Below, in pieces: positions 1-64,000 of a stretch of 64,000 nt of DNA (position 1 is the stretch's first letter; each line of letters opens with the position of its first letter). Under the pieces are notes generated by a model that was not told the DNA's origin, did not search any database, and was given only the letters and a program-made list of their open reading frames with translations. This DNA is from Owenia fusiformis. Lineage: Eukaryota > Annelida > Polychaeta > Sabellida > Oweniidae. A program made the position numbers and the translations under genes. Location: contig CAIIXF020000008.1 in assembly GCA_903813345.2 (NCBI GenBank), positions 38,314,867-38,378,866 of the forward strand, given 5' to 3'.

Positions 1-2
1 AA

Positions 3-3000
3 ATCACTGAACTGGAGGAGAGGCTTAGTGAAACACAGGGTAAAATACTGAATATTAGAAGTCACTGCCCTGATCTTGCGTCGAAGTCTTCTTGCATCAG
101 ATTAAACATATTTCTGACTGAGAATATAATCACATGTATACTTGCAATATCATAACTCAGCAAAATGAAAATGTAAAATGCTGAAAACTGGGAATATTTG
201 GAGCACAAAAAGGTTTATAAATCATACAATTATTACATACTGTGCAGTTCAAAAATCATGAAGGTTGGATATTTTGACAAAAGATGCAACTTGTGGAATC
301 TGAGTTTTAATTCTATACATTTTGTTGCATTCCTCCCGTGCCTGTTACCTTTATTCCTTGCTGATTTCACTGATATCCACTCTTTTATATTTTAACACAT
401 GACCCCTATTCGTCTGTTTTCCTGTAGATTCAGATGATGGGCCATCTAATGAACTCCAAGAGATGTATAAGCAATTGCAAACCAGCCAAGCTTCTGTGCA
501 AGAGCTCCAAAACACGATCGATCGCCAGAATAAAGAAAAATCCATTCTGAAAGATGAGCTCTTGAAAAATTCTGAGAGTTTGAAATTAGCCAAGGAGTCC
601 ATTGCTGAGTTTGAAACAACCAAGGGGTCCTACAATGAGAAGATTCAACATTTAGAAATGTTGTTAGATTTCCGTAAGGATGAGGGTAGCACTGCCAGCA
701 ATAGGTAAACTTTTCTTTGTGTTAATATTTGTGCTATTTTAATTCTGTAATTTGAAGTAAAAGCACTCAGTCTTTAAGTCAGTCTTACAATAAGCTCCTG
801 TGTCATTTCCACACCCATTTTCTCATGCCCATTTTCTCTTATACAAGCTCTAATACAGCAATGTTTTCTTTTCTTTTTTTTAATATTTATTTCTTTTTTT
901 ATATTTATTATTAAATCATCTTAACATTTCATTAAAAGTCATAGTAAGCATATTACTCTGTGTACAAATAAATGTTATTTAGCAATTAGAAATAGTATTC
1001 CATCCTAGAATTCATCTCATTGAAATAAGAAATTCTTAGTGTGAAATGAATAAGTTTTGACATTTGAGACGATATCATGATTTCATTCAACTGTCAGAAT
1101 ATGTGTAATACATTAAATTCACTATAATTGAGTAAAAAATTATTATTTTTTAATGTTTAGCTAAAAAAAAATTGGAATTGTTAAAATAAAATCAGTATTT
1201 ATAGTCAGTATCGATGATCATCTTTAGTAGTGTGTCTCAAAAGTAGGGTTTTTGAGAAATCCACTCGTTGTTTGATTTCCTTTATTTCCATACCTTGAAG
1301 TGGACTTGTTTATTTGCCGAAATCTCCCTTTGTACTTCTATCTATTCTTACCTTACCAATGACACGTGTCACTTTTTGAATAAGGTAAATGTTGGGACCA
1401 AATTATCCAAAAATATAAGACTGAAATACCAATTAATATTTCAATGGTGACAGGGGTCAATCAGGTTTAATTCTAATGAAATTAGTAAATTATTATTTCA
1501 CCACGGACAATCTGGTCAAAATTATTTATAACTCAGTATTCATAATTAACGGTGCCACTTGTCCTATATTTATTAAATAATGTTACTCACTTTTGCAATG
1601 GTTCACAAAATCTAACCGTTATTAAGGCCAAGAGTCTGGTTCGATTTGATGTCATTAAGTTCATATTTTTTTTTTACTTGAGTTATCACCCCAGCTCTTG
1701 TAGTAAATTAACCTTTTTAAAAATTTTACTTCATTTTGACCTGTCTCAGATTTCTTTTTATATTTACAACTCGAATGCCAACTGTGAATTTGTTTACTTC
1801 AAATTTGTAGATATTTGATTGTTTTTAAATTTACTTAACATGTCTAGACCTTTGAATTTTATTTTTTGTAAACATTAAATTTTTCAACTCTAAATGTAGA
1901 CATTACAATTTATTTAAATATGTAGACATCTGAATTTCCTTACTTTTTTGTAGACATTTCAATTTCTTGACTTTATTATATCAAATTTATTATTAATATA
2001 TTGTAATATAATTATTAATTAATTATCTGTATATCTTTAATTTGTGTTTCTAGACATATGCATTTATTTTAGATTTGTAGACATTTATCATTACTAGTCC
2101 TTTCATTTGCCTATCTGAATGTGTTTTATCTTTTAATTGATTTATTCAAGTCAAAGGTCTAATAAATTAATAACGCTTCTTCCAAAGTTCACTTACTCCC
2201 ATATTTTGAAATTAACGGTTCCTTTTTTAAAATGAAATTAACTCATAAAAGAGTTTAGTAAACGTTGGATGAATTATACAAGCTTGGTATAAATGATTTA
2301 AATTTTACTGAACTCAAAGGAAATTGGAATTTTTGTTCGATTTATCCATTCGAAAAACAGGAATGGGTGTCACTTTCGGCAAGAGTATGGTGAATTTGTT
2401 CACCTTTTTGCCTTGGGACTTTTAGCAGTTGTTAGTGAGAACAGACTCATGGTCTAAATTCTAATTAGAAATTGATATTCCTTGCAAAATATTTATCGCT
2501 TGTAATTCAAATAATGTGCTATTATGCAAGATGTTGATCCAAGTAATAAAAAATCAGATTTAGAATATTGATTTTGTAAAGAGTGCTTGGAAAGGATGAA
2601 ATTGTACTTTAGTTTAGTGAAAATTTTCAAATGGGTGTCTTTGAATTTTGGAAGGGTTTTTCAGCACCTGGGATATTCAAATAATTAATTAACTTAACAG
2701 TAATTAAAACCTGGAAAAATATGTTACATTGAACATTATGTTAATTAATATATTTGACAACACCTTTATTAAGGGAGACATTAGTGACTTATTTATTTAT
2801 CACTATTTATATAACACTAGGAGACATAACTTATGTACAGTTCCAACATTTTCAACATTTTAGGAAATGACACTGATTCATCGAGTAATGATACAAAAGG
2901 ACAACATAATTGGGCCTTCCTGGATGCCGAAAGTATGATTTTTTAATTCAGTTATTTTATTAATTGTTATTATAGCAAAGAAGATTCAAATATCCAGGCA

Positions 3001-6000
3001 GATCACGATGTTCAAAACCGACTACTTTCTGCGCAAGTCAAAGAGTTGCAAAGTCGTATTCAAAATTACGAGGATGAAATCGAACAGTTTGAATTGGTGC
3101 GAGCTGATTGGACGAGTGAAAAAGAAGCAATGGAAAATATTTTAATGAAGTTAAAATCGGAACTTCAGGAAAAAGATATGTCCTTGTTGCTACTACAGGC
3201 TAAAACAGTAAGTTATACCTGAATATATTATAATTTGAAGTTTATTAAGTCATGACACAAGCTTTAATTCATCCAATGTTCCTGGAAATTACATTCTTTC
3301 AAAAATAGGGAATATAAGGCCAAAGTGGTATATAAAGCTGGAGCAATTTTTAACCAAACATACATTTTTGTGGTATCCAGATTAAACAAAATTTCAGTAA
3401 AATATGAGTTTGACGATATTTCAAATAACTTTTTCATGATAAAAATATGTTATTTACCACATCAACTGCAAATTTTGGTCAGTTGTTGTTATAGGTTTTT
3501 CATTGTCAGTTGTTCAGTTTTCCCCGTTGATTTATTTTGCTTTCCTTGCCCCCCCCCTTCCTGTTAATTATATGTTTACATTTTTGTTCTTCATGATATC
3601 AGGGCTTAGATGAGGAGGAAGGCAAGGTGGAACAGCAGGATGCTGACAGCCAATCAACTGACTCGGACAGCAAGGTGAGCATTCCATTAAACAACCCCCC
3701 CCCCTCATAAATGGCTTGCCAGCGTTGTAATAAATAAGTTCACTCCCAATTTTATTTCATGTCTTCATCGTTAGTATTTTTTCTCTTTTCTCAATTAAAA
3801 AGGTGCTAAGGAGAAGAGTTTTTTAAATTCTTTTAGTTTATTCTACATATTTTTTATTTATTTTGAGCAGAAATAGAATACTGTTTTATGAAGACACGGA
3901 AAAACATGAACTTCAAGAAATTCCCCAATTAAGGCAGATCCGCATGATGAGAGTTTTACTTGTAATTTTATGATTATTTATAAATTGATAAAATGGGTAA
4001 TATTTTCCAAATATTTATGTCCATAATTTCACATAATGATAGACTACATAGAAAAAAATCCAAAAATTCATTTGAATGGAATTATAATAACAACATTTTT
4101 TCCATTTTCAATATTTTGTGAATATGCTGAACTGCCTTAAACTGAGTATATCTGCACAGTTATCTTCAAGCATGGCATGACTTCATATAATAAATTTGAA
4201 CTTAAAACAATTAACTAGTGATTTATTTGTTTTCATTGTAATGTATTTTATGTACTGAAGAGTGGTCATCATATTCATAAAATGCTCATTAATGGAATTT
4301 GATGACATCTCATTAAAATTATAGTTGTATGATTTAGTTAACCTCAATGTGTTTAGGTTTTGAGAAAGGCTAACTAACAATAGTGGCAAAGGGCTAACAC
4401 TAATAGCTAATGGCTAACAGCTTGTACGATTGATCATGAAAAAATTATATATTTAACTCAAATTTTAAAGAAAATGCCCGGAACAAAAATAGTATGAGCA
4501 AATTCATAATGATTGCACTATAGAATGGCTGTAGAGGTTTCTTACATAGCGTTTCTATCCAAACTTTAGGATAAAGTCATGGAATGGGACACTGGAGAAT
4601 TGGGTAAAGGTTGGGACAGTGGGGTACAGGGTAAGACTGAAAGTGAGGCTGGTAGTGACCTTGGTCCAGATCCTGACCTTCAACATGACATTGAAGAATT
4701 TAACAACCAGATGGAGCTACTGACTCAAGCAAATGTCCTTCTAGAGATTGAACGAGATTCTCTCGTTGACATAAAGGTAGCCATCTTGGCATCTGTGTTG
4801 TGAAACGTCTTCTACGAGTGTGGCTTTGAATCTTCCTTTACTCCTTGCTGGTTTCTGGGCATATTCCGCTTACACATTTTTTGCCTTTTAGATTTAAACT
4901 TGCCTCTGAGCATATACCAAATATGTACTCATTTCCTTGAATAGTTTTTGGATAAAACTTTCAGAAATGACCAACTAGTATTCAATTATACCCCTATGCA
5001 TACTGTAGATCCTTGTTCTGTAAACCTTTATACACTTAACTTTCTATGAAGAGTTTATACCCAGAGATTTGCATACAAGAGCCTCATACACAGATCCTTA
5101 TATACTGAGCCTTTTATGCAGAGCCCTAAACATTCTAATTGTAAACAGAGCCTTGTATGTAGAGCCTTATACAAAGACCAAGTAGAAGCCAGAGCCTGAT
5201 GACGCCACCCTAACCCCTGCCATTGTAATATGTCATATCCAGAGCACAGAGCCCTATACACTGAGTCTTATATACAGAATCTTATACATGGAGCCGTATA
5301 CATTGAGCCTTGTACACAGAATCGTATACATGGAATTAAATACATTGAACCTTGAACCTTTTTCATAGAGCCTTATACATTGGGCCTTGTGCATTGTTCA
5401 CATAAACTACAAAGCCTAATACAAAACCCATGTAGTACACCCCCCCTTGTAACATGCTTCTTTCTCCTGATATAGAGTTCTGTATACCTTATCTGTAAGA
5501 GAATAAGATACAACACGTCAGCATTTGAAATTGTCCTCATTTTGTTGCGGTTAATACCATAATTAATATAAATGACCCATCTGTTACTGGAAAATTAATT
5601 TTACTGCATTGCTACATCCTGTTGAATCAGACCTCAATATTGCGCACATTGAATTTTTATTTTGACGTATCTGACCTTTGACCTGTCATGATATCTGTTT
5701 CCTGCTACAGATTCTTTATTTAGCTTTAGAGTGTGTTCTAAATCAATCAGTGATAATTTAAGGTAGAGAATTTAACATCAAACTTTTGGCGTGAATTATT
5801 TATTAAGTATAATATCTTCAGTTTTTGTTAATATACATGTATATAATGTAGTTAAGTTTTATTGCTATTTTTAATTTAATTTCTTCTATTTACATGTATA
5901 TGTTGTTTTTACACATTTACACATTGATTTTCTCAATATTTCAAAATGTTCATATTCATAAGCTCTAATTTTGTTCATTTTGATATTTGGGAGTGGTTTA

Positions 6001-9000
6001 TCTTTAATGTACTCGAACACAGCTGCCACTTTGATTTATTGATACTCAAGTTGAAGCATGACTCTGAGGTTATTTGATAAGACCCGAAAATACGACAACT
6101 ATTCCTACATGATGCTCATTGAAATTATGCTTAAACATAAAAATGTTCACAATTGAATAACTCAAATTTATGAGCTTCATTGCAAATTATAGTCGTTTAC
6201 AAGATGAAAAATGCATGTGACACCCTGTATATAACAAGTGTATGTTTCATATATATTGTATCACCCTGTATTTGTGTATTTGTAGAACAAGGCCACTGTT
6301 GAGATTGAAGACCTGAAAAAGAGGAATGAAGAACTAGAAGCAAGCCTTTCTGAGATACAAAATAACTCACAGTACAGTAAGTTATGTTAACTTAAACTTA
6401 AACAGGTGAACCCTTATGGGGGGTGGGTGATCTTATATTGAGGAGTAGTAGTGCAGACTTATTTATTAAGCCCTTCTTTTATTTATATTTCATGTACTTT
6501 GATCAAAAAGTTTTTAGATGAACTTTTCAGTAAGTGAAATATTTTGTAAACTTTAATCATAATATTATCATCAATTATGTTTAAGTAATAGGTTTATTAT
6601 TTTATTGTTCTTAATTTAATCAATCAGAATGTCTCATTCAGCATTTGCTCATAAACTCATCAAATGCTTTCAAATATTCATCATCAGTGTCTCTGTGCTC
6701 AAGGCTTTAACTACAGTACATGCAGGGTTAAAAAGACTGACTCTTATATTCTTTTCAAAATGCTTCTCCATGCAGGGTTTTAAAAGAATGACTCCTATTA
6801 TATTCAGTTCATGCCTTTTCCTCATGCAGGGTTTACAAATATGCAATCTTATCATATTCAGTTCAATTTGTCTCCCTCCATTTAGTATTTAGAAAACCCT
6901 GCTCAAAGTTCTCTCTCCACACAGCTATAAAAATGTACAAATTTCTTGCTCCATACAGGGTTTGTAAAAAGGTTACCTTTCAGGCAGTGAAGATATAGGG
7001 TTTAAAAAGATGCACTATTATTATCTTCAGGTTAAAGTTTTCTATCCACGCAGGGTTTAATATGTTCACGGGGTTTGAAAAAATATATTATCTTATAGGC
7101 AGTGAAGATGTGGATGCACTTGAGCGCAGTCTACATGAGGCTGAGAGCAAAGCTACAGGATTGAAAGAAGAGAATGAACAGCTGGTACAAAGCCTAGAGG
7201 AACTGGACCAACAACATGAAGTGGCTGTTACTCAAATAATCACAGCCAGGTAGGTTCAAAATGAGATTAATTCTTATGCAACATGATTATCCTGGGAGAT
7301 GGAAATTTAAGCAGGAGATGAGTATCCATTGCAATTAAACTAGATAGAGTCAAAGTTAACGAAAAAGTTATGAAAGTAAATCAAAGAGATAAAAAGGAAG
7401 AAATTCCTGCAACTCTGAATGTTAACTGTATTTCAGAGACCAACTTCAAGTGCAACTAAAGTCCATTCAGTCGATGAACCAGGGACTGCAGGAACAGATG
7501 GATGCCTTAAACAGTCAAGTCCTTAGCAAGAATGAAGAGATCAAAGAGCTAGAAAAGGACCTTCGTGATGAACTTGACCAGAAGCTTCAGGAGTTAGAAG
7601 ATACCCAGGAGGAACTGAACCGATCGGTGAGCAAGAATTCGACTGCTGAACAAGCCTTAAACAATATGAGAAAACATGCTGAGGAGCGGGAACGTAATGT
7701 GACAAACCTACAGAAACAACTGAGATCGATGGTGCAGGAGAAAGAACAGTTAAAGCAAAGAGTAGAACAGCTCCAGAAACATGTCACACCTCATCAAGAG
7801 ATGAACTTCGAAGACCCTCAACAATTTGGCCAACAGATGGCAACTGAGGCACTCCGTGATCAGGTCTCGATGCTTGAGGATGATAAACAGCGTCTTCAAG
7901 ATAAACTCGACGATTTACTGAGTCAGTTAATGCGACAGAGACAGCACGAAAATAACAATGAGGAGGAAATCATTCTCCTCCAGGAGGCTTTCGATGCCCA
8001 AGCTGTTGAACTAACAACCACACAAAACGACAATGAAAAACTCACCAAGGAGATGGAAGAACTGACAGCTAAAGTTAAGACTAAAGAGTTTGAGTTGCAG
8101 GTTGCTAACAAAGCAAGGAATGACTTGGCTACACAGGTACAAGCTTTGCTTACTAAGACTGAATCAAATGAGTTACAAACGCAGAATGAAGACGACACTG
8201 TTAAAGCAAAGCTTGCTGAGGTTATCCAATTAAACCAAGAGCTTGAAAATGAAATTACAACCCAGAAGCAAGTTGTAGCCGAGTACCAATCACAAATTGA
8301 GGCCAAGGACAAAGAAATGGGAAATATCAAGCAACAGCTTGAGAAGGGTGCCATGGCTATTAATGACCTCCATATGGACAAGAAGGAGTTAGATAAAAAG
8401 GTTAAAGATCTGCAGGAGAAACTAGTTGATCTCCAAAAGGCTAAATCAGATGTTGTGAAGGAAAAACGAGCATTAGAAAAAGATAAGCGTAATTTAGAAA
8501 AGTCCTGTAAAACTTTAGAACAGAAGTTGAACACAAGTCGGGAGGAGTTGTGGAATGTAAGCCAAACTGCTGTTGATGTGAATTCACATGATACACTGAA
8601 GAATGAATTAAAACATTTGAAATCTCAATTAAATGATAGTCTAGTAGCATCTGATAATTACCAGGGAAAGATAGAAGCTCTTGAGAAAGACATGAACCAA
8701 ATGGAACTGAGTATGAAGTTAACAGAGTCCGAAAAATCAGATATCGAAGAAAAGTTAAACAATTCTGAGAGTCAAGTTGAATCCTTAACCAAAGAGATCG
8801 CTGAACTTCGTGATTCCAAACTACAAGATTTGAATACACAAATCGAAGCCTTGAAAACAGAGAAAGAATATCTAAAGAAAGAACTTGAGGATGTTGAAGA
8901 GAAAATGCATGATCAAAAGGTACATTATGATAAATACATTAAGACATTGACTGAAAGCCGAGAAATGAATGCTGACAATCTGCAAGTTGAGCATGATAAA

Positions 9001-12000
9001 CTGATGAAGCAGAGTCACCAACAAGATGTAGCAATGTCGGATATCAAAACCAGATTTGAACAGTTGGAAGAAGAACTTGTTGAGAGTAAAGAGATGCTTC
9101 AGTCTACCTTAGATGGACAACAACCACTGAAAGAAGCTCTCGATGAACAAAATGAAGAACTGAGATTACTGAAAGCTGATAATTCAAAATATCATCAGAA
9201 GACGACTGACATGACGAATCAGCTCCAGAAGCAAGCGGATGAATTGAAGGAGTTCCACGAAAAGGAGAAACAACGTTTGAATTTATTGGAGGACAATCAC
9301 CGTCTAAATGATCAAGTTTCAAGTTTGAAAGTGCAGTTAGATTCGGATAAAATAGAATCCCAGACTTTAGATGTAATAACAGATTTAGAGTCTGAAATCA
9401 CATCCCTTCAGAACCAAATTACTCAACACAAAACTGAAATTACAAAGTTGAACACAGATCTTATGAAAAATGACTCTGAAATTAACAGACTTCAACAAAT
9501 TGTCAAAGATCAGAGTACAAAGCTTAAGAATCAAGAAAAAGTCATAAAAGATTATAGCCAAGACTTAGAAAATCAACATAATATCTCAGATCAACAACAG
9601 CAAAGTTTAACTGAACAGAAAATCAAATTAGAAGAATTATCTGAAAATGAAACTAAATTAAAGAAAGAACTTCAAGATATGAAAGATGAGTTGACCGACA
9701 TGGAGACTAGTATTGTGAAAGAGAGGCTGAATGGAAGCCTCGTGAACGAGAACCGTCTGCAAAATGGAGATGTAGAGGAAAATGGACACGATGATGAATT
9801 TATCATCCCAAGAACAAAGGAGGTAATGTTTACCCAGGAACAAATGCGTGAAAGTATTGCGAGTAAGGACAGCATTATATCAGACCTCCAGGAGAACAAT
9901 AACTCACTACTGAAAATGCTTGAAAACCAATCATTGGGGAATTATGGGAGCAGGGTACTTGTGGACGTCCACAAACTTCAGTCTCAGGTGCGAACTCTTC
10001 AAACAGAGAAGGAACAGATAATGGCGATTCTGAGCGAAAAGACACGAGAGGCTAGTACACTAAAAAGCGAAGTTCACAGACTCATGAGTGTGATTTCTGC
10101 CGAGAAATCAGCAATCGCGAAGCTTCAACAAGACAATACAGAGCTCACTAAAAAACGTGAGAATCCAAATGAGGACATGCACAAAGAAACGGTTCAAAAA
10201 TTATCTACCATGATTCGGGATAAAGACATGGAAATAGAAGCATTAACTCAGAAAAATCACACTCTATTACAGGTGCTACAAGACAGTTCTAACGATGGAA
10301 CACATATCAACAATCTAGTTCATGAAAAGGAGAATCTTGCAAAACAGCTTCAGATGTATATTAACGATCGTGAACATCTCGTTGCTGCTGTCAATCAAAA
10401 ACACCAGGAGAGTCTAGCATATCATAATGAAAGTCAAAAATTGAATGCTTCGTTAATTGAGGACATCGCCAAACGGGAAAAACTAGAACAAGAACATTCC
10501 AAATTGATGCAAGAGTTTGAAGAAAAACAAAAAGCGTATTTAAAAACTCAAAATGAACTTGTGAATTATAAACAAAAGTTTACCGAATTGGACAACAAAT
10601 ATACAGAGAGTAAACAAAAAAGTGATTCCACCTCTCAACCAATTGCAGTAGATTTAAATAACACCGTAGAGCTTTCAGTGTTCGAGGAAAAATGTCAAGA
10701 AGTCGACCATTTAGCTAAAGAAATAACAACGTTAAACCAGTCGATAAACGAAAAAGAAATAACAATTGATAAAATGAATGCCCAGATGACTGAAAGTAAC
10801 GCCAAATTGAACTCTAGTCAAAACACTATCACCACCAAAGATACAGAAATCTCAAATCTAAAACGTGAAATTGACAATACAGCATTCCAACTTCAAACTG
10901 TCAAAAATGAAATGAATGATGCCTTACGTGATAAACAAAACCTTGAACAACACATCCAGGAGTTGACGTCTGAGAACACATTTTTAAAAGAGAGCCAAAC
11001 ACGACTAACAATGTCTAATCGTGAGAAAGACTTTGAGGTAGAATCGCTGAAGGAAAAGGCTGCGACACTCACAGCGCTCGTGACGGAGAAAGATGGGGCG
11101 CGTGGTGAAACGGAGAGACTCCTAGTTGAGAGTGAGGCCATGCAGACTCAAGCGAAGACGTTCCAACACGAGAGGGACCAAGTGATGTTAGCTCTGCAGC
11201 AGCGGGAACAAGAAATACAACAGCTCAATGCACAGGTGAGTATAGAAAATAAAAATATGTAAAATTGGAGAGAAAATGATATAGCTATCATCATGTTCCA
11301 AGAATACTGAAGTTCTAAAATGGTTAGCCAATATTTTATATGTGGTTACCATTTCTTATGCAGGAAGAGAAATAGACCAAAGCTGACATTTTTGCTTTTC
11401 TTGTAAATATGACATTCTCATTTTAGCTTGCCATTGGTCTTGAAAGGGAGGCTAAACTAGAAAAGAAACTAGAGCGACTTCAAGGTCACTTGATTCAGAT
11501 AGAAGAAGCCTACACCAGGGAAGCCCTCGATTCAGAGGAGAGGGAGAAGGAACTGAGGAATAAACTCCTAGAAGCGGAGGAACGAGCCAATTCGCAGTCA
11601 AATGCTGTACAAACTGCAAGGTATAAAGGAATTTTCTCCAAAATTAACACTTTTTGGTAATGAAAAGCCCAAGATATTATTGATTTCTTCAATTGGGATG
11701 TTGATCAGAATAAGTTTCATTGGTCTTGTTTTGCCAAAATGGTTCAGTGAAAATCAGTGTATGATAAGCATATTTTTGTGTCTGGTAAGATCAATGCATT
11801 TTGTCACAAGAACTGGCTGACAGTGGCGATTTTATGATTTTTGACTGGTTTATGAGTTAGAACATTTGCACCTATATAAGCAATAACTATGTTCAAAAAA
11901 TTGAAAGTCTATTTTTCCATATTCAGCGAGCATGCCAGCCACCAAGTGAGCAACATGGAAAAGCAGCTTCATGCTATGGCTGAGCAGAGAGATGCAAGTA

Positions 12001-15000
12001 TGCTGCAGCTTGCCACAACCCAGGAACAGCTGCAGCAATATGCAGCTGCACTCAACAATCTGCAGATGGTCCTGGAACAGTTCCAAATGGGTGAGTCACA
12101 GAAATTCTAATTGAGTAATATTCAAAATCTATGAAATAGATAATTGTAAACATTCCATGTTTCACGATGAACTCAACGAAAAATTTAATAATTTTTAAGT
12201 TTTGATATAACCAGCTGAAAAGGAGGATTGCTTTGATATCAGATTTGAAGAATTGAATACATATTTGAATAAATAATATTTGAATGAATCTTAATGTTGA
12301 TATAAACATTTGAATGAATAAGCATTTCAATTGTGCATTATAGAAAAACAAGCGATGGAGGCGGCCTCTAGTGAGAAACACCAACAAGAACTCTCTGCAG
12401 CAAAACTTGTTGAACAACAGCTGCGGGCACAGCTGAATAACATGGAGGTAAGTCACAGTACATCTGCAAATCTGGTTTTCTTTCTAATTTTGGAAATGTG
12501 GTCTGTTAATTACAGCCTTATAGGACTGGCTACATGCTGAATTTCTAAGATATTGATATTGAGAGCATACACAAAATGCATCTCGAATATAAAATAAATC
12601 TTACGAAACAGAATACTAACTGTATTGTATTGTATTGTATTGTATTGTATTGTATTGTATTTCATTCGATTCTGTGTATTGTTTTGCATTGTAATTCATT
12701 CAGTGAGATATGTTTTATATTAAATTGTATTGCATTGCATTTTAAGTGATCTAATTGTATTGTATTGCATTCCATTTTATTATTGCGTCATATTCTAGAT
12801 CCAGTTGCAAGAGACCACAAGTGCTTTGGAAGCAGCAGAGAGACTCAGTGAACAACTTGACAGAAAGGAAGATGTCATACGTGCGCTCAAAGAAGAAGGT
12901 ATTATACACTTTTCTGTCATCTTTGCTGTTATTTGGACGGATGAGTATATCAGGATTCATGCTTATATATAGTCCTAAGAGTACTATGCATAAGGATGTA
13001 GTGGTCAAAATAATATGCTTCAATAGAACACCTTCTTTACCAACTGTGTGTCAGAGTACTGTATGGTACTGTTGTGGATCGACTGTGTTGGAAAATAACA
13101 TGGCAACTGGACTGTAAATTACTTTTGACCATTATATCCAAAATCAGTATGATACATCTGGATCCTGCTCACAATACCCTCACAGTACCCATCCTTTTCC
13201 ATCTACCCATAAAAAAGCCTTTTGTAGTTCCTTAAATCAGCTATGGACTCCCAACATATCTTAACTGCCTCACATGACCTACTTACAATAATTCACTACC
13301 TTTTTCATATGATCCTTATGTATAAATGATAGAAACCTTTCCCAATGACCCATGAATACAATAATCGTAATCATATAATGAGGATGTAACATATCCTTAT
13401 CTTGTCCTTATCCTTATCCTTGAATTGTACCTAACACTTTCCAATGAATTGTTTCACTCCCCATAAAGAGATATACCTTTTGATAGGGTGTAACACCTCC
13501 CTGTGAGGGTAATATTGTGTAACGCATCCTAATGAAAGAAATAAGGTGTAACATCTCAAATAAGTTGTAAAATAGTGTGTAACACCCCCTTATGACAGAA
13601 TTGTACAGATGAAATGGTGCAAGCACTCAGCGAAAGAGTTCACTCCCAATATATGAGTATCACCTCATAATCATAGAAATAGGGATGTAATGCCTCCTAA
13701 TGATAGAAATAGGGGTGTAATGCCTCCTAATGATAGAAATAGGGGTAGTGTTTTAATCTCAGCTGGTAATTCGGAGTGTTACAGATCCCCTTGTTGCCAG
13801 CAGGGGTTAAAGCAATACCTGCATGAACCCGCTAACCTCACAGCTAACTGCATCGCTAACACGCTAACTACCTTCAATACCTAACCATCTATAATGCAGA
13901 TACTAGGATAACACCCATGCCCAATATATGAACATTAAGATAACACCCATGCTCATTTTATGAATACTAGGAAAACACCCATGCTCATTATATGAACACC
14001 AGGATAATACTTTTGCTTATTCTATGGACATAAGGATAATCCCACACATAAGGATAACAACCATTTACATAAAATGCAAATTATGATACCATCTTGTGCA
14101 CAGTTTAAATATGTTAAGCAAAACTCCTCATAGGATATTCATTATATAAGAACTGTCAGATATTTTCATTTTAGGAAATCAATCTGTTATGTCTTTTTGA
14201 CATTTAGATTATATTGGTTAACATCAGTATAACATGCATGCTCATTACAATGTGGACATATGGATAACTCTTTTGTTTCATTATATGAACACTAGGATAA
14301 CACCTTTGCTCAATATATGAACACTAGGATAACACCTTTGCTCATTATATGAACACTAGGATAACACATTTGCTCATTATATGACCGCTAGGAAACACCT
14401 GTGCTCATTATATGAATGTGTTAAGGTGGGCAGAGTACAAAAACTTCTGAACAAACTTACTTAATCTAAGAAAGATATTTAAATTGTTGCTGGAAAAATA
14501 AGTTATTACATATTTCTTGTTACATTTAAGATAGTATGAAAATTGCATGACTTTGGTAAACTTGCATGTTCTCATTATTTTTGTAATATAATATAAAATG
14601 CATGTATGCTATTCATTTCTTGTATAACATCTATTGGTGACTGTACTGTCTCCTCATACTCCACCTATTGGTGAAATTACTTATTACTATTACTCCACCT
14701 ACTGGTGGCATTTCTAACTACTAATACTCCACCTATTGGTGAATTGACAAACCATGGCTGTTGCATGCTCTCTGTTTGTTTTCTGTCTCCATAGCAACTT
14801 AATATCAGCTGGTAATTCTGAGGTTTGCTTTTCACTCAGGTTGCCAACTGATATATGGTTGCCATGGTTGCTTTCACTCTTTGCACCTGGATACTAAACT
14901 CTAACATTTCTGTTCTTAAGTTATTCACTTTTAATTCTATATGTTTATGGATTACTTTTAAGTTTGTGATTCATGGATAGAACATATTTCATGGATGCTG

Positions 15001-18000
15001 CACTATGGATACTTGTAATTCTTTATGGATACTATTGTTGGTACCGGGTACTTGTAATTCTTGGATTGGAAGATATAGGTACTTATTCATATTTGGTTAC
15101 ATTTTCTTTATTAGCACAATTTATATTCTAGTTTATGAGAAGTGTGCACACATTTTGTTCAGTTCTATTTCATAAAGTATTCTTGTTATAATGTAGTTCC
15201 CCAAAACCTTTCCTGTAGTGTTGGTAAACTAATCTTATAGTGCAAGTAAACTATTCTTTTAGTGCTGGTAGACTATTTATATAGTAATGGTAAACTATTC
15301 TTATAGTACTAGTAAACTGTTCTTATAGCGCTGATAAACCATTTCTACACTGCTTGAAAAATATTGTTATAGTGCTGATATACTGTTTTTATAGTGCTGT
15401 TCATCTATTCTTATAGTGCTGATAAACTATTCTTATAGTGCTTGTAAACTATTCTTATAGTGCTGGTAAAATATTCTTAAAGTGCTGGTAAAATATTCTT
15501 ATAGTGCTTGTAAACTGTTCTTATAGTGCTGGTATACTATTTTTTATAGTAATGGTAAACTATTCTTATAGTGCTAGTAAACTATTCTTATAGTGCTGGT
15601 AAACTATTCTTATAGTGATATTTTATAGTACTATTTTCATAGTGTCAGTGTTCTCTTGTCTCTGTATATATGCATAATAGAGTTAACCCTTTGCTAAGAA
15701 TCTAATTCAGTTTGAAAAGGTCTTGTATATATTGTTACTAAAATCAACGCAAAGTAGCTAAGGATAAGATAATTAGTTAAGTTGAATTAAGTAATTACAT
15801 TAGTGTATGATAACCTTTTAGCTATTAGATTATTATATAAGTGCATAATAACATTGAAACATGCATAATAACACTCATGTTAAATAGCATGTTGCAGATT
15901 AACATTAGTTTTAAGATAGAATGTGTGTATAATAATAATGGTGTTTAACATGCATTCTTTGTATTTTTCATTCTTAAATGTTGTGATACAAGTACAGTTT
16001 TTAGTAATACTATTTTAATAGTTTGTGGGTTTGGATATTTATTAGTATAATATATATTAGATAAAGTAATCATTTTTATTATTAACATACTGCTTACTGC
16101 TTTGGATGCGTTTAAATAACAAGGCCTTGGATTTTCTCGCCAGGTTCAAAGGAAAACTTAAATAACAAAATATTTCCTTTGTACTTTGGCCAGAAAAAAC
16201 ATGACTTGTATATAGATGCTCAGATGCTTTGTATTAATGAGATTTTAATGCTTTGTATTAATGAGATTTTAATGCTTTTAATGAGGTTTTAATGCTTTTA
16301 ATGAGGTTTTAATCTCAGCTGGTAATTCTGAGATTGACTTTAACCCTCAGATTCCCAGGCGAGATTATACCCTTGTTATTACTAACGAGCCACCCGGGAG
16401 CTGAAGGGTTAATTTGTATAATAATACATTTTATTGTTAATTTGTTGTTGTGTCATTTAGATTAATATTTTCTTCATCTTCATAGACAGTCTTGGATTTT
16501 TACTAAATATTACATGAGATCAACTTTTGCATTCAATTTGAGATGGGCCTTCAACCCTTTGATTTAAAGTCCCAACCCTTTGACTTGAACTCACAACCCT
16601 TTGGTTTCAACTCTCAACCCTTTGATTTGTATTCTCAACCCTTTGATTTGTACTCTCAACCCTTTGATTTGAACCCTCAACCTATTGATTTAAAGTCCCA
16701 ACCCTTTGATTTGTACTCTCAACCATTTGACCCTCAACCATTTGATTTGAATTCCTAACCATTTGATTTGTACCCCCAATCCATTCATTACTAGCAAAAT
16801 AATCTACCAATAAGCTACAGTACTTTAGAAATTGATGATAAACAAAAGAAGGGGGAGAGTCTGGGGAGTGAGTCTGGGGTTATGCTCACTTGCTAAATAC
16901 AAGACTGTACTAAAGATAAGGGTTTGTTTAGAAAAATAGATATCATAATATACTTAATTTGGTTATGGTTTTGATTATTATGTATAATGTCTAGCTAGTC
17001 TGATATCTATCATACTATAAGAGGGAGGTATTTTCCCATGTGTACTTGAAGCACTTCCTCTGCGGGTCTATTATTATGCTTTGTGTATAGTTAACATTTT
17101 CTAATTTAATACTTTTTAAGATAGTTTAATACTTACTTTTTTATGATAAGGATTTGACAGGAGGTACACACGCATCAATGCTTTGAGGAGATATATTAAA
17201 ACTAAAGTTAACAACAAGAGTTTGGACGATGTTTTCAATTGTCTTACACCCAGGAGATTAAACATGTCACATTGTAACATGGATTGGTTATCTGAATCTT
17301 AACATAATGAAACATGATTTGAGTTTAACATTGAAACATGACTAACTGAGTATAACAGATTCGAAGGTGCATGGTTAAATGTGTGTAACATACTAAAGCA
17401 TGGATGACTGAGTTCAACAAAATGTTCCATGCACAGTGACTGAGTTCTGTATAAGACAGAATGCAGAGTCAACCAAGTTGATCGTGTTGCACCTTTTATG
17501 GCTAACTGTGTCTAACATATTGCAACCTGTCCAGAGAATAATATTTTAACATGCTTGAATAACTGAGTCATATTGAAACATGCTTGGAAAACTGAATTGT
17601 ATTGAAACATGCTTGGAAAACTGAGTCATATTGAAACATGCTTGAATAACTGAGTCATATTGAAACATGCTTGGAAAACTGAATTGTATTGAAACATGCT
17701 TGGAAAACTGAGTCATATTGAAACATGCTTGAATAACTGAGTCATATTGAAACATGCTTGGAAAACTGAATTGTATTGAAACATGCTTGGAAAACTGAGT
17801 CATATTGAAACATGCTTGGAAAACTGAGTCATATTGAAACATGCTTGGAAAACTGAGTCATATTGAAACATGCTTGGAAAACTGAGTCATATTGAAACAT
17901 GCTTGGAAAACTGAGTCATATTGAAACATGCTTGGAAAACTGAGTCACATTGAAACATGCTCGGACAACTGAATTGTATTGAAACATTCCTGAATAACTG

Positions 18001-20998
18001 AGAATAACATGTTGGGTACAAGAAATTGTAGCATGCCTGGTGAGATGAGTGACATTGCAGTATATTAACACTAATGGCATGCAATGTTTGAGTATTACAT
18101 CAGGTACTGATAACTCTAACCTCAGTGCCTTATGTAGTGCCCTCATGTTGTATTGCATAACCATCTAATACTAGAACACCCTGTGTGAGAGAATATTGCA
18201 GCATTGCTAACATGGATTGCAGTTTGATAATGAGGATTGCATTTTGATAACAAGGATTGCATTTTGTTAATATGGATTGCAGATACGGAGGATTGCATTT
18301 TTATGATGAGAATTACATTTTAATGAGGATTGCATTTTGTTAACACAGATTGAATAATCCTAATGAAGATTGCATTTGGCTAACAAGAATTGCTGCTAAC
18401 AAGAATTCTGATCTGATAGCAAGAATTTCCTATTTGGGAACAAGTACTGCATTTCCTTATGAGGATTGCACATTTCTTATAAGGATTACACATAATATTA
18501 CACATGGAAATAAGATGGCAGATGTATTTATGGTATACGTATGTACCTAGGAAGAATTGCATACTCATAAACCAGGATTGCATTTAGTTGATAATCAACT
18601 AGCAAGGATTGCACATTTATGTGACATTTTTCTTACAGTAATCGCACATGATTGCTCATTAATGTGATGTCAAACTTTGCATAAATCTAACAACAATTGA
18701 CATTATTCATTGATTAACAGACTATATTAATTTCTTTCCCACATGCCTTATATATATAGACTATTGTCTTTGTAGGTATATCTTTATTAATGTATGTACT
18801 GTTTGTACTTGTAGTTCTGCTGAGGGAGGCCGCTTGTACCAAGGCAGAGGAGGAGCTTCAGAAACTTTTGTCTGTCAATCAGGATAGGGTCGACAAGTAA
18901 GTATGATAAAATGAATCTTTTAGACTTTTTCAGTGTACAATAAAACCTGAGTTATCTGACCTGCAAGGCAAGTTGTCTTAACATCAAGGTTTTTAACATG
19001 AACTTATTAAGTATTTTACTATTAACATGTTTAATATGCTTCACATGCATTCATATTAGACCTACATGGTTTTCATTTGTTGGTCCATATATGGTCCAAT
19101 TATGTTGGTTGTAATTCACAATACACAAATAACAAAGGACGATTCTCGGTTTGGAGAACGAAGTTCATCAATATAAATGAGCATTATCCCTGCTTCGGAC
19201 AAATTTGATTTTTTTACATAATATAGAGTTGAAGGTCTTCTTTTGAATGGTCATAATTTAATTTGGGTAATATTTCTAGATTTTTCGCAAAAAAATATTA
19301 GCGCAGTACACTTATGAACTTTTTTCCCCAAATCGAGACTTGTATTTTATTGAATCGGTCTAATTGATCGTTATCCCTGCTTCAGACCAATTTGTTATTT
19401 TTACATCTTGTAGATTTAAATGTCCTCTTTTGAATATTCATAGTTTAATTTGGGTAATATTTCTATATTTTTCATGAAAAAAATTATTAGCCCAGGAGAC
19501 TGTTCTTCAAACCGAGAATCGTCCTTTATTATTAATTGTTTTGTTTTTTTAGAATTGTGATTAAAAATCTGTTTGTTGGTTACTTTGGTGCTGGATACGG
19601 AAAACGCAACGATGTTCTGAAGCTGATTAGTAACGTACTGGACTTCACACATGAAGATAATGAAAAGGTCAGTTGGACATCTAAAAAGTAATGAAGCAAA
19701 TTGATGCTAAAGAGTTAAATAGAGGGCAGCACTGACAGGGGAATTGTGGGATAGAAACCTCTGAATGAATATTAGTATTATCCTAAGGGGGGATTAACCC
19801 CAAAGTTCAAAGATGACATACGCTTATAATGTAAACCTGTATTGATATGATGTACACCTCTGATTGGTCCAAATTAATTAAACATCATGACGACGTGTTA
19901 TATTCGAAAACTAAATGGTGAGAATTTGCCCAAACGAAGGTGGTACGCAAGAGACGTAATATGTCAGTCATAGATAAAGCTCTTTATTATTCTCCAATAC
20001 GTTCATGCATTGATATTGCATTTATGTTATTACATTACATTCATCTATTGACTTTGCATTCATTTATTTATATTGTATATGCATATATTCAGGTTGGTTT
20101 AGAGCAGCCTCCTGGAGCAAGTAAATGGTTGCCAGGCTTCCTGAGGGGTACTACCCCCACACCTCCCTCCACCCCCAGGGCTACCAAGAAGCCGGATCCT
20201 AATGGGGTAGGTGTATTTTGATTTTATATTTATAATTCAATATGTGATAAACATCACACCTGTTGTCATATAATGTACATGATACTATGCTTCATTATAT
20301 AATGTCCATGATACTATGCTTCATTATATAATGTCCATGATACTATGCTTCATTATATAATGTCCATGATACTATGCTTCATTATATAATGTCCATGATA
20401 CTATGCTTCATTATATAATGTACATGATACTATGCTTCATTATATAATGTACATGATACTATGCTGCATAGTTCATCTGAAAGTATACATATATACATAT
20501 AATTTTGTATTATTTTCATTCCAGTCATTTTCACAACTTTTTGTGAAATTCCTGGAAGTTGAGTCAACACCTACAAAGGTACCAACGCTTCCAGCCGAAG
20601 AAATGGCCAAAGAGGAATTACAAAAACAAAAAACTCCATTTAACCCATTCTCTGCGACAAGCACTCCTCAGGGGTATCGGCATACCCAGGGGGAGCACCC
20701 CCAGGGGCCAGGGTTTAATCCATTTTCTGCTGCGAGGCACGCAAGTGTGCCGCTTCAAACAACACTCCAACTTGGTGATAAGGCAAAACCAGAGACTATG
20801 TCTACGTCATTACTAGGGGGCGCTCAAGACAGTTCACATTTATTGATGCAACCACCAGCACCCTCTATGCCCATGTTCGGCTCATTAACTCTTCCTTCGA
20901 ATGAATCTACCGCTCCTGGGAATAAAACTAACTCTGGGAGGAATACTCCTTCGAACATACTAAAAGATGTTTTACAGACTGACACGAGTAAAACGTAG
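3..20998 (+). CDS. TRIP11: TRIP11/GMAP-210-like golgin, 3' part of gene (16 exons, 5' end outside window)
   Basis: Exons read as <3-39, 428-704, 2976-3207, 3603-3674, 4570-4776, 6286-6376, 7099-7249, 7437-11235, 11427-11620, 11927-12090, 12344-12447, 12799-12898, 18815-18896, 19553-19667, 20093-20206 and 20525-20998. All introns are GT-AG and every phase matches, giving about 2,070 residues and a TAG stop. The protein is almost wholly heptad-rich coiled coil (Glu, Lys, Gln, Leu), then a compact segment with NLFVGYFGAGYGKRNDVL and a Pro/Ser-rich tail. That segment matches the GRAB (GRIP-related Arf-binding) region of GMAP-210, a cis-Golgi tether that binds ARF1-GTP and captures vesicles and IFT20. 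Human GMAP-210 is about 1,980 residues, so the amphipathic lipid-packing N-terminus lies upstream of the window. Family assignment is strong; the function in this animal is inferred by homology. Confidence 0.9.
428..7249 (+). CDS. TRIP11: TRIP11-like gene, small coiled-coil and acidic linker exons 2-7
   Basis: Six small exons (428-704, 2976-3207, 3603-3674, 4570-4776, 6286-6376, 7099-7249) precede the giant exon. Exons 428-704 and 2976-3207 encode coiled coil. Exons 3603-3674 and 4570-4776 encode an acidic, Asp/Ser/Gly-rich stretch (EEEGKVEQQDADSQSTDSDS and GSDLGPDPDLQ) that breaks the heptads and looks like a flexible hinge. Exons 6286-6376 and 7099-7249 return to coiled coil. Exon 3603-3674 is 72 nt, phase 0 at both ends, so it could be skipped without a frameshift. 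The 7099 acceptor was chosen because only it keeps the frame from the phase-1 donor at 6376. Confidence 0.8.
5045..5410. repeat. Degenerate short repeat GAGCCTTATACA
   Basis: Irregular 18-22-bp units built on AGAGCCTTATACAcAG, inside a TRIP11 intron. The minus-strand frame across it is a repeat artefact. Confidence 0.65.
6705..7060. repeat. Degenerate ~60-bp repeat with ATGCAGGGTTT words
   Basis: About five imperfect copies of (C)ATGCAGGGTTTnAAAAGA...TTATATTCAGTTCA in the intron before the 7099 exon. Several copies hold CTCCATGCAG, which resembles a splice acceptor. Confidence 0.6.
7437..11235 (+). CDS. TRIP11: TRIP11-like gene, giant coiled-coil exon (3.8 kb)
   Basis: A single uninterrupted exon of 3,799 nt: one base completes a split Arg codon, followed by 1,266 codons. 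It begins after a TTTCAG acceptor and ends at CACAG followed by GTGAGT. The product is continuous long coiled coil (for example EKDMNQMELSMKLTESEKSD), with repeated QLQ, ELE and EKE heptads and no other domain. One less regular stretch near 9720-9990 (NGSLVNENRLQNGDVEENG) is Asn/Gly-rich and probably a hinge. It carries about 60 percent of the visible protein and would form the rod of the golgin. Open frames on the opposite strand here are shadows of the skewed Lys/Glu codon use. Confidence 0.9.
11427..12898 (+). CDS. TRIP11: TRIP11-like gene, C-terminal coiled-coil exons 9-12
   Basis: Exons 11427-11620, 11927-12090, 12344-12447 and 12799-12898 encode the distal coiled coil, including LLEAEERANSQSNAVQTA and MEKQLHAMAEQRDASMLQL. 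This is the well-conserved block before the GRAB domain in GMAP-210 proteins. Donors are GTATAA, GTGAGT, GTAAGT and GTATTA. Phases run 2, 1, 0, 1. The intron before the last of these exons contains a pentanucleotide microsatellite. Confidence 0.85.
12615..12780. repeat. TTGTA pentanucleotide microsatellite
   Basis: About nine perfect TTGTA units at 12618-12662, followed by degraded TTGTATTGCATT-like copies up to the acceptor of the next TRIP11 exon at 12799. It is entirely intronic. Confidence 0.9.
15190..15625. repeat. 22-bp minisatellite
   Basis: About 18 imperfect head-to-tail copies of a 22-bp unit containing TTCTTATAGTGCTGGTAAAC. Variants replace GCTGGT with GCTTGT or AATGGT. Confidence 0.85.
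16550..16790. repeat. 18-bp minisatellite (reads as QPFDLxS on + strand)
   Basis: About 13 copies of CAACCCTTTGATTTGnnn. Because 18 is divisible by three the array keeps an open frame of QPFDL repeats, but it lies inside the TRIP11 intron, has no splice context, and is best read as repeat DNA. Confidence 0.85.
17548..18000. repeat. 29-bp minisatellite with 87-bp higher-order period
   Basis: Fifteen or so copies of a 29-bp unit starting GAAACATGCTTGGAAAACTG. In the 5' half the variants alternate A (GAATAACTGAGTCATATT), B (GGAAAACTGAATTGTATT), C (GGAAAACTGAGTCATATT), giving an 87-bp ABC period seen three times. The 3' half is a run of C units only. Confidence 0.9.
18815..20206 (+). CDS. TRIP11: TRIP11-like gene, GRAB (Arf1-binding) domain exons 13-15
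   Basis: Exons 18815-18896, 19553-19667 and 20093-20206 encode LLREAACTKAEEELQKLLS, then VIKNLFVGYFGAGYGKRNDV, LKLISNVLDFTHEDNEKVGL and a Pro/Thr-rich exit. The NLFVGYF core followed by a short amphipathic helix and LDFTxED is the GRAB/GRIP-like signature that binds ARF1-GTP in GMAP-210 homologues. Exon 14 begins immediately after a MITE-like element whose right end lies about 25 bp from the acceptor. Confidence 0.85.
19134..19527. mobile_element. MITE-like element with ~25-bp terminal inverted repeats
   Basis: The left end AAAGGACGATTCTCGGTTTG (19135 on) is matched in inverse orientation at 19503-19526 (CAAACCGAGAATCGTCCTTT). The interior holds two direct copies of about 100 bp, both starting TTATCCCTGCTTC and continuing through TTTAATTTGGGTAATATTTC. 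No transposase is encoded. It sits in the TRIP11 intron just 5' of the 19553 exon. Confidence 0.75.
20252..20465. repeat. 29-bp minisatellite in last TRIP11 intron
   Basis: About seven tandem copies of a 29-bp unit containing TAATGTCCATGATACTATGC, nearly perfect, ending about 60 bp before the final exon acceptor. Confidence 0.9.
20525..20998 (+). CDS. TRIP11: TRIP11-like gene, last coding exon with low-complexity tail
   Basis: The exon begins SFSQLFVKFLEVES, the end of the conserved region, then becomes Pro/Ser/Thr-rich and disordered. Two near-identical motifs, TPFNPFSATS and GFNPFSAAR, each contain an NPF tripeptide, the classic ligand of EH domains. The protein ends NILKDVLQTDTSKT before TAG at 20996-20998. 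The acceptor is TTCATTCCAG. Confidence 0.85.
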   Translation, partial: SFSQLFVKFLEVESTPTKVPTLPAEEMAKEELQKQKTPFNPFSATSTPQGYRHTQGEHPQGPGFNPFSAARHASVPLQTTLQLGDKAKPETMSTSLLGGAQDSSHLLMQPPAPSMPMFGSLTLPSNESTAPGNKTNSGRNTPSNILKDVLQTDTSKT

Positions 20999-22069
20999 CA
21001 TTTAGAATAGTGAGCTAAGAATATAATCCTTAATATTATTTATTCACCTGTTTGAGTTGATCATTGTCCTTTCCAATTCAAGCCATTATTTATCAATACA
21101 ATTAAATATCAATACAATTATACATTGTATGGATACAATTATCCATAACAATACAATTATACATTGTATGGATACAATTATCCATATCAATACAATTTTA
21201 CATTGTATCGACAATTCTGAACAGAGGCTTCACAAGGGATTGTGTACAAATGTTGATATTTGTCGGAAAATATGTCGAACTTTCTTCAATTCCATATGTC
21301 TTGCAGTAAATTATTTCAAGTTTATTTAAAATTTGGATTGTGTTCCTTTTTTTTATTCTTTTTTTTACAAAAACCTTTTTTCTGAAATGTTTCAGGATAA
21401 TCCTCCGAATTTTAAGGTTATCTGTCAAAAACTTTCAAAATTAATGTTCACTTTTCAAATATACCATTTTCCAAGAATACTAAAATTTGAACACAAGGTG
21501 AAAGGTGAAATGAATTTTCTGAAAGAAATGTATGACAGTCCATATTTATTTTTAAATTAGGTGAATATTTAATATCACCAAAGTCTTTATGTTAAAATGT
21601 ATTTTTACATTATGTGCCAGTCGATGTTAAATTTTTTCATTAATCATTGGTGGTAGTGTTCAGTTTTTAAAACATTAGTCAACTTTTTTTGAAAAAGTAA
21701 AGATTTCTCCAGCTGTCAATTTGATTGAAAATTATAATGTGTGTCAACTGAAAATTATTATGTGTCAACTGCTGTTCTTATGTGTGTCTTTTTACAAATT
21801 AATGTAAAAGTAATCTTTGTATTTAATGAAATTTACTTCTGTATTTCAACAGAACTGAAATGTTTATTAAGATAAGTTCTTTCGAAGTTGTTTGAAGCAA
21901 ATAGTTTGCAATTATTTATTAAATTGAAATCATGATAAAAGTGATTAATTTGATGAGTTGGGTGTAAAAAGAAAATCTAATTTATGCATCATTATTATTA
22001 TACAGAATTGTTAGAGTATTTTCATGTACCTATGTACATTTGTATATGCACTGGGGTAAAATGAATAAA
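20999..22069 (+). other. Probable 3' UTR of the TRIP11-like gene with polyadenylation signal
   Basis: AT-rich, non-coding sequence after the stop. AATAAA at 22064-22069 (in ATGAATAAAAGAATG) is the most plausible poly(A) signal about 1.07 kb downstream. A small imperfect repeat of ATACAATTATCCATA / TACATTGTATGG lies at 21095-21215. The open frames at 21057-21560 show no coding character. Confidence 0.5.
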
Positions 22070-22134
22070 AGAATGAAAACACAAACTGCTCTATGTATGT
22101 TTTAGTTTTTATGGGAAGTACTATCTACCATAAC

Positions 22135-22299
22135 TAAGCTTTACGAATGCAACATCTGGGTGTCTGCTACTGTGTTACCTACTATTTTATGAACAAACTA
22201 GTAGTGGCAGTTACTATTTATATTTAAATGAGTTGGCCATAAAATAGTAGTTAATCCAGTAGCCGGTATCCGAAAGTTGCATTCGCAAATACAAGCTTA
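22135..22299. mobile_element. Palindromic MITE, copy 1
   Basis: Ends TAAGCTTTACGAATGCAAC and GTTGCATTCGCAAATACAAG are inverted repeats. Internal CTACTATTTTATG and CATAAAATAGTAG are also inverted. A related copy lies at 34812-34995. Confidence 0.7.
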
Positions 22300-23579
22300 A
22301 GTACTCATATTTCTGAGAGTTTTAAGAAAATTGAATGCCCCAAACCATCAATTGTCAGAATGCTATCACCTTCTATGATTTGGACATTTTTCTGAATAAA
22401 TTAAAGTTTGATATAGTTCCAAACTCATTGAAAGAAGTTGCAGCTTTTCAAATTTTGGATCAACTTTTTTACGATTTACGCTTTGATATGAGACTGGAAA
22501 TACAAAGTGCAAGAAATACATGTATATATGTAATTTTATACGTAGGAATTGCACTTAAAGTGCAAAATGGATTAATTTACAAGAAGTGTTATACATGTCC
22601 TTAATGTTTCATTATAAACATAACACTGATATATCTTTCGAAAATAATATCATTTATTCATTGGCTGGAGAATATCAAGATAATCTCGGGTCTTCTCGTA
22701 AATGGATCGACACATAAATGCAATATTTCAATAAATATTTCATCATAAATTAAATGCACACAAATTGAGACTGTCACAAAGCTGCCATATGTTGTCTCCC
22801 ATCGAACTCCTTTTTTCTGCGTCCTACCAATATTTTTAAACATTTATATTGAGGGGCATATCTGGGATATAAAATTAGGCGATCTTAAAATTCAGAGGTG
22901 AGAAAAGGCTAAATGAGGTATATTTTGCTTCCTGGGACTCCATCTTCTTCAGTTTTATTGGAAAAACTTCGGAATATATATATCTGTCAATATTTGTGAG
23001 GCATGTCTCAGCTTCATGATGACTGACTATGTCCATGTACATATTTGTGGTATTATTATCATTTTACTATCATTCAATATCTTATAAATAAATGGTCGTT
23101 CATATATGAGAATTGCTGTGACAACTTGTTGCAGTTTGAAGTCCTCGTCTTTATCAAAAATAAATAAAATATTTGTTTCACTGAAAAGCAGTAACACATT
23201 TTGTCCCCGCCTTTTATTTTTAAAATTTAAATGGAGTATGATAATTGACCCCTTTACATTTTATACCATGTGAGGAGAAGCTTCAAAAATGCAATGCTGG
23301 AACTTTAACTGGAACTTAAAAGTACATGTACTTGGAATTATTTAGGTTGTCTTGACCTCTGTAGTAAGTTATGTCACATTTTCAAAATGCATAATGTTAT
23401 GAGGTCGATTACTAAGTAGCACATTTAGCTTTTGAGGTCATCCTAAAAAATCTAAAAGGAATTGGTGCCTATGTACACTTTGTCGTAAAACTATTCTCGT
23501 GTCAAGAACTAACCCTGTAGACTTGCTAGGATGACCCTGTAGACAAGTCATCCTAGAAGACAATCCTGTCGATAACACT
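22300..23579. other. Spacer between TRIP11-like and lipase genes (convergent)
   Basis: No exon with supported splice sites found. AT-rich. AATAAA on the minus strand (TTTATT at 23213-23218) could serve as a poly(A) signal for the lipase gene, about 360 nt beyond its stop. The 22335-22604 open frame lacks coding character. Confidence 0.4.
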
Positions 23580-24254
23580 CTAATATGGAAAGCCCGTAGT
23601 AGATGTAAGATGAATCGATATTGGTAGCGTCTTGGAAATAAAACAACTACTTAGATGGCTCTGTATACATCTTGGATGGCCACTGTTTGTTACAAGGTAA
23701 TATTTTCCGTGACGGTCTTTGAATTTGTCAGCATAGTATCCCATAACATGGTGGTTTTCACACGTTGGAATGGTATTACAGCCTCCCTGTAATGTAATCA
23801 GACAACGATGATTTTTCTGTACTTTTTATGATTACGATTACCGACAATTAATGATAGAATCAATATTTTAAACATGAGATTGTAAAGATTTTTTACATGT
23901 TATGGTGAAATACATAGTTTGAAATACATAATTCTGTAAACTTGATTCTTATTATTTGGGATATTTCGCAAAATTCATAAACTCAATGGATCAAAATTCT
24001 ACATTGAGGTATTTTTACATTTTACATATCTGTTGATACAACATTACAACCCAAATCCACACTATGGCTCTATACGGAAACGTGTTTTACCGTACCCTAT
24101 GGTACCATAGCTGAAATGGTACCATTTATTGCTGAACTTACTTGCTTGACATTATCTGTAGCTAAATTGCATGGTTGTGCTATAAATTCACAACTAGAGT
24201 CTATGGATTCCTTAAATAACTCAGTGCTCCTTGCATGGTGACATATACTTAAAC
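23580..24254 (-). CDS. Lipase gene last two exons with catalytic His
   Basis: Exon 24254-24142 begins [17 protein letters not shown]: the C-H-H-A-R motif supplies the catalytic His. Only 11 residues separate the lid cysteines (PGC...ICHH). Exon 23786-23580 reads [22 protein letters not shown], the usual end of the lipase N-domain, then [12 protein letters not shown] and a divergent Cys-containing tail ending TTGFPY and TAG at 23582-23580. A PLAT domain is absent, unless a cryptic donor leads to exons not found. Confidence 0.8.
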
Positions 24255-27200
24255 CTGAAAAATATACAACAGTTAAGTCCACTCCATGTTGCAAGAGGGA
24301 TATCTCTAATTTAATGTAGGTAGGGAATATACCAGTTGCACTTACTCGAATTCCTGAACTGAACACAAATACAAAAGGATTTAAGATCACATCATTCATT
24401 TTGTCATTAAAATTGCAATATGTCCAAATGGGCCCACTTTTGAGAAAGGAAGAGGTGCGTTTATTGGCAAATAACGGAGAACGCACCTCTTCCTTTATTC
24501 AAGTGCAAACAAACACCATCAATCCTTACCCCTCTTTTTCCTTTTCCTCCTACAACCTGGCTGATCACCACCCCCATTGGGGTAAAAGTCTACGTGGCCC
24601 ACAGGTCGCATGATGCCATAATCTACGATGTTAAACCATCCTGAGCCCCACGCATCTGTGTGGATTGCGTCAACAAAGTCGGCATCTGTAGGGTCAAGTC
24701 TATGGTCGGGGCCGAAGAATTCAAAAAGTGGACCAGCTGGATCTAAACCTGTTGGATTAAACACGGATGAGTCATCAATCTTTTTGGACATTTGGGATTC
24801 CCGGCCGTGCTGTTGTGTATTTACTTATATGGATTATAAGCCAATGAAATGTTGATAATACCCCTTTATTTTTTATATTACTGATAGATGGCGTTTAACT
24901 CACCAGTAATTCTCTTCAGTGTATTTTCTTTGCCGATGAATCCGCAAACATGAGACCCAAGACTGTGTCCTATACAATGTATACGCTTCGGGTCAAGTTT
25001 GAGTACATCCATTAGAAATGTACTGACCATTTTCCCAACGAGTTGGCCATTTGAGCTAGCCCTGTTGTAGTCAAGCAGGTATTTGGCCCCCTCCTCCCAG
25101 TCAATGGAAACCAAATTGAAGTCATCCTTGAACTGATACAAAGCTGTTATTGTGTTAATAAGTCTAATTCACACGTGGCTACGTAAGGTGTGTCCAGTTA
25201 AAAAATATTTTGCAATGTGTGGAAAGAATCAATGCCCTCGACCCAATGCATTGTGGCTGATTCATTCCATTAGGGCGTTGTCTCGAGAAAAGATTTGTAC
25301 AAAGGAACAAAAAGCAAATGCACTAAAAAATGTTAAAAAACCAATCTATATATAAAATATATATAAATAATTTTCGCATTTAGTTGTTGTTAACCAGTCA
25401 ACATTATTTAAAGGACCGTGTTTTTACAGAATGTTTTCAATAATTGGTTTAAGAGAAAAACATTGTTCAATGCAGTTCACCATATCGATACCTATCCTTT
25501 CATAAAGAAGGCATACATATATGGAGTGTTTTATCTGCAATGATTCTAAAGTGTCTGCCCGGGGTTCTACTCAAATAGTTAACTTAACTAACCTCTTTAC
25601 TGAACACCCCTCGTGTCTCTCGTATCCATTCTACCGTACCATATGAGAGAAATCCGTGGGAGAATAATTTGGTTTCCTTGTTCGGATCCAGCAAATGACT
25701 ACAAAATATAACATCTTAGTATAATTTGTTTGACATACATAATACATTATATGGTGCCCTTATTATAAACTACATGTACATGTATATAGCTCTTTTAACA
25801 AAAAAGCATCAGAATCTTCAAAAATTTCACTATGAATTTCCAGACGCCTTGGAATATGTTAGCTTTTGATGAATGTACAAAGAAGATATCGTATAGGATA
25901 AATAGATCATCCTATATTCGGTTCTGGATATTGGGCTTACCCCTTGTCAAATATATTATCCCTGCCATTGGGACACCCTGTCATCAGGCCGATGTATTAA
26001 ATTGGCTAAGGGATAAACTCAATATCCCAAACCCCATATAGAATCCCTATATACGTTCTTACCCCGTATGCTCATTCAAGCATCTATATTGGTCGCTACC
26101 AGGTTCTTTGACGAGTAGCTTTAGTTTAATATCACGCGGGTGATCTGGTAAGACATTAAAGGGGGATTTACTGTAGCAGCAGCTAAGTTGCTCAAAACAG
26201 ACCTTATCCGCAGTTCTGAAAAGTAAATACTTTCCTATATACCACGCATGATTTTTTTCAGATTTGTGATTTATAAAGTGCTGTACTTGAAAAAGATTGA
26301 CAAAATAGATTGCAATATATTAAAAACAACTGCTTCCTCACAAAATTACAGTATATCAAACAAATTACAATTCACGATTTTAGAGTTAGAAAATGGTAGA
26401 GAACTATAAAATAAATATTTTTACATGAGATAAGATTTACATTATAAGAGATACATTTTTTATTTGTAGTACTTTTATAATTCAATTACCAAGACAACAG
26501 GATAGTAAAATAACCATATATAAATAATGATAATAACACAATAATAAAACAACAGTTGATTTTGATCTATTTAATAAACATGACATTAAATTGACTAACT
26601 GTGTTTAAACAAATCAGATTACTCATCAATAAAAATCAAAATGGAAACTTTGCAAATGTTTGCATGTTTACCAGTATCCAATGATGCGTACTATTTGCAA
26701 TTAGCAATGAAATATTCAATTTGCAAATATTATTATGTGTTGGCAGGCGTCACGAAGTTAACTTTTTTCGAAAAATATTTCAAATTCAAAACAACAATTC
26801 AATGATGGATGCCATTTTAATTTTGCTTAAAGGACTTCAGACAAGTTTCTAAATTTTGCAACATCTTTTGCTGTCATATCATTTTCATGTTATGCCCTTT
26901 GGCCATGTTCAACAGTTCTAGCCTTGATGCCAATTTCAATTAAAGCTTTGGAGTGAAAAATTAAATGATCAAGATAATGTTGATTTGTTCAGCTCCTCAC
27001 CATTTAGTTAATTAACGGGGTTTAATATACCCTTTTCAGATCAAATAATTCATACCTGTTTTCTTTGACTGACTCATAAAGGTAGCATATTTCTGAAAAA
27101 TAAAATAAGGTATAAGAATGAGATGTTCAATGTTTTAGACTCTAGGTTACTTTAAATGCTATCAACGCCGAGTTACCTTCAGCCAGATTGGGTATGCCAA

Positions 27201-30200
27201 GGACACTTTCAATTTTAGTCCCCAATGATAATAAGGTGTCACGAGTTTGTTTAGATCATTTGAAAAAGCACTGTACGAGGGGTGATTCATAAGTAATGAA
27301 ATAAATTATATAACTTCACTGATGTTGCATAGATCGATCTTGTTCGAATTCGGTACGCAGAATCACACGAACTGTCACTAATTTCAGTAAGCCGAAATCG
27401 GAATAAGGTCACGAAATTTATCAAGCGATTGAACAACAAACTCTATCATTATAACTTAAAAGTCTGACTTACCCGTCTCGCAGAGCTGTCCAGTGTGTGA
27501 CTTTGGACAGCTACATCGAAAACCTACGTCTGAGCCATCGCACGTGCCTCCGTTCTTACACGGGGAACTGGAACATTGATTAATTTTGATACCTAGGTAG
27601 AAAAAGTGTATGATGTTCAACATTTTATGGCGTTCAACATTCTATGGCGTTCAACATTTTATGGCGTTCAATATTTTATGGCGTTTAACATTCTATGGCG
27701 TTCAACATTTTAAGGCGTTCAACATTTTATGGCGTTTAACATTCTATGGCGTTCAACATTTTATGGCGTTCAATATTTTCTAGCGTTCACCATTTTATGG
27801 TATTCAGCATTTATTTTATCAACTCTTTAATTTGAAATGTACAAGCGAAGTTTTGCACCTTTATAAAATGAAGAGTTCCAAAACTTTCCATTTTGGTCTT
27901 TTAATGATAGTAAAGACACATTGTTAAAATCGCTTACTCTTTGGCTCCTCCGCCTTAGTACAATTTTTAGAAGCATACTTCGTTCTGGTCAACCATTTCC
28001 TGAATCTCTTTACGCCAGAATTGAGAACGCTTATTAGCCTTGCTTTATCCGGGGAGTCATTCTGCTGTATTTGGTCCAGTGAATTTATAACTTGTCTCGT
28101 AATCAATCGTAGTCTCTTAAATTGTCTTTTGCCTGTTGTTCCTCTTGGTTCTTTCATCCATTGTTCATCCACCTTTTCCTACAAAACCAGTACAATCAAT
28201 TAATTGTGAGGTTGCTCATATTTAATGCAAAAAGCATGTGAACGGAAGTTGAACCATTGACACTTTTACTGTTTATCTAGAACTGTATTTCTTCTGCTCC
28301 ACATCTCATTTTAGACTTCGTAATTTCAAGAACTCATAATCTACAATTATTTTCAAGTCATTGTTCGCATCCCCTGAACCCTCTGGCTGCAGGCCTGTGT
28401 TCGTCAACCTCTGGTGTAATGAATTCCTTATCAATGAACTGTTTCATTTTTTTGTGGTTTTGGGAATAGCGCCTTAGATGCTCATTATCTTCGCATACTG
28501 GGTCTTCAATACCGCAGCCAAGTGAACGAAGATGCTAAATGCTGGGAAACGGGGGTATTCGACATCGATCTAGTCTGTATATATCATAAGACCATTGTCT
28601 CGTGATATTGATATAATCAGTTGGATATGGTATATATCTACTAGCTGTGATTTCTAGATCGTAGTTTTTGGTCTAAAATATTCTATACCTTCTGTGTAAA
28701 ATCCCAAAATAGTGTAAATTAAAATTTCAATTTCAATATTTCCATTAAAAAAATCCTGGTCTATAATTCGGCCTTTAATTATATTGAATGGACACTTGGA
28801 CGAATAATAGTAAACGGTTAAAACAAATAGCATATATGTGAACTACCTTTGAAGTATTTACTCAAGTCTTTGAGTAAAATCTAGGGACACATACTCATTT
28901 CAGGTATTAACAAATTTCAAAATAGAGTCCGAAATTTATTCCTTGGCGTACATCCAGAAATACCATACACAGGAAATAAAAGGTGAATAAGCTTGGACGT
29001 CCCCGATACACATAAGCAAGGCCAAAAGAACCCATGATTTAAGAATAAACAGTATCATATTTAACTGGTTGTTACAAAAAAGGGAAACATACAATTACTT
29101 CTGATCTGTCAAAAATTATATTCTTTAAATGTCTCAGTATTCCGATTAAATGATCGAACATACAAAGAAACAACAAAAGAAAAACAAAATACAACACATA
29201 GACATTCATTACAAGACACGTTTCATAATCTTAAAAAGAGACAAATTACTTCAAAAAGTTATAGATTATATTGTATGGCCGAAGATGGCCGAAGATGGCC
29301 GAACATGCTTGTATACTGCAACCGAAGATGGCCGAAGATGTGGCCCTAATCTTTCAAGGAATTTGATTGGTTCCCAGAAGCATCTTCGGCCATCTTCGTG
29401 ATATTAACATCTTCAACCGAAGATGGCCGAACATGCTTGTACTGCAACCGAAGATGGCCGAAGATGTGACCCTGACCCTTCAAGGAATTTGATTGGTTCC
29501 CAGAAGCATCTTCGGCCATCTTCGTGATATTAACATCTTCAACCGAAGATGGCCGAACATGCTTGTACTGCAACCGAAGATGGCCGAAGATGTGACCCTG
29601 ACCCTTCAAGGAATTTGATTGGTTCCCAGAAGCATCTTCGGCCATCTTCGTGATATTAACATCTTCAACAGAAGGTGACCGAACATGCTTGTACTGCAAC
29701 CGAAGATCTAGCTCTAACCCTTAAAGGAATTTATTGGTTACTTGAAGCAATCTTAAGGAAATCTTCGTGATATCTTCGGTGCAATTTCTTACCTTGAGGA
29801 ATTTCCCAAGAACAGAGATGACGTTGGCATGGGAATGAACCTCCCGAGCATTAACAGAGTTTTGTCTCCTTGTGTCTTTGCTAAATTGTCTTAGATCATC
29901 TATGAGAACTTTGACACTCTGAATAAGAATCCCCGTAGACAACTCGCCTTCTAAAAGGAAAATATTATACACGATAATTATCATGAATAGTGTGTTATCA
30001 ATGGGGTTGAGGCCAGGGCTCTTATCCATATGAATCTAGGATGAAGAAATCATTTTAGCTCCTTTTTGATGTTCTTTATTCCCGTGCCATTGCATGAACA
30101 TGTATCATATATCCACTTTTTAATAAAACAATTCTGCACTCCAACAGATGCATACAGATCGATACAAATATTGAACAAATGGTTCATTCTATTGAATCTT

Positions 30201-33200
30201 TTAATGATTTCAGCAAGGGGGTTGGGGATGGGATCGGGAATTCACATTGCGGAATCACTGAAAGTCGTATATAATTACTTCTGGGACAACCCTCGTACAT
30301 TGATACTTGCATTTACCGAAAACAGAATGGTCAAAATATTTGTTTTTATATACATTTTATTATTCCTCGCTTTATTTGCCAGATCTTTTCAGAAAAAATA
30401 AAACAAATTAATTTCATCACCAAATCGGCACACACACCCCTGCGATTTTAGGCTTACATTGGATGTAAAATCCCTCATCCTTTGTACACGTCCTGCTAGT
30501 GACGTCTATTATAACGTCATACACCCTTGAGCTGGGATTGAAATATTTGTTATTAATACAGACTGTCGATCTTTCAGTGAGTCAAACCATGGGCTTGGTC
30601 AAACTCACCAAAATTAATCCATCTCTTAAATAGAACCTAGTAAAAGTGTTTAATGACCATCACCTTCCGTTGATTTCTTGTGTCAGAATTTTTAATCAGG
30701 GGAACATTATAAAGTATAGTAGTCTTAATATTTTTTAAATATACTCTTTAAGTAGATTTTAAATGTTTACTGTACTACACAGGGCAATTTGTTTTCGAAG
30801 CATTTCATTAGAATTTATCAATTGGTGTGTTTTTCTTCTTGATTTTTGCGTCAATTGGTTTATTTTGTTTTACACCCTATGCTTAGTGAGCGGAGCTAAT
30901 TTCAAGGGCGATGGTAAAGACGAGGCAGGGCGCCCAAAAACCCAAAAAATATTAGTACCATAATCTTTTAAGTCGTATTATTGCAGCATAAGGTGATGAT
31001 ATTGTGATATTTTATGCTGTTTTAGAAGTGAAAGATGTTAAACTATGCATACCGTTTATTTTACATCCAATAAAACGAATAGTTAAGATGAAACAGTCGT
31101 TTAAAGATACAATTTGAATTTACCGCAAGAAATTACAACCTAATATTGTCAATATGTCAATAATTCCTGGTCGATGTCACATATATAGAGATTATCCTAT
31201 ATGAGGTTCAGGATATTGGGATTATCCCGAGGCCAATATAATATATCTGCCCGAGGGCCGTAGGTCCCGAGGGTAGATATATTATATTGGCCAAGGGATA
31301 ATCCAAATATCCTGAACCGACTATAGGATGATCTGTTTATCCCATACCAATCACATTGTTCAATTTGCCAAAGTTCAGAAACTTTGCAATCAACCGTGGA
31401 ATATTCTTAAAATATTCATGTCTAGTTTTGTATTCCCGTTTCTTTCCTATTCAAATCTTTGATTATTAACGCCGGTACACTGCTCCTCCCCTTCTTTAAA
31501 GCATCAAACAGGTCGAGATTGTCTGCGTTTTTCTCCATTGTCGTTTACAGTATGCGAACGTTCCAAAAAAGAACCAATACGGGAACAGCGATTATGACGT
31601 AGCGGGCAGATATAGTATATCTGCCCGCTCGGAGCGGGACGTAAAGCTATATCTGCCCGCTGATGAAAATATAAGTTTTTACAAACCGGCTTTATGTACC
31701 CGTAACACGTCCAAGTATGGGATAAAAAGATATATGTACCTAGATATGTTTTATTTTTTCATATATGCGAAATAAGGCGGTCTCTAGTTATGTACATCCA
31801 ATGCAAAATGAATGTTTACTAGAGTGTCTATTCGGCGATCAGAATTTCGATGACGAGCAATGGCGATGTAATTTGCGAAGAAAGCATCAGTGCACCTAGT
31901 TACAGGCCAGGTTTGGGCGCCATGCCTCGTCTTTACCATCACCCTTGAAATTAGGTCCGCTCACTAAGCATAGGGTGTTTTAGCTGTAGCAAATAAAACG
32001 ACACAGATCTGAAATTTATTTGTGTTTTGGCACACTTTTGAAGTTGATTCTACTAACCAATATACAATAGGACAATAAAATAATCAAAAACGACTAGACC
32101 GATTGTTTAGTACACGAGCACTACCCTCTTATCAAATTGAAATAACATATGTACTTATCTTTGATTGTAAATCGATATATTCAAACAGTCCCTTGCTTTC
32201 ATTCTATTGCATAATTCATTTCAATATGTTACTAAGTTCTCCAAAATGGTCATATCAGTGCAACGAAAAGTGTTTGTCTCGATAGTACAATGACATCAAA
32301 CATGACATTGTCTTAGTACAATGACATCAAACATGACATTGAACTTGTATGCGGACACCATTAAGCCACGATTGATAACAACAATTCAAATAAAAACATA
32401 GGTAATCGTGAACGAATATTTGATTAATTTAAGAATACTAAATGAATGTATTCAGTATTTCCGCCTCCCATAAGGGTAAATTCAAATTTGTTCGGTTATA
32501 TAATATTTATATTATTGTATGGTGGCTTACAAGGTGAGAACTCAATCAGAAGAGGGTGTGTCTAACGAACGAATCATAGTTGTTCATTTGGTAGAGAAGG
32601 ATTTCCCCCTAGAAGTCAACTTCACAGGGAGGTTTGCCAGAATGCAACCCATCAGATCTCCAGTCTATTAACCGTAAATACATCTTATCTGTGCTTCAAT
32701 TTTAGGTTTTGCAAGTTCAGCCTTTGTCTACGAGGTGCATTTTATTAAACTATCAATGAAAAGATGTTACCTCAACTTTGAGGCATATTGACCAAATAGT
32801 CTTCTGATTTCTTTGGAAGAAGGTGGCCCGTTGCTCGTGGGCTGCATTTTTGATCACCCTGTAAATGCACCCTTAATGAGCGTTCTGTTTAGATTATTTT
32901 TAGAGGTGAATAATTTCATGATAAAAGGGATTATACTAATCATCACTAAATTGTACAAAATGTCAGAAAAGTAAGTTCTTCAATTCAAGATCAAGTGAGA
33001 ATGTGTGGAATAGGCTTGTCTCTGAGGGCTGTATAGGGGGACTGACTAATTGTTAGATCCCTGGGATGTGGCAATGATCCAATATTCCATTGAAGTTGGG
33101 TCATTAACTAAGTACCTCAGCAGATCATGCCTCACAACTAGATCATCTGAAATGTTTACATTTTGTCAAAGTCAGCGAAGGTGACTTTTCTAACTACATT

Positions 33201-36200
33201 TAATAACACTATTAAGGTGCCGAGTGCACATGTATTTTCTAAGTTCATTGTCAAATTGAATGATATTTATTTGCCTTTTAAACCCTCCCAAATTAGCACA
33301 CTAATCAGACGTTTTATTTTCAAATCGCTTATCAAATTTAATTCAAAATTCACTGGTGTTCATCTACACGACATTCGTTCAACACAAGCAATGCACTGAT
33401 TTATGAACTTCAATTAAATTGTTATTTTTTGCATCGAAACATATGTCACATTTATTTAAGGAAGCGTTTTTGTTGCTATATATTATAGCACATGGCGTAA
33501 ATGGAAATGACATATTTTATTCAATTGATATAAACACGAATAACAAAAAGGCAGACGCATTATTTACAGTGTGTGACTTTCCTAGGGGGAAAGTATCATA
33601 ATGGTTCTGTTTTAAAATGCAAAATAGAGTGGAACAAAGTGGAATTAGTTAGAAATAAAATACACAGACATGTAGTCAATACTCTAAATTTTATAAAATG
33701 TACGAAAATCTCACACTTCATTTAAATCTAAGAGAGAAATAACACGAAATAGCCATGACCAGCGAGAAATTTAAAACTGGTAAACGTAAAAAAAGCATTT
33801 AATAACCTTAAGTATCCTCAACGTTCAAGTCAAGATTATAGAATGAAGTATTCACTATGGTGTGTATTTACTATTCATTTATCATAATAAACAATCATTT
33901 GAATGATTAAAATTGAAATATAGTCACTAAATCATTCATAAAAAAGTTGTTCGATATCTGATACTATAAGGACACGTGAATTCCCAAGTACAACATCTCA
34001 ATGGGCAGTTAATCTTGCGCGTTTTAAGAACTACCGTCACTAATTTTACATCAGCTTGATAGACTAGATTGATTTTAAGTGGTTTCCAGTCAAATAATAA
34101 ACACTGCCAATTCAGAAGTCTGGCAACTCGGTCTGGCAAATGTATTTTGTCATTTTTATAAAGAGGCGATGGATGAGAACTTTGGGGCGAGGTGCGAGTG
34201 GGTAGGGAGGGGTGGGGATTTTCGCATGACCAAGAAAATCAATGTTCCAATAAAAACTCAATAGTTACTGTAGGAAGTTGAACTTCTCCCCTTTACTGTA
34301 ATAATTTATTGCTGAAACAACTTTTCTACTAAATAATCTAAACTTTCACAATAGTGGTCGATGATTTTGTGACTTACTCACTTTAAAAAAATCAGTTCCC
34401 TAATAACACCCAAAAAAAACTTTACAGACCTTACACCTGTACAGTTCACTCACCTGTACATTCTATAGGATCATCTTTGAAGGGTGCCAAAAATTTGCTC
34501 AGTTCATCCTCCAGTGACGTCAGCTTGAGAATTTGCGTTATAATCTCCAATAATGAAGAGTTGCTTAGTTTCGAAAGGAAATCGAGAATTTTGTCAACGA
34601 TTGGGAGCAGGTCGTCTAAGATGGATCTTACTTTATTCTTAGCATGTTCTCCTATAAGACTAGCCTTACCCTAGAAAGAGATGAGTTCAATTACTTTACA
34701 GCATCAAAAGTGCCATACTAAATCATGACTCTCAATTATTTACATTTGAATTACTCCTTTAATAAATTCTGACCATGCACAATTATGACTATAATGACTA
34801 TTATGATACTGAGCTTGTATTCGCGAATGCAACTAACGCCTGTCGGCTACCGGATTGAACTACTATTTTATGGGTAACTCACTAAAATATGAATAGTACC
34901 TGCCACTATTTCATTCATATTTAAGTGAGTTGGTCATAAAATAGTAGGTTAATCCGGTAGCCGTCAGGCGCTATTGCATTCGCGAATACAAGCTAACTAT
35001 GACCAGCGCACTAATCACACACTAAATACTATGAATTTCATATTTGATCATTAATCCCATACTAAATATCAAATTCCATGTTAATCTATTTTATACAATA
35101 TACCTCAAGGTATTGTCCAAGGTTGGAAACAGCTTGTACTTTCTTGTTTATAATCTTTTTATCACCGTTTGCCTGTTTTATTCCACCTTCAAGCTGTTTG
35201 AGTTCAGCGACGAAAACGTCCACACTTGGGACCAGATTCTTTACTTGTTTTTCAGCCTTCGATAGAGAGTTTGATGCCCTACTGGCTCTGTGATTTTTAC
35301 CTGGAAAAGTTACATGTAGTTAAGCCTGGTGTGGTATACCATGAAGTGGCGCATCATGATTTAATATAAAACGCTATCATTGCTATGGTAATTTGCCGTG
35401 ATAGAACATTACATAATAGATGTAGTAAAGGATGATGTGACCGACAGACAGACAGACAAACCGACCGACCGACCGAACAAACGAACGATCGACCGACAGA
35501 CCGACAAACAGATCGTCTGACCATTATAATAGGCTCTATGCCATAGGATAGCACAATCAAGACCCCTTTGAACCTTTTTGCATATTGAGTTTCACCACAT
35601 ATTCACCCATCTACTTACCAGAAAGAAGAAGTTCCAAATCCCCCTCTTTCAGTGTTAATTTTGCGATTGTGCTGGCCGATCTAATTATTTTCGAGTAAAT
35701 TAATTCAATTGGTCGTTAAATTTGTTTTCATGAACCTGATTGGCTGCCTGGTTCAAGGCGCTTGTGGGCGCCTGTGTGACTCAATGGGGATTCCCCTCGC
35801 TAGCAGAGGACTCCATTGTGCTTAATTCTGGAGTTTGGTTGTTCTGTTGATTGTTTCAATATTTCGGCAATAATATAACCAAACGTTATTCTCAAGATAT
35901 ATCCATGGTATGTGAGATATTATACGAGCAATAACAATAGGACATCATTGATTGTCTGGGGAAGAAACCTATGGTATAATGCATCTTTAAGAGACATATT
36001 GTTTACAAGGTGAAAGAACATGCTACTTTCCTTCCACTTAACTAACACATGTAAGCCACGTGAGTGCCACAATTAAGTAACCACATAAAAAACTACAGGG
36101 TGTCTGATAAATCCCCCCTTAAGCCAAAACCTTAATAGATGGTACCTTGTGTGATATACCATTGGAAAGACTACATTAACTCACCAACTCTTTAATATTT

Positions 36201-39200
36201 TGTATGTTCATGATGTCATGATTTCATTACGTGAGAAAAACATTGCACGAAAAAAGTTGAGGCGCAAACATGTATTAAAGGGTGACGCATATCGTTTAGC
36301 AAATCGAACGCTCGTTTCTGGTGTTGCTCACCGTTTAGTATAAAAGGCCCGATCCCGGAATAATACTCAAGGGTTCACAGGTTCGAGATCGTTGTGTCAA
36401 CACCTCTAACTGTTATATAGCATAAGTATATTATAGATCGTCACACATTTATAAAAGGGTGATTTTTATTTTGACAAATCAATTCCACATTTATGGATGA
36501 AGTTTCAGGATCTTCTATTTGTGTATAATAAGGAAAAATTGGCATCTAAATTTCCCCATAACGTAATAGCACACAGCTTGGCATATGAAATATCCTACAA
36601 ATGAAACAAAGCAAGACAAACCGGTTTCTAATACAAGGATTTATATTGGCTGTTGTACATGTATTCTTTGAACGCAATCACTCTTTGGATAACGTTTTCA
36701 AAATCATTATAAACGGATTACTTTATCTCAAAGACAATTTCAATAAACTGGATTTTACAGAACTCCCCTTATTTCTTAAAAATGGACCGATCCAGTTGAT
36801 TCGCCTGGAGCCGCCATATTGTTTTTATACGGGATGCTAATCGGAACCCTTTAAGACCCTGAAAACCATGCGTTTTTCACATTATGAAAAGGGAGAAGAG
36901 CTAAAGATGGTTTCTAGAAATGGTTTAAAGGTCATTTAAAATAAAATTACCCAAAATACCGAACAATATACCAAACGATAAGAAAACTAGTTAATTTGTT
37001 TTAGTAGTTTCTCTAAAGTTTACCATTATTTATTACATTAAACATGTTTAAAGTATCCAGAAAAACAGTGTTTTCTCCGCGATGAAATTAAAGTTGATTT
37101 GAAGTGCGTGTAGACCTGCGCAAAAAACAAACTTCCAAAAGTTGACGTCATTTGATATCCGGGCTTTGTTTTGTCATCCGGGCTTTGTTCAGATAAGTGA
37201 AACTTGAAACATAGAAGCAAGAAAAGAACTCTCTATGTTTTCTGTTTTCTTGCTAAAAGGTCTCTACCACTATCTCCTGCCCCTCTCTATGCTGCACATC
37301 CAACCCTGTTCATAAATAGGATGACTTCACTGCAAAATATATATTTTTAATTTTGAGTTACCTTTCCCTTTTAGATGCTTGATTTTCAAAATCCCCCCAA
37401 ATATGCCAAGTTGCCTTGTTTCTGGGTCTATCGTCACCTCAGATGATACAATGAAGCAATTTGTGACATTGATTGACATGTTTCAGGTATATGCAAGTCA
37501 ACCTAACTTTGAATGATCTTTCCAATGGTATATCAGACAAGATATCTCAAAGGAGAAGCTCCTCTGGACATAATTTACGTAACCTCTTAACTTTGGTCTT
37601 ATCGATCGACCAATCGTTATTTTGAAATATTTGAAATAGCACCCATTGGCAGTGCCACGAGGCGGTGGCACTGCAAGCAAATCCGGCACATAAAAGTAAC
37701 ATGTCATCTCATTTCAGAATTTTGTTTTCCAACGTGTGACACGTTGTGACATGTTGATAAAGGCTCGTACAGTGTTACAAAGATTTGGTCTAGCCGGTGG
37801 TGACATTACATTTTATGAGCAATTCCGTATATTTTTATTCATTTCAAATGGCAGCATCTGACATTTGAGGAAAAATAAAAACTTATAGTAAATACAGGTG
37901 TAGCAATACTCAATGAGAAAGCGGCAATACATAACAATAGGTTCAGACAAAAATATGAAACAACAAAATAAATCAATAACAACTAACAACTTTTATTGTA
38001 AACCTTATACTGAAAATATACAATTGCTAAAAGTGTCACCAATTCGTGCAAAGTATTTTACGTGTCATTAAAATAAATAAAACATAAACATAGAAATGAA
38101 CAATTCAATGATTATTCTCACTGCCTTTCCTGTTTTGACTCACAGTAAGTTTTTCTTCTTCGTTTCAGTAAAATGGAAAGTTTGAAAAATTGAACTTCCA
38201 TATGGTTTTTAAAAAAGTGGATTCATGCCAATAATTTTTTCATATTGACTAGCAATCATATTTTTTATCTATACAATGTTATAATGTATTTACAAACATA
38301 TCACACTACAAATAAACGTGCTATCAATTGCATGGTATTGTCTCAAGGCCTAGAAATGAAATGGAAACGATAAAAAGTCATATCGGGTATTGGCTCACCA
38401 ATGTGTCCCTGCATAGTGTATTATATGAATTACTCCACTTCGGGTAAGCTTTTAATAGCTTTCAATAAAGCTGAAAAAAGATCGACGAACGATTGGCATA
38501 ACGGAGAAAATGTGTTTTAAAAATATACTTGATACTGCATTCCCGGGCCTAGGGCCTCAGACATGATTACAACTATTTGATAAAGAGAAATAACTGTACA
38601 CTCCGTACGTTTAAAGGGACAATATGTTTTTGCAATATCATTCCATGGCATACTTTTTTTTACTAAAAGACCAACACTTGTCACTTCATTTCAAGAAAAT
38701 AAAGATGGTGTCGCAGATCTAATGTCTTTCACAGTAGTAGGTCTACTTCGATAGATCTCAAATTATTTTAAACTCAGGCATTTATTTATCTTGAATTTCA
38801 ATAACTTAAATTTTTGATCAGATACTTAACAGTACCTTCGCCTTTTCAGAAATAAAATCAGGACCGATAGGTTGCCTCTAACATTTTAAATTGTTTATCC
38901 TTTCGTATTCCTTTAACCCTTTCACGACGATAGGCTCCATATGGAGCCCTATTATATAATACCTTTCAGGACGATGGGCTCCTTTTGGCACCATTATTTT
39001 TATTTCTATGCATCAATGAAATGACAATATCTCCAGTTCTATTCAGTATTTTTACACCAAATTTTGACAAGTTGTTAAAATGTGATAGTCCTTCTTAAAA
39101 AATGTATTTAGGTGATTCAATTTAAAGCATACGTCCTGGGATATAGGTAATTTACAGTTTTTCCCTAAAAACTGCTCTTACTTATCCGTCACCAGTCCAA

Positions 39201-40967
39201 TATTTTCCTCTTATATTCACGTCAGGAAAGGGTTAAATGTCACAAAACTAGATTCATTGACATAAGAATCACAAATAAAATTACCAACAGTGATATAGAA
39301 AGGTACCAGTAATTAAAAAACATAGAAAGGCACCAGCAATTAAAAAACATAGAAAGTAATTACCAGCAATTAAAAAACATAGAAAGGCACCAGCAATTAA
39401 AAAATAAGAAAGTTACCAGTAATTAAAAAACAAAGAAAGTTACCAGCAATTAAAAACGGAAAGTCACCGACGACATTAGCATCATGTACAGACAGTTAAC
39501 AACCAACAAATACAAAATGATGAATGCTAAACAGCTTCAAATGAAAATTTGCTTGAAATTAAAAATGTTTCGGTAGGATAAAATATCCATCAGAAAAGGT
39601 ATTTGCATTACTAGAAGTTTATTGAGAAGTGTTCGGTGTTTACATACCTAGTGTTTTAACTGTAAATTGGTTACTAATTAGACAATATTGGTCAAATAAA
39701 TAGGTTTAACTGTCCATCATTTGTGGTTGAGTAATGAGTGTAACACTTGTAATTACTAAAACGCCCATAGAAATGTCTCAAAATGAAATGTTTCAAATGT
39801 CCAATAACACAGCTCAATATGTAGCATACAAAATTAATGTCAGTCCCTTTGTAGATGAAACACAACGCAATCCCAGATTGACCTTTTCACCCCGAATCAA
39901 AACTTCTTGAAAGAAATTTATTTCTAGCGATTTTTGCTAGGCACAAAATATCTTATATTTTGTCTATCTCAAGCTGATTAATTTATAGTCCCATGCTGTA
40001 CTATATAGTCACATACTGAATCCAATAGTCTCATAAGTCCTATACTGTACTGTAGTCCCATACTGTACTGTATAGTCCCATAGTGTACTGTATAGTCCCA
40101 CTGTACTGTATAGTCCCATAGTGTAATGTATAGTCCCATAGTGTACTGTATAGTCCCATCCTGTACTGTTGTCCTATACTGTACTGTATAGTCCCATATT
40201 GTACTGTGTAGTCCCATACTGTACTGTATAGTCCCATACTGTACTGTAAAGTCCCATACTGTACTGTAGTCCCATACTTTACTGTATAGTCCCATACTGT
40301 ACTGTATAGTCCCATAGTGTACTGTATAGTCCCATAGTGTACTGTATAGTCCCATACTGTACTGTAGTCCCATACTGTACTGTATAGTCCCATAGCGTCC
40401 CATACTGTACTGTAGTCCCATACTGTACTGTATTTCCATACTGCACTGTATGTATGGTCCCATACTGTACTGTATAGTCCCATACTGTACTGTATAGTCC
40501 CACAATGTATCGTATAGTGACATACTAAACCATATAGTCCCATACTGTACTTTACAGTCCCATTTTGTAACTGTATTGCATAGTCCATACTGAACTGTAT
40601 AGTCACATTCTGAAGTCGAATTGTCCAATTTAAACGGAAAAGTGACATGCTGAACTGTATTAAGTCACAGATCAAACTTCATAGTCCCATTCGAAATAGT
40701 CAAATACATATTTGATCATATTGTCTCATATATGACTATAACTAAGTGACTGCTTACTTTTAATAGAAAAACTCATCAACAAATCTAGAACAGCGAAACC
40801 CCAAAGCTATCAATTAAGGACACATTTAAACTAAAGTGACATACCCTTTTAAAAAATAATTATTAAAATATAATAGAATATGAAAATTCCTACTCACCTC
40901 GTGCTAGTTCAATATTGAGGACAACCGTAAAAAGAATAAAAGTCTTGAAAACTGAAGGAAATTTCAT
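23580..40967 (-). CDS. Secreted EGF-like plus pancreatic-lipase-family enzyme (13-14 exons)
   Basis: Minus-strand exons in transcript order: 40967-40898, (35645-35619, weak), 35300-35104, 34670-34454, 29950-29793, 28178-27938, 27592-27473, 27092-27056, 26215-26063, 25698-25593, 25132-24904, 24748-24530, 24254-24142, 23786-23580. Phases are consistent throughout, giving about 697 aa with a TAG stop. Order of domains: signal peptide (1-23), charged helical region (about 24-303), EGF-like module (304-343), lipase fold (about 345-697). Catalytic Ser499 in GHSLGSH, Asp521 in ITGLDPAGP, His598 in CHHARS; oxyanion-side HGF in [10 protein letters not shown]. Predicted to hydrolyse acylglycerols or phospholipids outside the cell. 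No PLAT/C2 domain follows. Residue numbers assume the weak exon is used. The N-terminal region matches no family I recognise. Confidence 0.85.
24530..25132 (-). CDS. Lipase gene exons with catalytic Ser and Asp
   Basis: Exon 25132-24904 reads [18 protein letters not shown] and [18 protein letters not shown]; the Ser in GHSLG is the nucleophile. Exon 24748-24530 completes [14 protein letters not shown], with the catalytic Asp, then [19 protein letters not shown] and [15 protein letters not shown]. The chain then enters an unusually basic lid, RRKRKKR. The beta9 loop between HTD and GHVDF is about as long as in true pancreatic lipases. Confidence 0.9.
25593..27092 (-). CDS. Lipase gene exons encoding the start of the lipase fold
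   Basis: Exons 27092-27056 ([12 protein letters not shown]), 26215-26063 and 25698-25593. The middle exon gives [30 protein letters not shown], matching the opening of pancreatic lipases (Cys-rich turn, then P-x-D/N with beta strand). The third gives [20 protein letters not shown], the HGF oxyanion-side motif. The 25593 donor GAG|GTTAGT is paired with the acceptor ATCAG at 25133; an alternative pair (donor TTCA|GTAAAG with acceptor AACAG, about 10 bp upstream) also keeps the frame. Confidence 0.8.
25885..26052. mobile_element. Degenerate copy of the ATATTGG/TATCCC palindromic element
   Basis: Contains ATAGATCATCCTAT, GGATATTGGGCTTACCCC and, inversely, AAGGGATAAACTCAATATCC. It resembles the reverse complement of 31182-31348 and is more diverged. 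It lies just beside the 26063 donor of the lipase gene. Confidence 0.55.
27473..27592 (-). CDS. Lipase gene exon encoding an EGF-like domain
   Basis: A 120-nt exon, phase 1 at both ends as is usual for shuffled EGF modules. It reads [26 protein letters not shown], then [12 protein letters not shown]. The six cysteines follow the C-x4-C-x5-C-x8-C-x-C-x8-C pattern of an EGF-like fold. The short DGSDVGF loop lacks an obvious calcium-binding D-x-D/N-E start. Confidence 0.85.
27600..27812. repeat. 18-bp minisatellite beside the EGF exon
   Basis: About 11 copies of TTATGGCGTTCAACATTT with point variants. It starts within 10 bp of the acceptor of the EGF exon (27592) and fills much of the intron to 27938. 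Confidence 0.9.
27938..29950 (-). CDS. Lipase gene exons for novel N-terminal helical region, part 2
   Basis: Exon 29950-29793 (acceptor TTCCTTTTAG) encodes [20 protein letters not shown] and [14 protein letters not shown], again helical. Exon 28178-27938 (acceptor GGTTTTGTAG) encodes a strongly basic segment, [20 protein letters not shown] and [15 protein letters not shown], then NCTKAEEP (a sequon NCT) just before the EGF exon. The high Lys/Arg content could mediate binding to acidic surfaces or heparin-like glycans (inference). Confidence 0.7.
29275..29720. repeat. 126-bp satellite with internal inverted arms
   Basis: About 3.5 copies of a 126-bp unit, nearly identical. Each unit holds CGAAGATGGCCGAAGATG and its inverse CATCTTCGGCCATCTTCG, so single units can fold back. 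Since 126 is 42 codons, the minus strand keeps a 117-residue open frame of repeats ([20 protein letters not shown]). It is intronic in the lipase gene, directly downstream of the 29793 donor. Confidence 0.85.
31182..31348. mobile_element. Long palindromic MITE
   Basis: Nearly the whole stretch is one imperfect palindrome: CAATATAATATATCTGCCCG and GGGTAGATATATTATATTGG are opposed around GAGGGCCGTAGGTCCC, flanked by GTTCAGGATATTGGGATTAT and its inverse. Related half-sites occur at 25885-26052 and 42722-42790. Confidence 0.75.
31598..31655. repeat. Short GC-rich palindrome cluster
   Basis: AGCGGGCAGATATA and TATATCTGCCCGCT are inverted, and TATATCTGCCCGCT recurs at about 31642 after GGAGCGGGACGT. 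It may be a remnant of the neighbouring palindromic family. Confidence 0.6.
32284..32345. repeat. 31-bp tandem duplication
   Basis: TAGTACAATGACATCAAACA followed by TGACATTG occurs twice head to tail, with no other notable content. Confidence 0.7.
32346..34453. other. Intron of the lipase gene with no recognised feature
   Basis: AT-rich. Short open frames (33163-33601, 33936-34264) have no splice-site support or recognisable motifs. Confidence 0.4.
34454..35300 (-). CDS. Lipase gene exons for novel N-terminal helical region, part 1
   Basis: Exon 35300-35104 (acceptor ACTTTTCCAG, 65 codons) reads [31 protein letters not shown] and is amphipathic helical, rich in Lys, Val and Leu. Exon 34670-34454 (acceptor CTCTTTCTAG, donor GTGAGT) reads [20 protein letters not shown] and ends PIECT. 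Together they look like a helical bundle, with one Cys. No family recognised. Confidence 0.7.
34812..34995. mobile_element. Palindromic MITE, copy 2, in a lipase intron
   Basis: Inverted ends AGCTTGTATTCGCGAATGCA and TGCATTCGCGAATACAAGCT are near perfect, with internal CTACTATTTTATGGG and CATAAAATAGTAGG arms and GGCTACCGGATT / AATCCGGTAGCC arms. Shares ends and inner arms with 22135-22299. Lies in the intron between exons 34454-34670 and 35104-35300 of the minus-strand lipase gene. Confidence 0.8.
35440..35515. repeat. Tetranucleotide GACA/GACC/GAAC microsatellite
   Basis: GACAGACAGACA passes into CCGACCGACCGAAC and ACGAACGATCGACC units. The minus-strand open frame across it (Cys/Arg/Ser/Val repeats) is an artefact. 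Confidence 0.9.
35619..35645 (-). CDS. Lipase gene, possible 27-nt micro-exon
   Basis: A good donor (TTCTG|GTAAGT) at 35619 follows an open 27-nt stretch (EGDLELLLS) that is phase 1 at both ends, so it may be included or skipped without changing frame. The acceptor (CTGAAAG) has no pyrimidine tract, so it may be spurious. Confidence 0.3.
37649..37674. repeat. Perfect 10-bp GC-rich hairpin
   Basis: GCAGTGCCAC and GTGGCACTGC flank GAGGCG within AT-rich intron DNA. Could be an RNA hairpin or element relic; no neighbouring gene explains it. Confidence 0.5.
38913..39236. mobile_element. piggyBac-like MITE with TTAA target duplication
   Basis: Left end TTAACCCTTTCACGACG and right end CGTCAGGAAAGGGTTAA are inverted, each bounded by TTAA, the strict target site of piggyBac transposases; the CCCTTT start is typical of their termini. 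About 320 bp, no coding capacity. Lies in the first large lipase intron. Confidence 0.8.
39292..39470. repeat. About 27-bp minisatellite
   Basis: Seven or so imperfect copies of CCAGCAATTAAAAAACATAG plus AAAGGCA/AAAGTTA, immediately after the piggyBac-like element. Confidence 0.8.
39985..40600. repeat. 20-bp minisatellite TAGTCCCATACTGTACTGTA
   Basis: About 30 copies with 3-bp deletions and point variants, decaying toward 40600. Three units equal 60 nt, so the minus strand stays open in several frames for up to 216 codons ([19 protein letters not shown]). This is an intronic repeat, not a protein. Confidence 0.9.
40898..40967 (-). CDS. Lipase gene exon 1: signal peptide
   Basis: ATG at 40967-40965 opens [23 protein letters not shown]: basic n-region, then a hydrophobic core typical of a secretory signal, then a donor GAG|GTGAGT (phase 1). 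Cleavage probably falls near the exon end. This exon lies about 5.3 kb from the next one; assignment rests on matching phase and the need of a secreted lipase for a signal peptide. Confidence 0.7.
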
Positions 40968-41046
40968 CTTTTGTACTAACTTAAGAGCAGTTCACAATCC
41001 CTCTCTACTGAAGACGAGAAACAAGTTGAATGAATGCATGGGCCTG

Positions 41047-41053
41047 TTTTATA
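41047..41053 (-). promoter_or_regulatory. Putative TATA box of the lipase gene
   Basis: On the minus strand TATAAAA lies about 80 nt upstream of the signal-peptide ATG, a spacing that would place transcription start around 41020. Inferred from sequence only. Confidence 0.45.
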
Positions 41054-41059
41054 TGGCGT

Positions 41060-42500
41060 GTTGTAGTAGTACGTACTGAAAGTAAATATAAATAATACAC
41101 ACCCCTGAATATAACGTCAGGTCATTTAGGCCTAGACGCGGGAAGTAGTGTTCATAGAACATAAAAATATAAATTAAACAAGTTTGAAGTTCAGACTTAA
41201 AATTGTGCTGAAATAAATCAGGATATTTCTGAAAATGAGAGAAATTGAGTGAATTGAGCATGGTTTAAGCTAAACATACCTTGGTGTTAATTTGAATGAT
41301 AGAAACACTAATATTATTATAGAATGGAATGACTAGACTTAAATTGAGTGCAATTTTATTGGTAGAATTTTTCAAGATTTAACTAGGTGAGTGGCGTGTT
41401 ATTTTCTACTGATCGGATTGGACCGTCACCTCCTGACCATACGGCAGGAGTGGTTGAATCATTCAATGTATGACCATTGTCGTAATTTGCCGCATTCCAT
41501 ATGTGACCATTGTCGTAATTTGTCGTCTGCTAGTGCTGATAAATCATTTATTTTTTGCTAAAATTCGAAAGAAGTGTCTTATATTTTCGCATATTTGTAC
41601 ACATTATGAAGTCTGCGTTAAGCCTGATTTGCTAACTCAATTGTAACTTAGAATTCGAATGGAAAACGTATTATGTCTCCCATTCGAATTCTATTTTACA
41701 AAAAGTCATCTTTATTATTTTCTATAGGGGTTTGTTTACTATATCAAACATCCCCCCCCCAATGAAGTTAAAGTGAAAAAAATACATTTTAAATGTCTCT
41801 TTTAAAGAGAGTGTGAAATGAAATGAATTATGAATGATTATCAAAGGACTTTACATAGAAACATACACAGGGGTAATATTTCATAAAATAAACAGTATGA
41901 ATTTAGGAAATCTTCAGACTTACCAAACAAAAAGAAAGTTCATAATAACCCTTAAAAATATATAAAAGTATTCTGTTTAACATAGTGGGAAAATATGAAT
42001 AGTCAAACTATGGAGTAATTTTTTAAAGAAACACTTAATGACATCGCCAACATTTAAAAAGGTTAATACTTAATTTTTTTTAATTATGAATAGTAAGTAG
42101 AACATAAGATCAAGTATTTAAAGTTAAACACACGCTTAAAATACATCATTCAAAAATGTTCAATCCAGCTCACAATAGATTAGATCTCCTTATGCCAGTC
42201 AACGCCAAAAATATATTCGACTGTGTAGTATTGTCAATAAGCCGTTACAATGAAGAAATTATAATTACTGATGGTCATTGTATGGAAAATATTACAAACT
42301 TTTTACATGCATGAGCATAGATTAGAATTTCGGTTGAATATTTAATTCGACTGCTACATGAATTTGAGTGTAATTATAATAAGCCTATATCAAGCAAAAA
42401 TATTTCTGTAGAAAAACTTCAAAAAAGATTGCAAAAATACGAGCGCCGAAAAAAACGCACGCATTTCGTTCGGATTTTTCAGGCGAATCCTCTATATACC
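41060..42500. other. Upstream flank of the lipase gene, no gene recognised
   Basis: AT-rich. Holds a direct repeat TGACCATTGTCGTAATTTG at about 41470 and 41505, and an inverted AGAATTCGAATGG / CCATTCGAATTCT near 41650-41692. No coding exon supported. Confidence 0.4.
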
Positions 42501-42503
42501 CGC

Positions 42504-42790
42504 CTTTATCCTATGCCAAGTAGAGTTTTAGGGAGATACTGTAAGTTGGTAAGATATATCCCGTATCCTGATTTTGAGGTTTCCATATCCTGAACCTCCA
42601 TATCTCCCGCTCCAGGGCATATCTTCCCGCTAAGAAAAATTGAAAAAAAGAAAAAATGTGAAAAAATTGAAAAAATAAAAAAATTGAAAGAAAATTAGAA
42701 AACTCTACTTGGTATTGGATAAAGCAGTTATGTACGGTCGGTTTGGATATTGGGTTCATCCCTCGTGAGATATGCACATCTACCCCCTCC
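42504..42790. mobile_element. Hairpin element plus half palindrome
   Basis: CCTATGCCAAGTAGAGTTTT (about 42510) pairs with AAAACTCTACTTGGTATTGG (about 42700). Inside, CAGGATACGGGATATATC-type arms are also opposed. The adjoining 42735-42790 (CGGTCGGTTTGGATATTGGG) resembles one half of the 31182 palindrome. Confidence 0.55.
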
Positions 42791-42799
42791 CCGTTGACT

Positions 42800-44950
42800 G
42801 ACATTTTATGCGAAAAGTTTGAGGTGTTCAAAGTTTGGCCTAAAATACAATAAAATTTAAACCAAGGTGTTCAAAATTTGGATCAAGGTGTCCACAATTT
42901 GAGGGAAGGTGTTCAACATTTGTAAGTCACTCATGTTAGGTATTCCCAAGTTGACAGGCCTGGTGTAATTTTATGACCTCCAGGGATAACTATTTCCCTC
43001 TCAATTAGATTTTCCTGGATCCTTATTCCACTATTTTCCTTAATTCTCCTACATTCAACCAGGCAAGTAGAAGTAAATACTACGAAGAAGAGAACCTAGA
43101 GGACCACGATTCTACACATTTATGAACGTGTCGCTTACATTTATAATTATATGCGGGCAAATACGGGATGTCTTCTGACGTGGTCATTTGGGGGTATTTT
43201 GAATGCAAGACATTAAATGACCCTTGAAATCATAATTGGTTTGAACTCGTTACCCCTCATATTTTACATCAAAGAACTCTAATGACCCAGTGGCCTGACT
43301 GGGGTCAAGATTTTTATGTATGAATTAGGAGCGGATCCAAGCTTTCCGATAAAAATCAGCGCTTCGTTAAACGAACTACATGTAGGGTTTGTTCAGGAGT
43401 CAAAAAGTCAGAGATCGTAAAATTTCAAAGTAGTTGCTAGACATAATCAGAAGTGAGATTGTCATTTTTGTAAAATCAATTTTGCAATCAGTATGGAGAT
43501 GGTACACGCATGCGCGACTGCTACATGTATATCAAATACTGTAAATTAGAATCCCGTGACCTGATTATGAAGGTTCCAAGTTGAGGCACCAAACAGAGAT
43601 AAACAGCATTGTGATAAGAGCAGTTTTCCACGTGATAATTCAAATGAAGTCATATCGAAATGTGCCCATTTATCTGTAAAAATAAAGAAACGTAGACTAA
43701 AACTATAAATAATTTTACCCTAAGAATTGCAAAAATACAAAAACGCATTAAATCTCAATTTGACCACACAATAGAGAAACTATATATGGTGTCCTCTATT
43801 TTGCAATTTCTGCCATTTACGATAGCCATATACTGTTTTTTCCTCTTAAATATATGGGTCAAGATGAAATGGATAGGCTCCGTCAATAAATATGAACTCA
43901 AACACTTTGGTACAAAATACGGTTGCATAACTCAACACGGTACTTAAATAATGCAGATAATCAATTTTCCAACTGAACAAAAACAAGAGTGCTGTTAATG
44001 ACAATGACAGGGTGGTCCGTGTTGTGCCAGTTAATCCATTAACAAAACCTGCACAATTTTAAGTTGATATAGGCAAAGAATTACGCAATAGCAAGTTACA
44101 ATTACTACAATTTATTGTACAGTACTAAAACACAAATATATCGTACAAATAAACATGTTTGGCATAGGGAATACAATGTGATATTGTACGACTATACAGT
44201 ACATCCCATTACCAACAAACATGATTAGTTTGGTTGGTATAACCATCACAAAGATGATTAAGATGAACATTCATGCGTGAAAATGTTTTGGTAGATAGAT
44301 TTAATAGGTAGGTAGATTTAATTATAAAAATCGAAAATAAGGTTAAAAACATTTTTAGGCATGAGTATATATATGTACTTTATCCTATTCATAGATTTAT
44401 ATGAGTAATTTTAAAGAACGTTCCTGTTTTTTGTTACATGTACATTTTCTATACTATGTTTCATGTACTATATAATAAACATCTACCCAAAAACTGGAAT
44501 TAAACACTTTGATTAAATTGATTGCATAATTAATGAATTATGGAAGCTATAGAACTTTATATTTTATTCAAAACATTTTTGCGAGAGATTCTATGTAAAA
44601 GCCATCACCTTATCGTAGGTAAGTCAAACATCCGATTTGTCGTCGTAAAATATGATGTTGTGATTCGGGGGATTGGTCAATGAATTATGTTATACTAGTA
44701 CTTGAAAATTAAAGTGCATTCATACACTCACATCCATTAATACACTTCCCATCCGTTATAGCAACTGACACAAATATCAAGCATAGATTTTAGACTGATA
44801 TAAAGATGGCAACAAAGGTAAAATTTTATATATTCTCTTTAAGAGATTATTGTATATGTAAAACAGATCTATTGCAGTGCCATCTTTATTGACAATTATT
44901 TCTATCGCACTTTGGCCTTTTTACTTCTAAGGTACATTGTACTTCTGATT
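42800..44950. other. Intergenic stretch with nothing recognised
   Basis: No open frame of note and no clear repeat besides GGTGTTCAAAATTTG-like words at 42825-42925. Probably spacer before the UGT cluster. Confidence 0.4.
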
Positions 44951-44954
44951 TATT

Positions 44955-46605
44955 GGTTACATCTGACTAAGATTCTGATTTTCAGGTTACTTCTGACATC
45001 TAGGTTTCTTCTGTCTTCTTCTTGGTAACTTTTGGTTTCTAGGTTACTTCTGACATCTAGGTTTCTTCTGACTTCTTCTTGGTTACTTTTGGTTTCTAGG
45101 TTACTTCTGACATCTAGGTTTCTTCTGACTTCTTCTTGGTTACTTTTGGTTTCTAGGTTACTTCTGACATCTAGGTTTCTTCTGACTTCTTCTTGGTTAC
45201 TTTTGGTTTCTAGGTTACTTCTGACATCTAGGTTTCTTCTGACTTCTTCTTGGTTACTTTTGGTTTGTATGTTACTTCTGACATCTAGGTTTCTTCTGAC
45301 TTCTTCTTGTTTACTTTTGGTTTCTAGGTTACTTCTGACATCTAGGTTTCTTCTGACTTCTTCTTGTTTACTTTTGGTTTCTAGGTTACTTCTGACATCT
45401 AGGTTTCTTCTGACTTCTTCTTGGTTACTTTTGGTTTCTAGGTTACTTCTGACATCTAGGTTTCTTCGGACTTCTTCTTGGTTACTTTTGGTTTCTAGGT
45501 TACTTCTGACATCTAGGTTTCTTCTGACTTCTTCTTGGTTACTTTTGGTTTCAAGGTTACTTCTGACATCTAGGTTTCTTCTGACTTTTTTTTGGTTACT
45601 TTTGGTTTCAAGGTTACTTCTGACATCTAGGTTTCTTCTGACTTTTTTCTTGGTTACTTTTGGTTTCTATGTTACTTCTGACATCTAGGTTTCTTCTGAC
45701 TTTTTTCTTGGTTACTTTTGGTTTCTATGTTACTTTGACATCTAGGTTTCTTCTGACTTCTTCTTGGTTACTTTTGGTTTCTAGGTTACTTCTGACATCT
45801 AGGTTTCTTCTGACTTCTTCTTGGTTACTTTTGGTTTGTATGTTACTTCTGACATCTAGGTTTCTTCTGACTTCTTCTTGTTTACTTTTGGTTTCTAGGT
45901 TACTTCTGACATCTAGGTCTCTTCTGACTTCTTCTTGTTTACTTTTGGTTTCTAGGTTACTTCTGACATCTAGGTTTCTTCTGACTTCTTCTTGGTTACT
46001 TTTGGTTTCTAGGTTACTTCTGACATCTAGGTTTCTTCGGACTTCTTCTTGGTTACTTTTGGTTTCTAGGTTACTTCTGACATCTAGGTTTCTTCTGACT
46101 TCTTCTTGGTTACTTTTGGTTTGTATGTTACTTCTGACATCTAGGTTTCTTCTGACTTCTTCTTGTTTACTTTTGGTTTCTAGGTTACTTCTGACATCTA
46201 GGTTTCTTCCGACTTCTTCTTGGTTACTTTTGGTTTGTATGTTACTTCTGACATCTAGGTTTCTTCTGACTTCTTCTTGTTTACTTTTGGTTTATAGGTT
46301 ACTTTTGACATCTAGGTTTCTTCTGACTTTTCTTGGTTACTTTTGGTTTCTATGTTACTTCTGACATCTAGGTTTCTTCTGACTTCTTCTTGGTTACTTT
46401 TGGTTTCTAGGTTACTTCTGACATCTAGGTTTCTTCTGACTTCTTCTTGGTTACTTTTGGTTTCAAGGTTACTTCTGACATCTAGGTTTCTTCTGACTTT
46501 TTCTTGGTTACTTTTGGTTTCTATGTTACTTCTGACATCTAGGTTTCTTCTGACTTCTTCTTGGTTACTTTTGGTTTCAAGATTACTTCTGACATCTAGG
46601 TTATC
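44955..46605. repeat. 57-bp minisatellite upstream of UGT copy 1
   Basis: About 29 head-to-tail units containing GACATCTAGGTTTCTTCTGA and CTTCTTCTTGGTTACTTTTG. 57 is 19 codons, so long open frames (LLLTSRFLLTSSWLLLVSR) arise on the plus strand and NLDVRSNLETKSNQEEVRR on the minus strand. Variant units (GTATGTTAC, TTGTTTAC, TCGGACTTC) recur in similar order at about 45260-45500 and 45830-46050, showing block duplication. Not a gene. Confidence 0.92.
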
Positions 46606-47701
46606 TGTGCATGTATGCAATGCATACAGACTTATCTCGAGCTTTTGAGTTTCTTTATTACACTCTCCCCTCGTACAACCCTAACACACGTAATATTCGG
46701 ATATATATACGGATATGTAGAGCTTCTCATCCTGATTTTTTATTGAACAAAGGTTCCCTCTACCTTGAAATGTATGCGTACACATATGTTTTGAAATCAT
46801 AAACAATCATTTAATTTCTTATATCTATCTCATCGATCATGTAAACAATACTAATGGGACTACATGGACTGTCCTAATCCTTAGATGGTCATTGTCCGAT
46901 ATTAGCTAGGGAGTTTAAGCTTGCATATAAAATTGAAACGCCAACTTATACGTATGACCAATCGCCCATACAAATGCATCGCTTAAATATTTTCTGTTCA
47001 CGTTTAGGTTGTGAAAAATATTTTATACCCTTACGAATAGAGGAGTGTCCATAGAGCTTTGATACCTCGCTAACTCTCGTTTTCCATGAGGTTTTGAGAG
47101 ATTTGCACTTTGACCTCTAACAACTGACTTTCTTTTTAAAAAGCATATTTGAATTCAGTGGAACGTTTTCAACAATAATGACTGTTTTTTACAGTTATGT
47201 CTCATTTTCCACGTCGTTTAAAAAAACTTGGGCCAAATCTCCATTGAAATTGAAATGTTAAAACACGTGACAATGAACTAACACATGGAGTTTATTTTTC
47301 ATCGAAATATAAACACATCAGGTTCAAAGTCTGTGGTCGATCAATAGGCTTATACTCAAAATGTACTATGTTATGTTACCCTTTCTGTACACAACTCAAC
47401 ACATCTTAATATATGAGGATTGTGTTACCAGTGAATGTCTTAGTCATTAAAATCACAATAGCAATGCAAAATGACCTACCCTTAAGGAATATGGGGTATC
47501 TTTCCGTTCCGCACGAATAATTGACAACATATGAACATTTCGTAAAGGAATGTCAAGATATAGGTAGCATTTTTATCAATTGCCTGAGTTCAATATCGAC
47601 AAATACAAACTAGAGACGAAGAGAAAACTTTCAGAAGCGAAGTCAAACAAATATAATTCAGAGTAGGAATACTTCGTATTTCCATCTCGTGGAAAAGAAC
47701 A

Positions 47702-49294
47702 ATGGTATTAAATATACATTTGTGGTATTTTCTCTGGATCCTAATAGCGTCTGTTGATGGGGGATCAGTACTTGTACAACCATGCTTTATGATGCAGACT
47801 TCTCGACATGAAGCCATAGAGAAGATTGCCTTAATTCTCTCAAATGCAGGACATAATGTGACCTATTTCGCTCACACAGAGTATAAAGTACCGGTTGATT
47901 TTATCGCAGCTAAAATCAATGTGATAAAGTTCAAATATCCTAGTGAGAAGATTTCGTATAATATGCCGGAGGATATTGTTCAGGATGCGATGACAATGAC
48001 CATTACTGGTGAAATTGAGATGTTGTATGAACGTGGTGGGATCACAGATACCTACCTGGACACTTTACTATTGCCTTACTTTGAGGATGTCTCTCTATGG
48101 AAAAGACTAAAAGATGCAGCGTTTGATTTGGTCGTTTTAGATAGTATGGATATTCTTTTTGGTGGGATAGCTAAACAGTATTTGGACAGGCCAACAATTT
48201 TATGGTCAAATGCCGGCTATGAGCAGCACTTTGAAAATTGGCTGATGCCCTTACCGCTATCACACATACCAGTTGTTGCTGTTCCGTTTTCAGATCAAAT
48301 GTCATTTATGGAGAGAACCATGAATGTTTACTATTATCTAACGATGATTTGGTACAAGCGTAACTGGTATGATTTGAGGGATGAGAACTGGAAGAAAGTC
48401 GCGGACAAACTTGGCCTACCACCAACCACAAACAGTCGGCTATCTGAAGGTGACTTGATCTTTATACAGTCAAACTTTGCCTACTTCTATCCTCGACCAA
48501 TCATGCCTAATGTCATACCTGTCCTTGGCTTGAAAGACAAACCTCACAAACCAATCGACACTAAATTTACAGAGCTTATAGATGTCGCTGGTGAAGATGG
48601 GTTTATCGTTTTCACTCTTGGCTCAATGCCAGCAGGAATGGATGAACAACGACTGGAAATCTTTGCTACCGTTTTTGCGAAACTAAAACAGCGAGTCTTT
48701 TGGAAATACAGAGGCCCCATACCTAAAAGCCTAGGCAAGAATACAATACTGTTGCCATGGCTACCTCAAAATGATCTCTTGGGGCATCCCAAATTGAAAT
48801 TATTCATGACACATTGCGGAGCTTCCGGATCAGCTGAGGCTGTGTTTAATGGTGTCCCTATCATTGGTGTCCCATTATTTTACGACCAGAGACATCACTG
48901 TACCATTCTCACACAGCGTTTAAAAATGGGCGTGGTCGTAAAATTTACCGAAATCACAGTTGAAATGCTAAGTAATGCTATAGATGAGGTTCTAGGAAAT
49001 CCTCGGTACAAGCGTAACGCCTTGAAGGCTCAAGAACTGGCAAGAGATCAGCCTGTTAATGCATCCTACACCATTCAGTACTGGGCGGAATATGTCATGA
49101 AGCACAACGGAGCTAAACATTTACAATCAAAGCCTATGATGGAACTCAACTTCTTCCAGTACTATCTGTTAGACATAGCATGTGTTTGTCTTATATTTAT
49201 GTCATTCGCCATACTTTGTGTTTTCTATCTCATAAAGCGTTTTTATAATTTTGTATTTTTGAGCTATGATAATGACAAACTTAAAAAACAGTAA
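47702..49294 (+). CDS. UDP-glycosyltransferase (UGT), copy 1, intronless
   Basis: 530 codons in one exon. It has an N-terminal signal peptide (WYFLWILIASVDGG), an acceptor-binding N-domain, the donor-sugar UGT signature (WLPQNDLLGHPKLKLFMTHC, then GASGSAEAVFNGVPIIGVPL and FYDQ), a C-terminal transmembrane helix (LDIACVCLIFMSFAILCVFY) and a short cytosolic tail ending KLKKQ. Lys at -3 and -5 fit the KxKxx ER-retrieval signal. Family role: transfer of glucuronic acid or glucose from a UDP-sugar to lipophilic acceptors in the ER lumen. The Asp of FDLVVLDS fits the catalytic-dyad Asp; the usual His (SH near the start) may be the His in TSRHEAIEK, one residue out of register. Intronless structure suggests retroposed ancestry or intron loss. 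Confidence 0.93.
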   Translation: MVLNIHLWYFLWILIASVDGGSVLVQPCFMMQTSRHEAIEKIALILSNAGHNVTYFAHTEYKVPVDFIAAKINVIKFKYPSEKISYNMPEDIVQDAMTMTITGEIEMLYERGGITDTYLDTLLLPYFEDVSLWKRLKDAAFDLVVLDSMDILFGGIAKQYLDRPTILWSNAGYEQHFENWLMPLPLSHIPVVAVPFSDQMSFMERTMNVYYYLTMIWYKRNWYDLRDENWKKVADKLGLPPTTNSRLSEGDLIFIQSNFAYFYPRPIMPNVIPVLGLKDKPHKPIDTKFTELIDVAGEDGFIVFTLGSMPAGMDEQRLEIFATVFAKLKQRVFWKYRGPIPKSLGKNTILLPWLPQNDLLGHPKLKLFMTHCGASGSAEAVFNGVPIIGVPLFYDQRHHCTILTQRLKMGVVVKFTEITVEMLSNAIDEVLGNPRYKRNALKAQELARDQPVNASYTIQYWAEYVMKHNGAKHLQSKPMMELNFFQYYLLDIACVCLIFMSFAILCVFYLIKRFYNFVFLSYDNDKLKKQ

Positions 49295-49647
49295 ATGATA
49301 TATTGTATTTTGTAACATAAAAGTTACAAATGTTGGTTTTGTATGTATATTTCACGTTCAACACGTACATGTGAAAGGAGATGCCCAATGGAAAGTTCAA
49401 TTGAACCAACTCGGTAAGAAAATGAAAAAGAAGGTGTACACACATTAAGTACACAACTATACTTTCGCTTTTGAGACTGCCTTATTCGTATACACATGCC
49501 CACTTTTAAAGTGTAACGGTGTTACAACCACGAACTGTGAATCGCGTAAGTGTTAAACACAGTTCAGCGCATTCGCCAGTGCCTTCCACATCGATTGACA
49601 AATCTGAGAAATCCAGGTATTTTAAATGATACAATATTACATAAAGG

Positions 49648-49705
49648 TTTTGACATCTAGGTTTTTCTGACTTCTAGGTTACTTCTGATATCTAGGTTAC
49701 CCTAG
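49648..49705. repeat. Isolated degenerate unit of the 57-bp minisatellite
   Basis: TTTTGACATCTAGGTTTTTC and CTAGGTTACTTCTGATATCT are about one unit of the 44955-46605 array. It is followed by GCATGTATGTATACAAAG, matching the sequence after the big array (GCATGTATGCAATGCATACA). Confidence 0.75.
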
Positions 49706-49727
49706 CTTTGCATGTATGTATACAAAG

Positions 49728-50271
49728 TACTTTATACTAATAGATTAGTTTGAGGAGAGATAACAGTTCCTTGTTTGATCTAATTTGCCAGTCATATACC
49801 ACTCTTTGCAGACTGTGCTATATGAAAACAAGTATTGTTGATATCATGTGCACAATGTGTTATAAAGCAGCAGTTTCAAATTCTTTTCTATTGAGCAAGA
49901 ATGGCATCGTCGGTTCCCACGCTCAATCACTACGTTCTGAGGATAGGTCCGAAGCTTGATGAAGCAAGATGCAAGAATGGATGGTTAGTGCGATGTTAAA
50001 GAATGAAAAATACAACTATAGACACAATCTCCCTTTTATTAGGTAGCCTCTACAAATGGATGGCTATAATTGAGTACCCAACATGCCTTAGTTTATGAAA
50101 TATCACAAAATCAAATTAAAAAATGACTGTTTATCTGTTCCTTGCACATATGATATCCGCACCGATTGTTTTCGTATAGCACAGCATTTATAGGGTGTAT
50201 TCGATATGTCTAATTTTATTTACTGCTCGTGACATCCAATAAAAAGTCAATGGTTTTTATATTGATGTGTC
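49728..50271. other. About 540 bp present only in the second UGT unit
   Basis: Interrupts the homology between the two UGT flanks: the left edge follows GTATACAAAG and the right edge precedes CGACTTATCTGGAGC. No terminal repeats or coding region seen; it may be an insertion in unit 2 or a deletion from unit 1. Confidence 0.5.
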
Positions 50272-51353
50272 GACTTATCTGGAGCTCTTGAGTTTCTTTA
50301 TAACACTTGTACTCCCCTCAAGATTAACACATTCGTAATATCCAGACGGATATATGTAAAACTTCTCACCCTGTTTTTATTTTATTAAACAAAGATTGTC
50401 TGTACTTTGAAATGTATGCGTACACGTAATTTATAATCACATAAAATCATAGAAAGTCACATTTTCTAGGAAGAATAAAAATCTCGGATACATGAACAAT
50501 TTACCATTGATATTCAAAGATCTAAGGAAAAAATAAACTCCGTATTAGCTTAAATATTTGAATCATAAAATATGCCTCTCCTTAAGTTTCTGTAAATTAT
50601 TTTTTATGTCAATACCCTAATGTTGTGATACTTTTCTAGGCTGCCCAGTGCATAAAACGAAACTGTTGTGAAATAACAAAATGTAAAATCATTCGTTAAA
50701 AGATGGCAGCACAATGCAAATATGATATGAGATACCCCTTGTACTCTGTGATATTGAATTAAGACAAAACTGATTGTGCAAACATAACACAGTGCCTCCT
50801 AAGAGGCTCCCGAGGCGATATTAGATTGTGATTTTCTAAGAAAGAGAATATATGACTTCGTATGAAATTACATTTTTAAAACATGTGACATTGGAATAAT
50901 ATATTTTGAACTTTTAAACTAATAACCATTTAGTTTATTTATTTTCTATCCAAATCTAACATATCAAGTCCAAAGTCTGCTGTAGACATGGTAGATCACG
51001 ATACTCTAAAATGAAAATGTTCTTTGCGTATGTCACCCATTTAGTGATTCTTCTCTAACATTTCAAAACATCTTATATATAAGGAATAACTAACCAAAGA
51101 ATAACCAAAGATAAGACAAAAATGACTGTTCTTACGGAATATGAATTACCTTTCCGTTGTTACATTCACGATAAATTAACCATATATTATAGACACTTTG
51201 TAAGGGGTTTTAAAGTCAAGATAGAGGTAGCATTTTCAAGTACCATTTGTCTGAGTAAATTCAATATTAGCTAATACAAAAGAGCGACGAAGACAAATCG
51301 TCAAACGAATGCAAAGATAAGGAGTTCGCATTTCCGTCTTGTAGTCAAGAACA

Positions 51354-52943
51354 ATGGCATTAATCATACATTTGGTGTGTTGTCTCTGGATCCTAATAGC
51401 GTCTGTTGATGGGGGATCAGTACTTGTACAACCATGCTTTATGCTGCAGAATTCTCGACTTGAAGCCATAGAGAAGATTGCCTTAATTCTCTCAAATGCA
51501 GGACATAATGTGACCTATTTTGCTCACACAGAGTATAAAGTACCGGTTGATTTTGTCGCAGCTAAAATCAATGTGATAAAGTTCAAATATCCTAGTGAGA
51601 AAATTGCGTATAATGTGCCGGAGGATATTGTTCAGGATGCGATGACAACAACTATTACTGGTGAAATCAAGATGATGTATGAACGTGGTGGGGTCACAGA
51701 TACCTACCTGGACACGTTACTGTTGCCTTATTTTGAGGATGTCTCTCTATGGAAAAGACTAAAAGATGCAGCGTTTGATTTGGTCGTTTTAGATAGTGTG
51801 GATGTTATACTTGGTGGGATAGCTAAACAGTATTTGGACAGACCAACGGTGCTATGGTCAAACGCTGGCTACGAGATGCACTTTGAAAATTGGTTGATGC
51901 CTTTACCATTGGCCCACATACCAATTGTTGCTGTTCCGTTTTCAGATCATATGTCATTTACGGAAAGAACCATGAATGTTTACTATTATCTAACGATGAT
52001 TTGGTACAAGCGTAACTGGTATGATTTGAGGGATGAGAACTGGAAGAAAGTCGCGGACAAACTTGGTCTTCCACCAACCACAAACAGTCGGCTATCTGAA
52101 GGTGACTTGATCTTTATACAGTCAAACTTTGCCTACTTCTATCCTCGACCAATCATGCCTAATGTCATACCTGTCCTTGGCTTGAAAGACAAACCTCACA
52201 AACCAATCGACACTAAATTTACAGAGCTTATAGATGTCGCTGGTGAAGATGGGTTTATCGTTTTCACTCTTGGCTCAATGCCAGCAGGAATGGATGAACA
52301 GCGACGGGAAATCTTTGCTACAGTTTTTGCGAAACTAAAACAACGAGTTTTTTGGAAATACAGCGGCCCCATACCTAAAAGCCTAGGCAAGAATACAATA
52401 TTGTTGCCATGGCTACCTCAAAATGACCTCTTGGGGCATCCCAAATTGAAATTATTCATGACACATTGCGGAGCTTCCGGATCAGCTGAGGCTGTGTTCA
52501 ATGGTGTCCCTATCATTGGTGTCCCATTATTTTACGACCAGAGACATCACTGTACCATTCTCACACAGCGTTTAAAAATGGGCGTGGTCGTAAAATTTAC
52601 CGAAATCACAGTTGAAATGCTAAGTAATGCCATGGATGAGGTTATAGGGAATCCTCAGTACAAGCGTAACGCCCTGAAGGCTCAAGAACTGGCAAGAGAT
52701 CAACCTGTTAATGCATCCTACACCATTCAGTACTGGGCGGAATATGTCATGAAGCACAAAGGAGCTAAACATTTACAATCAAAGCCTATGATGGAACTCA
52801 ACTTCTTCCAGTACTATCTGTTAGACATAGCATGTGTTTGTCTTATATTTATGTCATTCACCATACTGTGTGTTCTCTATCTCATAAAGCGTTTTTATAA
52901 TTATGTATTTTTGAGCTATGATAAAAAACTTAAAAAACAATAA
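51354..52943 (+). CDS. UDP-glycosyltransferase (UGT), copy 2, tandem duplicate
   Basis: 529 codons, intronless, same domain plan as copy 1: signal peptide (VCCLWILIASVDGG), UGT signature (WLPQNDLLGHPKLKLFMTHC to FYDQ), C-terminal membrane helix (LDIACVCLIFMSFTILCVLY) and tail DKKLKKQ with KxKxx. The N-domain differs at many positions while the C-terminal two thirds is almost identical to copy 1. At the His candidate this copy reads NSRLEAIEK, so no His is present; FDLVVLDS keeps the Asp. Likely active on a different set of acceptors, or with an altered mechanism. Start chosen at the ATG matching copy 1, inside a shared CAAGAACAATGG-like context. Confidence 0.93.
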   Translation: MALIIHLVCCLWILIASVDGGSVLVQPCFMLQNSRLEAIEKIALILSNAGHNVTYFAHTEYKVPVDFVAAKINVIKFKYPSEKIAYNVPEDIVQDAMTTTITGEIKMMYERGGVTDTYLDTLLLPYFEDVSLWKRLKDAAFDLVVLDSVDVILGGIAKQYLDRPTVLWSNAGYEMHFENWLMPLPLAHIPIVAVPFSDHMSFTERTMNVYYYLTMIWYKRNWYDLRDENWKKVADKLGLPPTTNSRLSEGDLIFIQSNFAYFYPRPIMPNVIPVLGLKDKPHKPIDTKFTELIDVAGEDGFIVFTLGSMPAGMDEQRREIFATVFAKLKQRVFWKYSGPIPKSLGKNTILLPWLPQNDLLGHPKLKLFMTHCGASGSAEAVFNGVPIIGVPLFYDQRHHCTILTQRLKMGVVVKFTEITVEMLSNAMDEVIGNPQYKRNALKAQELARDQPVNASYTIQYWAEYVMKHKGAKHLQSKPMMELNFFQYYLLDIACVCLIFMSFTILCVLYLIKRFYNYVFLSYDKKLKKQ

Positions 52944-52970
52944 ATGGACATGTTGTATTTTGTAACATAA

Positions 52971-54595
52971 AAGATAAACTAGAAAGTATGTTGTTTTTGT
53001 GTGTATTTTGTTCCTTTCATTTTTCATTACATGAAGAAGACAACCCGTTGTGTGTATAGGTTCCAAGTTTTGAATATAAAATATCATATTCAAAAATGAG
53101 TCATAATAAATGTGAAAACAATAACAAAACATAAGGGTTTCATCCTGTGATAATTCATATATACCCAATAAAAATTGGAACAATTTTTTGTTTATTCAGA
53201 TAATGGTTAAATAAATATTTGTGAAAATGTTAACGATAAAAATATGTAAATATAATTATTTTTTTGCTTGTCATGGTCATGATCTGTATACTGCATATGT
53301 CATGGAAAATTTCCAAATTGTCTCTGTTTAGGGCATCAGTTTGGAACATATAAATGGGAAAAATAGATGGCATCATGGGTATTGGTAGGGCTAAATAACA
53401 TGTTAACTTAATAGCAAGAGTCATTTAATTTCTTGATTTAACAAGAAATTACATTTGGATCAACTTAAAACACCATTGGAATGTAACTATATGATACTAT
53501 TGACATGTGGATTGTGATATAACAATAAAATTGTGATCTTTATAAGAGTAAATTAACTCTTAAAGGTTTTTCAACATTGTGTCAACATTGTGGGGTTTTA
53601 TTTAGCCCGACCATTTTCAGAAAACTTTAAAATCTTTTGAATTTGAATAAAGGTAAATAACAGTGCAAATCGAAGTTGTTTTGATAGAAAAATACACACA
53701 GAATTCAAATATGCCATCAAATAGAAGAAAATGTTTGTCTTTAGTGGTCAAAAAAGCACATCTCCTAAGTTCTCATTAAAACGAGACTTTAACGAGATTT
53801 CCAAGCTATATTTCACAGCTTGACTGATGTGAAAATTAAACGAGTCTAAGTCCAACACTTGTAGCCTCGATACCGTGACATATAAGGACAAAACATATAC
53901 ATTTTATCAAACTGCTAAAGCAAGCAAATATTTCGATCAGAATTCCCAATGTTGTGGTATAGACTTTGAGTAATGAATTAAAAAGATACATTATCTACTG
54001 ATAAGGAAAAACAATATTACAGATTAAACTAAACGACTGAAACTAATTTTAAAAAAAACATTGTTCAAAGCCGTTTTTGTTTTGGTCTTCAGAAAAATAT
54101 TATATTTCAATTTTTGTGTTACAAGTTTTCGGTCTTATATAATTAATCATGTCGCAAAAATGTCCAAATTATGTACTTACATAAACAAAAGTGTGATATA
54201 CAAAACGTATACTAGTATTTCCTAAAGTTGTCACAATATAATAGCTAACAATAATACCGTATAGTTAAAAAGTAAATTCTTACCTGTATAAAATCTTAAT
54301 AAATTTGCTGGTTTGTTGTTTCTTTTTTTGTGTCTATTCTTCAAGTAAGAGTAAATATTTAATTGCGATGTTTTTTATGAATACATTTACCTCATTGTTG
54401 TTTTTTATAGCAAGATACGTTACATTGAATTAGGGAAGAGTGATTTCCACATTTTTAAGTAGTTTGACAGATCAGGAAGAAAAATGATATGCAACAGAAA
54501 ATGAAACAAGGAGTGAAAATCCGTGGAACTTTTGTGTTTGCTCTGGAAATGGCAATATAATTTAAAGCCCCAATTGAAAAGAAAGAAGAAAATGT
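52971..54595. other. Spacer 3' of UGT copy 2, nothing recognised
   Basis: AT-rich. AATAAA at about 53167 (CCAATAAAAATTGG) may be a poly(A) signal. No exon supported. Confidence 0.35.
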
Positions 54596-54601
54596 ACACT
54601 A

Positions 54602-54911
54602 CAGTGGCGGATCCGGATAGTGGGCACAGAATTTTTCTTTAGCATTTGAACCCCAACATTTTGTAGGGCCTCAAAAATGAGCCTTCTTGGGCACATTTTT
54701 TGGGGCAATTTATCAAAAATTGGCCTTAATGTTTCAAAATTGCCTTAGCCCTAGCTGAGTTTGTTAAAGATGTACTGCTTATTGTGACAATAAATACCTT
54801 TAAACCTAATTTTTTTTTCAAAAGTGGGCCCAATTTTGTGGTTTTAAAGACCCAAATTATTTTTCAGACTCAAATCCTCCCCCCCCTAGTTAATTTCTGG
54901 ATCTGCCACTA
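54602..54911. mobile_element. hAT-like MITE with GTGGCGGATCC ends
   Basis: Left end CAGTGGCGGATCCGG and right end CTGGATCTGCCACT are inverted. CAGTGGCGGATC-type termini are common in hAT-related non-autonomous elements. About 310 bp, AT-rich interior with no transposase. No clean 8-bp target duplication was seen. Confidence 0.6.
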
Positions 54912-55990
54912 CACTTTCTGCAGAATACTACTACTCTTCACGCCAGTTACCATGTCCCTCATTTCCCTCTTCTAAATGCTATATTCTAGTATGGCATTGC
55001 CATATCCCTCTCAGGTGTTGTAGTTTTCTTTTGTATTCCATCGTATTCCATATATCTTCTTTTATTCAAATCGACTCCATACATCGAAGCATCTCAGCCA
55101 GTTGCCATCTGTACAGCCCTGTAACATTATCCCACGTTACTGTTTATCAATCCCGAATATACGATGGCATATATTTGAAGAGGAATAAACAATACAAATG
55201 AATAAAACCTGCCCAAAATCCAAGTAATGATCCTTGATTTGTCGGGGACTACAGCCATATCTAAAAAACGATCTCAAGAAATCTTAGGCATTTTATTTTC
55301 AGGGAACTAACTTATCAAAATAATATTGTTATATTTTGTTTTATTTCAAAAATAAACGACTGACCTCTAAATCATAATCAAAGTGATTGAAGTGAGTGAA
55401 TATGTAATGCTGTCGACTTTTTTTAATCACAAACGTGTTTCAGTATCATATGTTTAAGAAAAAGTACATGTTTGCGAACAAATAGTTCAGACGACTTTCC
55501 AAATACTTTAATACTCTAAACGGAACGGGTTAGAAGCGCAGGAATTTTCATTCATTTTTGAAGTTCGGTTTGTGTAATAAAAGTGCTGAACTATTTCGAG
55601 GTTCTAACCATTTTGTTATCGGAACTATATCCATTTCGGAAACCGGCGTAATCGAGTGGAGTACCAGTGCACAGGTTCATTATTTCCTTCGGGTCCCTGG
55701 GCCGTGTTTTGGTTACTATAGTTAATATTTCTAATTAACTATATAAATTGTAATATTTGTACTAGATTTTTACGTTATTGTATTTTGCATATTCTGTGAA
55801 AACAAAATTAGAACATTGAACAATACTAACCTACAGAGGTAATGGTCATGGAACTTTATGATCAATGTTCGTATATTAACTTGAAATAGTTAATACTATA
55901 CTAGTATACACTTTTGAAAGGCAGGGTTAAAGTACAGCAATTCAGTCACCTATTGCCAAATACTATAGCATAGTGTACAGCAGCTACAGC

Positions 55991-57054
55991 ATACGGCAAA
56001 GTATGTCACCAGAGGTGTTCGATCTCTGCGTAGTTGGCGCGGGGATGATAGGATCAGCTGCAGCCATGCATGCGTCAACCTCCTGTTCAAAGACAGACCC
56101 AAGAAACAAAGTAATTCTCATTGGTCCTCAAGAGCCCAAGGTAAATATGCATATATATTAATATAAAGAACCAGTTGTAATTTTATCATCAATAACAAAC
56201 TGGCGGATCTGCCCCCTAGGATGGGCCCAGAAGATTGTTTGTAGGGTCTCAATTAGGGGGCCTTTTTTAGGGTCAAACGTACATCCAACATACAATTTTC
56301 AATAACAGTAAAATAGCAATAAAATAAAGAAAATAAGATTACTTTACTTACTCAATAGAATTTGATATACAAATCAATATTCATGATTAATCACAAAATG
56401 TACATTTACAGGGCCATCCCATAGTATGCCACTTGTGTTTCAGACAGATTCAACCAACATATTTTGATAAATCATGAAATTAAATGGCTATTGCAAGTTT
56501 TTAACATTGGAGTCTACGGCAGCCTGGCCCACCAAAACAAAAAACACATAGTGCTGACATCTATTTATTCAGCTTTTTTCATTTATATAGCTACTCCTTT
56601 TGATAATTAAGTTCCATCCCAATCAATCTCAGACTGACATATTCATCCATACTTATCAGTTGTGTTATATTTTTCGTAGAACAAATACTCACAAGAAAAT
56701 CAGAGGCGGTTCATCTTTGGCGCACACTATGATGAGGGGCGAATGGTCTGCTATAATAACAAGTGGGATGAGTGGGATGATCTTACAATAGCATCAAGCA
56801 AACGCTATATGGAAATTGAGAAAAGGACTGGTATTTCAACTTATTTCTATTAAGATATATTCTGATTCCCGAATGACAAATTCCGTTGACATTTACTACT
56901 GCGTGGTTAAAAAAAGATTATTTACAAATTGCAGATATCGATATTATCGTATTTTCAAAATTTGATATAAAGACCTAGATGATTTGAAGATTTTAATGGA
57001 CCCTCGCATATTTACAAATACCGTTTCATAATTTGTTTTTACCGCCTTATTAGG
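55991..57054 (+). repeat. Duplicated block, copy A: oxidoreductase exons 1-2
   Basis: Contains exon 1 (56003-56140) and exon 2 (56680-56830) with the intron between and 224 bp beyond. Matches 57245-58308 at a constant offset of 1,254 bp, with no difference seen by eye. An upstream GTG codon extends the frame slightly, but ATG at 56003 is common to both copies and begins just before the FAD fold. Confidence 0.9.
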
Positions 57055-60000
57055 GGGCCTTTTTTAGGGTCAAACGTAAGATTACTTTACTTACTCAATA
57101 GAATTTGATATACAAATCAATATTCCGGTTTCCGAAATGGATATAGTTCCGATAACAAAATGGTTAGAACCTCGAAATAGTTCAGCACTTTTATTACACA
57201 AACCGAACTTCAAAAATGAATGAAAATTCCTGCGCTTCTAACCCATACGGCAAAGTATGTCACCAGAGGTGTTCGATCTCTGCGTAGTTGGCGCGGGGAT
57301 GATAGGATCAGCTGCAGCCATGCATGCGTCAACCTCCTGTTCAAAGACAGACCCAAGAAACAAAGTAATTCTCATTGGTCCTCAAGAGCCCAAGGTAAAT
57401 ATGCATATATATTAATATAAAGAACCAGTTGTAATTTTATCATCAATAACAAACTGGCGGATCTGCCCCCTAGGATGGGCCCAGAAGATTGTTTGTAGGG
57501 TCTCAATTAGGGGGCCTTTTTTAGGGTCAAACGTACATCCAACATACAATTTTCAATAACAGTAAAATAGCAATAAAATAAAGAAAATAAGATTACTTTA
57601 CTTACTCAATAGAATTTGATATACAAATCAATATTCATGATTAATCACAAAATGTACATTTACAGGGCCATCCCATAGTATGCCACTTGTGTTTCAGACA
57701 GATTCAACCAACATATTTTGATAAATCATGAAATTAAATGGCTATTGCAAGTTTTTAACATTGGAGTCTACGGCAGCCTGGCCCACCAAAACAAAAAACA
57801 CATAGTGCTGACATCTATTTATTCAGCTTTTTTCATTTATATAGCTACTCCTTTTGATAATTAAGTTCCATCCCAATCAATCTCAGACTGACATATTCAT
57901 CCATACTTATCAGTTGTGTTATATTTTTCGTAGAACAAATACTCACAAGAAAATCAGAGGCGGTTCATCTTTGGCGCACACTATGATGAGGGGCGAATGG
58001 TCTGCTATAATAACAAGTGGGATGAGTGGGATGATCTTACAATAGCATCAAGCAAACGCTATATGGAAATTGAGAAAAGGACTGGTATTTCAACTTATTT
58101 CTATTAAGATATATTCTGATTCCCGAATGACAAATTCCGTTGACATTTACTACTGCGTGGTTAAAAAAAGATTATTTACAAATTGCAGATATCGATATTA
58201 TCGTATTTTCAAAATTTGATATAAAGACCTAGATGATTTGAAGATTTTAATGGACCCTCGCATATTTACAAATACCGTTTCATAATTTGTTTTTACCGCC
58301 TTATTAGGCCTCCATATATTAAAAGTTAAAGTTAACTATCTATATTTTATAGGCATCCGATTTTTCAACCCAGTTGAAACATTAATTATGTTTAACGAAG
58401 ACAGTTCTTTTGCAACAATAGAAGAAAACGACGATGATGAATATGGTAACAATGCGTTGTCCCATGCAGACGCGCAGACCGCCTTCCCTTGTTTGAAGAT
58501 CCCAAGTGGGACTAAGTGTCTACGAAACCATACAAAGACTGGGTACGTCAGCGCACGAAAATATGTTTCAGCCATGCAAAAATCTACAGAAATGGATGGT
58601 TGTGTAATTCTCAATGATATTGTTATTCGTTTAACTGAAATAGCTGCCTCAAAGGACAGTGTACATCATATTAAAATTACGACAAAAAGTGGTAAAGAAA
58701 TAGTTGCAAGGAATGTGCTGATTGCGACAGGAGCTTTTACCACGCTGTATGACCTGTTTCCTAGCGGTATACTACCTCAAATTATTCTCAAGTCGCAACT
58801 AGTAGCTAAAATTGAGATCAGTGCTGAGGAAGCCCTGAGAATAAGGTAATCATAAATGTTCCACATGAGGTGGCATGGTTAATCAGTGATGCAATATCAT
58901 TATAGTTTTATGTTCAAGATTTACATGCACATACATAAATTAATGCTTTGCAAAATTGCATCTTCTGGTGCATGGTTAATGCATCCATGTACAACCATTT
59001 TAAGTGCAACTATTATAACCTATTGCCCTATAATAAATCAGTTATAGGTTGGAATGTGGAAAACCAGTGTCATTGAAAGGTTTAACAGTAAAGTAACAGT
59101 AATATATTACTTTTGTCTTGAAAAATGTGTTTTTATAATGTTTGATTTAAAAAAAATAAAATAAAAAAGATTTAAATTGCACTTTTAAGCACCCATGCGC
59201 TTAGCTTATGTTTAAGAATATGATATATGAAAATGAGCACTTCATGCCATAGTCTTCGTAGTTCCGTAGTCTTTAAAAGAAGTTTTTGGTACTATTAAAC
59301 ACTTCCAGATCGTTCCCTATGGTTGATTGGGAGATACAAAGTAATTCTTACACGAAGTGGACAGGACTCAAAGAGGGGTTATCTATAGATGGATGTTATA
59401 TCCTACCTCCTATACTATACCCAGATGGTTAGTAAAGCACGTATCAATTCAATTTCTCATTCAAAGGAAAGAGATCATAATACGTGTACAGGCCCGTAGC
59501 AAGGGGGGGGGGGGTTCAATGGGCCAAAATTTCTTTCAAAATCATGCAGTTTGCAGTTTTTCACCATTCTAAGCACTTTTTAAGTGATTTTGGCAATTTT
59601 TGGACCAAATTTGTCAAAAGTGAACCCCCCTGGAATTTTTCAAAAAGTGAACCACCCTTGGCAAATCCTGGCTACGGGCCTGCGTGTACGAGAAAACCAT
59701 TTTTTGGGGATCCCTTAAGGTCGGTGAATCTATCCAATCCATTCCTACTTCAATTTCTGCCTTTTAGTTCTTAGTATGAGAGATCATGTCTGAGTCACAC
59801 GGACTATTTATAGATAATATATATGAAAATTGAAAAGAACGGATTCCTCTTTTAAATTTTTATCAATTTGGAAATGCGCATCGTAAATCTTCAAAATTGC
59901 TAAAAAGTATTATTCAATCAGATATCAAAATGCCCCTTCCAGAAAATAAAATGAGGATTGTATGGTGAACATTAGCCTTAGTTGTCCTTTTAATAACTAA

Positions 60001-60884
60001 CAACTTTCATCCCAGGAAAGATTTACATTAAAATTGGCCATGCACACACGTTTGAAGAGGTGGTTTCAACGAAGACTGAAATACAGAACTGGTACACAAG
60101 AAAAGAACATCCAGAAGCGCAAGAAGCACTCGTGAAAACTCTTTGTATCTTGATCCCAGGTATACTACAATAGTGGAGACTTCATTCTAATCAGGAAAAC
60201 ACCAGTTTTTATTTAACTTTGAAATATTGATTAGAAAAATGTAAGTGATACACAACCTGTTGCTGTTGCTAGTATTGCATTATGTTATATGTATACTTGT
60301 ATTTTTCATTACGAAATAATAAATAAATCAAAAAAAGGAAAAACACCAATATCGAAGTGTCCGATTAGTGCTTCATGTGAAGTTATTTAGAACAATATAA
60401 CAGATGCTAATCTTATGCATTTTATATATTAGATTAACTTCTTTAATCTTACTCTATACGTACATTCTCTTGATTATTCACGATGTTAAAGAACATCAGA
60501 TGGGCTACTGATATATTCTACATTTGTTCATACATGTACATGTACATTATAGGAAGGACACAATCATAGAAAGGACACAATGAACCATCCTTGCATTTTC
60601 AACATTTTTTCCTTTTAGATTTACGTATTTTGTCAGTACATATAGACACATGTATCACTACACACACTGAGACTGGCCTTCCTTACATTGACAAAGTATC
60701 CGATCATATCGGCATTGCAGTTGGTGGTAATGGACATGCGGGAAGATCATGTGATGAAATTGGAAGAATCGCAGTGAATCTTGTTATGAAGAATATTTGG
60801 GTTTCTGATTTAGTCCAAAAGCGATTCAAATTGATCCAAAAAGATTCTGAAAAGGTAAAGGATGGCCAAATTGTAAACAATTAA
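56003..60884 (+). CDS. FAD-dependent oxidoreductase, DAO / sarcosine-oxidase-like (6 exons)
   Basis: Exons 56003-56140, 56680-56830 (both duplicated at 57257-57394 and 57934-58084), 58353-58845, 59309-59427, 60016-60159 and 60619-60884. All GT-AG, phases consistent, about 436 aa. The N-terminus reads FDLCVVGAGMIGSAAAMHAS with the GxGxxG FAD-binding fold. Then FIFGAHYDEGRM, NVLIATGAFTTLYDLFP, ILPPILYPDG, KIYIKIGHAHTFEE and a C-terminal TCITTHTETGLPYID plus GIAVGGNGHAGRSCDEIGR, the second FAD contact. Cys360 lies where sarcosine oxidases attach FAD covalently. The family oxidises secondary or N-methyl amino acids, giving H2O2. Human PIPOX has a peroxisomal C-terminus; this protein ends QIVNN, so PTS1 is lacking. 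Substrate unknown. Confidence 0.85.
57055..57244. repeat. Patchwork junction between the duplicated blocks
   Basis: Three pieces: about 57049-57079 copies 56252-56281 (AATTAGGGGGCC context); about 57078-57124 copies about 56335-56381; 57125-57244 is the exact reverse complement of 55527-55646, which lies upstream of the gene. Joins show short overlaps (ATTAGG; TA; single C). Confidence 0.88.
57245..58308 (+). repeat. Duplicated block, copy B: oxidoreductase exons 1-2
   Basis: Second copy holding exon 1 (57257-57394) and exon 2 (57934-58084). It runs on without a break into the intron before exon 58353, so this copy is the one contiguous with the rest of the gene. Its exon 1 has no splice acceptor and is preceded by an inverted 120-bp promoter-side fragment. 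Either set of exons 1-2 could make the same protein. Confidence 0.9.
58353..60884 (+). CDS. Oxidoreductase exons 3-6
   Basis: Exon 58353-58845 includes a low-complexity acidic insert (EENDDDEYGN) before the substrate-domain segment CLRNHTKTGYVSARKYVSAM. Exon 59309-59427 gives FPMVDWEIQSNSYTKWTGLK and GCYILPPILYPD. Exon 60016-60159 gives KIYIKIGHAHTFEEVVSTK. The last exon carries the C-terminal FAD contact and stop TAA at 60882-60884. Acceptors include TATTTTATAG, TCATCCCAG and TCCTTTTAG. Confidence 0.85.
59490..59682. mobile_element. Small hAT-like MITE in an oxidoreductase intron
   Basis: Inverted ends AGGCCCGTAGC and GCTACGGGCCT are flanked on both sides by CGTGTAC (59483-59489 and 59683-59689), a probable target duplication. 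The interior contains a 12-G run followed by opposed GTGAACC / TGGCCAAAAT segments. No coding capacity. Confidence 0.7.
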
Positions 60885-60938
60885 TTATTCAATTATGCTG
60901 GAATCTTGAATCTGACAGATCAGATTAATTAAGTTATT

Positions 60939-60944
60939 AATAAA
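60939..60944 (+). terminator. Candidate poly(A) signal of the oxidoreductase gene
   Basis: AATAAA 55 nt after the stop codon. Confidence 0.5.
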
Positions 60945-61019
60945 TTAACTTATATTCTATTTCAGAGTATGTTATAAAGAGATATAAGAAGTTGTGTCCA
61001 GTCTAAGGAACACACCGAC

Positions 61020-61435
61020 AAAGAACACTAAGACTACAATTATGCATGGATAACATGCATTACGCACATTAAGACTACAATTATGGATGAATAACATGCA
61101 TTACGCACAATAAGACTACAATTATGCATGAATAACAAGTATTACGCACATTAAGACTACAATTATGCATGAATAACATGCATTACGCACATTAAGACTA
61201 CAATTATGCATGAATAACATGCATTACGCACACTAAGACTCCAATTATGCATGAATAACATGCATTACGCATATTAAGACTACAATTATGCATGAATAAC
61301 ATGCATTACGCACATTAAGACTACAATTATGCATGAATAACAAGCATTACGCACATTAAGACTACAAGTATGCATGAATACATGCACTACGCACATTAAG
61401 ACTGCAATTATGCATGAATAGCATGCATGACGCTC
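61020..61435. repeat. 41-bp minisatellite
   Basis: About ten nearly perfect units containing AAGACTACAATTATGCATGA and ATAACATGCATTACGCACAT, starting about 75 bp after the oxidoreductase poly(A) signal. Confidence 0.92.
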
Positions 61436-63470
61436 AAATACATGATCGTTAGACAGTACTCCATGATTAAATCCCCAGTTGCTAGATTGTCCCTACATAG
61501 TTTGTGTCAAATAGAGGGAGGCAAATTGGAACCAGTTTTGAAAAATTAGCGCTGCGTTTTACGCAAACAGAAATATTATGCATACTCTATTCTTATTCGA
61601 TAAACGTGACCTTCTTCATCGTTTTTTATGATTAGAATGCAATCTACAGTTATGGTTTTGGCATAAAATGAAATTTTGCAAAAAATGAAGTAAGCTTATA
61701 TTGAGATTTAAGTTTTTTTAGTTAAAACATCAAAGGATATCATGCATGACTAGCACCAATATGAACTACGGAGGATTTCCAATTATCTCATATAGATAAT
61801 TTTTGATTAAGTATCTGGCCTATGTCAAATGTAGCGAGAAAACTGGTTGTTGACGATTCTTTCATATTCATTTGATTAAATGTTAAATGATTAAATGTAA
61901 TAAAGTCATACAAGCCGATTTGACTGCAGAAAGCCGAAAACAAAAACTTGCTTTCAAAACTTGATTTCAAAGAGCCGGTTTTTTAAAAGCCAATGTGAAA
62001 GAAATTATGGTCCCCCGGGGATTATGGTTCCCTTTCTTAACGGCCCTTACTGGCCCTGATTGCGTATAAGATAATGAGGGAAAGAGTTGTATCTATAAAT
62101 CAATGGAGAGTGGGACCATAATTTGATAGGACCTCCTACCCTTTTACACCAGTTTCTTACGGACTACACTCGGAAGCCGGCTTTTTGAAAGCCAGTTTCT
62201 AAAAAATTAAATAATTGCCTTTGAGTACTTCTGAATATTTTAAAATGAAAGCTGTACCCTGTCTTATGTTCTGAGATTCCTGGAAATGCTTAAAATCAAT
62301 TTACAAATCAAATTCCATCAACGTTGCTCGCTCCGCCCGTGACTCGTTTTGCTCACGGCTAGCATCAGCCGGTCACCAGCCAGTCTGAACTTTTAAATTT
62401 ATTAGCCATTTTACTATTATCTTTCTTTATCATTAGTCCCGAGCACTGTCCCTATACTACCCCAAACATTGGCTAATTTGTGTTAAGTAGAGAGGTCTAT
62501 TTGTATCCTCAGAGTAAGGTTAATCTGCATCTTGCGGTCGCGGGGCTTTTTGAAAGCTCAGTTAGCCGAAATATGGGTTGAACATTCTTCAAAGTTACAT
62601 TGGCAGAGGATAATTAGACCTCAAGTAACTGTAGGCTACTTTTAATGCTTAGCAGCAATAAGGAGTGCTGAGTTGTTTCTAATGTCCTGGTAGGCCTGTT
62701 GTAAAACGAAAACTTTGGACATGTTCTGACATTTAAAATGTATCTATTTTTCATATATGCAACCAAAACATTTCAAACCATTTCATTTCAAGTTTTCCGC
62801 GACGCATGCGCAAAGAATAATTCCACGAAAATGTACTATACAGAGGTAGAAAGCAACCTACATTTTCACCTCCTATTGAAATACATGTAAAATTGACAAA
62901 GGTCAAATCATAATTTCTCAAATCCCAGCCCATCGAATCCTCGCATCCATTCAGATCATGTTGAGAAAAATATCCCACAAACGAAAAAAGATTTTGCTAT
63001 ATTTATAAGCGAGCATTGATTTTTGTGTCTGTAAAAAGCACGTAGGACCTGATTATCCCATTGATTTACTGAGACCGCCAAAAATATAATTCAATTTTTT
63101 GGTTCAAAATTATAATCTGTCAGCGGGCCCTGACTATATTACCAAACATTAATTGCCAGTACATTTACACATATACGTGCCATACATCTACAAAGTAGCG
63201 GACTGGGGTTTTAAGTACTACTTTTCCTATACGATGAACAAAAAAATCTCAAGTAGGTTGTATTGACCCAGAGGGCGATAGACCAGGAAGTTAAATATCT
63301 ACAAATCCAAGGATAAATAATAACAGCTTTTTATTTAACAATCTGCACAAATATTGAAGATATAGGACTCAAATAGGATCTTTTCGACATAAAATTCTAC
63401 AAGCATTGACATTCAAATTACACATTTGATTCTGGGAAGTAAGACATTCATCAAACTTCGACGAGGAACC
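61436..63470. other. Intergenic stretch with scattered short inverted repeats
   Basis: AGCCGGTTTTTTAAAAGCCA (61973), AGCCGGCTTTTTGAAAGCCA (62175) and GGGGCTTTTTGAAAGCTCAG (62543) are a recurring hairpin-like word. No coding exon supported; the open frames on the minus strand lack motifs. Confidence 0.4.
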
Positions 63471-63484
63471 ATATATAGAGGTCG

Positions 63485-63492
63485 TCACGTGA
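63485..63492. promoter_or_regulatory. TCACGTGA E-box (M-box/CLEAR-like) upstream of 63575 ORF
   Basis: A palindromic TCACGTGA, the core bound by MiT/TFE and USF-type bHLH-Zip factors, lies about 83 nt before the candidate start codon and just after CATATATAG (63469). Function inferred only. Confidence 0.35.
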
Positions 63493-63574
63493 TTACCTCT
63501 ATGTGTTCTTATTTTGAGGTTCTGGTTACATTAGATTGTATGTGAAATCAGCAATCCTTCGGTTACTTCTCAGA

Positions 63575-63740
63575 ATGGGTTCCTTGTGGACGAAACGAAC
63601 TAAACTGCAAGAGGAATCTGGAGGTGAGAATACTAATGGCAAAACTGAAGAGAAAGATGAAGGATTATCATCAATGGAAGATCTGAATTTAACTGAAGTT
63701 GGGGCTCGTGAAGGCCAAGCAGACAAACCAGAAAACTTTG
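63575..63740 (+). CDS. Candidate first exon of an unidentified gene (runs off window)
   Basis: ATG at 63575 opens MGSLWTKRTKLQEESGGENT and continues hydrophilic and acidic (EEKDEGLSSMEDLNLTEVG) to a donor TTTG|GTAATT, phase 1, giving 55 codons. MGSLWT fits an N-myristoylation consensus (Gly2, small/hydroxyl residue at 6), followed by basic residues, suggesting membrane attachment. No homology recognised and the next exon was not found before 64000. It may instead be a chance open frame. Confidence 0.4.
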
Positions 63741-64000
63741 GTAATTTTAGATGCAATGTTTTACTCAATGTACTTTTATGGAAACTATTAGTCAGACATT
63801 AACGGTAGAATTGAAAATGCCAGTTTATGTTACTTCCTCATCATTTTGCATTTAATATTCTATAATTTCATCTAAGCCTACGCAAGCTGTATACTGTATA
63901 TGGTCCAATCTACGAATTGATATTTTAAAAATCTTTTGTTATACAATGTGTTATTTTTTGTTTGATATGTCGTAGTCACATAATTAAGTATGTTTTACTA

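What the first reader, a model, noticed from the sequence alone, without database searches (positions are those of the whole stretch)
23580..40967. Secreted lipase with novel helical N-terminus, EGF module and mini-lid
The exon chain gives signal peptide, about 280 residues of unrecognised helical and basic sequence, an EGF-like exon, then a pancreatic-lipase-type catalytic domain with an intact triad and no PLAT domain. The usual family has no EGF or long N-terminal extension. The extension could act as a tether, inhibitor or surface-binding module. All joins agree in phase, including the classic 1-1 EGF exon.
Basis: partly seen in the sequence, partly recalled or inferred. Interest (0 to 1): 0.78.

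Follow-up and report, generated by a model that had tools for sequence, protein, structure and literature searches.

The report
Secreted lipase with helical EGF front
This animal gene appears to encode a secreted fat- or membrane-lipid-cutting enzyme of the pancreatic lipase family that carries an unfamiliar, positively charged helical front end and one EGF module; the enzyme itself is ordinary, and whether the front end is new could not be settled with the databases at hand.

Summary
On the minus strand, 13 exons at 40967-23580 join through GT-AG introns into one open frame of 688 residues: signal-like peptide, ~276 residues of basic, probably helical sequence, one EGF exon (phase 1-1), and a near-complete PF00151 lipase domain (E 2e-59, profile 22-334 of 336) with triad Ser490-Asp512-His589. 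No PLAT domain was found in the minus-strand frames 30900-20999. The mini-lid is real (13 residues Cys to Cys) but is paired with a long beta-9 loop (23 residues). This resembles guinea-pig PLRP2, the best PDB match, and some wasp venom lipases (PMC7240578 passages), so lid length is not new. What I add: helical exons 2 and 4 resemble each other and share phase 1-0, suggesting a partly diverged tandem duplication, though exons 3 and 5 show no similarity; and the lid is polybasic (RRKRKKR). The N-terminus matches no Pfam family at cut-off and no PDB sequence. No eukaryotic protein or transcript database was available, so architectural novelty and the single transcript are untested. Verdict: new variant of a known kind, moderate-low interest.

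The parts
41048..41053 (-). TATAAA box-like site, 86 nt upstream of the start codon
   Evidence: 6.9% of sampled minus-strand positions have one 60-130 nt upstream
40898..40967 (-). Exon 1: start codon and signal-like peptide [24 protein letters not shown]; leaves in phase 1
   Evidence: in-frame stop at 40994 with no Met between it and the ATG; signal peptide judged by eye, no predictor run
35104..35300 (-). Exon 2 (phase 1-0), residues 24-89, basic helical segment
   Evidence: 65-residue model, helices 3-42 and 47-64, mean pLDDT 76.3, pTM 0.41; same frame, later acceptor 35256 preferred
34454..34670 (-). Exon 3 (phase 0-1), residues 90-162, helical hairpin, Cys160 near its end
   Evidence: 72-residue model, helices 3-34 and 40-65, mean pLDDT 70.7, pTM 0.37, single sequence; same frame, later acceptor 34651 preferred
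29793..29950 (-). Exon 4 (phase 1-0), residues 162-214, similar to exon 2 up to the shared exon end
   Evidence: score 49, 0 of 2000 shuffles reach it; 9 of 5000 pattern-keeping shuffles; recovered exactly
27938..28178 (-). Exon 5 (phase 0-1), residues 215-295, strongly basic (20 K+R, 9 D+E), Cys287 near its end
   Evidence: recovered exactly; no sequence similarity to exon 3
27473..27592 (-). Exon 6 (phase 1-1): EGF-like module, six cysteines 301-332
   Evidence: 22.4 bits, cut-off 21.5; 20.1 bits unspliced
27056..27092 (-). Exon 7: 37-nt linker exon (phase 1-2), [13 protein letters not shown]
   Evidence: an in-frame join without it, via an acceptor at 26234 with a poor pyrimidine tract, is possible
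26063..26215 (-). Exon 8: start of lipase domain (KVCFEQLSC ...)
25593..25698 (-). Exon 9: lipase domain with HGF oxyanion-type motif (motif role recalled)
24904..25132 (-). Exon 10: nucleophile Ser490 in GHSLG
   Evidence: unspliced Pfam match
24530..24748 (-). Exon 11: Asp512 (GLDPAG), beta-9 loop of 23 residues, polybasic lid start CRRKRKKR
   Evidence: unspliced Pfam match
24142..24254 (-). Exon 12: end of lid (Cys587) and His589
23580..23786 (-). Exon 13: end of catalytic domain, tail with two Cys (660, 668), stop TAG
   Evidence: AATAAA at 23218 downstream
28969..29058 (-). Possible alternative first exon ([30 protein letters not shown]) whose phase-0 end could join exon 5
   Evidence: one of 46 signal-like ATGs on both strands, 7 of them with a donor; no TATAAA within 200 nt upstream; coding score -7.3

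Best explanation
One gene encodes a secreted alpha/beta-hydrolase of the pancreatic lipase family. Shown by sequence: signal-like peptide, near-complete catalytic domain with triad Ser490-Asp512-His589, short cysteine-bounded lid with a long beta-9 loop, an EGF module, and a basic, probably helical N-terminal region. Inferred: the short lid leaves the active site open, so the enzyme cuts phospholipids or galactolipids (A1 type) rather than relying on interfacial activation on triglyceride. The helical region takes the place of the missing PLAT domain by docking the enzyme on an anionic membrane or matrix surface, with the EGF as spacer. The helical region arose by tandem duplication of a phase 1-0/0-1 exon pair, with Cys160 and Cys287 possibly disulphide-linked, and was joined at the phase-1 EGF boundary by exon shuffling.
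For: Open spliced frame and phases; Pfam Lipase and EGF above cut-off; best PDB match guinea-pig RP2 lipase 2.4e-43, hornet PLA1 also matched at 7.4e-19; lid 13 and beta-9 23 residues against published lengths (PMC9031518 and PMC7240578, passages); no PLAT in the frames searched; N-terminal residues 25-300 net positive (50 K+R, 33 D+E, pI 9.8) with amphipathic stretches and helical models; exon 2/exon 4 similarity.
Against: No transcript or relative was available. Exons 3 and 5 show no similarity (1149 of 2000 and 3488 of 5000 shuffles reach the score), so duplication of the whole pair is inference. Exon 2 also reaches the same score against 3 of 245 golgin windows of 53 residues and 14 of 240 of 81 residues, although exon 4 never exceeds 31 there; and in tblastn at E up to 1 exon 2 hit the golgin (E 0.001) but did not hit exon 4. 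Helical models rest on one or two sequences, pTM 0.37-0.41. A beta-9 loop over 15 residues is held essential for triglyceride activity in insects (PMC7240578 passage), so a long one does not argue for a phospholipase. The docking role is not tested.
Confidence: 0.42

Rival explanations
1. The helical region is a propeptide or intramolecular inhibitor: it covers the open (mini-lid) active site until cut by a protease at one of its dibasic sites, so the short lid is compensated by the front end.
For: Dibasic KR at 231, 235 and 271 in exon 5 and RRKRKKR at 576-582 in the lid; position N-terminal of the enzyme.
Against: No protease-site predictor was run; an EGF module between an inhibitor and its enzyme would be unusual (general knowledge); helical regions are just as suited to binding surfaces.
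Confidence: 0.2
2. Two transcription units or alternative promoters: a shorter lipase starts at a separate signal-peptide exon at 29058 and joins exon 5, while exons 1-4 belong to another gene or isoform.
For: A signal-like exon at 29058-28969 with a phase-0 donor compatible with exon 5; a 4.5-kb intron between exons 3 and 4.
Against: 46 signal-like ATGs occur on the two strands of the window, 7 with donors, so such an exon can be chance; no TATAAA within 200 nt upstream of it; exon 2/exon 4 similarity argues that these exons belong together.
Confidence: 0.17
3. Exons 2-5 are partly gene-model artefacts and the real protein is signal peptide (elsewhere) plus EGF plus lipase, or lipase alone.
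For: Domain-architecture differences in predicted metazoan proteins are often prediction errors (PMC3927609 abstract); acceptors of exons 3 and 5 score 0.0 and -1.0 when left out of training; the scan prefers other acceptors for exons 2 and 3 and ranks exon 5 only 6th or 9th.
Against: The four frames are among the best candidates from 3066 segments, all phases fit, exons 2 and 4 resemble each other. Exons 10 and 11, which Pfam confirms, have weaker left-out acceptors (-4.7, -1.5).
Confidence: 0.12
4. About novelty, compatible with the explanations above: the architecture is real but already common in this animal's lineage and simply listed as predicted 'pancreatic lipase-related' proteins with EGF modules.
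For: Family members are found in marine invertebrates: a PF00151 protein in mussel shell (PMC6641155 passage) and a PLRP1-like one in Exaiptasia (PMC6626399 passage).
Against: In the listings of eight lipase+EGF searches I saw no such protein, but most of the matching papers were not listed or opened and domain tables are seldom searchable this way. The Exaiptasia protein had PLAT and no EGF; the mussel one was listed with Lipase only.
Confidence: 0.4

Closest known systems
Guinea-pig pancreatic lipase-related protein 2 (PDB 1gpl, 'RP2 lipase')
   Same: Best PDB match by sequence (2.4e-43); triad context aligned; long beta-9 loop (21 residues His to His, my count in the alignment) and very short lid (5 residues between the lid cysteines there, 11 here).
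   Different: The PLRP2 kind has a C-terminal PLAT domain (recalled) and the PDB chain begins near the catalytic domain, with no EGF or helical N-terminus; its lid (KTGIS) is not polybasic.
Phosphatidylserine-specific and phosphatidic-acid-selective phospholipases A1 (PS-PLA1, mPA-PLA1)
   Same: Short lid (12 residues published, PMC9031518 passage; 11-13 here, by convention).
   Different: They have a short beta-9 loop (13 residues, same passage); here it is 23 counted His to His, a convention under which wasp neutral lipases range from 15 to 23 (PMC7240578 passage).
Hornet venom phospholipase A1 (PDB 4qnn) and wasp neutral lipases with short lids
   Same: 4qnn is a 300-residue chain; short lids with long beta-9 loops are described in parasitoid-wasp venom lipases (PMC7240578 passage).
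   Different: No EGF or N-terminal extension in the PDB chain; the few lids visible in the passage of PMC7240578's table are not polybasic.
EGF-like domain (PF00008)
   Same: Six cysteines with ordinary spacing, phase 1-1 exon, 22.4 bits against a cut-off of 21.5.
   Different: By eye it lacks the calcium-binding and beta-hydroxylation consensus (motifs recalled).

Membership tests
Pancreatic lipase family (PF00151) | Profile match over the catalytic domain | tested here: met
   2e-59, 202 bits, cut-off 27, profile 22-334 of 336
Pancreatic lipase family (PF00151) | Ser-Asp-His triad in GHSLG, GLDP and C-x-H context | tested here: met
   Ser490, Asp512, His589, aligned with pancreatic lipases
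Pancreatic lipase family (PF00151) | Lid bounded by two cysteines | tested here: met
   Cys575 and Cys587 bound [13 protein letters not shown]; the disulphide itself is inferred
Vertebrate-type pancreatic lipase / PLRP with C-terminal PLAT | PLAT domain after the catalytic domain | tested here: not met
   Not in the protein (E up to 1) nor in three minus frames 30900-20999 (E up to 0.1)
Extracellular PLA1 (PS-PLA1/mPA-PLA1) subgroup | Short lid (12) | tested here: met
   13 residues Cys to Cys, 11 between; published value from PMC9031518 passage
Extracellular PLA1 (PS-PLA1/mPA-PLA1) subgroup | Short beta-9 loop (13) | tested here: not met
   23 residues His to His
Extracellular PLA1 (PS-PLA1/mPA-PLA1) subgroup | Phospholipase A1 activity without triglyceride activity | not testable with these tools
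   needs an enzyme assay
EGF-like domain PF00008 | Profile score above cut-off and six-cysteine pattern | tested here: met
   22.4 bits vs 21.5 in the spliced protein; 20.1 bits in the genomic frame, below cut-off
Any described family for residues 25-300 | Pfam match above cut-off or PDB sequence match | tested here: not met
   Best Pfam GrpE 0.051, 13.7 bits vs cut-off 25.8; 0 PDB sequences at E up to 10; fold search of the exon 2 model: 0 of 61 matches at E 0.001

The most novel reading that the evidence does not exclude
A two-part control of a secreted phospholipase not described before: a duplicated helical docking module coupled through an EGF to a catalytic domain whose mini-lid carries a polybasic RRKRKKR stretch. 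A proprotein convertase cut there, with the halves held by Cys575-Cys587, or direct binding of the basic lid to anionic lipid or glycan, would open the active site only at the docked surface.
Probability: 0.07. Interest if true: 0.6.

Novelty: new variant of a known kind. Interest (0 to 1): 0.36.

Why it matters
Secreted lipases of this family are usually targeted by a C-terminal PLAT domain or by none (general knowledge). A lipase that puts an unfamiliar helical module and an EGF in front of a mini-lid catalytic domain would be a natural test of how accessory modules set where and on what substrate these enzymes act, and an example of exon shuffling at phase-1 boundaries.

Tried and rejected
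The window's genome is not held, so a whole-genome paralogue search was not possible. Close-relative scans with two lipase fragments found none: 0 confirmed of 3 and of 11 pattern matches in viral contigs and 0 of 114 in bacterial/archaeal contigs; these collections are not meant to hold animals, so this says nothing about novelty. A second copy of the gene or its helical exons in the window was looked for by tblastn and not found: besides the self-matches there were only weak ones (E 0.001 to 0.9), the best helical ones in the neighbouring golgin (exon 2, E 0.001), the best lipase one for exon 8 at 2959-3066 (E 0.015). That search did not list exon 4 for exon 2. The minisatellite segment 29719-29477 scores best as an exon but there needs phase 1 and cannot follow exon 4, which ends in phase 0; rejected. 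The signal-like exon at 29058 was considered as the true start (see rivals). A fold search with the exon 2 model was uninformative. In one search exon 8 was one base short and the frame after it had stops; one search corrects it. Exon scores used splice models trained on the same exons and are circular; one search replaces them. No signal-peptide predictor was available; my crude filter missed exon 1, because it read past the donor into an intronic stop. The host animal was not identified; AT-rich and intron-rich with many tandem repeats, a bivalve or other spiralian is a guess.
Full report
Gene model. All coordinates are window coordinates on the minus strand. Joining 13 exons from 40967 to 23580 gives 2067 nt, 688 codons and a TAG stop, with 12 GT-AG introns whose phases agree. 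Exon 1 encodes a signal-like peptide (by eye). A TATAAA lies 86 nt before the ATG, and in-frame stops lie at 40994 and 41051. An AATAAA follows the stop at 23218.

Catalytic part. Pfam finds Lipase PF00151 at 2e-59 over residues 362-657 and an EGF at residues 301-329, 22.4 bits against 21.5. Parts of the lipase domain are found above cut-off in unspliced genomic frames, and the EGF just below its cut-off, so they do not depend on my joins. In PDB the best of 15 matching sequences is guinea-pig RP2 lipase (2.4e-43), then other pancreatic and lipoprotein lipases, and lastly hornet phospholipase A1. The triad is Ser490, Asp512, His589. The lid is [13 protein letters not shown], 13 residues, and the beta-9 loop 23 residues counted His to His. 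Published lengths are lid 22-23 and beta-9 18-19 for classical lipases, 12 and 13 for PS-PLA1 (PMC9031518, passages). In a wasp survey beta-9 loops range from 15 to 23, lids of at least 18 residues are said to be usually required for normal triglyceride activity, and long beta-9 with short lid is described for venom lipases (PMC7240578, passages). The lid here is thus of the phospholipase/galactolipase kind and the beta-9 loop of the lipase kind. A review's reference list, seen in passages, names a guinea-pig PLRP2 chimera with phospholipase A1 activity (PMC8287333); that this is 1gpl is recalled. No PLAT was found in the protein or in three frames of 30900-20999. The three minus frames of 40700-30799 gave no Pfam match at E up to 0.1.

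N-terminal part. Residues 25-300 have 50 K+R and 33 D+E, pI 9.8 and two cysteines. They have no Pfam match at cut-off and no PDB match at E up to 10. Exon 3 alone is modelled as two helices (mean pLDDT 70.7) and exon 2, with exon 4 as its only companion, as two helices (mean pLDDT 76.3); pTM is about 0.4, so folds beyond 'helical' should not be read. Foldseek gave 0 of 61 matches at E 0.001. Exon 2 and exon 4 align up to their common phase-0 ends: score 49 against 23.3 +- 4.5, 0 of 2000 shuffles, and 9 of 5000 when the hydrophobic pattern is kept. Against golgin windows exon 4 never exceeds 31, but exon 2 reaches 49 in 3 of 245 windows of 53 residues and 14 of 240 of 81 residues, and tblastn listed the golgin but not exon 4 for exon 2, so part of the signal may be helical composition. 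Exon 3 and exon 5 do not resemble each other. Tandem duplication of an exon pair is therefore likely for the first half and only inferred for the second, from the shared phases 1-0/0-1 and a cysteine near each end.

Are the helical exons coding and in this gene? With splice models trained only on sites of exons 6-13, the frames of exons 2, 3, 4 and 5 rank 2, 3, 4, 6 (first codon model) and 5, 2, 3, 9 (second) among non-overlapping picks from 3066 stop-free segments of 41000-27940; rank 1 is a minisatellite segment. For exons 2 and 3 the scan preferred acceptors at 35256 and 34651 in the same frame, so their 5' ends are less certain. A rival start exon at 29058 exists, but 46 signal-like ATGs occur on the two strands of the window and 7 have a donor. 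The 37-nt exon 7 could be skipped in frame by using an acceptor at 26234.

Novelty. Eight combined lipase and EGF terms: searches found 0 papers; 17 (59 papers, 15 listed), 20 (39, 15 listed), 21 (475, 15 listed), 38 (22, 20 listed) and 54 (1) showed no EGF-lipase in what I saw of the listings. (1,433 papers, 12 listed) asked for molluscan lipases and for lids. Passages opened: PMC6641155 (a PF00151 protein in mussel shell), PMC6214176 (nothing relevant), PMC6626399 (a PLRP1-like protein with PLAT). The library holds only open-licence papers and no animal protein database was available, so this does not show novelty. Gene-prediction error is a known source of false architectures (PMC3927609, abstract).

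Verdict. The enzyme is an ordinary family member with PLRP2-like loops. The helical front and EGF make it a new variant at most until transcripts and relatives are seen.

Noticed in passing
44980-46602: 57-bp tandem repeat, 28.5 copies, 96% matches; the minus strand reads as 19-residue repeats (TKSNQEEVRRNLDVRSNLE) in long open frames. One of those frames gave only a sub-cut-off Pfam match (DUF1400).
   Followed up: partly
7426-11262 and 20399-20998 (+): 1278-codon open coiled-coil stretch of a golgin-like gene, with further exon candidates on both sides; TRIP11/GMAP-210-like is my recall, Pfam names nothing above cut-off.
   Followed up: partly
47657-49294 and 51345-52943 (+): Two tandem, closely similar, uninterrupted UDP-glucuronosyltransferase ORFs (PF00201, 3e-91 and 2.3e-91).
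   Followed up: partly
55527-57636: Perfect repeats: 300 nt twice 1254 nt apart, 49 nt three times, and a 120-nt perfect inverted pair: very recent duplication or assembly error.
   Followed up: no
34806-35000: Hairpin-like element with nested inverted repeats (61 nt at 87%, 27 nt at 93%) in the intron between exons 2 and 3, MITE-like.
   Followed up: no
29289-29707, 39984-40612, 27615-27812: Minisatellites (126, 20 and 17 bp units) lie inside three introns of the lipase gene.
   Followed up: partly
58286-58849 (+): Open frame with a weak, sub-cut-off match to FAD-dependent oxidoreductase DAO (1.3e-4, 22.1 bits vs 27.9).
   Followed up: no
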